From an uncultured Verrucomicrobiota bacterium (lineage in GTDB: Bacteria > Verrucomicrobiota > Verrucomicrobiia > Limisphaerales > UBA9464), in assembly GCA_903922605.1 (NCBI GenBank), contig CAIXUG010000054.1, positions 1 to 48,075 on the forward strand: a stretch of 48,075 nt of DNA, read 5' to 3'. Below, piece after piece: positions 1-48,075 of this stretch (positions are counted from its first letter, which is position 1; every line of letters starts with the position of its first letter). The translations under genes and the position numbers were made by a program. The notes below the pieces were generated by a model, which saw only the letters and a list, made by a program, of their open reading frames with translations, ran no database searches and had not been told where the DNA came from.

Positions 1-91
1 TCCCCGGCGCCTCCGGCCCGGTGGCCGCCTCCGCTCACTCCCACCTCAACCCCCTAAAACCAACCCCAACCTGTAACCCCAAAGACCAAAA

Positions 92-130
92 GTGTTACCT
101 ATGTTCTGAACCAAGTGTGTTACCTATGTT
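92..130. repeat. Pair of 14-bp direct repeats, possible IS end remnant
   Basis: The 14-mer GTGTTACCTATGTT occurs at 92-105 and again at 117-130, 25 bp apart. Repeated short direct copies of a GTGTTACCTATGT-like motif are, from memory, seen at the ends of transposons with IS21/IS481-type integrase transposases. No transposase is visible in the window, so an end belonging to an element to the left is only an inference. The first 91 bases hold no gene that I can support. Confidence 0.4.
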
Positions 131-153
131 TTGACTGCACCTAACCTCCCATC

Positions 154-174
154 GACTCCTGACTCCTGTCTCCT
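154..174. repeat. Heptanucleotide tandem array (GACTCCT type)
   Basis: Three consecutive 7-bp units, GACTCCT, GACTCCT and GTCTCCT, lie just upstream of the first gene (ATG at 181). The unit length matches the other degenerate heptamer arrays of this window. The array is pyrimidine-rich and may simply form part of the 5' leader. Confidence 0.5.
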
Positions 175-180
175 CCCCCT

Positions 181-1662
181 ATGACTTCCAGAAACCGCTG
201 GCTCGTCGTCGTCATCTTCGCCCTCGCGATGGCCTGGGTTGAAAGCGCGGTCGTCTTTTATCTGCGGACGATGCTGAACCGCATCGATCCCTATCAACCC
301 TACCCCCTGCCGCTGCTTCATGGCTTTGGCGAGGCCGAGCTGGTGCGGGAACTGGCCACGCTGATCATGCTCACGGCCGTCGGCTGGCTCGCGGGCACCA
401 GCGTGCGGACCCGTTTCGCCTATTTCGTAATCGCCTTCGGCATGTGGGACCTGGGCTATTACGCCTTCCTGAAGGTGCTGACCGGCTGGCCCCACTCGTT
501 GCTGGACTGGGACATCCTGTTCCTGCTGCCACTTCCGTGGTGGGGGCCCGTGCTCGCCCCCGCGTTGATCGCCACGCTGATGATCCTCTTCGGCACTCTT
601 GTGACGCAGACCGGTCCCGGGCGGGTCCCGGCCTGGCCGCGCCGGACCGTATGGTGCCTCTGCGCCGTCGGCGCGCTGCTCGCGCTCTACGTCTTTATGG
701 CCGACGCGCTGCGGGTCGCTCCCCAGGGCGCGAAGGCGTTGCGACACCTCCTGCCCGAGTTGTTCGACTGGCCGCTTTTCCTGCTGGCCATTGGCCTGAT
801 GGCCCTGCCGGTGCTGGCATTGCTCCGGCAGCCGTCGGAGTCGGGAACGCCGCCGGCCGAACCCGATGCCCGCCGCTGGCTGGACCATTTCGAGCGCAAC
901 CGCGCGAACCGTCCTGAGCCGGATTGGACGGCGCCCGTTACCGTGCGACCGGGGGCGCTACCGGCGGTCATTCGCTCGCTGGAACAGTTCCAACTGGGCG
1001 ATGGGGGCGGACCGGCATCCCTGATCGCGATCAATGCGGACGGGTTTCGCAACCGCACTCCAGAGTTACGCGCGATCGTGAATCACTGGTTCCGGGAGGA
1101 GGCGGGGCATGCCCGATTACTGGCGTGCGCGGTGGATCGACTGGGAGGCCAACGCATCGACTCCCACTGGAGCTTCACCGCGTTCTGCCTGTGCCGGAAG
1201 TGGCTCGGCGTGCGCTTCGAACTCCAGATCCTCACGCTGACTGAACTGGTCAGCACGGCCTACTACCGGGTGCTCCAGCGCCATGTCGGAGACACACCCA
1301 TCGTGGCCATGTGCGGGCTCATCCTGCGCGATGAAGCCGGCCATGTGGCATTCCATCGCAACCGGCTGGTATCCGAAGGCTGCTCGCCGCGCGGCTTTCT
1401 CGGGGAATTGTGGCGGACACAGTTTTGGGTGTGCGGCCACATCGCGGCGACGGTGCTGTGGATCAGCCACCGCGCCTGCCTCACCGGAATCGGCGGCTCG
1501 CGCGTGGAATATTATCAGGAAGTCCGCCGCGAACTGCGGCGGTTTGTCGGTGCCCTGGCCGCCGATGCGCAGAAGCGAATCATACGTTCTGGCAGGGGCG
1601 TTTGGCAGCGCGATGGCGGCCCGGACCTCGTGAATGAACGGAAGCCCATGCCGACGGTCTGA
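181..1662 (+). CDS. Membrane protein fused to ferritin-like di-iron domain
   Basis: This 493-residue protein has two parts. Residues 1-215 are hydrophobic with about five or six likely transmembrane segments, separated by short loops. Residues 230-470 look like a ferritin-like four-helix domain: Glu268, then E307-A-G-H310, then Glu355, then E385-A-G-H388. That is the full E...ExxH...E...ExxH ligand set of carboxylate-bridged di-iron proteins. An oxidase, oxygenase or iron-handling role at the membrane is inferred; the substrate is unknown. It is followed 15 bp later by a membrane gene on the same strand. No clear ribosome binding site precedes the ATG, as for many genes here. Confidence 0.8.
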   Translation: MTSRNRWLVVVIFALAMAWVESAVVFYLRTMLNRIDPYQPYPLPLLHGFGEAELVRELATLIMLTAVGWLAGTSVRTRFAYFVIAFGMWDLGYYAFLKVLTGWPHSLLDWDILFLLPLPWWGPVLAPALIATLMILFGTLVTQTGPGRVPAWPRRTVWCLCAVGALLALYVFMADALRVAPQGAKALRHLLPELFDWPLFLLAIGLMALPVLALLRQPSESGTPPAEPDARRWLDHFERNRANRPEPDWTAPVTVRPGALPAVIRSLEQFQLGDGGGPASLIAINADGFRNRTPELRAIVNHWFREEAGHARLLACAVDRLGGQRIDSHWSFTAFCLCRKWLGVRFELQILTLTELVSTAYYRVLQRHVGDTPIVAMCGLILRDEAGHVAFHRNRLVSEGCSPRGFLGELWRTQFWVCGHIAATVLWISHRACLTGIGGSRVEYYQEVRRELRRFVGALAADAQKRIIRSGRGVWQRDGGPDLVNERKPMPTV

Positions 1663-1677
1663 GATTTCGATTTTCCC

Positions 1678-2415
1678 ATGCCTTCTCCTGCCGAATGCGC
1701 AGCCTCGCCCGTGCCCGCCCCCATGCGGTTTGCGCTGCCGGCACTGCTGCGGGGCGACGTGGCCGTGCTGGAGGGATGGTTGTTGGAACGCAGCACGCCA
1801 CGGCTGATCGGTTGCCTGCTGGCGATCCTGCTGGGGGCAGGGCTCTATGGTGCTTCCATCGGTTACTGGCGTTCCCCAATGCAGGGCGCGTACACGGCGG
1901 CGAAGCTGCCGCTCATCCTGCTCCTTACGACGCTGGGTAACGCCCTGCTCAACGGGTTGCTGGCGCCTCTGCTGGGGCTGAACCTCACGCTGCGCCAGAC
2001 CTCCCTCGCCATCCTGCTCAGCTTCACCATTCTCGCGCTGATCCTGGCGGCGTTCAGCCCGCTCGTGTTCTTCGCCGTGTGGAACCTTCCACCCATGGCT
2101 TCCGGGACGGCGCGCGGGACCGCCTATGCGCTGATCCAGGCGTCACAAGTAGGGGTGATCGCGTTTGCCGGACTGACAGCGAACGTGCGCCTGCTGCAAC
2201 TCCTCCGCCAGCTGAGCGGCAGCCGGGCCGTTGCGTTCCGGGTGTTGTGCGCGTGGCTGGCCGGGAATCTCCTGCTCGGCACCCAGCTCACCTGGATCCT
2301 GCGCCCGTTTTTCGGGGCTCCGTCGCTGGCCGTGGAATTCCTGCGGCAGGATGCCCTGCGGGGTAATTTCTTCGAGGCCCTCGCCTACAGCCTCCGCGTC
2401 CTTTTCACCGACTGA
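1678..2415 (+). CDS. Multi-pass membrane protein, Yip1-like
   Basis: This 245-residue protein has an N-terminal soluble stretch of about 40 residues, then five or so hydrophobic segments (near residues 40-58, 75-98, 102-130, 140-165 and 195-215). Its arrangement (LLERSTPRLIGCLLAILLGA, then an 'AAKLPLILLLTTL' segment) parallels the next gene (LSGAEAARLIGLLLFIAAVG, 'APVKITAGLFFCGAICL'), so the two are probably distant tandem paralogues of a Yip1-like membrane family. It lies 15 bp after the di-iron fusion gene and 18 bp before its paralogue, which suggests one transcript. Function unknown. Confidence 0.75.
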   Translation: MPSPAECAASPVPAPMRFALPALLRGDVAVLEGWLLERSTPRLIGCLLAILLGAGLYGASIGYWRSPMQGAYTAAKLPLILLLTTLGNALLNGLLAPLLGLNLTLRQTSLAILLSFTILALILAAFSPLVFFAVWNLPPMASGTARGTAYALIQASQVGVIAFAGLTANVRLLQLLRQLSGSRAVAFRVLCAWLAGNLLLGTQLTWILRPFFGAPSLAVEFLRQDALRGNFFEALAYSLRVLFTD

Positions 2416-2433
2416 ACCACGCTGCCTGCGCCT

Positions 2434-3201
2434 ATGAATGACTACAGTCCGAGTAATCCGCCGCCCTTGCCAATCACCGCTGCCACTGCCGGTGGTGATG
2501 TGCTCGAAGCCGAACCCAGCGCCGCCGAACTTGCGCCCATTGGCAGCCTCGGCGCCATGCTCGAAGCGCTGCTACGCCGCCCGCGCGGCGTGCTGCACCA
2601 CCTCTCCGGTGCCGAGGCCGCGCGCCTTATCGGTCTGCTGCTTTTCATCGCGGCGGTCGGGGCGGCACTTTACGGAGTCGTGGTGGGCACTTTTTCCGGC
2701 GGTACGCAGCTCTGGGCCGCGCCGGTGAAGATCACGGCCGGCCTGTTTTTCTGCGGAGCCATCTGCCTGCCTAGTCTTTACGTGTTCGCCTGTCTCACCG
2801 GTTCGGTGGCCCGCATCAACGATGTCATCGGCATGGTGGCCGGACTGCTCGCCCTGATGACACTGTTGCTGTTCAGCTTTGCGCCGATCGCGTGGGTCTT
2901 CTCCCAGTCCACCGAATCCGTGGCGGCGATGGGCTCGATGCACCTGCTGTTCTGGCTGGTGGCCACGTACTTCGGGGCGCGCTTCCTGTACCATGGCATG
3001 GCCCGGCTGGGAGCCCGGTCGAAAGGCTCCTTTTATGTCTGGATGACCATCTTTGTGCTCGTGGCGCTCCAGATGACGACGGCGCTGCGCCCGCTTGTGG
3101 GCAAGGCCGACACCTTTCTGCCCAAAGAGAAGATGTTCTTCCTCCAGCACTGGGGTGAGGCGTTTTCGACGGATAAGTCGACAACCCCTAAGACTGACTG
3201 A
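2434..3201 (+). CDS. Multi-pass membrane protein, paralogue of preceding gene
   Basis: This 255-residue protein has a proline/alanine-rich cytoplasmic head of about 65 residues followed by five or six transmembrane segments, ending in a charged tail with LPKEKMFF. The order of hydrophobic segments matches the gene just upstream, which supports tandem duplication and a Yip1-like assignment. No catalytic motif is visible. Co-transcription with the upstream genes is likely from the 18-bp gap. Function unknown. Confidence 0.75.
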   Translation: MNDYSPSNPPPLPITAATAGGDVLEAEPSAAELAPIGSLGAMLEALLRRPRGVLHHLSGAEAARLIGLLLFIAAVGAALYGVVVGTFSGGTQLWAAPVKITAGLFFCGAICLPSLYVFACLTGSVARINDVIGMVAGLLALMTLLLFSFAPIAWVFSQSTESVAAMGSMHLLFWLVATYFGARFLYHGMARLGARSKGSFYVWMTIFVLVALQMTTALRPLVGKADTFLPKEKMFFLQHWGEAFSTDKSTTPKTD

Positions 3202-3257
3202 TCGGGTTACACCTCCCGCGAAACCGAACTGCTGATACTCAAATGAAGGGACCGTCC

Positions 3258-4445
3258 ATGATCAGGCGAACGCCAGTCCGGCTGGCGCTCGGTGGGCTCG
3301 CATTGTTGCTGGGCCTCCTGCTATGGCTGCCCTGCGTTCATTGGGTATTCCGCCCGGCGCTGGGCGAGGTGCGGAGTGAATCGGGAATTCCTTTACGGGC
3401 GAAAGAACTGGCGGCCCGTCAGTTGCGGCTTTGGAACGATCCGGTGGCCCGCGGAGCCGAACTCGCGCGGATGCGCAGCACCAACCCGGAGTGGGATTTC
3501 ATGGGGCGCACCTTTCTCGTGCTGGCATTGGCGGAGATGTCGCTGCGGGACCCCGCGTTGCAGGCCACGAACCTCGCGACCATGGATTTTGTGATCGAGG
3601 ACACCCTCCGGCTCGAGCGTGAACGTTCGATGCATACCTTCCTCATGCCGTATTCCCGGAGCCGGCCCTTTGTGCGGCAGCCGGAACGGAGCCTGTTCAT
3701 CGACTCTGAAATCGCGCTGATGCTCGGCGCCCGCCGGTTGGTGGCCGAGAAGCCGGGATTCGCGCCCCTGATGACGGAGCGCATCACGGCCATGGCGGAG
3801 CGGCTGCAGCAAAGCCCGGCGCTCGCAGTCGAGAGTTATCCGGATGAGTGCTGGCTGTTTGACCACGCAATGGCTCTGGCCGCGTTCCGCGTCGCGGATG
3901 TGCTCGATGGCACGGACCATCGCGCGCTGACCCAGGCATGGCTGGCAAACGCAAAGCGCACGCTCATTCATCCGCAAACCGGGATGCTGGTCTCCAATTA
4001 CACGGCGAAGGGACAGCCGATGGTCGGGCCGGAGGGTTCCTCCATCTGGGTGGCGGTGCACTGCCTGCGGCTGGTGGACGAGGAGTTTGCCCGGGATCAG
4101 TACCGGCGCGCCCGTCGCGAACTGGGCCGCGAACTGCTGGGCTTCGGCTGGTCGCGCGAATGGCCGCTCTCCTGGCGGGATCATCCCAACGTGGATTCGG
4201 GCGTGGTCATTCCTGTGCTCGACGCCAGCGCCGGTGGCAGCGGGCTGGCCTTCGTGGCCGCAAGTTCGTTCCGGGATGATGACTTCCTCCTCAAACTGCA
4301 TACCTCGCTGGAGTTCGCCGCCTTTCCGCAGCGTCGGGCCGGCGAAATGCGATATTGTGCCAGCAACCAGGTTGGGGACGCGGCGCTGCTGTATTCGCTC
4401 GTGATCGGGCCGATGTGGGATCGGCTGAAGGAGGGACGAAAATGA
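3258..4445 (+). CDS. Membrane-anchored protein, possible alpha/alpha-barrel
   Basis: The 395-residue product begins with a strong hydrophobic helix (residues 8-25) that serves as a signal anchor, followed by a large soluble part with repeated helices and motifs such as DECWLFDHAMALAAF and NYTAKGQPMVGPEGSSIW. The helical pattern and the WLFDHA motif recall alpha/alpha-barrel proteins such as the linalool dehydratase-like family, but this is a weak match from memory. I chose the ATG at 3258 over the in-frame ATG at 3243 because AAGGGA sits 6 bp upstream. The stop codon overlaps the next start in ATGA. Confidence 0.7.
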   Translation: MIRRTPVRLALGGLALLLGLLLWLPCVHWVFRPALGEVRSESGIPLRAKELAARQLRLWNDPVARGAELARMRSTNPEWDFMGRTFLVLALAEMSLRDPALQATNLATMDFVIEDTLRLERERSMHTFLMPYSRSRPFVRQPERSLFIDSEIALMLGARRLVAEKPGFAPLMTERITAMAERLQQSPALAVESYPDECWLFDHAMALAAFRVADVLDGTDHRALTQAWLANAKRTLIHPQTGMLVSNYTAKGQPMVGPEGSSIWVAVHCLRLVDEEFARDQYRRARRELGRELLGFGWSREWPLSWRDHPNVDSGVVIPVLDASAGGSGLAFVAASSFRDDDFLLKLHTSLEFAAFPQRRAGEMRYCASNQVGDAALLYSLVIGPMWDRLKEGRK

Positions 4446-4702
4446 AAACTATCCGCTGGCCGCGCGACTTTGCGTTCAACTGCGCCGTAACCCTCCTGGT
4501 GATCTGGCTGGTACTGCACGCGCTCGGATGGCGCGAAAGTGTGTCAGTGCTCTCCGGAACCCTGCCAGCTGGTTGGAACCGCGAAGCCGCAGCCGGGTGC
4601 GCCTTCAGTTATCTGCTCGCCTATTTTGGGGTCGTGCTGGTGGCTCCGGCTCTGTTGTTGTCGGCCTTGTTTCGCTGGCTGATTGTCCGGTTCAAGCCCT
4701 GA
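4442..4702 (+). CDS. Small membrane protein, two transmembrane helices
   Basis: This is an 86-residue protein starting MKTIRWPRDFAFN, with hydrophobic helices at about residues 12-27 and 55-78. Its ATG overlaps the stop of the upstream gene (ATGA), which is good evidence for translational coupling and for this start. AGGGACG, 4 bp upstream, can act as the ribosome binding site. It may be a partner of the upstream membrane-anchored protein; function unknown. Confidence 0.7.
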   Translation: MKTIRWPRDFAFNCAVTLLVIWLVLHALGWRESVSVLSGTLPAGWNREAAAGCAFSYLLAYFGVVLVAPALLLSALFRWLIVRFKP

Positions 4703-4807
4703 GGGAGTGCCTCTTTGCCGGAGTTAAGCTGGTTTCTATCCGCCAACATCCCAGCACGCCTATCTGCGGTTGAAGTTTTGCCCTCTCTAAAACGTCAAGC
4801 TGCCTTC

Positions 4808-5344
4808 ATGAACCACTCTGCCGTGCTTTTACGCCGCCTCCGCAACTGGACGTGGCTCATCATTGTCGGACTCGTGCTGAGCGGGCTGACAGCCATTCCC
4901 ATCCAAGCCCTGTTTGACTGGCTGGCCAGCTGGCTGGGTTCGGATTTTGGTGGTGGCGGCATGGTTCCTGAGTTCGCCGCAAAGTGGCTGGCCCACGCCT
5001 ATGTCGGCGTCAGCGTCACCAGTCGGAGCGCACCCTTTGTCTGGTATGGCACGGACTGGCTGGCGTTCGGTCACTTCGTGATCGCGCTCTCGTTTGTCGG
5101 GGCGCTGCGGGATCCAGTGCGCAACCGCTGGCTCTACCAGTTCGCGATGCTGGCCTGTGTCGCCGTGGTGCCGTGGGCGATGGTGTTCGGCGCGGTGCGC
5201 GGGATTCCACTTTGGTGGCGGCTGGTGGACTCCTCGTTCGGCGTGCTGGGTTTCGTGCCCGCGTGGCGTTGCTGGGGTTGGAGCGGTGAACTGGAAAAAC
5301 TGAACGCAACCGAACCGGCTCCGGTAACGCCGCCGCAACCGTAG
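4808..5344 (+). CDS. Multi-pass membrane protein of unknown function
   Basis: The 178-residue product (MNHSAVLLRRLRNWTW) has about four transmembrane segments: residues 14-36, 82-96, 106-130 and 140-160. A longer reading from TTG at 4715 would add 31 residues without hydrophobic or conserved character, so the ATG at 4808 is preferred. The short proline-rich tail APVTPPQP ends the protein. No motif gives a function. It follows the other membrane genes after a 105-bp gap. Confidence 0.7.
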   Translation: MNHSAVLLRRLRNWTWLIIVGLVLSGLTAIPIQALFDWLASWLGSDFGGGGMVPEFAAKWLAHAYVGVSVTSRSAPFVWYGTDWLAFGHFVIALSFVGALRDPVRNRWLYQFAMLACVAVVPWAMVFGAVRGIPLWWRLVDSSFGVLGFVPAWRCWGWSGELEKLNATEPAPVTPPQP

Positions 5345-5419
5345 CCCCACATTCATCCGTAAGCGGGAGGCCCGGATTTCCGTTCGCACCGTGCCTCCGC
5401 CTTTTGCACACTGACGGCC

Positions 5420-6457
5420 ATGAACATCAACGTCGGCATGGTGGGCACGGGCTTCATGGCCGTGGCGCATCTCAAGGCCTGGGCCAAGGTTCCGGGAGTG
5501 CGGATTGCCGCCCTTTGCAATCCCAGCGGGCGCAACTTGGACGGCAATTTTGCCGGAGTCGGTGGGAACGTGGGCGACGGCGAGGGTTTCCGTCTCGACA
5601 TGACGGGCGTGAAGACGTTTCGCGATCCGGCCCTGCTCTTTGCCGATCCCGACATCCAGATCGTCGATATCACCACGCCGACGAAGACGCACGAGTCGCT
5701 CACGATCGCGGCGCTGGCCGCCGGCAAGCACACGCTGATCGAAAAGCCCGTGGCGGGGACGGCGATTGAAGCCCGGCGCATTGCGTCAGCGGCGGCCGAG
5801 GCCGCCAAGCAGGGTGTCTTTCTGATGCCGGCCCACTGTCTGCGGTTCTGGCCCGAATGGACGTGGGTGCGCGCGGCGATTGCCGATGGCCGCTATGGCC
5901 GGGTGCTGAGCGCGCGCTTCCGCCGGGTCGCGCAACCGCCCGGATGGGGACGCGCACATTTTCTGGAGGGTGCGACGAGCGGTGGGGCGCTCTTTGACCT
6001 GCATATCCACGACGCGGATTTCGTCCAGTTTTGCTTCGGCAAGCCGCGTGCCGTGTTTGCCTCCGGGCACACCAAGGTCAGCGGGGCGATCGACCACGTG
6101 CTCGCCGTCTATCAGGTCGAGGGCGGCGCGACCGTCAGCGCGGAAGGCAGCTGGGCGATGAGCGACGGCTTCGGCTTCAAAATGTCCTACACGGTGAATT
6201 TCGAGCGGGCCACGGCCGATTATGACGGCGGACGGGGTCCGGAGGCGCTGAAGCTGTTTGTGCCGGGCCAGAAGCCAGAGGTGCTGCACCCCGCCGGAGG
6301 CGATGGCTACATCGGCGAACTCAGCTACTTCGCCGACTGCGTCCGCACCGGCCGCGCGCCAAGTATTGTCACCGCCAATGATGGCGCCGATGCGGTGGCG
6401 CTGTGCGAGGCGGAGGCAGAATCCATCCGGTCGGGACGGTTGGTGACGGTAGCCTGA
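5420..6457 (+). CDS. Gfo/Idh/MocA family NAD(P)-dependent oxidoreductase
   Basis: This 345-residue protein carries the family's Rossmann motif near the N-terminus (VGMVGTGFMAVAHLKAW, residues 5-21) and the conserved EKP (around 110-112, TLIEKPVAG) that places the catalytic Lys. The C-terminal half is the usual alpha/beta substrate domain with GALFDLHIHDADFVQF, where DLHIHDAD resembles the family's D-x-x-x-H. Members oxidise or reduce sugars and cyclitols using NAD(P). Substrate unknown. The HAD gene starts 7 bp after the stop, so the two are probably co-transcribed with the third gene of the trio. Confidence 0.9.
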   Translation: MNINVGMVGTGFMAVAHLKAWAKVPGVRIAALCNPSGRNLDGNFAGVGGNVGDGEGFRLDMTGVKTFRDPALLFADPDIQIVDITTPTKTHESLTIAALAAGKHTLIEKPVAGTAIEARRIASAAAEAAKQGVFLMPAHCLRFWPEWTWVRAAIADGRYGRVLSARFRRVAQPPGWGRAHFLEGATSGGALFDLHIHDADFVQFCFGKPRAVFASGHTKVSGAIDHVLAVYQVEGGATVSAEGSWAMSDGFGFKMSYTVNFERATADYDGGRGPEALKLFVPGQKPEVLHPAGGDGYIGELSYFADCVRTGRAPSIVTANDGADAVALCEAEAESIRSGRLVTVA

Positions 6458-6464
6458 TTTGGCC

Positions 6465-7271
6465 ATGGAACTTCGTCCTGGCTTTCGTCCGCATTCCCGG
6501 CTCACACACGTCGTCTTCGACTGGGACGGCACGCTTTCGCTCATCCGCGCAGGCTGGGGTGAGGTGATGATGGCGCAATGGCTGGCACTGATTCCCCGGC
6601 TGCCCGGCGAGTCGGCGGAACAGCTCCGGCACCTTGCGCATGACGACATCTGGCGGCTGAACGGCAAGCCTTCCATCCATCAGGCCGCCCAACTGGCTGA
6701 GCGCATCCAGGAACGCGGTGGGCAGCCTCTTTCCGCCGTGGACTACGAGAATGACTACCAGCGCCGCCTGGGCGAAGTGGTCGGGGCGCGGCTGGCGGCG
6801 GTGCGCTCCGGGGCCGTCGCAACCGATGCCTGGCTCGTGACGGCTGCCCGCCGAGCTATCGAGACCTTCGCCGGACGCGGCCTGACGCTGCATGTGGTGA
6901 GCGGGACGCAGCGGCGTTTCGTCGTCGAGGAGGCGGAGGCGTTGGAGGTGGCGCAACATTTTGGCCGGCGCATTCATGGACCGACGAGTGAGCATGACAC
7001 GGCCTATTCCAAGCGCGGGGTCATCAACGCGATTCTGCGGGACCATGCGATCGGCGGCGAACAGCTCCTGGCGTTTGGCGATGGACATGTCGAGATCGAG
7101 CAGACGAAGCTCGTTGGTGGCTTGGCCGTCGCGGTGGCCACCGATGAGTCCCAGTTTCATTCCGGCCGGATCGACGCCCCGAAGCGCGACCGGCTGATGG
7201 GGATGGGCGCGGATATCTGCATCCCGGATTTCCGCGAACTGGACGCGCTGCTGCCAGTGCTGTTTCCCTAG
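6465..7271 (+). CDS. HAD-superfamily phosphatase
   Basis: The 268-residue protein has HAD motif I FDWDGTLS, motif II VVSGT (in LHVVSGTQRRF), a Lys in YSKRG and motif IV FGDGHVEIE. Between them lies an alpha-helical cap of about 100 residues. It is probably a cytoplasmic phosphohydrolase for a small sugar phosphate. The ATG at 6465 is preferred over TTG at 6459. The stop ends 5 bp before the next ATG. In this setting, next to a sugar oxidoreductase, a role in making or salvaging a modified sugar is inferred. Confidence 0.85.
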   Translation: MELRPGFRPHSRLTHVVFDWDGTLSLIRAGWGEVMMAQWLALIPRLPGESAEQLRHLAHDDIWRLNGKPSIHQAAQLAERIQERGGQPLSAVDYENDYQRRLGEVVGARLAAVRSGAVATDAWLVTAARRAIETFAGRGLTLHVVSGTQRRFVVEEAEALEVAQHFGRRIHGPTSEHDTAYSKRGVINAILRDHAIGGEQLLAFGDGHVEIEQTKLVGGLAVAVATDESQFHSGRIDAPKRDRLMGMGADICIPDFRELDALLPVLFP

Positions 7272-7276
7272 TGCCC

Positions 7277-8377
7277 ATGCCACCGCTGGACCTCAGCCGC
7301 CTGAAGGTGCTTCCGCTCGCCAGCCGGAAGAGCCTCACCCGCGTCGAAGACATTCTCGTCGCGCCGGATTCGGCCCCGAAACCCGTGACGCCCGAGCTCG
7401 CCACTTCCATCCGTGAGGCGGCGGCGCGCATCCGTACCGCCCGGGAACGGGATGCGCAGGTGATCCTCATGTATGGCGCACACCTGCTGCGCAACGGCGC
7501 GGCGCAGATCGTGGGCGAGCTGATGCGGCGCGGCTTTGTCACGCATCTGGCCACCAATGGCGCGGGAACCATCCACGACTGGGAATATGCCTGGATGGGC
7601 AGCTCCACCGAGAGCGTGGAGGAGAATGTCGCCACGGGCACGTTCGGCACCTGGGATGAGACCGGCCGCAACATCCATCTCGCGCTGCTGACGGGGGCGC
7701 TGCTCGGCCTCGGTTACGGCCGCGCGCTCGGCAAGTTCATTGATGAGGATGGCTGCGACGTGCCTTCCGTGCGGATGCTCACGCATCTGGTGACCGAGTT
7801 CATCGGCGATCCGATGGCGGCGGCCGGCTGTGAACTGCTGGCCACTATGCAGCGTTTCGGAATCGAGCCGGGCCGCATCCATATCCCGCACGGCTGGAAG
7901 CAGGGCAGCATCCTGGCCCAGGCCTTCCAGTGCAGCGTGCCGGTGACGGTTCATCCGGGCATCGGCTACGACATCATCTCGTGCCACCCGATGTTCAATG
8001 GCGCGGCGATTGGCCGGGCGGCGGCGGAAGATTTCCGGCTGTTTGCCGGAGCGGTCGAGGGGCTGGACGATGGGGTGGTGCTGTCGGTTGGTTCGGCGAT
8101 CATGGCCCCGCAGGTCTTCGAGAAGAGCCTGAGCTGCGTCCACAATCTGCGCTTCCAAACCAATCGCCCGCCCGTCCACGGCCACAGCATCTACGTGGTG
8201 GATTTGCAGGATGGCGGTGGCTGGGACTGGTCACAGGGCGAACCGCCGAAGACCAACCCGGCGTACTACCTGCGCTTCTGCAAGAGCTTCTCCCGGATGG
8301 GCGGCGCGATGAACTACCTGCAATGCGACAACGTGACCTTCGTCCACCACCTCTTCCACGAGCTGATCCGAGGGTAG
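7277..8377 (+). CDS. Conserved protein, possible deoxyhypusine-synthase-like fold
   Basis: This 366-residue protein has segments such as VILMYGAHLLRNGAA, THLATNGAGTIHDWEYAWMG and VPVTVHPGIGYDIISCHP. These recall the GSU2086-type family of conserved unknowns, which I associate with a deoxyhypusine synthase-like Rossmann fold; this is recollection, not a search. Deoxyhypusine itself is not a bacterial modification, so another NAD-linked reaction is likely if the fold is right. The ATG at 7277 is chosen over GTG at 7271, which overlaps the upstream stop. It is the third gene of a tight trio with an oxidoreductase and a HAD phosphatase. Confidence 0.7.
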   Translation: MPPLDLSRLKVLPLASRKSLTRVEDILVAPDSAPKPVTPELATSIREAAARIRTARERDAQVILMYGAHLLRNGAAQIVGELMRRGFVTHLATNGAGTIHDWEYAWMGSSTESVEENVATGTFGTWDETGRNIHLALLTGALLGLGYGRALGKFIDEDGCDVPSVRMLTHLVTEFIGDPMAAAGCELLATMQRFGIEPGRIHIPHGWKQGSILAQAFQCSVPVTVHPGIGYDIISCHPMFNGAAIGRAAAEDFRLFAGAVEGLDDGVVLSVGSAIMAPQVFEKSLSCVHNLRFQTNRPPVHGHSIYVVDLQDGGGWDWSQGEPPKTNPAYYLRFCKSFSRMGGAMNYLQCDNVTFVHHLFHELIRG

Positions 8378-8391
8378 GCGTCCGGGGCAGA

Positions 8392-9333
8392 TCAGAGCGG
8401 CTTGGCCATCTTCGCGGCCAGCCGGGCGGTGAAGGATTCGGCGGCGTTGTAGCCGGAGAGCTTCAGTTTGGTCTGCAACGCGGCGATCTCGATCAGGTTG
8501 GCGAGGTCACGACCGGGCCGGACCGGGATCGTCATGCGCGGAATCTGCTGGCCGAGCAGTTCGGTGGTTGCCTGTTCCAGTCCGAGGCGGTCCACCTCCT
8601 CCGAGTCGTTCCAGTGCTGGAGGGTGATGAGCAGGTTGATGCTCTTCTCGTGGCGGATGGCGCCGACCCCGAACATCGCGGCCACGTCGATGATGCCGAT
8701 ACCGCGCACTTCCATGAGATTGCGCCCGATGTCCTTGGAGGTGCCCATGACATCCAGGCCGTCCTCGAGCCGGAGGAGCACTACATCGTCCGCGACGAGG
8801 CTGTGGCCGCGTTCCAGCAGGCCGAGCACCGCCTCGCTTTTGCCGATGCCGCTGACGCCCTGGATGACCACCCCGACGCCCTGGATATCCACCATGCAGC
8901 CGTGCAGCTGGCCGCGCGGGGCGAAGAGGTTCTCCAGCGCGAGCGTGGCGCGGCTGATGAACTTCATCGTGATCAGCCCGGTGGTGAAGAGCGGCACGTC
9001 ATGCCGCTCGGCCGCCTCGATGAAGAGCCGGCCCGGCTTCAGGTCGCGGCAGAGCACCATGCAGGGGATGTGATGCTTGAACAGCTCGTCCACCCGCCCG
9101 CGCTGGACCTCGGTGTCCAGGGAACGGAGGTAGGCGGTCTCGACATTTCCCACGACCTGCACGCGCTTGGGGGCGAAGTAGCGCTTGAAGCCGGCGAGCG
9201 CCAGGCCGGGGCGGTTGACGGTCGGCTCCCGGATGATGCGCTTGAGCCCGGCCGCGCCGGCGACGAGCTGCAACCCCAGCTCGATCGCGTGCCGGGTGTA
9301 AAACTGTTCGACCGTGAGGTTGGTGGCGGACAT
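8392..9333 (-). CDS. hprK: HPr kinase/phosphorylase
   Basis: HprK phosphorylates or dephosphorylates HPr on Ser in response to the metabolic state. The 313-residue length is standard. Residues 1-130 are the N-terminal domain (with VEQFYTRHAIELGLQLVAG). Then come the P-loop QGVSGIGKSEAVLGLLERGH, the following LVADDVV, and the family signature EVRGIGIIDVAAMFG. The conserved His in ERGHSLVADD is present. No HPr or PTS gene lies in the window. In Proteobacteria and relatives hprK often sits downstream of the lpt genes, as here, which supports the call. It is the last gene of the minus-strand run from kdsC. Confidence 0.95.
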   Translation of the reverse strand: MSATNLTVEQFYTRHAIELGLQLVAGAAGLKRIIREPTVNRPGLALAGFKRYFAPKRVQVVGNVETAYLRSLDTEVQRGRVDELFKHHIPCMVLCRDLKPGRLFIEAAERHDVPLFTTGLITMKFISRATLALENLFAPRGQLHGCMVDIQGVGVVIQGVSGIGKSEAVLGLLERGHSLVADDVVLLRLEDGLDVMGTSKDIGRNLMEVRGIGIIDVAAMFGVGAIRHEKSINLLITLQHWNDSEEVDRLGLEQATTELLGQQIPRMTIPVRPGRDLANLIEIAALQTKLKLSGYNAAESFTARLAAKMAKPL

Positions 9334-9346
9334 GGCGGGGGCAAAG

Positions 9347-9664
9347 TCAGATCAATTCCAGTTCCGTCGCAAGCTTGTGTCGCAGGGCGGACAATTGAAG
9401 GGGCGGCATGAAACCCAGCCTTTGGATCAGCTTTGGCAACGAAACGGGTTGTACCTGCTGGAGGTGGAAGACGCCCTGTTTCAAGAAAGCCAGGTCAGCG
9501 TTAAACTCCCAGCGGTTGTGGCGCACGGCAGTGGTGTGAGGGACGATCAGGACCAAGGCCAGCTCATCATCACCAGGGTAACGGCTCAAAAGCAGGACTG
9601 GGCGTGTCTTGGCGGCATAACCCAGATCTGCGAGCCATATTTCACCGGGACTCGGCCGTGGCAT
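9347..9664 (-). CDS. PemK/MazF-family toxin
   Basis: This 105-residue protein starts MPRPSPGEIWLADLG and has KTRPVLLLSR, then VPHTTAVRHNRWEFN and a C-terminal helix, the layout of PemK/MazF mRNA interferases. The conserved R-P-x-L/V-V/L stretch is present, and the family's Thr in PHTT is kept. Such toxins cut mRNA at short sites. Its start overlaps the 3' end of the antitoxin gene by 23 bp, which suggests translational coupling. A longer frame from 9769 is a shadow through the antitoxin gene. Confidence 0.85.
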   Translation of the reverse strand: MPRPSPGEIWLADLGYAAKTRPVLLLSRYPGDDELALVLIVPHTTAVRHNRWEFNADLAFLKQGVFHLQQVQPVSLPKLIQRLGFMPPLQLSALRHKLATELELI

Positions 9665-9830
9665 CTTGGGCCTCCAGGTGGTCGAGCAGTCTGAAGTTCT
9701 CCGCTGCGGCGCGATCGCAGTCGTCCAACGTTCGCCGGTCCTCCTCCAGGTCGAAGATGAGGCGGGCAATGTGCCGCCGTTCCGAATGAGAGAGCTTCGG
9801 CAGTTCGGCGGCGATCTCGCTGGCGCTCAT
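9642..9830 (-). CDS. Antitoxin of the PemK/MazF pair
   Basis: This 62-residue protein (MSASEIAAELPKLSHSERRH) is small and charged, with an N-terminal LSHSERRHIARLIFDLEED helix typical of small antitoxins that neutralise PemK-type toxins, and no enzyme motif. An alternative start at 9866 would add 12 residues. Position directly upstream of, and overlapping, the toxin gene is the main evidence. Antitoxins of this kind usually repress their own operon. The pair interrupts the lptB-hprK interval. Confidence 0.8.
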   Translation of the reverse strand: MSASEIAAELPKLSHSERRHIARLIFDLEEDRRTLDDCDRAAAENFRLLDHLEAQDATAESR

Positions 9831-9875
9831 GAGTTGACTTGTAGCTGGAGTGTGGCGCTTTGGCAAAGCGCGGTT

Positions 9876-10613
9876 TCAGACGTTAAAATCCGGTCCGAGG
9901 TAGATGTCGCGAGCCTTGGGATTGTTGGCCAGATAGTCAGCAGTGCCCTCGATCATGACCTTGCCCTTCACGATGATGTAGCCACGGTCGATGAGCTTGA
10001 GCATTTCCCGCGCGCTGTGGTCGGTGATCAGGATGCCCAGGCCGCGGTCGCGCAGGCGGCGGATGATCTTTTGCACCTCGTAAACGGCGATGGGGTCGAT
10101 GCCGGCGAAAGGCTCGTCGAGCAGCAGAAGCTTGGGGCTGGTGACGAGCGCGCGGGTGATTTCGAGGCGCCGCTTCTCGCCGCCGCTGAGCTGGTAGGCG
10201 TAGCTCTTGGCCAGCGAAGTGAGATCCAGTTCGCCCAGCAGATGGCGCAGGCGGATGGCGCGTTCCTGCCGGCTGCCCTCGCAGGTTTCCAAGATGGCGA
10301 GGATGTTCTGCTCGACCGTGAGCTTGCGAAAGACGCTCGGCTCCTGCGTGAGGTAGCCGATGCCCAGCCGGGCCCGCTCATGCATGGGCAGCCCGGTGAT
10401 GTCCTGCCCGTTGAACTGCACGCCGCCCTCATCAGGCCGTACCAGCCCGACCGCCATGTTGAAGCTGGTGGTCTTGCCGGCGCCGTTCGGCCCGAGCAGG
10501 CCGACAATCTCGCCGGCGTTCACATGCACCGACACGCCATCCACCACCCGCCGCCCCTTGTAGGCCTTGGCGAGGGAGTCGAGCGTGAGCAGACGCTGGG
10601 ATTCGTTCGGCAT
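9876..10613 (-). CDS. lptB: LPS export ABC transporter ATP-binding protein LptB
   Basis: LptB powers extraction of LPS from the inner membrane with the LptFG permease. The 245-residue protein shows the P-loop LLGPNGAGKTTSFNMAVG, Q-loop region YLTQEPSVF, signature LSGGEKRRLEITRAL, Walker B LLLDEPFAGIDP and the switch His in LITDHSAREML. These are classic for LptB and its length is standard. It follows lptA by 27 bp on the same strand. The LptFG permease genes are not in the window. Confidence 0.95.
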   Translation of the reverse strand: MPNESQRLLTLDSLAKAYKGRRVVDGVSVHVNAGEIVGLLGPNGAGKTTSFNMAVGLVRPDEGGVQFNGQDITGLPMHERARLGIGYLTQEPSVFRKLTVEQNILAILETCEGSRQERAIRLRHLLGELDLTSLAKSYAYQLSGGEKRRLEITRALVTSPKLLLLDEPFAGIDPIAVYEVQKIIRRLRDRGLGILITDHSAREMLKLIDRGYIIVKGKVMIEGTADYLANNPKARDIYLGPDFNV

Positions 10614-10640
10614 CGGGGCGGGTCGAAAAAAGGCGGAAAA

Positions 10641-11201
10641 TCAGCGAGCCGCAGGCGAATTCGTCCGGGGGCCGAACAGGGAGGAGTTTCTGAGTACGCT
10701 GGCCTTCAGGCTGAGATGGAAACCCTGCTCGCCTTTGAATCCGCCGGAAATGCGGTCATAAGTCAGGATGGCGGCAGTGATGACGCCTTCCGGCGTCTCG
10801 TAACGTGGTTGGCCGGTCTCGGGCGAGCCGGTCAGCCGCACCGTGTTGTTATTGCCGTTAAAAACGGCCTGAAAGGCCAGGGCGCGGTTGGTGGAAAAAA
10901 GCTGGCCGCCAGAAGCGGGCTGGATGGTGAGCAGCACCACGTTGGTGGTCGCGATGATCTGGTCAACGACGCGCTTGCCGAGGGAATTGGTGCCCTGCTG
11001 GAACACGAAATCATCACAGCGGAGATCGAGCACGCCGGGTTGGACGAGATGGACGTTGCCCCAGACATGGCCGCTGCCGGTCTTTTGCTCGTAGGTGCCC
11101 TGATCGCCGGTCAGGTCAATATCGCTGGCCGAGGTGTCCTCCGCGTGGAGCACGGCCGGAAGCAGGGCGAGAAGCAGGGGCAGGAGGAAACGGAGGTTCA
11201 T
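10641..11201 (-). CDS. lptA: LptA-like periplasmic LPS transport protein
   Basis: This 186-residue protein has a cleavable signal peptide (LLPLLLALLPAVLHA, cut likely after HA at about residue 20) followed by an OstA/LptA-type beta-jellyroll sequence: DIDLTGDQGTYEQKTGSGHV, then DLRCDDFVF. LptA forms the periplasmic bridge that carries LPS from the inner to the outer membrane. The sequence is divergent, but its position between lptC and lptB supports the call. The C-terminus (RTNSPAAR) is short. Confidence 0.8.
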   Translation of the reverse strand: MNLRFLLPLLLALLPAVLHAEDTSASDIDLTGDQGTYEQKTGSGHVWGNVHLVQPGVLDLRCDDFVFQQGTNSLGKRVVDQIIATTNVVLLTIQPASGGQLFSTNRALAFQAVFNGNNNTVRLTGSPETGQPRYETPEGVITAAILTYDRISGGFKGEQGFHLSLKASVLRNSSLFGPRTNSPAAR

Positions 11202-11207
11202 GGAGCG

Positions 11208-11696
11208 CTACGGTTTGGCTGCAGGGGAAGGAGTCGTGGTGGCGGTGCCCAGGGAGCCGGAACGGAAGGTCAGGTGAAGCTTGTTCGAGATCGTGAGCCG
11301 TCCGGACTCATGGTCCCAGCGGAAGCCCTCGCCACGAAGACTGAGCTGGCCATCAGCCTGGAGCACGGTCAGGGGGCCGCTGGAGGTGGCGACTTTGGCC
11401 GCCGCATCCAAAGTGCATTGCGGCGCCGTGCCGACCAATTCGGGCGTGCCATCCTCACGGGCGGTTTCCACCCGGAATTGCTCGACGTTCACTATCGTGG
11501 GCTGCGCAAAACTGACCGGCTTGAACGCCGCCCCTTTGAACCAGGTGCGCACGACCCCGTTCTTGTCCCGGATCGGGAAACTGTAGCCGGTGGTGGCGGC
11601 GGTCGGGCTTTGCGCCAGGGCCCGGAAAGCTATCAGCAACGTCACGGCGGCAAGGGCCGAGACGGCGGCCAGCTGGGCAATCGGAACGCGCTTCAC
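11208..11696 (-). CDS. lptC: LptC-like inner-membrane LPS transport protein
   Basis: The 162-residue protein has one N-terminal transmembrane segment (residues 9-28, VSALAAVTLLIAFRALA) and a beta-rich periplasmic part with repeating short strands (FPIRDKNGVVRTWFKGAAF, then GPLTVLQADGQLSLRGEGF). Such a layout matches LptC, which binds LPS from LptBFG and passes it to LptA. Sequence similarity is weak and the symbol rests mainly on position: it lies 6 bp upstream of lptA and 30 bp downstream of kdsC. Confidence 0.7.
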   Translation of the reverse strand: MKRVPIAQLAAVSALAAVTLLIAFRALAQSPTAATTGYSFPIRDKNGVVRTWFKGAAFKPVSFAQPTIVNVEQFRVETAREDGTPELVGTAPQCTLDAAAKVATSSGPLTVLQADGQLSLRGEGFRWDHESGRLTISNKLHLTFRSGSLGTATTTPSPAAKP

Positions 11697-11726
11697 AGAG
11701 GGCAGTCTGGCGGCGGGCGGGCGCGG

Positions 11727-12257
11727 TTAGGAAGCGAATTTCACCAGCAGCGGTTCCCACTGATTCTGGGCGCGCAGGATCAGGTCCACCACCTCGCGCA
11801 CCGCTCCGTGACCGCCGGCTGCCTGGGTCACGTAGTGTGCCAGCGACTTCGCCTCGGTGATCGCGTCGCCGGGCACGGCGGCAAAACCCGCGCGTTTGAG
11901 AGCGCCCAGATCCACCACATCGTCGCCCATGTAGCTGATGTCGTCCCAGGTGAGGCCGGTCTGGGCCAGCAGGCCGGCAATGGCCTCGACCTTGGGACCG
12001 GACGCCTGGTGCAGAAAATCGACTTTCAGGTCGTTGGCCCGCTCGGTGGTCGCGGGGGAGGGTCGGGCTGAGACCCAGCCGACCTTGATGCCCGCCTGCT
12101 GGAGCAGGCGCAGGCCGAGCCCGTCGCGGATGTTGAAGCGCTTGAATTCGCCGCCCGCTCCCATGAACACCGACGAGTCCGTCAGCACGCCATCCACGTC
12201 GCAGAGGAAAAGCTTCACGGCCTGGAGCCGGGGCAGAAGTTCAGCGGGCACAGTCAT
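11727..12257 (-). CDS. kdsC: KDO 8-phosphate phosphatase KdsC
   Basis: KdsC removes phosphate from 3-deoxy-D-manno-octulosonate 8-phosphate to give KDO for the LPS inner core. The 176-residue size fits the capless HAD C0 family. Motif I is LFLCDVDGVLTD, the GLGLRLLQQAGIKVGWVSAR stretch gives motif II, and YMGDDVVDLGALKRAG gives motif IV. The start at ATG 12257 matches family length; ATG 12275 would add six residues. It opens the minus-strand kdsC-lptC-lptA-lptB run, as in many LPS-making bacteria. Confidence 0.92.
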   Translation of the reverse strand: MTVPAELLPRLQAVKLFLCDVDGVLTDSSVFMGAGGEFKRFNIRDGLGLRLLQQAGIKVGWVSARPSPATTERANDLKVDFLHQASGPKVEAIAGLLAQTGLTWDDISYMGDDVVDLGALKRAGFAAVPGDAITEAKSLAHYVTQAAGGHGAVREVVDLILRAQNQWEPLLVKFAS

Positions 12258-12333
12258 GCGGGGGAAGGGAAGCAATTTGCCGGAGGCAGCTCCAGCCTCA
12301 GAAGTAATTTTTCAGGCGCCGTGAAACGCCCCC

Positions 12334-12453
12334 CAATGTGCTGCCGGCATCTTGCCGGCAGGGGCCACCCTAAGCCCGCAGCGCGAAACTTACCCCGGAA
12401 TGACGCCCGGCCCTTGGATGCGCCGCTGCCAGCGGGACGCTGGCAGCACATTG
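12334..12453. repeat. Paired GC-rich palindromes in inverted order (REPIN-like)
   Basis: Two hairpins face each other between kdsC and rho. The first (12341-12361) has 9-bp arms CTGCCGGCA and TGCCGGCAG with a 3-base loop; the second (12426-12446) has arms CTGCCAGCG and CGCTGGCAG with a 3-base loop. Each is bordered by the 12-mer CAATGTGCTGCC (12334-12345) and its reverse complement (12442-12453), so the unit reads as an inverted pair, like REPINs of other bacteria. The rest of the 321-bp gap 12258-12578 shows nothing else that I can support. Confidence 0.7.
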
Positions 12454-12578
12454 CCCTGGGCTTCGTCGTTACGCTCCGTTTGGTGGTCTTTCCCGTCGCT
12501 GGTTTCGATAACCGTTACCAAAGAAAAAGCCGGCGGGCATAGGCCAGCCGGCTGGGATGGGCGGGAACAGCCCGACGG

Positions 12579-14132
12579 TTACTTCGTGTTCCCCATCGAG
12601 AGCAGGAACATGATGTTGTTCGGGGTCTTCTTGAGCTTGTTGAGCAGCAGCTCCATGCCTTCCACGGGCGGCACGCCGGTGAGCGCGCGGCGCAGCACCG
12701 TGATGCGACCGTATTCGTCGGGGTGATAGAGCAGCTCCTCCTTGCGGGTGCCGGAGCGCTCGATGTTGATCGAGGGGAAGATACGGCGATCCACCAGCGC
12801 GCGGTCGAGGTGGATTTCCATGTTACCGGTACCCTTGAACTCCTCGAAGATGACTTCGTCCATGCGGCTGCCGGTGTCCACGAGGGCGGTGGCCATGATG
12901 GTCAGCGAGCCGCCCTCCTCGATGTTGCGCGCCGCGCCAAAGAAGCGCTTGGGCTTGTGCAGCGCGTTGGCGTCCACGCCGCCGGACAGGATCTTGCCGG
13001 AGTGCGGCTGCACGGTGTTGTAGGCGCGGGCGAGACGGGTGATCGAGTCGAGGAGGATGATGACATCCTTCTTGTGCTCGACCATGCGGCGGGCCTTCTC
13101 GATGACCATTTCGGCCACCTGTACGTGCCGCTCGGGCGGTTCGTCGAAGGTCGAGCTGACGACTTCCGCGCCCCGGCAGGAGCGCTCCATGTCCGTGACT
13201 TCCTCGGGGCGCTCGTCGATCAGCAGGATGATGAGGTGCGACTCCGGGTTGTTCTTCAGCATCGCGTTGGCGAGCTTCTGCATCAGCACGGTCTTGCCTG
13301 TGCGGGGCGGGGCGACGATCAGCCCGCGGGTGCCCTTGCCGACGGGGCAGACCAGGTCCACGACGCGCGTGGACAGCTCGTCCATCGCGGTCTCGAGCAG
13401 GAAGCGCTTGTTCGGGAAGAGCGGCGTGAGGTTGTCGAAGTGCGTCTTTTCCTTCGCCTTGTCGGGATCGATGCCGGCGACCTTCTCGACCTTCAGCAGC
13501 GCGTAGAATTTCTCCTTTTCCTTCGGCGGACGCACCTGGCCCTCGACATCGTCACCGGTGCCGAGGTCGAAGCGGCGGATCTGCGACGGCGAGACGTAGA
13601 TGTCCTCGGGACAGGGCAGGTAGTTGAAGGCGGGCGAACGCAGGAAACCGAAGCCTTCGGGCATGACTTCCAGGATGCCGCGGGTGTTGATCGTGCCGCC
13701 GGCCGCCAAATTGCGCTGGACGATCTGGAAGATGATCTCCTGGCGCTTGAGCGTGCCGTAGTTGTCCACGCCGAACTCATTCGCGACTTCCGCGAGGGGA
13801 CCGATGGGCATCGGCTGCAGTTCATGCAGGTTGAGATTGCGCGGGGTGACGATGAAGGCGGGCTTCTGCGGAACATCCGGCTCGTAAACCGGGGTGTCTT
13901 CGTTGGGCTCCTCCATGCGCTCGCGCACGACGGGGACAGACTTCACCACCAGCGGCTCATCGTCGTGGGGATCATGGGCTGGCTCGAGGGCGGGAGCTGA
14001 CGTAGGCGCTGCCTCTTCGGGCTCAGGGTGGACTGCCTCTTCGGGAGCGATGAGCTCTTTTTCGGCGGCGGGCTTCTTCTTGACCACGCGGGGCTTCTTG
14101 GGCGCTGCGGGGTCTTTTGGTGGACGTGGCAT
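12579..14132 (-). CDS. rho: Transcription termination factor Rho
   Basis: Rho is the hexameric RNA helicase that ends transcription of untranslated RNA. The 517-residue protein has a charged, Pro/Glu/Lys-rich head of about 100 residues beyond the E. coli length, then the Rho N-terminal and cold-shock RNA-binding domains ([20 protein letters not shown]), then the ATPase with [12 protein letters not shown] (Walker A) and [16 protein letters not shown] (Walker B). Start ATG 14132 is preferred to 14159. The long acidic head is common in several phyla. Single-gene transcription from a promoter near 14420 is likely. Confidence 0.95.
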
Positions 14133-14615
14133 AACGGCAAAACTTTGTGAAATTTCCACACGCCGGGGATTTTGAACTCACAACGCTCTCGGGCCGGCAG
14201 GTGTGCGAATGGCACACGGAGGTTTCAACCGGCTGGGGGAAAGCTTGGGGGATTACCTTTTGGGGATTCCCTGACGTGCTACGGGTGCAAAATGGCCGGG
14301 TCTGCCGCAGGTGCAAGGGATTTTCTTCACCACAACTGGTGATCGGGCATCAGCCGCTCCCCCTGCCGGTCTGAGTCGGAGGACGCTGATACAGGACAAG
14401 ACCTACTTAATATTGGGTGTTCCGTATGAAAACAACGCGGCAAATCAGCGAAATTCACCGTCGCAAGGCGGGTAAAACCGGGTGGAAACCCAATTTGACG
14501 CGACCTCGAAAAGGGCGGGTATTCCACTGATTGAGCTGTGGCGGAGGGGGATCTCCCTGATCCGCCAGGAAACTTAAGACCTATTCGTACGCAGATGAAG
14601 TTCGGTGAAACGGCT
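14133..14615. other. Long non-coding gap with rho leader
   Basis: There is no supportable gene between rho and dapL in this stretch. It holds the probable rho leader (about 265 bases if the promoter at 14407-14435 is used) and a small hairpin, GTGTGC/GCACAC, at 14201-14217. The leader could allow Rho autoregulation by attenuation, as known in E. coli, but no direct evidence is visible. Short frames here have no recognisable content. Confidence 0.4.
14407..14435 (-). promoter_or_regulatory. Candidate sigma70-like promoter for rho
   Basis: On the minus strand TTGTTT (14435-14430) is followed after exactly 17 bases by TATTAA (14412-14407). The spacing is ideal, the boxes only partly match consensus (three of six and four of six). 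It would give rho a leader of roughly 265 bases. Confidence 0.3.
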
Positions 14616-14642
14616 CCAAGGCTGGGAATTTCCCAGCCTTGG
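14616..14642 (-). terminator. Perfect 12-bp hairpin downstream of dapL
   Basis: CCAAGGCTGGGA and TCCCAGCCTTGG form a perfect 12-bp stem with a 3-base loop, 25 bp beyond the dapL stop. No T-tract follows on the dapL strand, so it is either a non-canonical terminator or an mRNA 3'-end stabiliser. Confidence 0.55.
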
Positions 14643-14666
14643 GAGAGCCGGAAGCCGCCAAGGGGC

Positions 14667-15905
14667 TCACCACTTCAGCGCCTGGATGCGTTGGGCGACT
14701 TCCTCGGCGTTGGCGCGACTGTTAAAGGCGCTCACGCGGAACCAGCCCTCTCCCTTCGAGCCGAAACCGCTGCCGGGCGTGATGACCACGTTGGCGTCGT
14801 TCAGAATCTTGTCGAAGGCCTGCCAGCTCGTGTAGCCAGCCGGCGTGCCCACCCAGATGTAGGGCGCATTGACCCCGCCGAAAACTGTCAGCCCGGCCGC
14901 CTTGGCGCCCGCGACGAGGATTTTGGCATTGCCCATATAGTGCTCGATCAGCGCGCGGACCTGCTCCTTGCCCTCCGGCGAATAGAGCGCCTCGGCGGCG
15001 CGCTGGACGATGTAGGACACGCCGTTGAACTTGGTGCTCATGCGGCGGTTCCAGAGCGGGTGCAGCGGCTTCAGTTCGCCGCCACCCGTGCTCGCCAACA
15101 AGGTCTTGGGCACGACCGTGAAGGCGCAGCGCGTGCCGGTGAACCCGCCGTTCTTGGAGAAGCTGCGGAACTCGATCGCGCAGTCGCGGGCACCCGGGAT
15201 CTCGTAGATTGAGTGCGGGATGCCCGGCTCGGAGATGTAGGCCTCGTAGGCGGCGTCGAAGAGGATAATAGCCTTTTGCGCCAGGGCATACTTCACCCAC
15301 GCCTCCAACTGCGCCCGTGTTGCCGCCGCCCCGGTCGGGTTGTTGGGTGAGCAGAGGTAGATGACGTCCGCGTGCTCCTTCGGTGGCTCGGGGATGAACC
15401 CGTTCTGCGCGGTGCAGGGCAGATAGACCAGCCCGGCGTAGGCGCCCGCCGCGTCGGCGTCGCCGGTGTGGCCGACCATGACGTTGGTGTCCACATAGAC
15501 GGGATAAACCGGGTCGCTGATGGCCACGACGTTGCGATGGCCGAGGATGTCGAGGATCGCGCCGCAGTCGCACTTTGAGCCGTCACTGACGAAGATCTCG
15601 TCGTCGGCTACGTCGAGGCCATGGGCGCGATAGTCGTTCTGCGCGATGGCCGCACGGAGGAAGTCGTAGCCCTGTTCGGGGCCGTAGCCGCGGAACGTGG
15701 CCCGGCTGGCCATCTCATCGACGGACTTGTGCAGGGCGGCGATGACGGCCGGCGGCAGGGGTTCGGTCACGTCGCCAATACCGCAGCGGATGAGCCGCTT
15801 GGCCGCGTCGGGATTCGCCTCGGTGAACGCCTTCACGCGGCGGCCAATCTCGGGAAAGAGGTAACCGGCCTTGAGCTTCAGATAATTGTCGTTAAGGAAC
15901 GCCAT
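14667..15905 (-). CDS. dapL: LL-diaminopimelate aminotransferase
   Basis: DapL converts tetrahydrodipicolinate directly to LL-diaminopimelate with glutamate as amino donor, skipping the acyl steps of the Dap pathway. The 412-residue length is exact for the family. Clear signs are the N-terminal [18 protein letters not shown], the CSPNNPTG stretch, DAAYEAYI, and the PLP Lys251 in [15 protein letters not shown]. DapL is typical of Chlamydiae, Verrucomicrobiota, plants and some cyanobacteria, which helps place the organism. It stands alone here, with a strong hairpin beyond its stop. Confidence 0.96.
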
Positions 15906-16053
15906 AGAAAGAAGCGCGGACGGTAGGGAACGGCGACTCGTGAGGCAAGCGACCGGAGCGGAAGGCTCGGAAGGCAGGAAAAACGGGGGAGAAGAGAGGC
16001 TGCAAGGGCAATTTATCGCTTTAACGGCCTATAACCGCAGCCAAATCGCCGGC

Positions 16054-16770
16054 TCAGATGGTTTCGGATCCGGCCGACGAGTCCTTGAGCCAGGGATAAT
16101 ATTTGGCCAGGAAGGAATGGCAGGATTTACGGTTTCTCTGGCATTTGTGTCGAGACAGCTCACGCACCTGTTTAGCGAAATCTTCAGGTGGCGCGCCGAG
16201 TTCGAGGAGATACTTGATGGCACAAGTGGCTCCGAAGGCGATCCAGTTGCAGAACTCGTTATCCTCCCGCAGCCCTGGATGGGACCAGAGGGCCTCAAGG
16301 TGGGCGAGCAGTGTCGGTTTTGCCTTGGGGTGCCTCGTCTGCGCAATCCCTTGGGAAATGTTGGCGGCTGCGACGCCAAGCTCGGTCGCTTGGAGGGCGG
16401 TCAACAGCAGGCCAAAAGCCTCGTCTTGCGGAAGATGCATCGCGATCGGGAGGGCAACGGCCGACCAATCACAAAAATCTCCGCCCTGCATGACGTAGCG
16501 GAGAATTTCTGGAAAGTCTTCCTGCTCTTTGAGCCACGAACAGGCGTTGCAAAAGTCGTGACGCTCTCGGGTAGTCCATGAGCCCCAATCACGTTCCAAC
16601 TCCGGAAAAGTAATTGCGGCAGAGCCGTCCATGAACCGGGAAATGACATACCCCCGCTGGTTGTCCTCTGTGTGGTAATGGCGTTGCCAGCGGGTTTCGG
16701 AAGCCAGCATGTACCTCACGCCGTCGGAGATGAGGGCTGCAGGATACTCTTTCCCGTAGTCGTCGTTCAT
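16054..16770 (-). CDS. Unknown protein, copy 1 of a paralogous pair
   Basis: The 238-residue protein is clearly related over its whole length to the gene at 19516-20226. Shared blocks include LASETRW, VISRFMDGSAAITF, ACSWL, LPQ(D/E)EAF and YYPWLKD/YFPWLKD. Both are rich in Trp, Cys and His and look cytoplasmic and helical; no signal peptide or known enzyme motif is seen. Upstream of both, TGACAAARATYCARG is conserved and an in-frame GTG (16794) or TTG (20250) could be the true start, adding LRVL/LRTL. Function unknown. Confidence 0.7.
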   Translation of the reverse strand: MNDDYGKEYPAALISDGVRYMLASETRWQRHYHTEDNQRGYVISRFMDGSAAITFPELERDWGSWTTRERHDFCNACSWLKEQEDFPEILRYVMQGGDFCDWSAVALPIAMHLPQDEAFGLLLTALQATELGVAAANISQGIAQTRHPKAKPTLLAHLEALWSHPGLREDNEFCNWIAFGATCAIKYLLELGAPPEDFAKQVRELSRHKCQRNRKSCHSFLAKYYPWLKDSSAGSETI

Positions 16771-16806
16771 GGATTTGAGAACCCGTAAGCTCACCCTGAA
16801 TCTTTG

Positions 16807-16884
16807 TCAGGCTGTAAATTCCGACAGCATGGCGCGAGCGGACTCGAAGTCATCAGGGAAGGAGCATGCGACCGCCAGAGTCAT
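16807..16884 (-). other. Tiny open frame after the ParD-like antitoxin
   Basis: A 25-codon frame starting in the TGATGA overlap with the antitoxin stop reads MTLAVACSFPDDFESARAML and ends with SEFTA. The overlap is what a toxin gene would show, but it is far too short for ParE. It may be a toxin remnant or chance. Its last codons also resemble the end of the KASIII domain at 20820 (see findings). Confidence 0.2.
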
Positions 16885-17156
16885 CAGGCCGGAGACAGTT
16901 CACGAAGCTTGGCTCTTACCCGCGCGAAGTAATCCTCTGGCATGGGATGATGCGGTCCGTTGACCGCTTCCAGCAGGGAGGCTTTGAGTTCGGGCGGGCA
17001 GAAACCAGAATCGGAAGCATCAGCCGCGTCTGCCTGATGATGGCGCTGATATTCCTGTAGGGCCTCCACCACCAACTGGGAGGGCTCGCTCAAGCCGCGA
17101 GCTTTCGTCTCACGAAGCAGAAACTCGCTCCAAGGTTGGGGAACCGTGACGGTCAT
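16884..17156 (-). CDS. ParD-like ribbon-helix-helix antitoxin, apparently orphan
   Basis: The 90-residue protein starts MTVTVPQPWSEFLLRETKARG, with a beta strand followed by two helices and the stretch GLSEPSQLVVEALQEYQRHH, as in ParD/CopG DNA-binding antitoxins. The C-terminal half (PPELKASLLEAV, then RVRAKLREL) would wrap a ParE/RelE toxin. No intact toxin gene follows; only a 25-codon frame overlaps its stop. It may act alone or on a distant toxin. Confidence 0.65.
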   Translation of the reverse strand: MTVTVPQPWSEFLLRETKARGLSEPSQLVVEALQEYQRHHQADAADASDSGFCPPELKASLLEAVNGPHHPMPEDYFARVRAKLRELSPA

Positions 17157-17219
17157 GGTGGTAAGATGCGGGAAACTGGACGCCGTTCAACGCTCAAGCG
17201 CGCGCTGGCCCCCGGTTAC

Positions 17220-18509
17220 TTACGTTGCCTGGCAGGCTGGGCCGGTCTCGATATCCGGCAGCAGCACGGTGAGAATGCCAATGAGCGGCAAAAACGCGCA
17301 GAGTCCAAACACGAACTCGATGCTGGTGTGGTCGGCCAGGATACCCAGGGCGGCCGACCCGATTCCGGCAATGCCGAAGGCGAGGCCGAAGAACAGGCCG
17401 GCAATCATCCCTACTTTTCCGGGCACGAGTTCCTGCGCGTACACGAGGATCGCCGAGAAGGCGGACGCCAAAATCCCGCCGATAAAAACCGTAAGGATGG
17501 CGGTCGCCGCCAGGCCCACGTGGGGCAGGAGCAGCGAGAACGGGGCAACTCCCAGGATTGAGCCCCAAATGACGCGCTTGCGTCCGATGCGATCGCCCAC
17601 CGGGCCGCCGATGATCGTGCCGAGCGCGACCGAAAAGAGGAACACGAAGAGCAGCATCTGCGCGGACTGCACCGACACGTGGAACCTGTGGATCAGGTAG
17701 AACGTGTAGTAGGTCGCCATGCTCGTGAGGTATACGTATTTAGAGAAGATGAGGGCCACCAGCACGGCCAGGGCGCCCACGAGCTTTCCCCGCGCCAATC
17801 GTGCCGAGGGATGTCCCGCCGAGTGCTTCGCCGCGATCCGATGAAGGTTGCGCGCCTGCCAGGAGCCGATTTTCCACAGGATGATCGCGCCGAAGAACGC
17901 CAGCACGGCGAACCACGCGATGTGGGCCTGGCCACGCGACACGACGATGAGGGCCGCCAACAAAGGCCCGAGTGAGGTGCCGGCATTTCCGCCGAGCTGG
18001 AACAGCGACTGCGCAAAGCCCCGGCGGGTTCCGGCCGCCATGTGCGCCACCCGTGATGCCTCCGGGTGGAAAATGGCCGAACCCAGGCCGACCATCGCCG
18101 CCGCCATGAGGATGTGCACATAGCTGTCCGCAAACGCGAGCGCCAGCAGTCCGACGAGGGTGAAGCCCATGCCCACTGACAAGGCGCGGGGCATTGGTTT
18201 CCGATCCGAGAGCCAACCCACCACCGGCTGAAATAGCGAGGCGGTGCATTGGAAGGTGAACGTGATCCAGCCCAGTTGCGCGAAAGTCAGCTGGAATGAG
18301 TCCTTCAGGATGGGATAAATCGAAGGCAGGAGCGCCTGGATCGTGTCGTTGAGCAGGTGGGAAAAGCTGATGGCAAACAGCACCGCGAGCACCGTGGTGG
18401 GCGGAGCGGCACTTCGAGCGGCGGCGGCCTCGGAAGAGGCGGCAGACATGTTTTGAGGACCATCCTTGCGCCCGTCCAGAGCGCCGGGAGATTCAGGCCT
18501 AGGAGACAT
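17220..18509 (-). CDS. fsr: MFS exporter of the fosmidomycin resistance (Fsr) type
   Basis: This 429-residue protein has twelve predicted transmembrane helices after a 35-residue polar head. Motifs typical of the Fsr group include FSHLLNDTIQALLPSIYP, FQPVVGWLSDRKP (the MFS loop 2-3 motif), FHPEASRVAHMAAG and the tail TSIEFVFGLCAFLPLIGILT. Fsr pumps export fosmidomycin in E. coli, but real substrates of homologues are usually unknown. It starts 15 bp after the isomerase-like gene, so the two probably share a transcript; export of a sugar-like compound is a possible link. Confidence 0.88.
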   Translation of the reverse strand: MSPRPESPGALDGRKDGPQNMSAASSEAAAARSAAPPTTVLAVLFAISFSHLLNDTIQALLPSIYPILKDSFQLTFAQLGWITFTFQCTASLFQPVVGWLSDRKPMPRALSVGMGFTLVGLLALAFADSYVHILMAAAMVGLGSAIFHPEASRVAHMAAGTRRGFAQSLFQLGGNAGTSLGPLLAALIVVSRGQAHIAWFAVLAFFGAIILWKIGSWQARNLHRIAAKHSAGHPSARLARGKLVGALAVLVALIFSKYVYLTSMATYYTFYLIHRFHVSVQSAQMLLFVFLFSVALGTIIGGPVGDRIGRKRVIWGSILGVAPFSLLLPHVGLAATAILTVFIGGILASAFSAILVYAQELVPGKVGMIAGLFFGLAFGIAGIGSAALGILADHTSIEFVFGLCAFLPLIGILTVLLPDIETGPACQAT

Positions 18510-18524
18510 TGAATTCAGACAAAC

Positions 18525-19481
18525 TTACACACCGAACGCCTTGCGCAACAGCTTGATGCTCTTGGGCACGGCGAGATCGGGGTTCTCCTTTCCTTCCATT
18601 TCCAACGAGACCCAGCCGGAATAGCCGGCCTGGGCGAGAATCTTTGCGATGCGCGGATAGTCGAGGTCGAGCGTGTACCATTCGCCACCGCCGAAGTAGG
18701 TCTTGGCTTGCACGTAAACGGTCTTGGACGCGACCTGAACCAGTTTGTCGTAGGGATCTTCGAGGAAGTTGCCGGTGTCCATCAGCACGCCAAACCAGGG
18801 TGACTGGATTTCCTTCGAGAGGCGCAGCAGGCCTTCGGGCGTGCGGGTGAGGCCCCAGTGATTTTCCACCGCCAGCGTCACGCCACATTCCTCGGCCTTG
18901 GGCAGGCACTGGGTGATGCACTCCGCGCACCACTTGAAGGCGTCGTCCTCGGTGTAGCCGGGCAGGGCGGGCTCGATACCGCGAGCCTTCATGAGGTCGT
19001 CGAAGTCCTTGATCGTGTTCCAGCGGCCCGAGTTGATCCGCACGATGCCGGCCCTGAGCGCGTAGGCGATCTCGATGCACTTCTTGGTGTGCTCGATCTG
19101 GGTCTGGAGATAGGCCGGGTCGGGGCTGACGAAGTTCTGATGGATGCTCAGGCAGCAATAGCTCACGCCATGCCGCGCCCCGTGACGCCGGAGGCGGGCC
19201 AGGTAGCCACGGTGCTCGGCCGTGAGCGGCTCCTTTTCCGGCAGATCCATCTGGCGATGCAGCACGTCCACGCCGGCGACTCCCAGTGCAGCGGTCTTTT
19301 CGACGACCTGCTCGATGGTCACCTTGGGGTCGCGGAAGTGCCAGTAGCTGTAGCTGGCGATGCCCAGTTGCACCTGGCTGCGCGGCTGAGGTTCGGCGGC
19401 GGCAACAGCGAGTGGGGAGACGGCAGCCGAACCGGCGGCGAGCGCGGCGGATGCGAGGAAAGCGCCGCGGGAGGTCTTCAT
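18525..19481 (-). CDS. Secreted sugar isomerase/epimerase-like TIM barrel protein
   Basis: The 318-residue protein has an N-terminal export signal (MKTSRGAFLASAALAAGSAA) followed by an AP-endonuclease-2-like TIM barrel as in xylose isomerase-type epimerases. Barrel motifs are IASYSYWHFRD, VDVLHRQMDLPEKEP, LAVENHWGLTRTPEG and GVLMDTGNFLED; Glu in AVENHWG and Asp in MDTGNF are likely metal ligands. The signal resembles the SRR-like Tat pattern but has only one Arg, so the route is uncertain. Such proteins are very common in Verrucomicrobiota. It heads a two-gene run with the MFS exporter. Confidence 0.85.
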   Translation of the reverse strand: MKTSRGAFLASAALAAGSAAVSPLAVAAAEPQPRSQVQLGIASYSYWHFRDPKVTIEQVVEKTAALGVAGVDVLHRQMDLPEKEPLTAEHRGYLARLRRHGARHGVSYCCLSIHQNFVSPDPAYLQTQIEHTKKCIEIAYALRAGIVRINSGRWNTIKDFDDLMKARGIEPALPGYTEDDAFKWCAECITQCLPKAEECGVTLAVENHWGLTRTPEGLLRLSKEIQSPWFGVLMDTGNFLEDPYDKLVQVASKTVYVQAKTYFGGGEWYTLDLDYPRIAKILAQAGYSGWVSLEMEGKENPDLAVPKSIKLLRKAFGV

Positions 19482-19493
19482 GGGCGCTATCGA

Positions 19494-19528
19494 ATTACGA
19501 TTTACGACTTACGATTTACGAATTGAGA
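19494..19528. repeat. Heptanucleotide tandem array (TTACGAN type)
   Basis: Five 7-bp units run in register: ATTACGA, TTTACGA, CTTACGA, TTTACGA, ATTGAGA. The array covers the last codons and stop of the unknown gene at 19516-20226, so its terminal residues come from repeat sequence. A related array lies at 24481-24508; both are followed by ACGGCGG. Confidence 0.75.
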
Positions 19529-20226
19529 ACGGCGGGCGGGTCCTTGAGCCAGGGGAAATATTTGCCAAGATGGGTGGGGCAAAATTCTCGGTTGTTGGTG
19601 CAGACATGCCGTGAAAGGGCTCGCACCTGCTCCTCGAACTCATGGGGAGGCGCTCCCACTTCAATGAGGTGGTTGATGCTGCACATTGCCGCGAAAGCGA
19701 TGTCATTACAGAATTTATCATCCTCCCAGAGTCGTGGGTCGGCCCATAAGGCCATCAGGTGGGTCCGCAAAAGCGGCTCGGCTTGGGGGTGTTTCGTCAG
19801 GCAGATGCCTTGGGCAATGTTGGGGCTGGCTTCCAAACCTCCTGCCTGAAGCACGTTCGACAAACGGCTGAACGCTTCCTCCTGTGGAAGGTGGGTGGCA
19901 ACGGACAGCGCAATGGCCGACCAAGTACAACAATCTCCGTGCCGCATGAGGTAACGGAGAATCTGAGGGAAGTCTTTCTCCTTGTGAAGCCACGAGCAGG
20001 CGCTGCAAAAACTCTGACGCTCCCGGTCGTCCCATGAATCCCAATCGCGCGCCAGCTCGGAAAAAGTGATGGCGGCGGAACCATCCATGAACCGCGAAAT
20101 CACCCGCCACCGCTTCTTGCTTTCGTCGCCGTAGCGACGTTCCCACCGGGTTTCGGAGGCAAGCTCAAACCTTCCACCGTCGTCGACGATCGCTGCAGGA
20201 TACTCCGCTCCAAAGTGGCTTTTCAT
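19516..20226 (-). CDS. Unknown protein, copy 2 of a paralogous pair
   Basis: The 236-residue protein is the paralogue of that at 16054-16770, sharing FMDGSAAITF, ACSWLHKEKDFP and YFPWLKDPP. It carries conserved Trp, Cys and His residues but no motif that I recognise. The 3' end runs into a heptamer repeat array, which supplies the stop. A TTG at 20250 could be the start if the conserved upstream LRTL residues are translated. Just upstream lies a fragment of a KASIII gene end. Immunity or regulatory roles are possible but unsupported. Confidence 0.7.
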   Translation of the reverse strand: MKSHFGAEYPAAIVDDGGRFELASETRWERRYGDESKKRWRVISRFMDGSAAITFSELARDWDSWDDRERQSFCSACSWLHKEKDFPQILRYLMRHGDCCTWSAIALSVATHLPQEEAFSRLSNVLQAGGLEASPNIAQGICLTKHPQAEPLLRTHLMALWADPRLWEDDKFCNDIAFAAMCSINHLIEVGAPPHEFEEQVRALSRHVCTNNREFCPTHLGKYFPWLKDPPAVLNS

Positions 20227-20262
20227 AGCGGTGAGGGTCCGTAAACCCAACTTGGATTTTTG

Positions 20263-20304
20263 TCAGCCCACAAACCATTGCATCACCGCGCCAAACGTGA
20301 AGCC
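20263..20304 (-). pseudogene. Fragment: C-terminal end of a 3-oxoacyl-ACP synthase III
   Basis: This 42-base stretch encodes GFTFGAVMQWFVG and a stop. It matches, codon for codon and with the same length, the end of the KASIII domain of the fusion gene (GFTFGAAVLEFTG, 20820-20861). The first 19 bases are identical. No further KASIII sequence is seen upstream, so it is a remnant. The small gap 20305-20435 has nothing else supportable. Confidence 0.6.
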
Positions 20305-20435
20305 CCTGTTTTCTTCACGTGACGCCGGCCGATCCGGATAACCCGATGCATGGCGTTTCTCAGTGATTTGCCACAATTCTTTCCATGCACCACGCGAACC
20401 ATGAGAACCTTCTACATTCAAGATCGTAGGTTAGC

Positions 20436-20798
20436 CTACACGGATCGTCGCGACGCCAGAACGGCGATTGAGACTATTAAAGCAAGGACGCATAGGCTGG
20501 GGATGAAGCCCATCAACCTGTTTTCAACGCCAACTTCCGCTGCCTCGACTGCTGCCCCATCGATCTGTAGCTGGTAAGGAAAGCGACCATCATGCACGCG
20601 TCCCCAGGCAAGAACGGCTTGGTGGTCCGAATTGCCGTCCCTGAACTTCACGGATTGTGAACCGGTGACTTTGAACTGGCCTCCCGTACGGAGAACGCAT
20701 TGTTCGCCCAAAAACACATCAATGGACGCGGTCGTCCAGAGGAAGCGGGGCACGAGCCTGGCTCGCACCCTGATTACTTTGCCCTGCGAGGAACTCAT
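20436..20798 (-). CDS. Small C-terminally anchored membrane protein
   Basis: The 120-residue protein has a beta-rich N-terminal part (VRARLVPRFLWTTASIDVFL, GGQFKVTGSQSVKF) and one transmembrane helix near the C-terminus (residues 96-115, FIPSLCVLALIVSIAVLA), ending SRRSV. No family is recognised. Its start lies 21 bp after the stop of the large fusion gene on the same strand, so it may be co-transcribed with it. It could alternatively be an independently inserted gene because KASIII-end sequences lie on both sides. Confidence 0.6.
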   Translation of the reverse strand: MSSSQGKVIRVRARLVPRFLWTTASIDVFLGEQCVLRTGGQFKVTGSQSVKFRDGNSDHQAVLAWGRVHDGRFPYQLQIDGAAVEAAEVGVENRLMGFIPSLCVLALIVSIAVLASRRSV

Positions 20799-20819
20799 AG
20801 GGGATGATGGGCGGGTACT

Positions 20820-23800
20820 TCACCCTGTAAACTCCAGCACCGCCGCGCCAAACGTGAAGCCACCGCCGAAGGCGCAGAGGCCGGCCTTGCCCTTGGGCTG
20901 CTCGCGGAGCAGTTCGGCCAGCACGACCGGGATCGTGCTGCTGCTCGTGTTGCCGCTGTTTTTCACGCGGTTCACGAGGCGGCCCTTCCGCATCTTCAGC
21001 CGCTGGTCCACCGCGTCGAGGATGCGTCCGTTGGCCTGGTGCGGGATGATGTAGTCGAGATCCTCGGCCGCGAGTTCGTTAGCGGCGCACGCCTGCTTGA
21101 GCAGCGCGAGGAGCTGGCGCACGGCCATGGGGAAGACCTTCATGCCGTCCATGTTCACGTTCGGGTGCTCGCGCCGGCCATGGTTCAGGATCGTGCCATC
21201 TTCGCCGCGGGCGCTCAGCAGCGGGCGGTGGAGCAGGGCGCGGGCACCGGCGAACTTCGCCGATTGCGGCCCGTGCACCAGCGTCGCCGTCGCTGCGTCG
21301 GCAAATACGATGGCAGTGTCGAAATCCTCCGGGTCGGTGAACGTGCTCATGGCCTCGGCCGTGACCACGAGGATGTTGGCGGCCGGGCGCGACTGGCAGA
21401 AATCAAAGGCCGCCTGCAAGGCGTACAGGTAGCCGGTACAGGCCGCGAGAATGTCGCTGGCGGGCACGTCCTTGGCCGCGCCGTCCTTGCCCAGCTCGTG
21501 ATGGAGCAGGCAGGCCATGCTCGGGCTCAGCGAGATCGGCGAGCTGGTGCTGACGAAGATGGCGTCCAGGTCCGACAGCGTCAGACCGGACTCACGTAGG
21601 GCGGAGCGTGCCGCCGCTGACGCTAAGGTGAGCACCGTCTCGCCCTCAGCGAGGAGGTGGCGCGACTCGATGCCGGTACGCTGGACAATGTCGTTCGCGG
21701 TACGGTTGGGGAAGCGGAGCACCAGTTCCTCATTGGTAACGATACGGCCGCCCTGGACGGCGGCGATGCTCGAGAGGCCGACGACCGAACGGAGAGGACG
21801 AAAAAGGGGCCACGAGTCGGCGGAAAGGCCGTGGTGGCCATTGTTACGCAAGGCCGCGTCGGGAAGAGAATGGAAGACGGGCGAGCCGCCCGTCCTACTT
21901 TCGGGACGCCGCTTCACCAGCGGCTTCGGTTCGGCGGGGATGCGCTTGGGCGTCGCCGGAGCGGCGATGGAGGTGAGAATCTTGGCGAGCGGGCTGCCGA
22001 CGGGGACTTTTTCATCCGTCGGGAGCAGTTCGCGGATGACACCGCCGACCGGGGCGCGCAGCTCAAACGTCGCTTTTTCGGCTTCGCAGTCCGCAATGAA
22101 GTCGCCGGCCTTGATGGTGTCGCCGACGCGCACTTTCCATTCGATGACGGTGACATTCTGGTCGGCGGGACTGGAACCAACCGCTTCGAGCACGAACACG
22201 CCGGCATCACCGACGGCCTCGGCCTCCCAGCCCAGGTCCAGTTCGCAGAGCGCAGCGGCGGCTTCGAGGATGCGTTTGAGGCTCGGGAGCACTTCGAGCT
22301 GGTTGGCGTAGTTGCACGGCACGTAGGTGTCGGGCCGGGTGACCCGGCGCGACTTCACCGGCGAGGTGGCGTGCTCGGCCACGGTCGCAAGAACTTCCGC
22401 GCCGAAGCCGCAGGTCAGGTTGTCCTCGTGGACGACGATGAGCCGTCCCGTGCGGCTGGCGCTGGTGCAGACGGCTTCAGTATCCCAAGGACTCAGGCTG
22501 CGCAGGTCGATGAGCTCGGCGTGGACTCCGGCGGCTTCAAGTGCCGCGACCGCACGGGCACAGAGCGGCACGGTCCCACCCCAGGTCACAATGGTAAGAT
22601 CATCCCCCCGGGAGACGAAGCGCGCCTTGCCGGGCAGAACGAGCTGCTTGGTGATATCTGCACTCGTACTGAGCGCGGGATCGTTCAGGCAGACCTTCGG
22701 ATAGAGGAAGACGGTGGGCCGACCGCTGGCGAATGCGGCGTTGAGCAGGCCGGCAGCGTCAGCCGCCGTGCTGGGCATGACGACATCTACCCCGGGTACG
22801 TGGGCGATGATGCTTTCGAACGTCTGCGCGTGGAAGGGTCCAAGGCCGGGCCGATAGCCGCCGCAAGGCGTCATCACGATGACCGGCGCCTGCCAGCCAC
22901 CATGGGTCCGCCAGTGCATGGAGCCAAGTTCGCTGGCGATCTGGTTGAACGCGATGGGCAGGAAGTCGGCGAACTGGATGCACGCCACGGGCTGTCCGCC
23001 CGCGAGAGCCCGGCCCACGCTCACGCCGGCGATCGTGCTCTCGGCCAGGGGCGCATTCTTCACCTGGGTGGGGAAGCTGGTCGAAAGCCCGCGCGTGAGA
23101 CCGAACACATCGCCCTTCGGATCCTCAATGTCCTGACCGAACATGGAGACGCGGGCGTTCGCGGAAAGGTGGTGCCGCAGGACCTCGCGCATGGCCTCCA
23201 TCATCGAGAGGCGTGGGGCCGAATCGTCGCCGCGATATTCCTTCAGCGCGGCCAACTGCATCGGTAACGCCGGGCGGGCGTCGAGATTGGCGACCGGATT
23301 GGCCGTGGCCAACGTGCGGTCGGCGGCGGCGCGGACTTCGCGTTCGGTGTCGGCTTCCAGTTCTTCAAGCTCCGTGGGCGGAACGCCAAATTCCAACAGC
23401 TGGGAGCGCAGTTTGGCCAGCGGATCGGCCTGGGCGCGCACCTGCGAAATTTCGCCTTCCTTGCGGTAGCGTGTCTCGTCATCGGCGTTGGTGTGATGCG
23501 TGAGCCGTTCGACGTTGAACACGACGATGGCCGGGCCGTGAGACTCCCGGAGACCGCGCACGATCGGGCCGAGCGCCTGGTCGCAGGCCAGCGGATCGCG
23601 GCCATCGAGCCGGTGGATGGGCAGGCCGTAGAACTCCGCCGCATCGCCCTGTGGAAGCTGGTAAAAGGTGTTGCCGCGCGTGTGCGTCGAGATCGCGAGG
23701 CCATTGTCCTCGATCCAGAAGAGCACGGGCAGCCGGGCGCGGACGGCCTCGGCGACGGCTTCGAGGAACTCGCCTTGCTGGCTGGTGCCATCACCCACGG

Positions 23801-24305
23801 CACAGACAACTAGAGCGTGCGCGGTCGGGGAGCCGTTGAGTCCCTGCCGGCTGACCAGCTCATGCGCCACACCGACGGCTTGGAGGGCGTTGTTGCCGAC
23901 GGGACCGACGAGGCTGAGCACCTTCAGCTCGGGGGCGCTGAGGTGCGCGCTCATCTGGCGGCCGGCGGAATGGCTGGCCCCGGTGCAGAGCGAGCTGTGG
24001 AAAAACTGCTCCGCCGGGATGCCGCGGGCGAGCATGAGCGCCTTGTCGCGGTAATGCAGATGCAGCCAGTCCTCGGGCGTGAGGTGGAAGTTCAGCGCCG
24101 CGCAGGCTTCATGCCCGGCCCCGCCCACGTGAAAGAAGGCCTCGCCCCGGTTCACGAGTTCCATTTCGACACGGTCCACGGCCCGCGAGGTGACCATGGC
24201 GCGGTAAAGCGTCACGGCCCGGGCGATGTCCGGACGTGAGGGGGCAGATGGATGACCGTTGCGGGCAACGGTCGCATCGGCACGGGTTGCTACGACTGAA
24301 TCCAC
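20820..24305 (-). CDS. Fusion: 2-oxoacid dehydrogenase E1 alpha/beta, lipoyl domain, KASIII
   Basis: This 1161-residue protein joins four units. Residues 25-345 are E1alpha, with the thiamine-diphosphate motif GDGTSQQGEF (171-180) and IEDNGLAIST. Residues 365-690 are E1beta (FGQDIEDPKGDVFG, then VTWGGTVPL). Residues 710-780 are a biotinyl-lipoyl domain with Lys744 in EAEKATFE. Residues 835-1161 are a FabH-like synthase with Cys956 (AACTGYLYALQ), His1089 (IIPHQAN) and Asn1119 (NSGNTSSST). The E2 acyltransferase core is absent. The E1 part would decarboxylate a 2-oxoacid and the KASIII would start chain growth, so priming from branched or aryl acyl groups is inferred. Residues 798-816 are encoded by a palindromic repeat. 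The start is GTG. Confidence 0.93.
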   Translation of the reverse strand: MDSVVATRADATVARNGHPSAPSRPDIARAVTLYRAMVTSRAVDRVEMELVNRGEAFFHVGGAGHEACAALNFHLTPEDWLHLHYRDKALMLARGIPAEQFFHSSLCTGASHSAGRQMSAHLSAPELKVLSLVGPVGNNALQAVGVAHELVSRQGLNGSPTAHALVVCAVGDGTSQQGEFLEAVAEAVRARLPVLFWIEDNGLAISTHTRGNTFYQLPQGDAAEFYGLPIHRLDGRDPLACDQALGPIVRGLRESHGPAIVVFNVERLTHHTNADDETRYRKEGEISQVRAQADPLAKLRSQLLEFGVPPTELEELEADTEREVRAAADRTLATANPVANLDARPALPMQLAALKEYRGDDSAPRLSMMEAMREVLRHHLSANARVSMFGQDIEDPKGDVFGLTRGLSTSFPTQVKNAPLAESTIAGVSVGRALAGGQPVACIQFADFLPIAFNQIASELGSMHWRTHGGWQAPVIVMTPCGGYRPGLGPFHAQTFESIIAHVPGVDVVMPSTAADAAGLLNAAFASGRPTVFLYPKVCLNDPALSTSADITKQLVLPGKARFVSRGDDLTIVTWGGTVPLCARAVAALEAAGVHAELIDLRSLSPWDTEAVCTSASRTGRLIVVHEDNLTCGFGAEVLATVAEHATSPVKSRRVTRPDTYVPCNYANQLEVLPSLKRILEAAAALCELDLGWEAEAVGDAGVFVLEAVGSSPADQNVTVIEWKVRVGDTIKAGDFIADCEAEKATFELRAPVGGVIRELLPTDEKVPVGSPLAKILTSIAAPATPKRIPAEPKPLVKRRPESRTGGSPVFHSLPDAALRNNGHHGLSADSWPLFRPLRSVVGLSSIAAVQGGRIVTNEELVLRFPNRTANDIVQRTGIESRHLLAEGETVLTLASAAARSALRESGLTLSDLDAIFVSTSSPISLSPSMACLLHHELGKDGAAKDVPASDILAACTGYLYALQAAFDFCQSRPAANILVVTAEAMSTFTDPEDFDTAIVFADAATATLVHGPQSAKFAGARALLHRPLLSARGEDGTILNHGRREHPNVNMDGMKVFPMAVRQLLALLKQACAANELAAEDLDYIIPHQANGRILDAVDQRLKMRKGRLVNRVKNSGNTSSSTIPVVLAELLREQPKGKAGLCAFGGGFTFGAAVLEFTG
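21868..21910. repeat. Palindromic repeat in the coding linker of the fusion gene
   Basis: GACGGGCG (21876-21883) and CGCCCGTC (21887-21894) form an 8-bp stem with a 3-base loop, flanked by GGAA on one side and CTACTTT on the other. The same unit occurs twice at 30769-30874. Here it lies in the linker between lipoyl and KASIII domains and is read in frame, giving ESRTGGSPVF. Confidence 0.8.
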
Positions 24306-24354
24306 GGGTAGCAGGGTGGCTGATTTCGGAGGGGAGCGAAAGGCGAAAGGTTGG

Positions 24355-24425
24355 AGCGGGTGACGGGAATCGAACCCGCGTGGCTAGTTTGGAAGACTAG
24401 AACTCTACCATTGAGCTACACCCGC
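24355..24425 (-). tRNA. tRNA-Gly (anticodon TCC)
   Basis: The minus strand reads GCGGGTG acceptor arm, TAGCTCAATGGTAGAG D-arm, anticodon stem CTAGT/ACTAG around loop CTTCCAA with anticodon TCC, and T-arm CGGGTTCGATTCCCG, closing with CACCCGC. All four stems pair. The 71-base gene does not encode CCA. It decodes GGA/GGG glycine codons. Confidence 0.95.
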
Positions 24426-24480
24426 CCAGAGCCCCTTCATCATGGGGCAGGGGAGCTGCCAGCGTCAAGCCGGAGGGGAT

Positions 24481-24508
24481 TTACGATTTTCGAATTTCGA
24501 ATTACGAA
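24481..24508. repeat. Heptanucleotide tandem array (TTACGAA/TTTCGAA type)
   Basis: Four 7-bp units, TTACGAT, TTTCGAA, TTTCGAA, TTACGAA, lie between tRNA-Gly and pyrC. It is related to the array at 19494-19528, with the same trailing ACGGCGG. The remainder of the 275-bp gap to pyrC has a purine-rich run (24565-24592) but nothing else I can name. Confidence 0.7.
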
Positions 24509-24700
24509 CGGCGGCAAATGGGCGGCTTGCGCGGTATTCTGATCACTCCCGCCCGACACGATTACGATTAGGAGGAAGATTAGGATGAGGACAGGACTGT
24601 CGTCCCTGCCGCTCCTCATCGAAATCGTCCTCTTACTCGTCATCATAGGAAGCCTCTCCCGCTTGCCCCACCGGGCCGGGCGCGGGTAGCGTCCGTGCCG

Positions 24701-26062
24701 ATGAGTGACCTTCTTCTCGTGGGTGGCCGGGTGATTGATCCGGCTTCCGGCTATGACCAGACCGCCGATGTACTGCTGCGCGATGGCCGGGTCGCGGCGA
24801 TCGGTACCGCCATGGCGGGCGAAAATGCCGAGAAGATCGATGTGTCCGGCAAGGTCGTGTGTCCTGGGCTGATCGACCTGCACGTCCATTTCCGGGAGCC
24901 GGGCCAGACCAAGAAGGAGGATATCCTGAGCGGAGCGCAATGCGCCGCCCGGGGCGGCTTCACGACCGTGGTCTGCATGCCCAACACGGCCCCCTCCATC
25001 GACAATGCCGGGACGGTGGCGCTGATTCAGGAACGCGCCCGTGCGGCGGCGGTGAGGGTGGAAATCACCGGGGCCTTGACCAAGGGCATCGCCGGCGAGG
25101 AACTGGCCCCCATCGGTTCGCTGGCCAAGGCCGGCGTCGTCGCGCTCACGGATGATGGCAAGTGCATCCAGAACAACGAGCTGATGCGTCGCGCCTGCGA
25201 ATATGCGCTGATGTTCGGCCTGCCGATCATGGATCACTGCCAGGATTACGGCCTCGTTACCGATGGCGTGATGCATGAGGGGTATTACTCCGCCGTGCTC
25301 GGCTTGCGCGGCTGGCCGTCGGCGGGTGAGGAAATGATCGTGGCGCGCAACATCCTCCTGGCGGAACAGACCGGCACCCACATTCACTGCCAGCATCTCA
25401 GCAGTGCGGGCAGTGTGCGGCTGTTGCGCGAGGCCAAGTCCCGGGGGGTGCCCATCTCCGGTGAGGGCTGTGCCCATCACTTCACCCTGTCGGACGCCTG
25501 CCTGGCGGGCAGCGAGGAATTCTGGAAGGCGGACGGTGCCGAATGGGCAAACCTGTACTTTGGCGACCGCCCGTTGCCGACCTGGCCCGCGTACCACACG
25601 CATTTCAAAATGAACCCGCCCCTGCGGTCGGCGGCAGATGTTGCCGCCATCCGGGACGGAATTGCCGATGGCACGCTGGAGATTATTTCCAGTGACCATG
25701 CGCCGCATACTGAGACAGAAAAAGACGTGGAGTTCGATTATGCACCGTTCGGCATCGTGGGTTTGGAGGTGGAACTGGCGCTCTCCCTGATGAATTTTTA
25801 CCACAACGGGCGGCTGACGCTGCCCCAGTTGCTGGCAAAGCTGACCTGCAATCCGGCGAAGCTGCTCCGCTTCTCCGATGGCCGAGGGGAATTGAAGGTC
25901 GGTAGCGTGGCGGATGTGACGGTGTTCGACCCCGATGTCGAATGGACCAGCCGCCGGGAGGAAACCGCGAGCAAGTCACGCAATAACCCGTTCCACGACT
26001 GGGTGATGAAGGGGAAAACCAGCCTCACCATCGTGGGTGGGAAGGTGGTCTGGAGGGCCTGA
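24701..26062 (+). CDS. pyrC: Dihydroorotase, class I
   Basis: Dihydroorotase closes carbamoyl-aspartate to dihydroorotate in pyrimidine synthesis. The 453-residue enzyme has the metal-binding LIDLHVHFREPGQTKKED, the conserved PNTAPSIDN, an Asp in ALTDDGKCI where other amidohydrolases use a carboxylated Lys, His ligands in MDHCQDYG and HCQHLSSAGS, and the catalytic Asp in ISSDHAPHTETEK. This is the Bacillus/Aquifex-like class I pattern. ATG 24701 is used, since the GTG at 24695 adds only two residues. No carbamoyltransferase gene is next to it. Confidence 0.95.
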   Translation: MSDLLLVGGRVIDPASGYDQTADVLLRDGRVAAIGTAMAGENAEKIDVSGKVVCPGLIDLHVHFREPGQTKKEDILSGAQCAARGGFTTVVCMPNTAPSIDNAGTVALIQERARAAAVRVEITGALTKGIAGEELAPIGSLAKAGVVALTDDGKCIQNNELMRRACEYALMFGLPIMDHCQDYGLVTDGVMHEGYYSAVLGLRGWPSAGEEMIVARNILLAEQTGTHIHCQHLSSAGSVRLLREAKSRGVPISGEGCAHHFTLSDACLAGSEEFWKADGAEWANLYFGDRPLPTWPAYHTHFKMNPPLRSAADVAAIRDGIADGTLEIISSDHAPHTETEKDVEFDYAPFGIVGLEVELALSLMNFYHNGRLTLPQLLAKLTCNPAKLLRFSDGRGELKVGSVADVTVFDPDVEWTSRREETASKSRNNPFHDWVMKGKTSLTIVGGKVVWRA

Positions 26063-26170
26063 AGGAGCGGGAATGCCCGTGGGCTTTCGTTCCATCGCCT
26101 GACTCTTCGCCCGGCGACGGGGATGCGTGGCACGCCATCCCTACCCGAGCTGGTCTGTCGTCCGAACTGA

Positions 26171-26722
26171 TTAAGCCCGGGCGAGTTCCGGGACAAACAG
26201 GCTGTGGTGCAGGGACTGGATCTTGGCCACGGCGGCGGCCAGATCCTCGACCACGAAGTCGTGGTGATCGTCGCCGATCCACGGCGACCGGAGCATGACG
26301 CTGGTGCAACCGGCGATCTGTGCGGCTTTGGCATCCGGCCACTTGTCCGAGATGACGAAGGAACGGTCGAGGTCGAGACTCCACTTGAAGGCCGCTTCCA
26401 AGAACATGCCTGGCTGGGGCTTATGACACGGATGGTCCGTGTCATCGTACGGGCAGAGCATGACGTCATCCAGGGTCAGCTTGCGCCGGAGGACGGCATG
26501 CATGAGGTCCAGCTCGTTGCGGGTCAGCTCGCCCCGCGAGACGGCCGGCTGGTTGGTGGTGGCGATCAATATGAAACCGGCCTGCTTGAGCTGCGTGAGC
26601 AGCGCCGCAGCGGCCGGGTTGATCTTGAACTGCTCCAGCCGCAGGGGCGCGGTTTGGGCACCATGCTGGACCTCGCAGAGATTCAGCACTCCATCGCGCT
26701 CGAAGAACACAGCAGCTTTCAT
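26171..26722 (-). CDS. HAD-IIIA protein, GmhB-like, with altered nucleophile motif
   Basis: This 183-residue protein follows the plan of D-glycero-manno-heptose 1,7-bisphosphate 7-phosphatase: motif I VFFERDGVLN, motif II ATTNQPAVSRG, the CPYDDTDHPCHKPQPGM segment, and motif IV VISDKWPDAKAAQIAG. In motif I the nucleophile Asp (usual DRDGV) is Glu8, and the zinc-binding His and last Cys of the usual CPH...CxC cluster are missing. It may be a degenerate or redirected phosphatase. Start ATG 26722 places motif I at residue 8, as in the family. Confidence 0.82.
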   Translation of the reverse strand: MKAAVFFERDGVLNLCEVQHGAQTAPLRLEQFKINPAAAALLTQLKQAGFILIATTNQPAVSRGELTRNELDLMHAVLRRKLTLDDVMLCPYDDTDHPCHKPQPGMFLEAAFKWSLDLDRSFVISDKWPDAKAAQIAGCTSVMLRSPWIGDDHHDFVVEDLAAAVAKIQSLHHSLFVPELARA

Positions 26723-26891
26723 ATTGGAGATGAGAAGAGCATCTGCTTTGCCAGACGCAGCGGAAATCGTCGGAGTTACGTTATCTCCTCCGATATTTCT
26801 CACCTCCGTTACCTTTGTGGCTCAAGGCACAACGCCAATTTGCAGAAGTGGGAAACGCATCTCCCAGGGCAGGCCAAGAGCCGCCGGAGGC

Positions 26892-27950
26892 CTAATCGTT
26901 GAGGTCTTTGGCCGCTCCGACCCGCAGTTCCATCTCCCGCACGATGGGCAGCACGCGGGCCACAACGTTGGCTTCGGTCTGTCCCAAGAAGGGTTTCAGG
27001 AAGAATTTCACCACGCCAACGGTCTCACCATTACGGTCGTGCAACGGCGCGGTCACGATCTGGTCGTTGTCCGCCTTGCCCAAGTAGCTCTGGTTCTCCG
27101 TGAATGCTTTCAGCTCCGTTTCCTCGGCTTTCATCCCGTTTTCCGTCGCAATTTTGCTGGCAATGACGTGCAGCTCAGGCTGCGCCGTGGTTTTCCCATA
27201 GATGCGAAGGTTCTTCAGCCGTGATTGGTGGGCGATCGTCTCGCGGACAAGGCTCGTGGCCAGTGATTCCAGCGGACGGTACTCCACCTTGGCCTCGCTG
27301 AAGTAGGCGACGGAGTCCGATTTGGTCATGAAGCCCACCTTTCCGAGGAGGAAGGAATTGTCGGTCAGCTCGGGAATGGCCTCCTTGCCGTCGAACCGGA
27401 CCAGGATGCGGTTACCGCTGCAGGTCACGGAAAGCTCATGCCAGACGCCTTTGGTCACGGCCATGGAGTTGCCGATGGGCGCGGACCGTTCGCCATTGAT
27501 GAACTTGTAGAAGCGCACATTGCCGTCCTGGGCATTCGCACGGACCACATAGAAATTCTTCTCGTCCTGCAGGCGGAAGACGACGCCGGCCATCTGCTCC
27601 ACTGCGCCGCCCACAATCTTGAAGCGGGTTGTCAAGGTCAGGTCGCCATAGACATCGCCGTCGTACAGCAGCACCGGGAACCGCTCGTCTGCCGGATCAC
27701 GCGACACCTGTGCCAGCACGGGCAGGCGGTTGGCGGCGGCGGCGTTGGTGCTCCGCGGCTTGAATTCGGTGGGAATGTCATCCAACACGATCTGCCAGTC
27801 GCCTGGCTTGCCGATGCCGGCCCGGAAAGAGCGGAAGCCTTCGGGTGTTTCACCCACCTTGGTCTGGCTGAAATCGAAGGCCCGTTCCGCTGCCTGGGCG
27901 GCAGCAAACCCGAGGATCGTGGACAGGAGGACTGGCAGGCGGAGTCGCAT
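26892..27950 (-). CDS. Secreted protein with concanavalin-like lectin/glucanase fold
   Basis: The 352-residue product has a signal peptide (MRLRLPVLLSTILGFAAAQA, cut near AQA-AE) followed by a beta-sandwich-like part with AGVVFRLQDEKNFYVVRANA and WHELSVTCSGNRILVRFDGK, typical of LamG or DUF1080-type secreted proteins that bind or cut glycans. Residues 240-345 are a separate alpha/beta region (HVIASKIATENGMKAEETEL, ..DRNGETVGVVKFFLK) resembling a PAS/Cache-like sensor fold. ATG 27950 is chosen because it opens a clean signal peptide; longer reading to 28079 does not. Function unknown. Confidence 0.75.
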   Translation of the reverse strand: MRLRLPVLLSTILGFAAAQAAERAFDFSQTKVGETPEGFRSFRAGIGKPGDWQIVLDDIPTEFKPRSTNAAAANRLPVLAQVSRDPADERFPVLLYDGDVYGDLTLTTRFKIVGGAVEQMAGVVFRLQDEKNFYVVRANAQDGNVRFYKFINGERSAPIGNSMAVTKGVWHELSVTCSGNRILVRFDGKEAIPELTDNSFLLGKVGFMTKSDSVAYFSEAKVEYRPLESLATSLVRETIAHQSRLKNLRIYGKTTAQPELHVIASKIATENGMKAEETELKAFTENQSYLGKADNDQIVTAPLHDRNGETVGVVKFFLKPFLGQTEANVVARVLPIVREMELRVGAAKDLND

Positions 27951-28094
27951 GTGTGGGCCAAGGCTAACAGAGGCCCATGCCACAGCAAGAGCGCCCGAAT
28001 GCGGGGAAGTGCCACTTGTGGCAAACCGTGCGGCTGATGGTCCGTGCAGCGATTCCATTTTCCACCGTGCCTGTGCCATGCCTATCGTCCTTGC

Positions 28095-29021
28095 GTGCCA
28101 TCACTTCCCCACCCTGAGGTCATTCTCACGCATGAGAGTGACCTTGACGGACTGGTTGCCGGCCTGCTCTTGAAAAAGCTGGCCCGGCATCTCTTCGCCA
28201 CCGACGTGCCCTTGCAGGCCTGGAACTACCAGGGGTGGAAGAATCGTCCGATGAATGAGCGGTCGGCCTGGGTCACCGACCTGAGCTTTGAGCCACGCCT
28301 GGACCGGCCCAACTGGCTCGTGGTTGACCACCACGCCCTGACCGGCCAGCCCCGGCAGGCCCAGCTCATCCACGACCTGAACCGGTGTGCCGCGCTGCTG
28401 TGCTACGATTTGTGCCGCGAACAGGGACTGGGAACGCCGGCGCTCGACCGGCTCGTCCACCTGACCAACATTGGCGACCTCTGGCTGGCCGATGACCCCG
28501 ATTTTGACCTCGCTTGCGACTACGCCAGCCTGGTGAAGACCTACGGCTTCTGGAATCTCCACGCCGTGATCAAAGGCGAGCCGGAGCGGCTGCTGGATCA
28601 TCCCTTGCTCCAGGTCATGACGACCAAGCGGAGCATCGAGGACCCGATCGGCTACGAATGGAGCCGGGAACATGTGCTGGAAATCAGCCCGGAAGTGGGG
28701 CTGGTTCGCACCACGATCGGCAATACCAACCTGATCGTGCATCAGCTGCTCGAACAGCGCGCCACGCCGTACAAGGTGCTCGCGACTCTTTTCCCCAAGT
28801 CGAACCGCACCATCGTGGTGAGCTTCCGCAGCCAGAACGGGGAGGCCTTGCCGATCGCGACGAAGCTGCAAGGGGGAGGCCACGCAAACGCCGCCGGCAC
28901 CACCCTGCCCAAATCAGTCACCGACCCCGAGATCGCCCTCGACTACCTGCGCCAGGTGCTGAATCCCACGGTGCCGTTGCAGGCGGACTTCAACAGCCCC
29001 TTCGCGGGACTCAAACTCTGA
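28095..29021 (+). CDS. DHH-family phosphoesterase
   Basis: This 308-residue protein opens with VILTHESDLDGLVAGLLLKK (the DHH motif I), has the family tag in LVVDHHALTGQ and the C-terminal DHHA1 glycine motif in LQGGGHANAAG. Family members hydrolyse phosphodiester bonds in short RNA or c-di-nucleotides, with Mn ions. No ATG is in frame before the motif, so GTG at 28095 is the best start; GTG 28044 would extend it by 17. It lies 12 bp before a GNAT gene, likely same operon. Confidence 0.88.
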   Translation: MPSLPHPEVILTHESDLDGLVAGLLLKKLARHLFATDVPLQAWNYQGWKNRPMNERSAWVTDLSFEPRLDRPNWLVVDHHALTGQPRQAQLIHDLNRCAALLCYDLCREQGLGTPALDRLVHLTNIGDLWLADDPDFDLACDYASLVKTYGFWNLHAVIKGEPERLLDHPLLQVMTTKRSIEDPIGYEWSREHVLEISPEVGLVRTTIGNTNLIVHQLLEQRATPYKVLATLFPKSNRTIVVSFRSQNGEALPIATKLQGGGHANAAGTTLPKSVTDPEIALDYLRQVLNPTVPLQADFNSPFAGLKL

Positions 29022-29033
29022 CGGGGAGCGGCG

Positions 29034-29498
29034 ATGCAAATCACGCGGGCCGTTCCGGACGATGCGGCCGATCTTACCCGCATCGCCCAAGCGGCCAAGC
29101 GGCATTGGGGCTATCCCGACGAATGGATCACCCGCTGGGCTCCTACGCTGACGGTCACGCCCGAATTCATCACGGCCCATCCGACGGTGGTGGCCCGCAT
29201 GGAAGCGGACGCGATCGGTTTCGCCGCCCTGACCGGCCTTGGCCGACAGCTCCGGCTGGAGCATCTGTGGGTGCTGCCTGAGTTCATGGGGCGGGGCATC
29301 GGCCGGGGGCTGTTTCAGGAAATTGCCCGGGTTGGTCGTGCTGCCGGTTGGTCATCAGTGCAGGTCATCTCCGATCCTCACGCCGAAGGCTTTTATCTGC
29401 GGCTCGGTGCTCGCCGGGTTGGCGAGCAAATCTCCGATCTGGAGGGCCATCGCCGGGCCTTGCCCGTGTTGCTGGTGAATTTGCCGCCGGCCGGCTAA
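29034..29498 (+). CDS. GNAT-family N-acetyltransferase
   Basis: The 154-residue protein has the family's acetyl-CoA loop LPEFMGRGIGRGLFQEIARV (Q/R-x-x-G-x-G/A as GRGIGRG) and the following alpha-beta (VISDPHAEGFYLRLGARRVG). Substrate unknown; these proteins often act on small amines or protein N-termini. GGGGAG lies 5 bp upstream of the ATG. It sits between a DHH phosphoesterase and a radical SAM gene with gaps of 12 bp each, so the three are probably one transcript. Confidence 0.9.
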   Translation: MQITRAVPDDAADLTRIAQAAKRHWGYPDEWITRWAPTLTVTPEFITAHPTVVARMEADAIGFAALTGLGRQLRLEHLWVLPEFMGRGIGRGLFQEIARVGRAAGWSSVQVISDPHAEGFYLRLGARRVGEQISDLEGHRRALPVLLVNLPPAG

Positions 29499-29510
29499 GG
29501 TTGCCCCGCG

Positions 29511-31172
29511 ATGCCGGACATCCTCCTCGCCACACTCAACGCCAAGTACATCCACGCGGCGTTTGGTCTGCGTTACCTGCTGGCGAACATGGGCGACCTT
29601 CAGTCCCGCACCGCGTTGGTTGAATTCGACATCAACCAGAAGGCTATCGATGTCGCCGAGGTCATCCTCGCGCAGTCGCCAGGCATCCTCGGGCTGGGTG
29701 TCTATATCTGGAACGTCGGGCTGACCACCGAACTGGTCGGCATTCTCAAACGCGCCCGTCCGGAGCTGACGATCATCCTCGGTGGGCCGGAGGTGAGCTT
29801 CGAATGCGACCAGCAGGAGATTGTCCGTCTGGCCGACCATACCATCACTGGCGAGGCCGACCTGAAATTTGCCGAAGTCTGCCGGTCACTGCTGGCAGCC
29901 GGTGCGCAGGCTATGTCCAGTCCCACGGTTTGGCCCAAGGTCATCCCCGCCGAACTCCCCGACCTGACGCGGCTGGAGCTGCCCTACGACCTTTACGACG
30001 AACGCGACGCGGCCCACCGCGTCATTTACGTGGAGGCTTCGCGCGGATGCCCCTTCACCTGCGAATTTTGTCTCTCTTCGCTGGACGTGCCGGTGCGGCA
30101 ATTTCCGCTCGACCGCTTTCTTGCCGCGATGCAGCGGTTGCTCGACCGGGGCGTGCGCCAGTTCAAGTTCGTGGATCGCACCTTCAACCTCCATCTGCCC
30201 ACGAGCACAGCGATCCTGCGCTTCTTCCGGGAACGGTGGGTGCCCGGTCTTTTCGTGCATTTCGAGATGGTGCCGGACCGCCTGCCGGAGGCGCTCCGCG
30301 AGCTGATCGCGCAGTTCCCGCCGGGCGCGCTCCAGTTCGAGGTCGGTATCCAGACCTTCAACCCCGCCGTGGAACAGCTCATCAGCCGACGGCAGAACCA
30401 CGAGCGCCTCGCCGACAACTTCCACTGGCTGCGGGAGCACAGCGGCGTCCATGTCCATGCGGACCTGATTGCCGGACTGCCGGGCGAATCCCTGGACAGT
30501 TTTGCGGCCGGTTTTGACCAGTTGGTCGCGCTGCGGCCACAGGAAATCCAGGTCGGCATCCTGAAGCGGTTGCGAGGCACACCCATCATGCGTCATGACC
30601 GTGAATGGAAAATGGTTTACAGCCCGCAGCCGCCCTACGAGGTGCTGCAAACCCGTCTGCTCGACTTCGCCACGCTCGGTCGGCTTCGGCGCTTCGCGAA
30701 GTTCTGGGACATTTTTGGCAACAGCGGGAATTTTACCGAATCGCTGCCGTTGCTCTGGAACCAAGTCCAAGTAGGACGGGCGGCCCGCCCGTCTTCTGAT
30801 ACCTTTTCGTCTTTGGCCAATCCGGCACCACTGGAAGAAAGAATGGAAGACGGCCGGGCCGCCCGTCCTACTTTTGGGTCGCCTTTTTGGGCCTGTCTGG
30901 CCTTCGGCGACTGGCTCCATGGGCGCGGGGTGAAAACCAGCGGCATCGCGCTCACCCGCCAGTACGAGCTGCTGTGGGACTATTTCACCTCGGCGGCCGC
31001 CTTGGCGCCGGCTGAAACGGCGGCCGTGTTGGCCCGTGATTACGCGCGCGGGGGGCGCACCGACGCACCGGATTTCCTGCGCGCCCATTTGCCGAAGGAG
31101 ACCGCTGGCAGGCCGGATCGGAAGGCGCTGTTGCCCAAACGGCAGGCCCGGCATGCCGCACCGATGGCGTGA
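29511..31172 (+). CDS. B12-binding radical SAM protein (DUF4080 type)
   Basis: The 553-residue protein has an N-terminal cobalamin-binding-like fold ([25 protein letters not shown]) up to about residue 130, then the radical SAM cluster CPFTCEFC (CxxxCxxC) in [19 protein letters not shown], and later [10 protein letters not shown]. It ends in a helical DUF4080-like region. Probably it methylates or rearranges an unreactive carbon; target unknown. About 40 residues at 420-458 are encoded by two inverted palindromic repeats (see 30766-30874), splitting the C-terminal domain in frame with no stop. Confidence 0.88.
30766..30874. repeat. Inverted pair of palindromic repeats inside the radical SAM gene
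   Basis: Copy A (30769-30796) has arms GACGGGCG and CGCCCGTC around a 3-base loop; copy B (30841-30874) is in the opposite orientation, with one mismatch in its stem (GACGGCCG). They lie 44 bp apart and share flanks GGAAGAC and CCTACTT. The whole unit reads in frame, adding [11 protein letters not shown] and [13 protein letters not shown] to the protein. The single copy at 21868-21910 belongs to the same family. Confidence 0.85.
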
Positions 31173-31218
31173 CTGAAGCGGTGGATGGTCCGGTACTGCT
31201 AGGCCGGGCGTATCGGAC

Positions 31219-31617
31219 TTATTCTCCCGGTGGGCCACCGGGGCCCAGGTCGAAGAAGAACTGGCCCAAAGTCAGGCCGATAATCCTCAAAAGCATGAGG
31301 CCCAGCCCGGCCGCGACCACCAAGCCCACCAGAAAGGCGGCGAGTTTCAGGTGAGGCCTGACATCGTCGCGTCGTCTCACCAGCAGGGCAGCCAGAGTCC
31401 AAGCCGGCGGCAGCCACAGGAGCCAGATCCCTTGCACCGCCCAAAACGCGGCCAACCCGGAATACCCTTCCGTTCCATGAATTGTCCGGCCGAGCTTCAG
31501 GGCGGTGGCACCGAAGAGCACGCTGAGCGTGACCAGAGTGGTCTGCAACAGGGCCACAAGCACCGTGTTGCGGACCGAGTACGCGACGGTTGCAGGATTG
31601 GCGCGGTCTTTTTTCAT
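31219..31617 (-). CDS. Small four-helix membrane protein
   Basis: This 132-residue protein has hydrophobic segments near residues 18-40, 52-75, 88-105 and 108-122, with charged RRRDDVR in the middle. The end is proline/glycine-rich (DLGPGGPPGE). No family is recognised. It sits alone on the minus strand between the radical SAM and glycosidase genes, with its start facing the + strand gene at 31711 (a divergent promoter region of about 90 bp). Confidence 0.65.
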   Translation of the reverse strand: MKKDRANPATVAYSVRNTVLVALLQTTLVTLSVLFGATALKLGRTIHGTEGYSGLAAFWAVQGIWLLWLPPAWTLAALLVRRRDDVRPHLKLAAFLVGLVVAAGLGLMLLRIIGLTLGQFFFDLGPGGPPGE

Positions 31618-31710
31618 GGCAGTTTGTATTCGGTCCGGTTGATCTGAAGTGGCCCTTCCGCGTAACCGTCAACTTGGACCGTCACCATCCGGTAACCGCA
31701 TGAGAAATCT

Positions 31711-33030
31711 ATGAGCAGCGTCAGCAATTTCTTCGTCCGCCTCGCGAATTTTTTCCTGCTGGCCGTGGTTGCCTCCTGCATGTCTGCCGAGGACCTGACC
31801 CGCGAGGCCGTGCAGGAGAGCACGCTGAAGCCTTACACCGGGCCGAGCCTGCACGAGGTGGATACCAGCAAGCTCACCGGCAAGGTGATGTGCGGCTATC
31901 AGGGCTGGTTCAATGCCGTGGGCGACGGAGCAGAGCGCGGCTGGGTCCACTGGACCAAGCGGGGCGGCCCGCTCGCCCCTGGCAGCGCAAAGATCGACTT
32001 CTGGCCGGATGTCTCGGAGCTCGGCACGGATGAGCGTTTCGCCACGGGTTTCACCAATGCCGCCGGGCAGGTGAAGGAAGTGTTCAGTCCCTACAAGCAG
32101 GCGACTGTGCTGCGGCATTTCGAGTGGATGCGCGACTACGGCATCGATGGGGCCTTTGTGCAGCGCTTCATCACCGACCTGCGCGACGCGCGGGCGCTGC
32201 GGCACAACAACACCGTGCTGGACCATTGCCGCGAGGGGGCGAACCGCAGCGGGCGCGCCTATGCCGTGATGTACGACCTGAGCGGCCTCGGCACCAACCG
32301 CATCCAGGAGGTCATCGACGATTGGAAGGCCTTGCGGACACGAATGTACATCACCGAAGACCCGGCGTACCTGCGGCATCATGGGCATCCACTCGTCGCC
32401 GTGTGGGGCGTGGGCTTCAACGACAACCGCCGCTACACGCTGGAGGATTGCCGTCGGCTGGTGGAGTTCCTGAAAAAGGACGGCTGCTCAGTGATGCTCG
32501 GTGTGCCCACGGGTTTCCGCGAACAGAACCGCGATGCGGTCAAAGATCCCGAACTGCACGATGTTCTGAAGCTCGCCGATGTGATCAGTCCGTGGACTGT
32601 CGGCCGCTATGGCAAACCCGCCGAGGCGGCGCGTCAGGGCGAGAAAGTTTGGCAGCCCGACATCGCGTGGTGCGCGGAGCGAAAGGCCGATTTTCTGCCG
32701 GTGGTGTTTCCGGGGTTTAGTTGGTTCAACATGACGGGACGGCAGTTCGACGCCATCCCGCGCCTAAAGGGCGAGTTCCTGTGGTCGCAGTTCGTCGCGG
32801 CGAAACGGGCCGGGGCCTCGATGATCTACGTGGCGATGTTTGACGAGGTGGACGAGGGCACGGCGATTTTCAAATGCACGAATGACACACCGGTGGGAGA
32901 GGGCGTGAAGTTCCTGAACTACGAGGGCCTGCCCAGCGACTTTTACCTGCGGCTTACCGGTGCCGGCGCCAAGCTGCTGCGCGACGAACTGCCGGTGACG
33001 GACGTACTGCCGGAGGCGCTAGCCCGTTGA
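31711..33030 (+). CDS. GH71/GH99-like secreted lipoprotein
   Basis: The 439-residue product begins with a signal (FFLLAVVASC, lipobox V-A-S-C, lipidation Cys about residue 23). The mature part resembles the glycoside hydrolase family 71/99 group: VMCGYQGWFNA, the barrel segments AVMYDLSGLG and PWTVGRYGKP, FPGFSWFNMTG and the late YVAMFDEVDEGTAIFK. Such enzymes act on alpha-mannan or alpha-1,3-glucan chains; activity in this group is often unproven. It is a plausible outer-surface enzyme for polysaccharide use. Confidence 0.83.
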   Translation: MSSVSNFFVRLANFFLLAVVASCMSAEDLTREAVQESTLKPYTGPSLHEVDTSKLTGKVMCGYQGWFNAVGDGAERGWVHWTKRGGPLAPGSAKIDFWPDVSELGTDERFATGFTNAAGQVKEVFSPYKQATVLRHFEWMRDYGIDGAFVQRFITDLRDARALRHNNTVLDHCREGANRSGRAYAVMYDLSGLGTNRIQEVIDDWKALRTRMYITEDPAYLRHHGHPLVAVWGVGFNDNRRYTLEDCRRLVEFLKKDGCSVMLGVPTGFREQNRDAVKDPELHDVLKLADVISPWTVGRYGKPAEAARQGEKVWQPDIAWCAERKADFLPVVFPGFSWFNMTGRQFDAIPRLKGEFLWSQFVAAKRAGASMIYVAMFDEVDEGTAIFKCTNDTPVGEGVKFLNYEGLPSDFYLRLTGAGAKLLRDELPVTDVLPEALAR

Positions 33031-33048
33031 CACAGTGGCAAAAGCTTC

Positions 33049-33119
33049 AAATTCAAAGCTCAAAGCTCAAAGGAGCGGCTTCGAGGCAGTTCTATTTTTG
33101 AGCTTTGAGCTTTGAATTT
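33049..33119. repeat. 23-bp perfect inverted repeat made of TCAAAGC heptamers
   Basis: Arms at 33049-33071 and 33097-33119 are perfect reverse complements with a 25-base loop. Each arm is built of tandem 7-bp units (TCAAAGC on the left, GCTTTGA on the right). A shorter further GAGCTTTGAATT follows at 33121-33132. Directly after a stop codon, it could work as a terminator or mRNA stabiliser for the glycosidase gene, though no U-tract is obvious. Confidence 0.8.
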
Positions 33120-33183
33120 GGAGCTTTGAATTCTCCCCTGATCCGGCTTGGTGTCGCATCGTTCTCGTCGCTATAACCTAGCC

Positions 33184-33906
33184 ATGCAGTTTGCCACGCT
33201 CCTTGCCGCCGCCGACGCCACGAATGCCGTTGCGGCGGTCGCGGCCTCGGCCCGCCAGGCGACGGCGACCGGCGGTTATGGGCTGGTGTTCTGGTTTCTG
33301 GTGCTGCTTTGCGGGGTGGCCATCGCGGTGATTGCCGAGCGCGTGCTGCTGTACCGGCGCGAGCAGATCGACTCGGCGCAGTTCCTCGCGGGCGTCCGCA
33401 ACGTCATCAAGCGCGACAATGTCCTGGAGGCCCTTTCCATCTGCGACGCCACGCCCGGGCCGGTGGCGCGGATGGTGAAGGCGGCGATCCTGGCCCGCGA
33501 CGGCGGGCGCGAGCGCATCCAGGAGTCGCTGGAGGAAACCGGCTCACAGGAAGTCCCGCGCCTGGAGGCCCGGCTGGCCCTCATCGCGACGCTCGCGCAG
33601 ATCGGACCGCTGATGGGCGTGCTGGGCACATTGCTCGGCTTTGCCGGCGTGTTCCGCGAACTGCGCCGGCCCGACGGGTCGGCCTTTGGCTACGCCGCCC
33701 CGGGGGAAATGTTCGACGGCCTGATGCAGGCGCTCTATTGCGCTGCCCTCGGGGTGGGGCTAGCGATCCTCTGCTACGCGGCATACAACTACCTGGTCAC
33801 CCGGGTGAACGTGCTCGTGGCCGACATGGAGCGGGCGGGCATCGAGGCGGTGAAGCTCGTCAGCGGCGATGGCAACGGCGGGAACGGGAACGGCAAGACG
33901 CCATGA
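33184..33906 (+). CDS. exbB: ExbB/TolQ/MotA-family proton channel protein
   Basis: The 240-residue protein has three predicted membrane helices: residues 34-55 (VFWFLVLLCGVAIAVIAERV), the conserved 130-160 helix (IATLAQIGPLMGVLGTLLGFAG) and 182-205. The second has the family's GPLxGxLGTxxG signature. It would form the proton channel energising TonB-dependent transport together with the next two genes. The glycine/asparagine tail (GNGGNGNGK) is likely disordered. The next gene starts in the ATGA overlap. Confidence 0.9.
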   Translation: MQFATLLAAADATNAVAAVAASARQATATGGYGLVFWFLVLLCGVAIAVIAERVLLYRREQIDSAQFLAGVRNVIKRDNVLEALSICDATPGPVARMVKAAILARDGGRERIQESLEETGSQEVPRLEARLALIATLAQIGPLMGVLGTLLGFAGVFRELRRPDGSAFGYAAPGEMFDGLMQALYCAALGVGLAILCYAAYNYLVTRVNVLVADMERAGIEAVKLVSGDGNGGNGNGKTP

Positions 33907-34319
33907 AGTTTGCCCGTACCACCCGCCTCATTTCTGGACGGCCCGACGCCGCGCCCTGGCTCTGCCTCATGATACCGATCGCCATCGCGGCGATGTTCCA
34001 CGAATTCCTCGTGCTGCCGCGCGGGCTGCGCATTGAACTCCCGACCGCTGATGCACCGGTCGTGGCCGCACCGGGCGAACGCTTCCTGCTGGTTGCGGTG
34101 GATGCAAGCGAACGTCTCTACTTCGAAAACCAGCTCACCAGCTTGGCTGACTTGCAGGCCGGTCTCGCCCAGCGGGCGGCCCAGACCAATGCGCCCAAGA
34201 CGCTGCTGGTGCAGGCCGACAAGGCCGTGTCCGCCGGCCGGCTCGGGGAGCTTTCCGGGGCGGCCAAGGCGGCGGGTCTGCACGACGTCATTTTCTTTTA
34301 CCGTCCTGCCCGGCCATGA
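33903..34319 (+). CDS. exbD: ExbD/TolR-like protein
   Basis: This 138-residue protein has one N-terminal transmembrane segment (residues 18-38, WLCLMIPIAIAAMFHEFLVL) and a periplasmic ExbD/TolR fold with LPTADAPVVAAPGERFLLVAVDASERLYFEN, then LLVQADKAVSAGRLGELSGAA. The family's membrane Asp, normally within the first helix, is not present at the expected place (helix begins with P-W-L-C), which is unusual. It overlaps the ExbB gene and the TonB-like gene by 4 bp each (ATGA), showing tight coupling. Confidence 0.8.
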   Translation: MKFARTTRLISGRPDAAPWLCLMIPIAIAAMFHEFLVLPRGLRIELPTADAPVVAAPGERFLLVAVDASERLYFENQLTSLADLQAGLAQRAAQTNAPKTLLVQADKAVSAGRLGELSGAAKAAGLHDVIFFYRPARP

Positions 34320-35074
34320 GCGTGACCGTCACCACGCGACTCCCGGTCTGGTCAAACGCCCGCTGGCTGACGGTGGTGCTGCTGGTGACTGCGATTCAGG
34401 CCGGGCTGGTGATCAGCCTGACGCGCTGGCCCAGCCTGCCAACTCCCGACGCAATGCCGAACGCGCGCGTTCACCTGCTCAACGAATCGGGGACCACACT
34501 GGGGGAAGCCGGGGCACTGCTGCCAGATCCGCTGCTGTTCATCCGGGATGATCCGCGCGGGTTTTCCGGCGTGGCGGCGCGGTCGCTGCCGCGCTCGGAC
34601 TACGAGGTGGCGGAATTTACCGAGGCTCCGCGCTGGCTCGCGCTGGATTCCCTGGGCCGCCGGGCCGGAAAGGCCCCGCCGCCGAAGGTCTCAGTCGCCT
34701 ATCGGCCGCCGGAGATCACCGTAGCGGTTTCGACCGGAGGAGCGATTGCGCCGCTGCTCGAAGCGGCTTCGCAGGTGAGTCTGCGCGGCAAACTGGCGCA
34801 ACGCCCATTGGCGGAGCCGTTAAATCCCCCGGTGATGAAATCACCCGAGGTGCTGCCGGCGAGCGTGGTCGAGGTTGCGGTGACAGGGGCAGGGGAAGTG
34901 CTGATGGCGCGGCTGGTTTCCTCAAGCGGGCTCCCGGTCGCCGATGACACCGCGCTGGATCTCGCCCGTCGCGCCCGCTTTATGCCGCTGGAGGGCGATC
35001 GGCGCGATCCGGCGCTCGCCGTCGCTGATGCGGAATGGGGCGAGATCGTGTTCACCTGGCGCACGGAGCCGTAA
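34316..35074 (+). CDS. TonB-like energy transducer
   Basis: This 252-residue protein has one N-terminal membrane helix (residues 18-36, LTVVLLVTAIQAGLVISLTR), a proline-rich middle (PPPKVSVAYRPPEITVA) and a beta-alpha-beta C-terminal part with VVEVAVTGAGEVLMARLVSS and ARRARFMPLEG, resembling the TonB C-terminal domain. Position after ExbB and ExbD supports a role coupling the proton gradient to outer membrane transport. The order ExbB-ExbD-TonB is common. No TonB-dependent receptor is in the window. Confidence 0.72.
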   Translation: MSVTVTTRLPVWSNARWLTVVLLVTAIQAGLVISLTRWPSLPTPDAMPNARVHLLNESGTTLGEAGALLPDPLLFIRDDPRGFSGVAARSLPRSDYEVAEFTEAPRWLALDSLGRRAGKAPPPKVSVAYRPPEITVAVSTGGAIAPLLEAASQVSLRGKLAQRPLAEPLNPPVMKSPEVLPASVVEVAVTGAGEVLMARLVSSSGLPVADDTALDLARRARFMPLEGDRRDPALAVADAEWGEIVFTWRTEP

Positions 35075-35086
35075 GGAACCACCACC

Positions 35087-35311
35087 ATGCCTCCGGAAAC
35101 TTTTCTCGCATTGCTGGTGCTCGGTCTCGTGGCCGCGCTGGGCGCTCTGGCTGTGCTGGATGAGCTGCGGCAGCGGCGCATCCGCTCGGCGCGGGCCGCT
35201 GACAACATCTTCCGCTGCGGCAAGTGCAGCCTGGTGTACACGGACGATCCCGAGGTCGACCGCTCGCGCTGCCCGCAATGCGGCCTGACCAACGGCGTGT
35301 TCCAGTTTTAG
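35087..35311 (+). CDS. Membrane-anchored zinc-ribbon protein
   Basis: The 74-residue protein has an N-terminal helix (residues 6-24) and a soluble tail with two CxxC pairs: FRCGKCSLVY and RCPQCGLTN, the pattern of a zinc ribbon. Such single-helix ribbons are often hypothetical accessory proteins. It follows the TonB-like gene by 12 bp, so it probably belongs to that operon. Role unknown. Confidence 0.75.
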   Translation: MPPETFLALLVLGLVAALGALAVLDELRQRRIRSARAADNIFRCGKCSLVYTDDPEVDRSRCPQCGLTNGVFQF

Positions 35312-35320
35312 CCGTGCGGG

Positions 35321-36901
35321 CTATTCCGTGCGCTGAGTGCCGGCCTTGATTTCCACGACATCGTGTGGGGCCGCCTCGCGCAGGCCCGCCGGGCTCACGC
35401 GGATATAGCGGGCCCGGGCGCGCAATGCGTCCAGATCGCGAGCGCCGAGATACCCCATGCCCGACTGGACACCGCCCACGAGCTGCGCGAGCACGCTGTC
35501 CACCGAGCCGGACACTTCCTTCAGGGCCTCGACGCCCTCCGCCGCCGCCTTGCGGCTCGTATCCGCCGCGACGTGGCCATAGCGCGCGGCCGAACCGGCC
35601 TTCATGGCCGAAAGGCTGCCCATGCCGCGGTACTGCTTATACAGCTTCCCGTTGATCTCCATGATCTGGCCCGGAGCCTCGGGACAGCCGGCGAGGATGC
35701 CGCCGCAGATGACCGCATGCGAAAGTGTGAGCGCCTTCACGACGTCGCCCGACTTCGTGATGCCGCCGTCGGCGATGATGGTGACGCCCTTTTTCGCCGC
35801 CGCGCGCGAGGCCACAAACAGCGCCGTGAGCTGCGGAATGCCGACTCCGGCCACGATGCGCGTGGTGCAGATGGAACCCGGCCCCTGGCCGATCTTGATG
35901 ACGTTGGCACCGGCTTCCGCGAGGAATTCCACGCCGGAACCGCTGGTCACATTGCCGGCGATGATGGGCAGTTTCGGATGGTCGTCCCGCACGAGCCGGA
36001 CCGTCTCGCCGACGCCCTGGCTGTGACCGTGCGCGGTGGAGACGGCGACGACGTCCACCCCGCGTTCCACCAGTGCGGCGACGTGATTCAGGATGCGTTC
36101 GCGGTCCAGCGAACCGTCGGCTTTGCGCGAGGTCGAGAGCGCTGCGCCGCAGAGCAGCCGGAAATTTTTGTCCCGGGCGGGCTTCAGCCACGCGCCCTTT
36201 TCAGCGGTGATGCGCTCGATGTCGCTCAGGGTGAAAAGGCCGCGCAGGCAGTCGTTTTCATCGACCACGAGCAGCTTGTGGATGCCGGCATGATCGGTGA
36301 AGAAGCGGTCGGCGCGGGCGATGGGATCGCTCCCCAGCTCCTTCACGCTCACCGTGTAGACCTGCGAACGCGGCTGCAGGGATTCGGCGACCTTGCGCTT
36401 GGCGTAGCGCGGCTTCACGACGTGGCCGGGTAGCAGGCCCAGCAGCTTGCCGGCGGCATCCACGACCGGAAAGGTGGAGAAGGTGAAGCGCTTGCGCTCG
36501 ATCACTTCCAGCACGTCACCGATGAGCTGGTCGGGCGATACTTTGATCGGCTCCTGGATGAGCCCATGGACGTGGTATTTGACGCGGCTGACCTCCGCGA
36601 GTTGCTCCTTCTCCGGCAGATTGTAGTGGATGAGCCCAAGCCCGCCGTTCAGCGCCATGGCGATGGCCATGCGGGCCTCGGTCACGGTGTCCATGTCGGC
36701 GGAGATGATCGGAATGTTCAGCTCCAGCCCCTCGGCCAGGGAGGTGTGCAGCTGCGCCTCGCGGGGAAGCACATCGGAGAGGAGCGTCGCCAGCGTGACG
36801 TCGTCGTAAGTGAGCGCCGTGGACTGCTGCGCGCGGAAAAAGGTGTCGGCGCCCTGGTAAAACTCGGCGTCAATCGTGGACTCAGAAAAGGCGTCTGCCA
36901 T
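35321..36901 (-). CDS. guaB: Inosine-5'-monophosphate dehydrogenase
   Basis: GuaB oxidises IMP to XMP, the branch step to guanine nucleotides. The 526-residue enzyme has the two CBS domains (about 115-230), the catalytic Cys345 in [11 protein letters not shown] and the flap region YRGMGSL and SAARYG. Two points differ from E. coli: the Asp before HGHS (E. coli IDSSHGHS) is Ser288 (VSTAHGHS), and the EGRVAYKG segment is EALKEVSG. The N-terminal 25 residues are an extra head. A role in IMP oxidation is likely but not certain. It converges with the ExbB operon, ending 10 bp away. Confidence 0.93.
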
Positions 36902-36967
36902 GAGCGAAAATCAGGCACCGGGCCAATCGTGGCAAGCCGGAAACCGGCGGTGTTTCGGGGCTATCGC

Positions 36968-37085
36968 CAGTGATCAGTAATCAGTGAATCAGTAAACAGT
37001 GAGTCAGCAAACAGTGAGTCAGAGAAAAAACGGGGCTCACTTGTCGGAGAACTGAATACTGCTTCACTGATCACTGATTCACTGG
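36968..37085. repeat. Opposed CAGTGAT-type heptamer arrays
   Basis: The left array (36968-37022) runs as CAGTGAT, CAGTAAT, CAGTGAAT, CAGTAAA and further near-copies; the right array (37051-37085) holds the inverted type, ACTGAAT, ACTGCTT, CACTGAT, CACTGATT. The arms could pair into a hairpin with a 28-base centre. The 18-mer CAGTGATCAGTAATCAGT at its start recurs exactly at 42525-42542 inside uvrA. It sits between guaB and a Spy-like gene. Confidence 0.8.
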
Positions 37086-37093
37086 CTCGGCGA

Positions 37094-38053
37094 CTACGGC
37101 TTGACGATGACCGTCGGCACCACCGCGTCGCTGCCGTCCTTGGGCAGGAAGGCCTGTATCAGCTTCAGTTGCTGGTCCTGCATTGCCTTGTAGCGCGTGA
37201 ACTGGTCGTCCGTGAGCACCCCCTTCATCGCTTCGAGCTTCTGATCCAACATCGCCTGCGGGTCGAAACCTTTCGCGCCGGTGCCGTCGGTCATACCGGC
37301 CATCTGATGCTCGCTCTGGGCGTAGAGTGCCTGGAAGACCTTGTCCTGCTGCTCCTGGCTGAGGCCGAGGGCCCCCTGCATCTGCAGCAGTTCGGAGTTG
37401 GCCATCAGGCGGGCGTTGTTGTGCTGCTCCTCCTGCTGCACCTCGGTGTAGGCGGTCTGCTGTTCGGGGCTGAGCACCGCTTTGATCTGCGACTCGGGAT
37501 TGGCCGCCTGTTTTCCGGCGTCGGCCATCTCCTCCTTGCTGAGCTTGCCCGACAACATCTTCTGCGCCATCGCGCTGCCTGCGCCGAACTGCTGTTCCAT
37601 GATCGCCCGGATCTGCGCCTCCTGGTCAGCGCTCAGGTTCAGCTTGTCCTTCATCCGGCCGAGCTTGCCTTCCATCTGCTGTTTCATGGCCGCCTCCATC
37701 ATGCCCTTCATCGCCTTGCCGGACTCGCTGTCCTCATCCCCGAACATGGCGGCCAGCGGGTTTGCGGACTTGTCTTTGCCGGCCTTGGCGACGCCCGGCT
37801 TCTGCTTCATCAGCTCCTGGACCTTGGTGGCCAGCTTGAGGTTGTCGGCCTCCGCCTTCTGGGCGCGCGTCGTGGCGGCCGTCAGCTGCTCGCCCAGCTC
37901 CGCGACCTGGTTGGTGGCGGCGCCGATCTCGGCCTGCAGGCGTTCGTGTTCGGCGGTGACTTCCGGAGAATGGGACCGCGTGGTCAACACCAGCGCGGTG
38001 GCACCCACGCCCACCGCTAATCCGACCACGAAGGCAACGACCTTGGACTTCAT
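37094..38053 (-). CDS. Spy/CpxP-like periplasmic protein with coiled coil
   Basis: This 319-residue protein has one N-terminal membrane helix (residues 5-24), a coiled coil (HERLQAEIGAATNQVAELGE and on, residues 35-85) and a Met/Gln-rich helical part with three LxxxQ-type repeats: KLNLSADQEAQIRAIMEQQF, ALGLSQEQQDKVFQALYA and LTDDQFTRYKAMQDQQ. That pattern fits Spy/CpxP-like LTxxQ proteins, which act as periplasmic chaperones or metal-sensing modulators. It is about twice their usual length. Function inferred only. Confidence 0.75.
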   Translation of the reverse strand: MKSKVVAFVVGLAVGVGATALVLTTRSHSPEVTAEHERLQAEIGAATNQVAELGEQLTAATTRAQKAEADNLKLATKVQELMKQKPGVAKAGKDKSANPLAAMFGDEDSESGKAMKGMMEAAMKQQMEGKLGRMKDKLNLSADQEAQIRAIMEQQFGAGSAMAQKMLSGKLSKEEMADAGKQAANPESQIKAVLSPEQQTAYTEVQQEEQHNNARLMANSELLQMQGALGLSQEQQDKVFQALYAQSEHQMAGMTDGTGAKGFDPQAMLDQKLEAMKGVLTDDQFTRYKAMQDQQLKLIQAFLPKDGSDAVVPTVIVKP

Positions 38054-38193
38054 ATTGAAGGCTTAACAAAGCCACCGTGTCTCCGCAATGGCCGGTTTCA
38101 ACAAAGCGGTGAAACCGGGGAGGGCGCCTGAAGCAGACGGCAACTTGCCTTGCAGCGCTATTTCCGGTGGCGGCACGAAGCGCTCTTGCTGAT

Positions 38194-38260
38194 GTAGCAG
38201 CCGACGTGAGGAGGCTCAATTTCTCGTTCCCAGTCAGAGCCACCTCACGTCGGCTGCTAC
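38194..38260. repeat. Long inverted repeat, 18-bp perfect outer arms
   Basis: Arms 38194-38211 (GTAGCAGCCGACGTGAGG) and 38243-38260 are perfect reverse complements; after one mismatch the pairing continues for five more bases (GGCTC/GAGCC), leaving a 19-base loop. It lies in the 251-bp gap between the Spy-like gene and the esterase gene. The rest of this gap shows only a minor repeat (GGTTTCA/TGAAACC near 38093-38116). Confidence 0.8.
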
Positions 38261-38304
38261 GAGATCGGAAAAGCCCTCCGTCCTGCGGAGGCAAAGCAGC
38301 CGTT

Positions 38305-39177
38305 TCAATGCGTCTTCAGAAAGCCACTGTCGTCCATCCACTCCTCGAAGCGGGTGAGCCATTGCGCGACCGGCCGTGTGTTTTTCGCGCGCAGGCCGAA
38401 GCCGTGGCCGCCGCTGCCATAGATGTGCAGCTCCGCCGGCACGCCCGCCCGCTTGTAGCGGAGGTACACCTCGGCCAAGCCTTCACCGATGTCCTTGCGG
38501 TCGTTGTAGGCGCAGGCGAGGAAGGCCGGGGGCGAATTGGTCTCCGGCTGGATGTCGCCCGAACGGCCCGGATAGATGAAGCCGAGAAAATCCGGTCGCG
38601 ACGGCTGCCGCTCGATCACGTCCGAGGCATCCGGCTTGCCGCTGTCGAAATGCGAACTGGCCAGCCAGACGAGCTCACCGCCCGCCGAGAAGCCGATGGC
38701 GCCGACCCGGGCAGGATCAATGCCCCATTCGGTGGCGCGGCTGCGAATGAGCCGAATGGCCCGCTGCGTGTCCGCGAGGGCGTGGACGGCAATCTCGTAG
38801 GTCGAGTTGGTCTCCCGCGCGAGGCGGTAGGTGAGGACAAACGCCGCCGTGCCGTGCTCGCTCAGCGCGCGGGCCGGATTGTAGCCCTCGTGATCCATCC
38901 ACAGTTCCCGATGGCCCCCGCCGGGGATCACGAGCACCGCCGTGCCGTTCGCCTTGTCCTTCGATGGAAGATAAGGCGTGAGCGAAGGCTGATGCACGCC
39001 GGTCACCACATGGTCGCCGCCCTCGGTCACGCGCACATGTGCCGGCTCGGTCTTGCCCTCGGAACCGGGTGCGCCCTTCGGCCAGAGCAGGATTTCCTTG
39101 GGCTCGCCGGCGAGCAGCGCAAAGGAAAGGAGTGAAACGGCGACAAGCGCTCGGCGGAGCAGGGCGGGGAGGTGCAT
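38305..39177 (-). CDS. Secreted alpha/beta-hydrolase esterase
   Basis: This 290-residue protein has a signal peptide (LLRRALVAVSLLSFALLAG) and an alpha/beta-hydrolase core with VIPGGGHRELW (oxyanion region), the nucleophile Ser in IGFSAGGELV, and His in GSGGHGFGLRAKNTR. It belongs to the dienelactone hydrolase or acetyl-xylan-esterase-like group often found with plant polysaccharide genes in Verrucomicrobiota. Deacetylation of a glycan is probable. It is monocistronic here; the inverted repeat at 38194-38260 lies downstream of its stop. Confidence 0.88.
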   Translation of the reverse strand: MHLPALLRRALVAVSLLSFALLAGEPKEILLWPKGAPGSEGKTEPAHVRVTEGGDHVVTGVHQPSLTPYLPSKDKANGTAVLVIPGGGHRELWMDHEGYNPARALSEHGTAAFVLTYRLARETNSTYEIAVHALADTQRAIRLIRSRATEWGIDPARVGAIGFSAGGELVWLASSHFDSGKPDASDVIERQPSRPDFLGFIYPGRSGDIQPETNSPPAFLACAYNDRKDIGEGLAEVYLRYKRAGVPAELHIYGSGGHGFGLRAKNTRPVAQWLTRFEEWMDDSGFLKTH

Positions 39178-39241
39178 CGGGGAAGCATCCCCAAGGTGCT
39201 GCCGGTTGGCAATCGGCTCCGACGTCAGAGCAATGGCCGGT

Positions 39242-39748
39242 TCACTTGTCTATGGGCGGTTGGGCATTTTCCTTCCGAGTTTGTACTTTGCGGAGTTCGT
39301 AGAAGGTCACCCCGCTGTTTTCAGTGGCTTCAAAGCTTTTCGGCGGCGTTTCGGGATCTCCCGTGGCCAAGGTCAGTACCCCGTCATTGATCTTGAAGAT
39401 GGCCACGACAACTTTGCCGATGCTGTCACCCGATGGTGGCGGACAATCTTTGATGGTGGCGTGCAACTGCTGCGGGTCTGTCCCTGGAGGCAGTGTGATG
39501 GTTGTCTCAAACCAAAATTTTGCGTCCCGGTGAAAATGCAATGAATGGCCGGTGATCGTGACGGTGATTTTGGCGAGCGACTTATCACCCACCGCAGCTC
39601 CCTCCCAGGTTCCTTGGAGAGGTTGCAGTTCGGCGGCGACGGTTTGGCTGGCAGTGCCTTTGCCTTCGGCAGCGGGCGGTTCGCCAGCCTTGGCGGTGAA
39701 AGCCGCGACGAGGCCGACAAGGGTGATGATCTGTCGGAATGGTTTCAT
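39242..39748 (-). CDS. Secreted LQGTW-type protein (lipocalin-like)
   Basis: The 168-residue product has a signal peptide (FRQIITLVGLVAAFTAKAGE) and contains ELQPLQGTWEGAAVGDKSLA, the LQGTW motif shared by families of secreted proteins in Planctomycetes and Verrucomicrobia (TIGR03067-like). The rest is beta-rich with SLHFHRDAKFWFETTITL and FEATENSGVTFYELR. ATG 39748 opens the signal peptide; a longer frame to 39925 adds charged sequence unlikely to be translated. Function unknown. Confidence 0.8.
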   Translation of the reverse strand: MKPFRQIITLVGLVAAFTAKAGEPPAAEGKGTASQTVAAELQPLQGTWEGAAVGDKSLAKITVTITGHSLHFHRDAKFWFETTITLPPGTDPQQLHATIKDCPPPSGDSIGKVVVAIFKINDGVLTLATGDPETPPKSFEATENSGVTFYELRKVQTRKENAQPPIDK

Positions 39749-39934
39749 GGCTGCAAGTGGCAGGTCTGGTGACAGCGGCTCACCCAAGGCCAGAGTGAGA
39801 CTGATCACCTCGTGTCCTTCTCGCACGAGGAAAACTGACTGTCTCCTCACTTCCCGTCCACCGGTTCGATTCCGAGGAGGTGGAGCACAGTTTCCGTGCT
39901 TTACCACCAAAGCGAGTGACCGCACGTTGGCCCG

Positions 39935-40681
39935 ATGCTTCCCCGAAGATCAGGCCGTGCGGCTGTCGTGCCGGCGGCCGCGTTCACGCTGATCGAATTG
40001 CTGGTGGTCATCGCCATCATCGCAATCCTCGCCGGGATGCTGCTGCCGGCGCTGGCGCGGGCGAAGTCCAAGGCGCAGCAGATCAAGTGCGTGGCGAACA
40101 ACAAGCAGGTCATCCTCGCATTCCAGCTTTATACGGATGACTACCGCGACAGCTATCCGCTCTGCACCGACTGGAATTCCGCCGGCGGCACCAACGGCAC
40201 GTACGACAGCTTCACCGCGATGACGAACCGGCCGCTCTACCGCTATCAGGGCACGCCAGAGATCTTCCACTGCCCGAGCGACAAGGGGGACATCTTTTAC
40301 GAGCGCAACTTCGGCAAGAAGGCCACCAACTGCTACGTCCAGTATGGCACGAGCTACCTGATGGAGTGGGCGGTTGACTTCGCGCGCACCCGGCGGGTCA
40401 CCGGGGACGTGGGCGCATCGCCCGGCTCCGACTCGGGCCACGGCATCAAGTCCAGCGAGATTGCCCTCAGCGCGGCGAACAAGGTGGTGCAGGGCGACTG
40501 GCCGTGGCATCCGAACCGCGGCTTGGACGACCGGAAAAGCCAGTGGCACAATTACAGGGGCAAGAGCCTGTCGGTGATGTGCTTCGGCGATGGCCACGCG
40601 GAGGCGTTCAAGTTCCCGACGATCAAGGACACCGACGTCTATTGGACCAAGGCACCGGACTCAACCCAGCTGTGGTGGTGA
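39935..40681 (+). CDS. Type II secretion/type IV pilin-like pseudopilin (DUF1559-like)
   Basis: This 248-residue protein has a prepilin leader and helix ([20 protein letters not shown]) with the cleavage-site F-T-L-I-E pattern (Glu+5 kept), preceded by 16 residues. The later part contains [20 protein letters not shown] and HCPSDKGD, then a [18 protein letters not shown] block like the H-x9-DG motif of these proteins. They are abundant in Planctomycetes and Verrucomicrobiota. The exact function is unknown. It stands alone on the + strand. Confidence 0.93.
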
Positions 40682-40900
40682 GCGGGCAGGCGCAGGGGAA
40701 CAATTCCCCCCGGCCGATGCCAGGCTTCCCGTCGAATTCGAGATCCCAAGTTCGCGCCCGCAGGGAAGCTTCGGGGCGAGGATGACGTCGGCCACGAACC
40801 TGTTGTGATGCCACCCGAGTTCCGGTGTGAATGGCTGAAAGCAGACAGACGAAGTCGCAGAATCGCTGGGCAGGGTTGTGGGACGCGCTGTACCGCCGCC

Positions 40901-41287
40901 TTACCAGAGGCAGTTCACACCAAACGCGCGGAATGGCGGATCGGGTGAGATGAACTGAAAACCTTCCACCAACGCCTGGGCTGCTAGCAGTCGGTCAAAG
41001 GGATCAAGATGTGTCGGAGGAAGTTCGCCGCATGTGAAAAGCGCTGACAATGAGATGCGGACGGGCTGGAGCTGGAAGAACTCCGTCTGTTTCGGAATCC
41101 AAAGGCGCGGCGTTTCGGGCAGCGGCAGCTTTCCGGCGGTATGCTTGAGCACGATTTCCCAAACGCTCGTGTCACTGAGAAACAGTTCGTTTTGGGGATC
41201 ATTGATCGCCGCAGTGGCGGCAGCCGACAAACGGCCCGGTTGGCCGGCCAGCCAGAGGAAAGTGCAGGTGTCCAACAGGAGCCTCAT
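40901..41287 (-). CDS. PIN-domain toxin (VapC-like)
   Basis: This 128-residue protein has the PIN acidic residues: Asp6 in LLLDTCTFLWL, Glu in TSVWEIVLKH and Asp pair in LDPFDRLLAAQALVEG. PIN proteins are Mg-dependent RNases, often cutting tRNA. Its ATG overlaps the antitoxin stop by 3 bp, a typical toxin-antitoxin overlap. The start at 41287 is chosen for that reason; 41296 would add three residues. Confidence 0.9.
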   Translation of the reverse strand: MRLLLDTCTFLWLAGQPGRLSAAATAAINDPQNELFLSDTSVWEIVLKHTAGKLPLPETPRLWIPKQTEFFQLQPVRISLSALFTCGELPPTHLDPFDRLLAAQALVEGFQFISPDPPFRAFGVNCLW

Positions 41288-41523
41288 AGCCCCCACCGCT
41301 TCAACTCCTCAGGCGTCATGGGGGCGAGCGCCGCCGACACATCGAAAGGCGGCGAAGCGAGTTCGCCCACCTTGGGACGGACCCCGACCGGCTTGGCCAC
41401 GAAAGGCACCAGGCGGGCCACCGGTTTCAGGCCACGGGCGATGACGAATTCCTCGCCAGCCTCCACCGAGACCAGGAAATGCGTGAGGTTGGACTCCGCC
41501 TCGTGAGTGGAAATCACTTGCAT
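41284..41523 (-). CDS. Phd/YefM-family antitoxin
   Basis: The 79-residue protein has the Phd N-terminal fold (MQVISTHEAESNLTHFLVSVE, GEEFVIARGLKPVARLVPF) that binds DNA, and a flexible C-terminal tail (MTPEELKRWGL) that would wrap its toxin. With the PIN-domain toxin it forms a complete pair, probably autoregulated. The pair is just upstream of uvrA in the opposite direction. Confidence 0.9.
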   Translation of the reverse strand: MQVISTHEAESNLTHFLVSVEAGEEFVIARGLKPVARLVPFVAKPVGVRPKVGELASPPFDVSAALAPMTPEELKRWGL

Positions 41524-41764
41524 GACGTTAAAGTGGCCGAAGCGGGCGATGTCGGCAATGGGCGAGATAAAGGTGCCGCCGGACGAGTTTACCGAACGCC
41601 GCCTGGCAATCAGGGGCTGCGCCGTCGCGGAGGAGCTGCTGGTCCGTCGTGTCGTTCACTGTCCCCTGTTAATCGAAGACAGGCAAAGCGGACCGACGAA
41701 GTCGTGCGGGAAACGTCGATTCCCCGTTTCGCCTTTTGCCGGTTCGGTGTTTGCTCTCACCTCC

Positions 41765-44779
<3,015 letters not shown>

Positions 44780-44801
44780 GGCCATCAAAAGCTGTCTGCG
44801 A

Positions 44802-47411
44802 ATGAAACCAAAGCTCCCATGCAGCCATCGGTCGATGGCGGCGGGTTTCCGCTGGCTGAGGCTGCTGGCACTGCTCTGCTGCGGCGGGCTGCTGCTGCCA
44901 GTGCTGCACGCCCAGAACCGGTCGGCGGACCGGCTGGCGTTTGAGGCGGCCTCGCGGGACTTCAACTCGCAGCAATGGGACCGGGCGGTGAAGGAGTTAT
45001 CCGACTTTGAGTCCAAGTTCGCCAAGTCGCCGCTGCGCGGCGAAGCCGGCCAGCTACGCCTGTTCGCGCAGGCCGAGGCGACGGCGGCGCATGGCGATCT
45101 GGCGGCGTCGGGCGATCTGTTCGCGCAGTTCCAGCGCAGCTTCCCGGCTGCGGCCCAGGCCGCCCATGCCGCGTTGCGGGAGGCCACGGTGCGGCTGAAA
45201 CTGGGTGATTCCAAGGCGGCGGTATCCGTGCTCTCCGCGACTAACAGCCCATTTATGCGGGCTGTTGCGGAAGGCAAGGATGCGGAACTGATTTTCGGCG
45301 GCCTGCTGCTGAAGGCGGAGGCCCTGGTGGCGGCGAAGGAACTGACGCTGGCGGAAGTGGCCCTGATCCAGGCCTCCGGCAGTGCCAAGTCGTCCCGGGA
45401 CGAGTGGGAACGCCTGCGCCTCCTGGTCGAGGTTCAGGATGCCGCCGGACGACCGTTGGACGCGGCGCAGACAGCGCAAAAGCTGAAGGCGGTCGCCGAG
45501 CAGGATACGGCTCTGGCCGGACGTCGGGCGGAGGCGGTCGCGCTGACCGGCCGGCTGTGGCTGCGCCAGGGCGACACCAACCGCGCGATTGCCGAATATC
45601 AGGCGAACACGGTTCCCGGCACCCCGGCCGACTACCTGCGTGAAGCCACTTTCTCGCTCGCCGACGCCTACCTGAGCCGGGGTGAGCTCGCCAAGGCGCG
45701 TGACCGTTTGGAGGCCTTCGTGACCGCGCAGCCGGCCGATGCGGAGCTGAACCGGGCGCGCCTGCTGCTGGGACAGACCCAGTTCCGGCAATATCAGGAG
45801 GCCGTGGCGGCGAAGCAGACGGCGGCCGCCTCGACGCTGCTGACGCTTGCGGCGACCCAGTATCAGTCGGCGCTGACCAACCAGCCGGCGGCGGAACTGC
45901 TGGGGCCGTTGCTGTTGGCGCGGGGGTGGACGCTCTGGGAGGAAGGCCTGACCGGTGGCATCCCGGACCGGGTGCGTGAGGCGGGCAGCAATTTTCTGGC
46001 GGCCGCCACCGCGCTGCCCCACGGAGGAGACCAGGCGGTGGCACGCTTCAAGGCGGCCGACTGCCAGTTCCAACTCGGCTATGTGGCGAGCTCACTGACG
46101 AACTATCTGGCCGTGCTGGATGGCTACGCGGACGCGCCCGCAGTGGCGGAACTCATCGAGCCGGCGGCGAGCCAGGCCGTGCTGGCCGCCACCCAATCGG
46201 GCAGCCGCGAGTCCGCTGAACGGGCGATGGCGCGGTTGCTGACGGTCAACCCGGGCGGTACGGCGGCGGCGCGCGGGGCGCTGCTGCTGGGGCAGTCACT
46301 GGCCAAAACCGGCGACATCGCGCGGGCACGTGAGACACTGGCCGGCTTTTTGGCGAAGTTCCCGGAAACTTCCCTGAGGCCTGAGGTGGAACTGATGCTG
46401 GGCACAGTCGAGCTGCGGGCACGTAACTGGACGAACGCGCTGGAGGCGCTCGGGAACTGGCTGAAGGCGAACCCGAACCACCCGCAGGTGCCCCGGGCGG
46501 AATTTGACCGGGCCTGGGCGGCGGCGCAGGCGGGCCAGACCACCAATGCGACGGCGGAATTTGCCCGGCTGGCCGCGCGTTTCCCCACCAACACCCTGGC
46601 CCCAACCGCCCAGCTTTGGCTGGCGGACAACTATTTCCGGCAGGGCGATTATACCGGTGCGGAGCAGGCGTGCAATGCGTTGGTCACCAACACGGCCTGG
46701 ACCGGCTCGGACGCCTGGCACCGGGCGCGATTCTGGGCGGCGGAGGCGGCCCGCAAACGGCAGAGCTTCGGCAGCGCCAGCAAGCAGCTGCTCGACATCC
46801 TGAATGACAAGAGCACCCCGAACAACTGGGTCGTGGCGGCTTATTTTGCGCTGGGTGAACTCCGGCTGGAGCAGCCGGCGGATGATCCGGCCCGGCCGCT
46901 GGGCAACGTAAGCCTGGCCCTGGAGGCCTTCACGGCGGTGGCCCAGCTGACCAATGCGCCACAGGCCGCGCCGGCGCTGGGCAAGATGGCCGACTGTCAC
47001 CTGCAGCTGGCCGCCCTGAACACCAACAGCTACACGCGGGCGGCGGAGCTGTATCAGCGGGCCCTGGAGTTTCCCGGTGCCGATCTGGCGGTGCGGTGCA
47101 AGGCGGCGGTGGGCCTGGGAATCGTGCAGGAAAAACTCGCCCAGCGGGCCGGCGCGGATGCCGGGCCTTTCTGGGAGGCGGCGCTGAACCGCTATCTGGA
47201 TGTGGCGCACGGCAAGCTGTGCCGGCCGGGAGAGGTCATGGACCCGTGGTGGGTGAAAGAGGCCGGACGCGATGCGGGGCAGGTGCTGGAACTGACGGGC
47301 AAATGGCGCGAGGCCGCCTTGCTTTACGACTGGCTGGCCGGCGAACTGCCGGCCCAACAGGCGGCCTGGCGGGCCCGGGCTGTCCAGGCACGCCAGCAGG
47401 CAGGTGGTTGA
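44802..47411 (+). CDS. Secreted TPR-repeat protein
   Basis: This 869-residue protein has a signal peptide (LRLLALLCCGGLLLPVLHA, mature from about QN) and a body of helical TPR-like repeats, among them AFEAASRDFNSQQWDRAVKE, ARDRLEAFVTAQPADAELN, RARETLAGFLAKFPET and FRQGDYTGAEQACNALV. Such proteins act as periplasmic scaffolds, resembling YbgF/BamD-like organisers. It lies only 22 bp after uvrA, yet has no repair motif, so a shared transcript does not imply shared function. ATG 44835 is an alternative start that shortens the charged head. Confidence 0.87.
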   Translation: MKPKLPCSHRSMAAGFRWLRLLALLCCGGLLLPVLHAQNRSADRLAFEAASRDFNSQQWDRAVKELSDFESKFAKSPLRGEAGQLRLFAQAEATAAHGDLAASGDLFAQFQRSFPAAAQAAHAALREATVRLKLGDSKAAVSVLSATNSPFMRAVAEGKDAELIFGGLLLKAEALVAAKELTLAEVALIQASGSAKSSRDEWERLRLLVEVQDAAGRPLDAAQTAQKLKAVAEQDTALAGRRAEAVALTGRLWLRQGDTNRAIAEYQANTVPGTPADYLREATFSLADAYLSRGELAKARDRLEAFVTAQPADAELNRARLLLGQTQFRQYQEAVAAKQTAAASTLLTLAATQYQSALTNQPAAELLGPLLLARGWTLWEEGLTGGIPDRVREAGSNFLAAATALPHGGDQAVARFKAADCQFQLGYVASSLTNYLAVLDGYADAPAVAELIEPAASQAVLAATQSGSRESAERAMARLLTVNPGGTAAARGALLLGQSLAKTGDIARARETLAGFLAKFPETSLRPEVELMLGTVELRARNWTNALEALGNWLKANPNHPQVPRAEFDRAWAAAQAGQTTNATAEFARLAARFPTNTLAPTAQLWLADNYFRQGDYTGAEQACNALVTNTAWTGSDAWHRARFWAAEAARKRQSFGSASKQLLDILNDKSTPNNWVVAAYFALGELRLEQPADDPARPLGNVSLALEAFTAVAQLTNAPQAAPALGKMADCHLQLAALNTNSYTRAAELYQRALEFPGADLAVRCKAAVGLGIVQEKLAQRAGADAGPFWEAALNRYLDVAHGKLCRPGEVMDPWWVKEAGRDAGQVLELTGKWREAALLYDWLAGELPAQQAAWRARAVQARQQAGG

Positions 47412-47440
47412 CACGACGTGGAAAACGGCGGCGGCAACTA

Positions 47441-47924
47441 GGGCCTATTAACACTATTTGACCCGAAGGGTTGGAAGAGGGTACGCTCCGGGGAATGGAA
47501 CTCACCGAGGAGCAGTACCTGCGGATTGCCGACTGCCTGCCGCGCCAGCGTGGCAATGTGAGCCTGAGCAACCTGCGGTTGCTCAACGCCCTGCTGTATG
47601 TTTTGGAGAACGGCTGCAAATGGCGTGGGCTGCCGCCGCACTTCGGCAACTGGCACACCATTTACACGCGAATGAACCGCTGGAGCAAAGCCGGGGGTGC
47701 TGGACCGCGTCTTTGCCCGGCTGCAGCAGGAACAGATCCTGTCGCTGCGCCTCGAACAGGTGTGCCTGGACAGCACGGTCGTCAAAGTTCATCCCGACGG
47801 GACCGGCGCCCTAAAAAAGCCGCCCACAAGCCCTCGGGCGCTCCCGCGGAGGCTGCACCACCAAGATTCATCTGGTTGCCGCGGATGCTCGGTGCGCCCT
47901 GATGATCAAACTCTCCCCGGGCTA
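47441..47924 (+). mobile_element. IS5-family (IS427-like) insertion sequence remnant
   Basis: The left end begins GGGCCTATTAACACTA at 47441, resembling IS5-family inverted repeat ends that start GAGCCTGTTAACACT, just after an ACTAG sequence that could be the target. The element contains a frameshifted transposase and stops abruptly where a second element begins (47925). No matching right end is present. Confidence 0.7.
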
Positions 47925-47925
47925 G
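47495..47925 (+). pseudogene. IS5-family transposase, frameshifted and truncated
   Basis: The 5' part reads MELTEEQYLRIADCLPRQRG and WRGLPPHFGNWHTIY, then after a G5 run (47691-47695) continues in the +1 frame as VLDRVFARLQQEQ...CLDSTVVKVH, and after an A6 run (47813-47818) shifts again to read PQALGRSRGGCTTKIHLVAA and MIKLSPG before a stop (47923-47925). These are clear IS5/IS427 transposase segments with the DDE domain started but the C-terminus missing. The first shift may be the family's own frameshift, the second is damage. Inactive. Confidence 0.85.
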
Positions 47926-48075
47926 AGCATTTTAAATAATGTTGTAGCCACAGGAGGCGAACCAGTTGAGGGCGTCCCGGGCGGTGATGGTCAGGAGGGC
48001 GGCGGCGATGGCGGCGAGGAGGGTTTCACGGGTGCGGGCCTCCGCCCCACGGAGGAAGGTCTTCACCTTGCTCCA
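47925..48075 (-). mobile_element. IS630-family element, 3' end only
   Basis: An end sequence GAGCATTTTAAATAATG begins at 47925, directly after a TA (47923-47924), the usual IS630 target. It is followed by the C-terminal end of a transposase gene on the minus strand. The element continues beyond the window. Confidence 0.65.
47932..48075 (-). CDS. IS630-family transposase, C-terminal end (partial)
   Basis: The minus strand reads WSKVKTFLRGAEARTRETLL and ITARDALNWFASCGYNII to a TAA stop, 47 residues. WSKVKxFLR and the DAxxWFxxCGY end are typical of IS630/DDE_3 transposases. The N-terminus, including the catalytic residues, lies outside the window. Confidence 0.85.
   Translation of the reverse strand, partial: WSKVKTFLRGAEARTRETLLAAIAAALLTITARDALNWFASCGYNII

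Follow-up and report, generated by a model that had tools for sequence, protein, structure and literature searches.

A single protein encoded in the window (the whole 48,075-nucleotide stretch of uncultured Verrucomicrobiota DNA that was analyzed) joins the E1α and E1β parts of a 2-oxoacid dehydrogenase to a lipoyl domain and a FabH-like condensing enzyme (KASIII). The domain order, the conserved catalytic residues and the loss of both the CoA-adenine contacts and the acetyl-selecting Phe are established. We read the protein as a lipoyl-fed, probably CoA-free β-ketoacyl-ACP synthase that primes chains with branched or otherwise large acyl groups. In the textbook scheme, 2-oxo acid oxidation is linked to chain initiation by free acyl-CoA; in this protein the link seems to have been removed and the handover to take place within a single chain.

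One uninterrupted reading frame carries all four parts

The preliminary description of this DNA had proposed that the four parts lie on one protein, and translation together with a Pfam scan bore this out: the 1161-residue minus-strand ORF (Table 1) starts with GTG and has no internal stop. The Pfam matches were E1_dh at residues 34-331 (1.7e-39), Transket_pyr at 366-537 (1.5e-22), Transketolase_C at 559-671 (7.1e-30), Biotin_lipoyl at 718-776 (2.1e-12), ACP_syn_III at 951-1012 (1.3e-16) and ACP_syn_III_C at 1073-1158 (4.2e-22). The chain was also said to be missing the E2 catalytic core, and indeed neither PF00198 (E2 core) nor PF02817 (E3-binding) nor a carrier-protein domain is among the nine Pfam families that the scan listed (E up to 1). 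The description also gave its residues correctly: the lipoyl attachment residue Lys744 and the condensing triad Cys956, His1089 and Asn1119 are the same in all 42 full-length sequences compared.

Structural comparison (VIA-align on Foldseek matches) aligned the KASIII residues with Staphylococcus aureus FabH 1zow_A (Z 41.2, 309 aligned, 2.1 Å) and the E1β residues with Thermus 1um9_B (Z 39.7, 318 aligned, 2.2 Å). In an AlphaFold2 model of the fusion (mean pLDDT 78.4, pTM 0.60), the longest inner stretch with pLDDT below 50, residues 802-838, lies ahead of the KASIII; nine shorter inner stretches, some within the E1 part, also fall below 50. In the linker, the residues under this value are 786-791 and 802-838. 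Across the family, the linker between the lipoyl domain and the KASIII is 35-62 residues long and rich in Ala, Pro and Arg.

Table 1. Features of the fusion gene and its upstream tRNA, in window coordinates
Feature	Position	Strand	Basis
Whole gene, E1α-E1β-lipoyl-KASIII fusion, 1161 aa	20820..24305	-	ORF, Pfam, 42 full-length sequences
E1α, residues 34-331; TPP motif GDG 171-173 ... N201; reductive-acylation His271	23313..24206	-	PF00676
E1β, residues 366-671; Glu422 and His492 invariant	22293..23210	-	PF02779/PF02780; structure match 1um9_B
Lipoyl domain, residues 718-776; attachment Lys744 (codon 22074-22076)	21978..22154	-	PF00364
Lipoyl-KASIII linker, residues 779-841, probably flexible	21783..21971	-	Low pLDDT; composition
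KASIII (FabH-like), residues 840-1160; Cys956, His1089, Asn1119; gate Ser927	20826..21788	-	PF08545/PF08541; 1zow_A match
tRNA-Gly(TCC), neighbour outside the system, just upstream on the same strand	24352..24425	-	

The fusion recurs in several bacterial groups

The fusion is no local accident. Full-length versions (n = 42, window included) were found in Verrucomicrobiota, Thiotrichales, Devosia, Rhizobium and one doubtfully labelled contig, and the full order lies in one open frame at 15 of 20 distinct loci from named contigs. A scan of 288 genomes of the phylum, in which two candidates were scored per genome, detected the full order with no inner stop in at least 27, the window's genome counted; in G115 and G053 the fusion match is split over two contigs each. 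At the order level, 13 of 146 genomes match the fusion at 1e-180, with partial alignments among them (over 25-784 only in G323 and over 164-1159 in G386). The 42-sequence counts leave out a duplicate of the window (L001), sequences cut at a contig end (L050) or otherwise cut (L023), a KASIII-less paralogue in L014, and L017-L020, L051 and L052, for which no KASIII part was matched; L042, whose BLAST row covered residues 33-776, was taken in by hand, and its KASIII part is included in the residue and identity counts. With two candidates scored per genome and L052 as the Pfam-checked member of the E2-type set, we make no claim that the KASIII fusion and the E2 fusion exclude one another across the 288 genomes.

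We looked for in-frame stops and for separate genes among the homologues and found frame and order intact in all 42 full-length sequences. We therefore reject the idea that two genes were joined by an assembly or annotation artefact, to which we give practically no weight: the uninterrupted order recurs in separate genome records, some not marked MAG, and a frame artefact is excluded because named-contig loci as well as phylum genomes carry the full order without an inner stop. A search of plasmid records did not find the full order: 959 had E1-type matches, and none covered 80% of the query. Among the Streptomyces matches in these records, two adjoin NRPS genes.

The KASIII part retains the condensing triad and lacks the CoA-adenine contacts

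Three residues of Escherichia coli FabH, Thr28, Trp32 and Arg151, are given as contacts to the CoA adenine in excerpted text of a published account (PMC4606726). Every one of 28 standalone FabHs has all three, and none of the 42 fused KASIIIs has any of them; the window protein, in register with E. coli FabH, has Arg868, Asp872 and Phe995 at these positions. From these columns, the CoA-binding site of the fused KASIII appears to be lost. Standalone FabH has 72 invariant columns, of which the fused KASIIIs keep 28 unchanged throughout and never show the FabH residue in 16; the chance of all three adenine contacts falling in those 16 is about 0.009, if columns are exchangeable. Thirteen other invariant columns, Phe87 included, are lost as well, and not all of them lie at the CoA site. 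Fused KASIIIs group together, apart from the unfused ones (99/99), and the residues may therefore have been lost once rather than 42 times independently. Trp occupies the Thr28 column in 21 of the 42 and might hold the nucleotide in another way, and an unfused paralogue (L089) has Asp at the Trp32 column with Arg151 kept. Mean identity of the fused KASIIIs to standalone FabH is 32%; the window protein scores below the cut-off of TIGR00747 (fabH; 233.7 vs 292.1) and passes that of the broader NF006829 (255.5 vs 249).

Other parts of the site are retained. The Arg249 and Asn247 columns are kept in all 42 fused KASIIIs and the Arg36 column in 35; we take Arg249 to be the ACP-docking residue of FabH. 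Asn247, Arg36 and, as the third, Asn209 are listed as pantetheine contacts in the excerpted text (PMC4606726). The Asn209 column, which holds Arg, Lys or Gln in standalone FabHs too, is uninformative because it is not conserved there either.

The triad also bears on whether the KASIII condenses at all. It might instead be a loading acyltransferase, passing the lipoyl-bound acyl group to ACP without condensation, as has been proposed for the KASIII of tetrahydroisoquinoline antibiotic clusters. According to excerpts of one paper (PMC7570522), the dnacin and naphthyridinomycin clusters combine a KASIII (DinQ/NapE), called probably acyl-loading, with an ACP (DinT/NapC) and a two-part transketolase (DinU/DinS, NapB/NapD). 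The full Cys-His-Asn condensing triad in 42 of 42 sequences argues against this role for the fusion, as does a Pfam scan of 20 window ORFs, in which no natural-product cluster was seen, and we regard it as improbable, the least probable of the three functional alternatives discussed here.

The E1 part is equipped for reductive acylation and may act on branched-chain 2-oxo acids

E1α His271 and N201 are present in all 42 sequences, and E1β Glu422 and His492 are invariant (His492 in 42/42); the GDG motif varies slightly, with Asp172 replaced by Glu in three and Gly173 by Ser in two of the 42. His271 aligns with the BCKDH His-loop. His271 and His492 probably correspond to His291-α and His146-β' of 1ols. 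The title of that PDB entry concerns the roles of these two residues in reductive acylation. Judged by its residues, the E1 part is equipped to acylate the lipoyl group.

That the acyl group would be larger than acetyl is the sole statement about substrate with residue support. At the Phe87 column, all 28 standalone FabHs have Phe and all 42 fused KASIIIs have Thr or Ser (Ser927 in the window protein), and small residues at this position go with larger acyl groups in the excerpted text of PMC3734052. The favoured candidate substrates are branched-chain 2-oxo acids derived from Val, Leu and Ile. Against PDB, the top E1α scores were with dehydrogenases that act on branched-chain or a broad range of 2-oxo acids (Thermus 2-oxo acid dehydrogenase 1um9_A, 128 bits; human BCKDH 1dtw_A, 90), followed by PDH 1w85_A (82), a ranking that is weak because the 2-oxoisovalerate E1α 1qs0_A, which we take to be a Pseudomonas protein, scores only 54. 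The E1β part matched 1ik6_A best, an entry named pyruvate dehydrogenase (187.5 bits vs 186 for Thermus 1um9_B), and the NCBIfam E1 models that scored best were those for pyruvate dehydrogenase, each falling far short of its cut-off.

Direct transfer could also operate on an aryl-acetyl, long or hydroxylated acyl group, with a special lipid or small molecule rather than bulk membrane fatty acid as the product. The small gate residue does not distinguish branched from aryl or linear groups, the E1 family scores are mixed, and homologues occur in Devosia and Rhizobium, which are mainly straight-chain fatty acid organisms. With the weak E1α ranking pointing the other way, we consider such a substrate unlikely, though a little less so than a loading role. 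Some papers that describe Verrucomicrobiota mention branched fatty acids by name, with no strain linked to the fusion gene.

Genome content and gene neighbourhood

In five of 28 genomes (G000, G087, G035, G032 and G245, with the window's genome included), no E1_dh match other than the fusion exceeds 100 bits; in 23 of the 28, another E1_dh protein does. Each of the five has one E2 and an AceE-type pyruvate E1 over cut-off, and the AceE-type gene adjoins the single E2 gene in four. In the window's genome (assembly 95.84% complete), the only E2 match, C85, has an E3-binding domain, and aceE lies on another contig. These observations fit a single E2 that belongs with the AceE-type pyruvate complex. 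E3 (TIGR01350) and a standalone FabH were over cut-off in all 28 genomes, and the window's genome also has LipA, ACP and two class-IV aminotransferases over cut-off.

These gene sets bear on a reading in which a separate E2 of the cell serves the lipoyl domain and the KASIII uses acyl-CoA like a normal branched-chain FabH, so that the fusion just co-localizes activities. At least one E2 core is present in 28 of 28 genomes searched, another fusion of the phylum (L052) has its own E2 core, and Photorhabdus Bkd is described as making acyl-CoA in excerpts of one paper, which give its product simply as isovalerate-CoA (PMC3838401). This reading is opposed by the absence of the CoA-adenine contacts from every fused KASIII, by the fit of the one E2 in five genomes to the AceE pyruvate complex, and by the lack of an E3-binding domain among the fusion's Pfam matches (E up to 1). 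We judge it unlikely, if the least unlikely of the three alternatives on function.

We saw no fatty-acid gene beside the fusion gene and no neighbour conserved beyond close relatives, some pairs of which have more neighbours in common; the flanks of unnamed loci in this comparison spanned only about 1.5 kb. Clustering across loci gave four ORF clusters present in three or more loci besides the fusion family: a PEP-utiliser/GAF protein adjoining the fusion at seven loci of one group (L028, L029, L031, L033-L036), a radical SAM protein adjoining it at L032, L040 and L041, one cluster common to the window, L004 and L023, and one common to L019, L020 and L038. The tRNA-Gly(TCC) upstream of the fusion gene is also found in L004, L005 and L006 (three of 15 loci scanned). 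By Pfam, the window ORFs include dihydroorotase-like, MFS and sugar isomerase-like proteins, among others, and several are without a match.

A proposed route from 2-oxo acid to chain primer

The preliminary description had suggested that the acyl group passes from thiamine diphosphate to lipoyl-Lys744 and on to the KASIII Cys without free CoA. Much of what surrounds this route is in line with it, namely the adenine contacts (0/42 vs 28/28), the retained ACP-docking Arg, a chain without an E2 core and a genome whose single E2 fits the AceE complex; the direct transfer itself we infer. We hold it somewhat more probable than its negation that this one chain is a synthase making primers for fatty acid or related chains, in which the acyl group is handed from lipoyl to Cys and free acyl-CoA is bypassed. 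That it represents an enzyme family whose KASIII substitutes for the E2 acyltransferase, no longer has a CoA site and takes the primer directly from lipoyl-lysine is, in our estimate, just on the probable side.

In the proposed cycle, E1α and E1β would decarboxylate a 2-oxo acid larger than pyruvate on thiamine diphosphate, and E1 would reductively acylate the lipoyl group presumed to be carried by Lys744. The lipoyl domain, on its linkers, would swing to the KASIII of its own or a partner chain, where the acyl group would pass directly to Cys956. His1089 and Asn1119 would then drive decarboxylative condensation with what is presumably malonyl-ACP, giving, from a branched-chain substrate, a branched 3-oxoacyl-ACP, and the dihydrolipoyl group would be re-oxidized in trans by the ordinary E3 of the cell.

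Within open-licence PMC papers, we found no description of an E1α-E1β-lipoyl-KASIII architecture by title or abstract start. If the proposal is true, it would represent a coenzyme A-free start of fatty acid chains from 2-oxo acids, in some Verrucomicrobiota the sole route to branched primers, and would explain how branched fatty acids could arise in bacteria that have no branched-chain E2. The fusion would also be a compact, assayable machine for branched starters, allow a clean test of KASIII charging from lipoamide, and be of interest for engineering, as it would spare the CoA pool.

Comparison with known systems

Photorhabdus BkdABC, compared here by descriptions rather than sequences, is the nearest published analogue. 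Excerpts of three papers (PMC4578411, PMC4901931, PMC8248439) describe a branched-chain 2-oxoacid dehydrogenase-type system that forms a 3-oxoacyl thioester (5-methyl-3-oxohexanoyl) and is needed for iso-fatty acids; the acyl carrier protein within BkdB is activated by the PPTase NgrA. BkdABC is encoded by several genes in an operon and brings a carrier protein of its own, whereas the fusion has no carrier-protein domain listed in the chain and no neighbour conserved beyond close relatives. No paper on plu1883-1885 was found within open-licence PMC papers. A looser parallel is offered by NapB/NapC/NapD/NapE (naphthyridinomycin) and DinU/T/S/Q (dnacin), in which a thiamine enzyme, a carrier and a KASIII bring a two-carbon unit onto ACP; unlike the fusion, these are, in the excerpted text, separate proteins of natural-product clusters that take a hydroxyethyl unit from a ketose, and their KASIII is proposed for loading (PMC7570522).

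The individual parts resemble more familiar enzymes. The KASIII shares with FabH the fold (Z 41.2), the Cys-His-Asn triad, ACP-docking Arg249 and a score over the NF006829 cut-off, but it lacks the CoA-adenine contacts and Phe87, falls under the TIGR00747 cut-off and sits behind a lipoyl domain. With BCKDH the fusion has in common E1α and E1β, with TPP and reductive-acylation residues, and a lipoyl domain; it differs in that neither an E2 core nor an E3-binding domain was found in the chain, and the KASIII occupies the place of the acyltransferase. The E1α-E1β-lipoyl-E2 fusion L052, from the Verrucomicrobiota genome G060, has the same first three parts in equal order, with 34% identity over the shared part, but ends in an E2 core (PF00198) and should make acyl-CoA.

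Domain organization and distribution of the fusion

Pfam matches along an uninterrupted frame bore out the preliminary description of E1alpha/E1beta, lipoyl and FabH-like domains, in that order, on one chain (see table), and the E2 core (PF00198) and E3-binding domain (PF02817) were absent from the Pfam matches of the window protein at E values up to 1. Across the fusion family, the lipoyl domain is separated from E1beta by 25-27 residues and from the KASIII domain by an Ala/Pro/Arg-rich linker of 35-62 residues. An AlphaFold2 model of the whole chain had a mean pLDDT of 78.4 and a pTM of 0.60, with pLDDT <50 at residues 1-24, 802-838 and nine shorter stretches; since some of these, such as 112-120 and 484-492, fall in the E1 part, E1 active-site detail is not to be taken from the model. 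In a second look with VIA-align, the KASIII residues of the model matched FabH structures (1zow_A, Z 41.2, 309 aligned, 2.1 A), and the E1beta residues matched Thermus 1um9_B (Z 39.7, 318 aligned, 2.2 A).

Positions of the fusion, its domains, neighbouring features and related loci
Feature	Position	Strand	Remark
Fusion ORF	20820-24305	minus	window; 1161 residues, no internal stop
E1_dh	residues 34-331		Pfam, window protein
Transket_pyr	residues 366-537		Pfam, window protein
Transketolase_C	residues 559-671		Pfam, window protein
Biotin_lipoyl	residues 718-776		Pfam, window protein
ACP_syn_III	residues 951-1012		Pfam, window protein
ACP_syn_III_C	residues 1073-1158		Pfam, window protein
tRNA-Gly(TCC)	24352-24425	minus	window
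Predicted ORF	19516-20250	minus	window, cluster 47
Predicted ORF	16054-16794	minus	window, cluster 47
E1alpha-E1beta-lipoyl-E2 core	1408-4545	plus	L052, Verrucomicrobiota
793-aa paralogue	4615-6996	plus	L014, Thiotrichales
Full fusion	7917-11321	plus	L014, Thiotrichales
Fused E1alpha/beta	11953-13965		L053, Streptomyces plasmid
Fused E1alpha/beta	11902-13935		L054, Streptomyces plasmid
Unfused KASIII paralogue	2224-3471	minus	L089, genome G128

The full domain order was found in 15 of the 20 distinct loci on named genome contigs that encode a relative: nine Verrucomicrobia MAGs, two Thiotrichales, two Devosia, Rhizobium cauense and one contig filed as Borreliella garinii (L016). The last is by name from a sulfur cave MAG, and its label is probably wrong. 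Among 288 phylum genomes, 27, the window's own included, encode the fusion over its full length, and in two more (G115 and G053) the match is divided between two contigs. When we checked the 15 loci and the 27 genomes for in-frame stops or split genes, every one had a single open frame. An order-level survey gave a match at 1e-180 or better in 13 of 146 genomes, 12 of which extend into the KASIII domain. The residue counts below are for 42 full-length sequences (the window, the 15 named-contig loci and 26 from phylum genomes).

Conservation of catalytic residues

The KASIII triad Cys956, His1089 and Asn1119 and the lipoyl Lys744, which had been proposed from the window protein, were each invariant in 42/42 full-length fusions, as were His271 and Asn201 of E1alpha and Glu422 and His492 of E1beta; the TPP motif varies slightly, with Glu for Asp172 in three of the 42 and Ser for Gly173 in two. 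The His271 loop (LTHHTNADD in the window protein) aligns with IGHHSTSDD of human BCKDH E1alpha, and the matches listed include PDB entry 1ols, whose title concerns reductive acylation and the part played in it by His291-alpha and His146-beta'. By the loop alignment and residue numbering, His271 probably corresponds to His291-alpha, and His492 presumably to His146-beta'. Since the loop aligns and both histidines are kept, the E1 part looks equipped for lipoyl acylation, beyond mere decarboxylation.

Loss of adenine contacts in the fused KASIII

According to PMC4606726, superposition on CoA-bound E. coli FabH has the adenine bonding to Thr28 and sandwiched by Trp32 and Arg151, and the phosphopantetheine held by Arg36, Asn209 and Asn246 (Yersinia numbering). 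Our alignment set the 42 fused KASIII domains against 28 standalone FabHs, each from a different fusion-carrying genome (G115, with its fusion split over contigs, among them), taking the register on the window protein from an alignment with E. coli FabH 1hn9. Thr28, Trp32 and Arg151 were present in 28/28 standalone FabHs but in 0/42 fused KASIIIs, and the Thr28 column holds Trp in 21 of the 42. Asn247 (Yersinia 246) and Arg249 were each found in 28/28 standalone and 42/42 fused sequences, and Arg36 in 28/28 and 35/42; the Asn209 column carries no information, since the standalone FabHs too have Arg, Lys or Gln there. Position 87 is Phe in all 28 standalone FabHs; of the fused domains, 29 have Thr there and 13 have Ser. 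PMC3734052 associates the bulky Phe87 of E. coli FabH with acetyl-CoA preference and Thr87 of M. tuberculosis FabH with long acyl groups. By these residue counts, the fused KASIII retains much of the carrier-arm site and none of the adenine contacts, and a wider acyl pocket is to be expected; the gate residue makes an acyl group larger than acetyl probable.

The 28 standalone FabHs share 72 invariant columns, of which 28 are unchanged in all 42 fused domains; in 16, the standalone residue never occurs in a fused domain. With columns taken as exchangeable, the chance of all three adenine contacts falling within the 16 is ~0.009; the 13 further changed columns include Phe87. Since a branch supported at 99/99 sets the fused KASIIIs apart from the unfused ones, the loss may be a single ancestral change, kept since. 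The pattern favours, without proving, a donor other than CoA. Genome G128 also encodes, besides its standalone FabH, an unfused KASIII paralogue (L089) in which Trp32 is absent and Arg151 is kept.

Genome context and candidate substrate

The genome of the window (5.3 Mb, 90 contigs, 95.84% complete) has the fusion as its only E1_dh match >100 bits, the other match being a transketolase; an AceE-type E1 for pyruvate is on contig C66, and the sole E2, with an E3-binding domain, adjoins E3 on C85. The fusion is the only such match in five of 28 genomes, the window's included (G000, G087, G035, G032 and G245), each with a single E2 match, which aceE adjoins in four. Of nine further genomes, three (those of loci L004, L006 and L008) show the fusion with just a weak second match, and six have more. 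The argument from the fusion as only E1 is not general, since 23/28 genomes hold another E1_dh protein >100 bits. Each of the 28 fusion genomes has an E3 and a standalone FabH that passes the curated cut-off. Supply of lipoyl, partner and substrate is plausible in the window's genome, since LipA, ACP and two class-IV aminotransferases are over cut-off.

Because AceE is already available for pyruvate in this genome, another substrate is favoured, and we prefer, on a weak basis, a branched-chain 2-oxo acid. E1alpha scored 128 bits with the Thermus branched-chain enzyme, 90 with the human enzyme and 82 with bacterial PDH, and only 54 with the 2-oxoisovalerate enzyme 1qs0_A. E1beta scored about equally with 1ik6_A (187.5), an entry named as a pyruvate dehydrogenase, and with Thermus 1um9_B (186), and the best NCBIfam E1 models were pyruvate dehydrogenase models, far under their cut-offs.

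A tRNA-Gly(TCC) is the immediate upstream neighbour of the fusion in the window, as it is in L004, L005 and L006; the tRNA scan found none in the other 12 loci scanned. Two predicted ORFs of the window form a mutual BLAST cluster (cluster 47) and had no Pfam match.

Proposed mechanism

In the proposed cycle, the conserved E1 residues would decarboxylate the 2-oxo acid on TPP, lipoyl-Lys744 would be reductively acylated, as His271, His492 and Lys744 suggest, and the lipoyl domain could swing on the linkers that flank it. Since the adenine contacts are lost and the chain lacks an E2 core, the acyl group would then pass by thioester exchange directly onto Cys956, for condensation with malonyl-ACP through His1089 and Asn1119, the triad and Arg249 being in place. 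The dihydrolipoyl group would be re-oxidised in trans by the E3 that is present.

Related loci and comparison with known systems

The Thiotrichales locus L014 encodes, near a full fusion, a 793-aa paralogue with 50% identity to the window protein across the shared part; a DJ-1/PfpI-family gene lies between the two. Pfam found no KASIII in this paralogue, which stops after the lipoyl domain and is possibly an intermediate, or a partner feeding another acceptor. On two Streptomyces plasmids (L053 and L054), a fused E1alpha/beta gene with 36-39% identity to the window E1 part directly precedes an NRPS gene and perhaps supplies an acyl starter.

Among open-licence papers, the closest published analogue of the fusion is Photorhabdus BkdABC, which is described as forming a 5-methyl-3-oxohexanoyl thioester, with an ACP domain within BkdB, and as being required for iso-fatty acids (PMC4578411, PMC4901931, PMC8248439); PMC3838401 portrays Photorhabdus Bkd simply as supplying isovalerate-CoA to stilbene synthesis. 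According to PMC7570522, a KASIII occurs together with an ACP and a two-part thiamine enzyme in the clusters for dnacin and naphthyridinomycin. Within the same phylum, the L052 fusion has an E2 core where the window fusion has KASIII, and such a protein would amount to a whole acyl-CoA-forming E1-E2 in one chain; PF00198 was confirmed for L052 only, and phylum genomes also hold 1012-1140 aa frames with E1-type matches. The fusion differs from all of these in its architecture, one chain with a lipoyl domain that would feed the KASIII.
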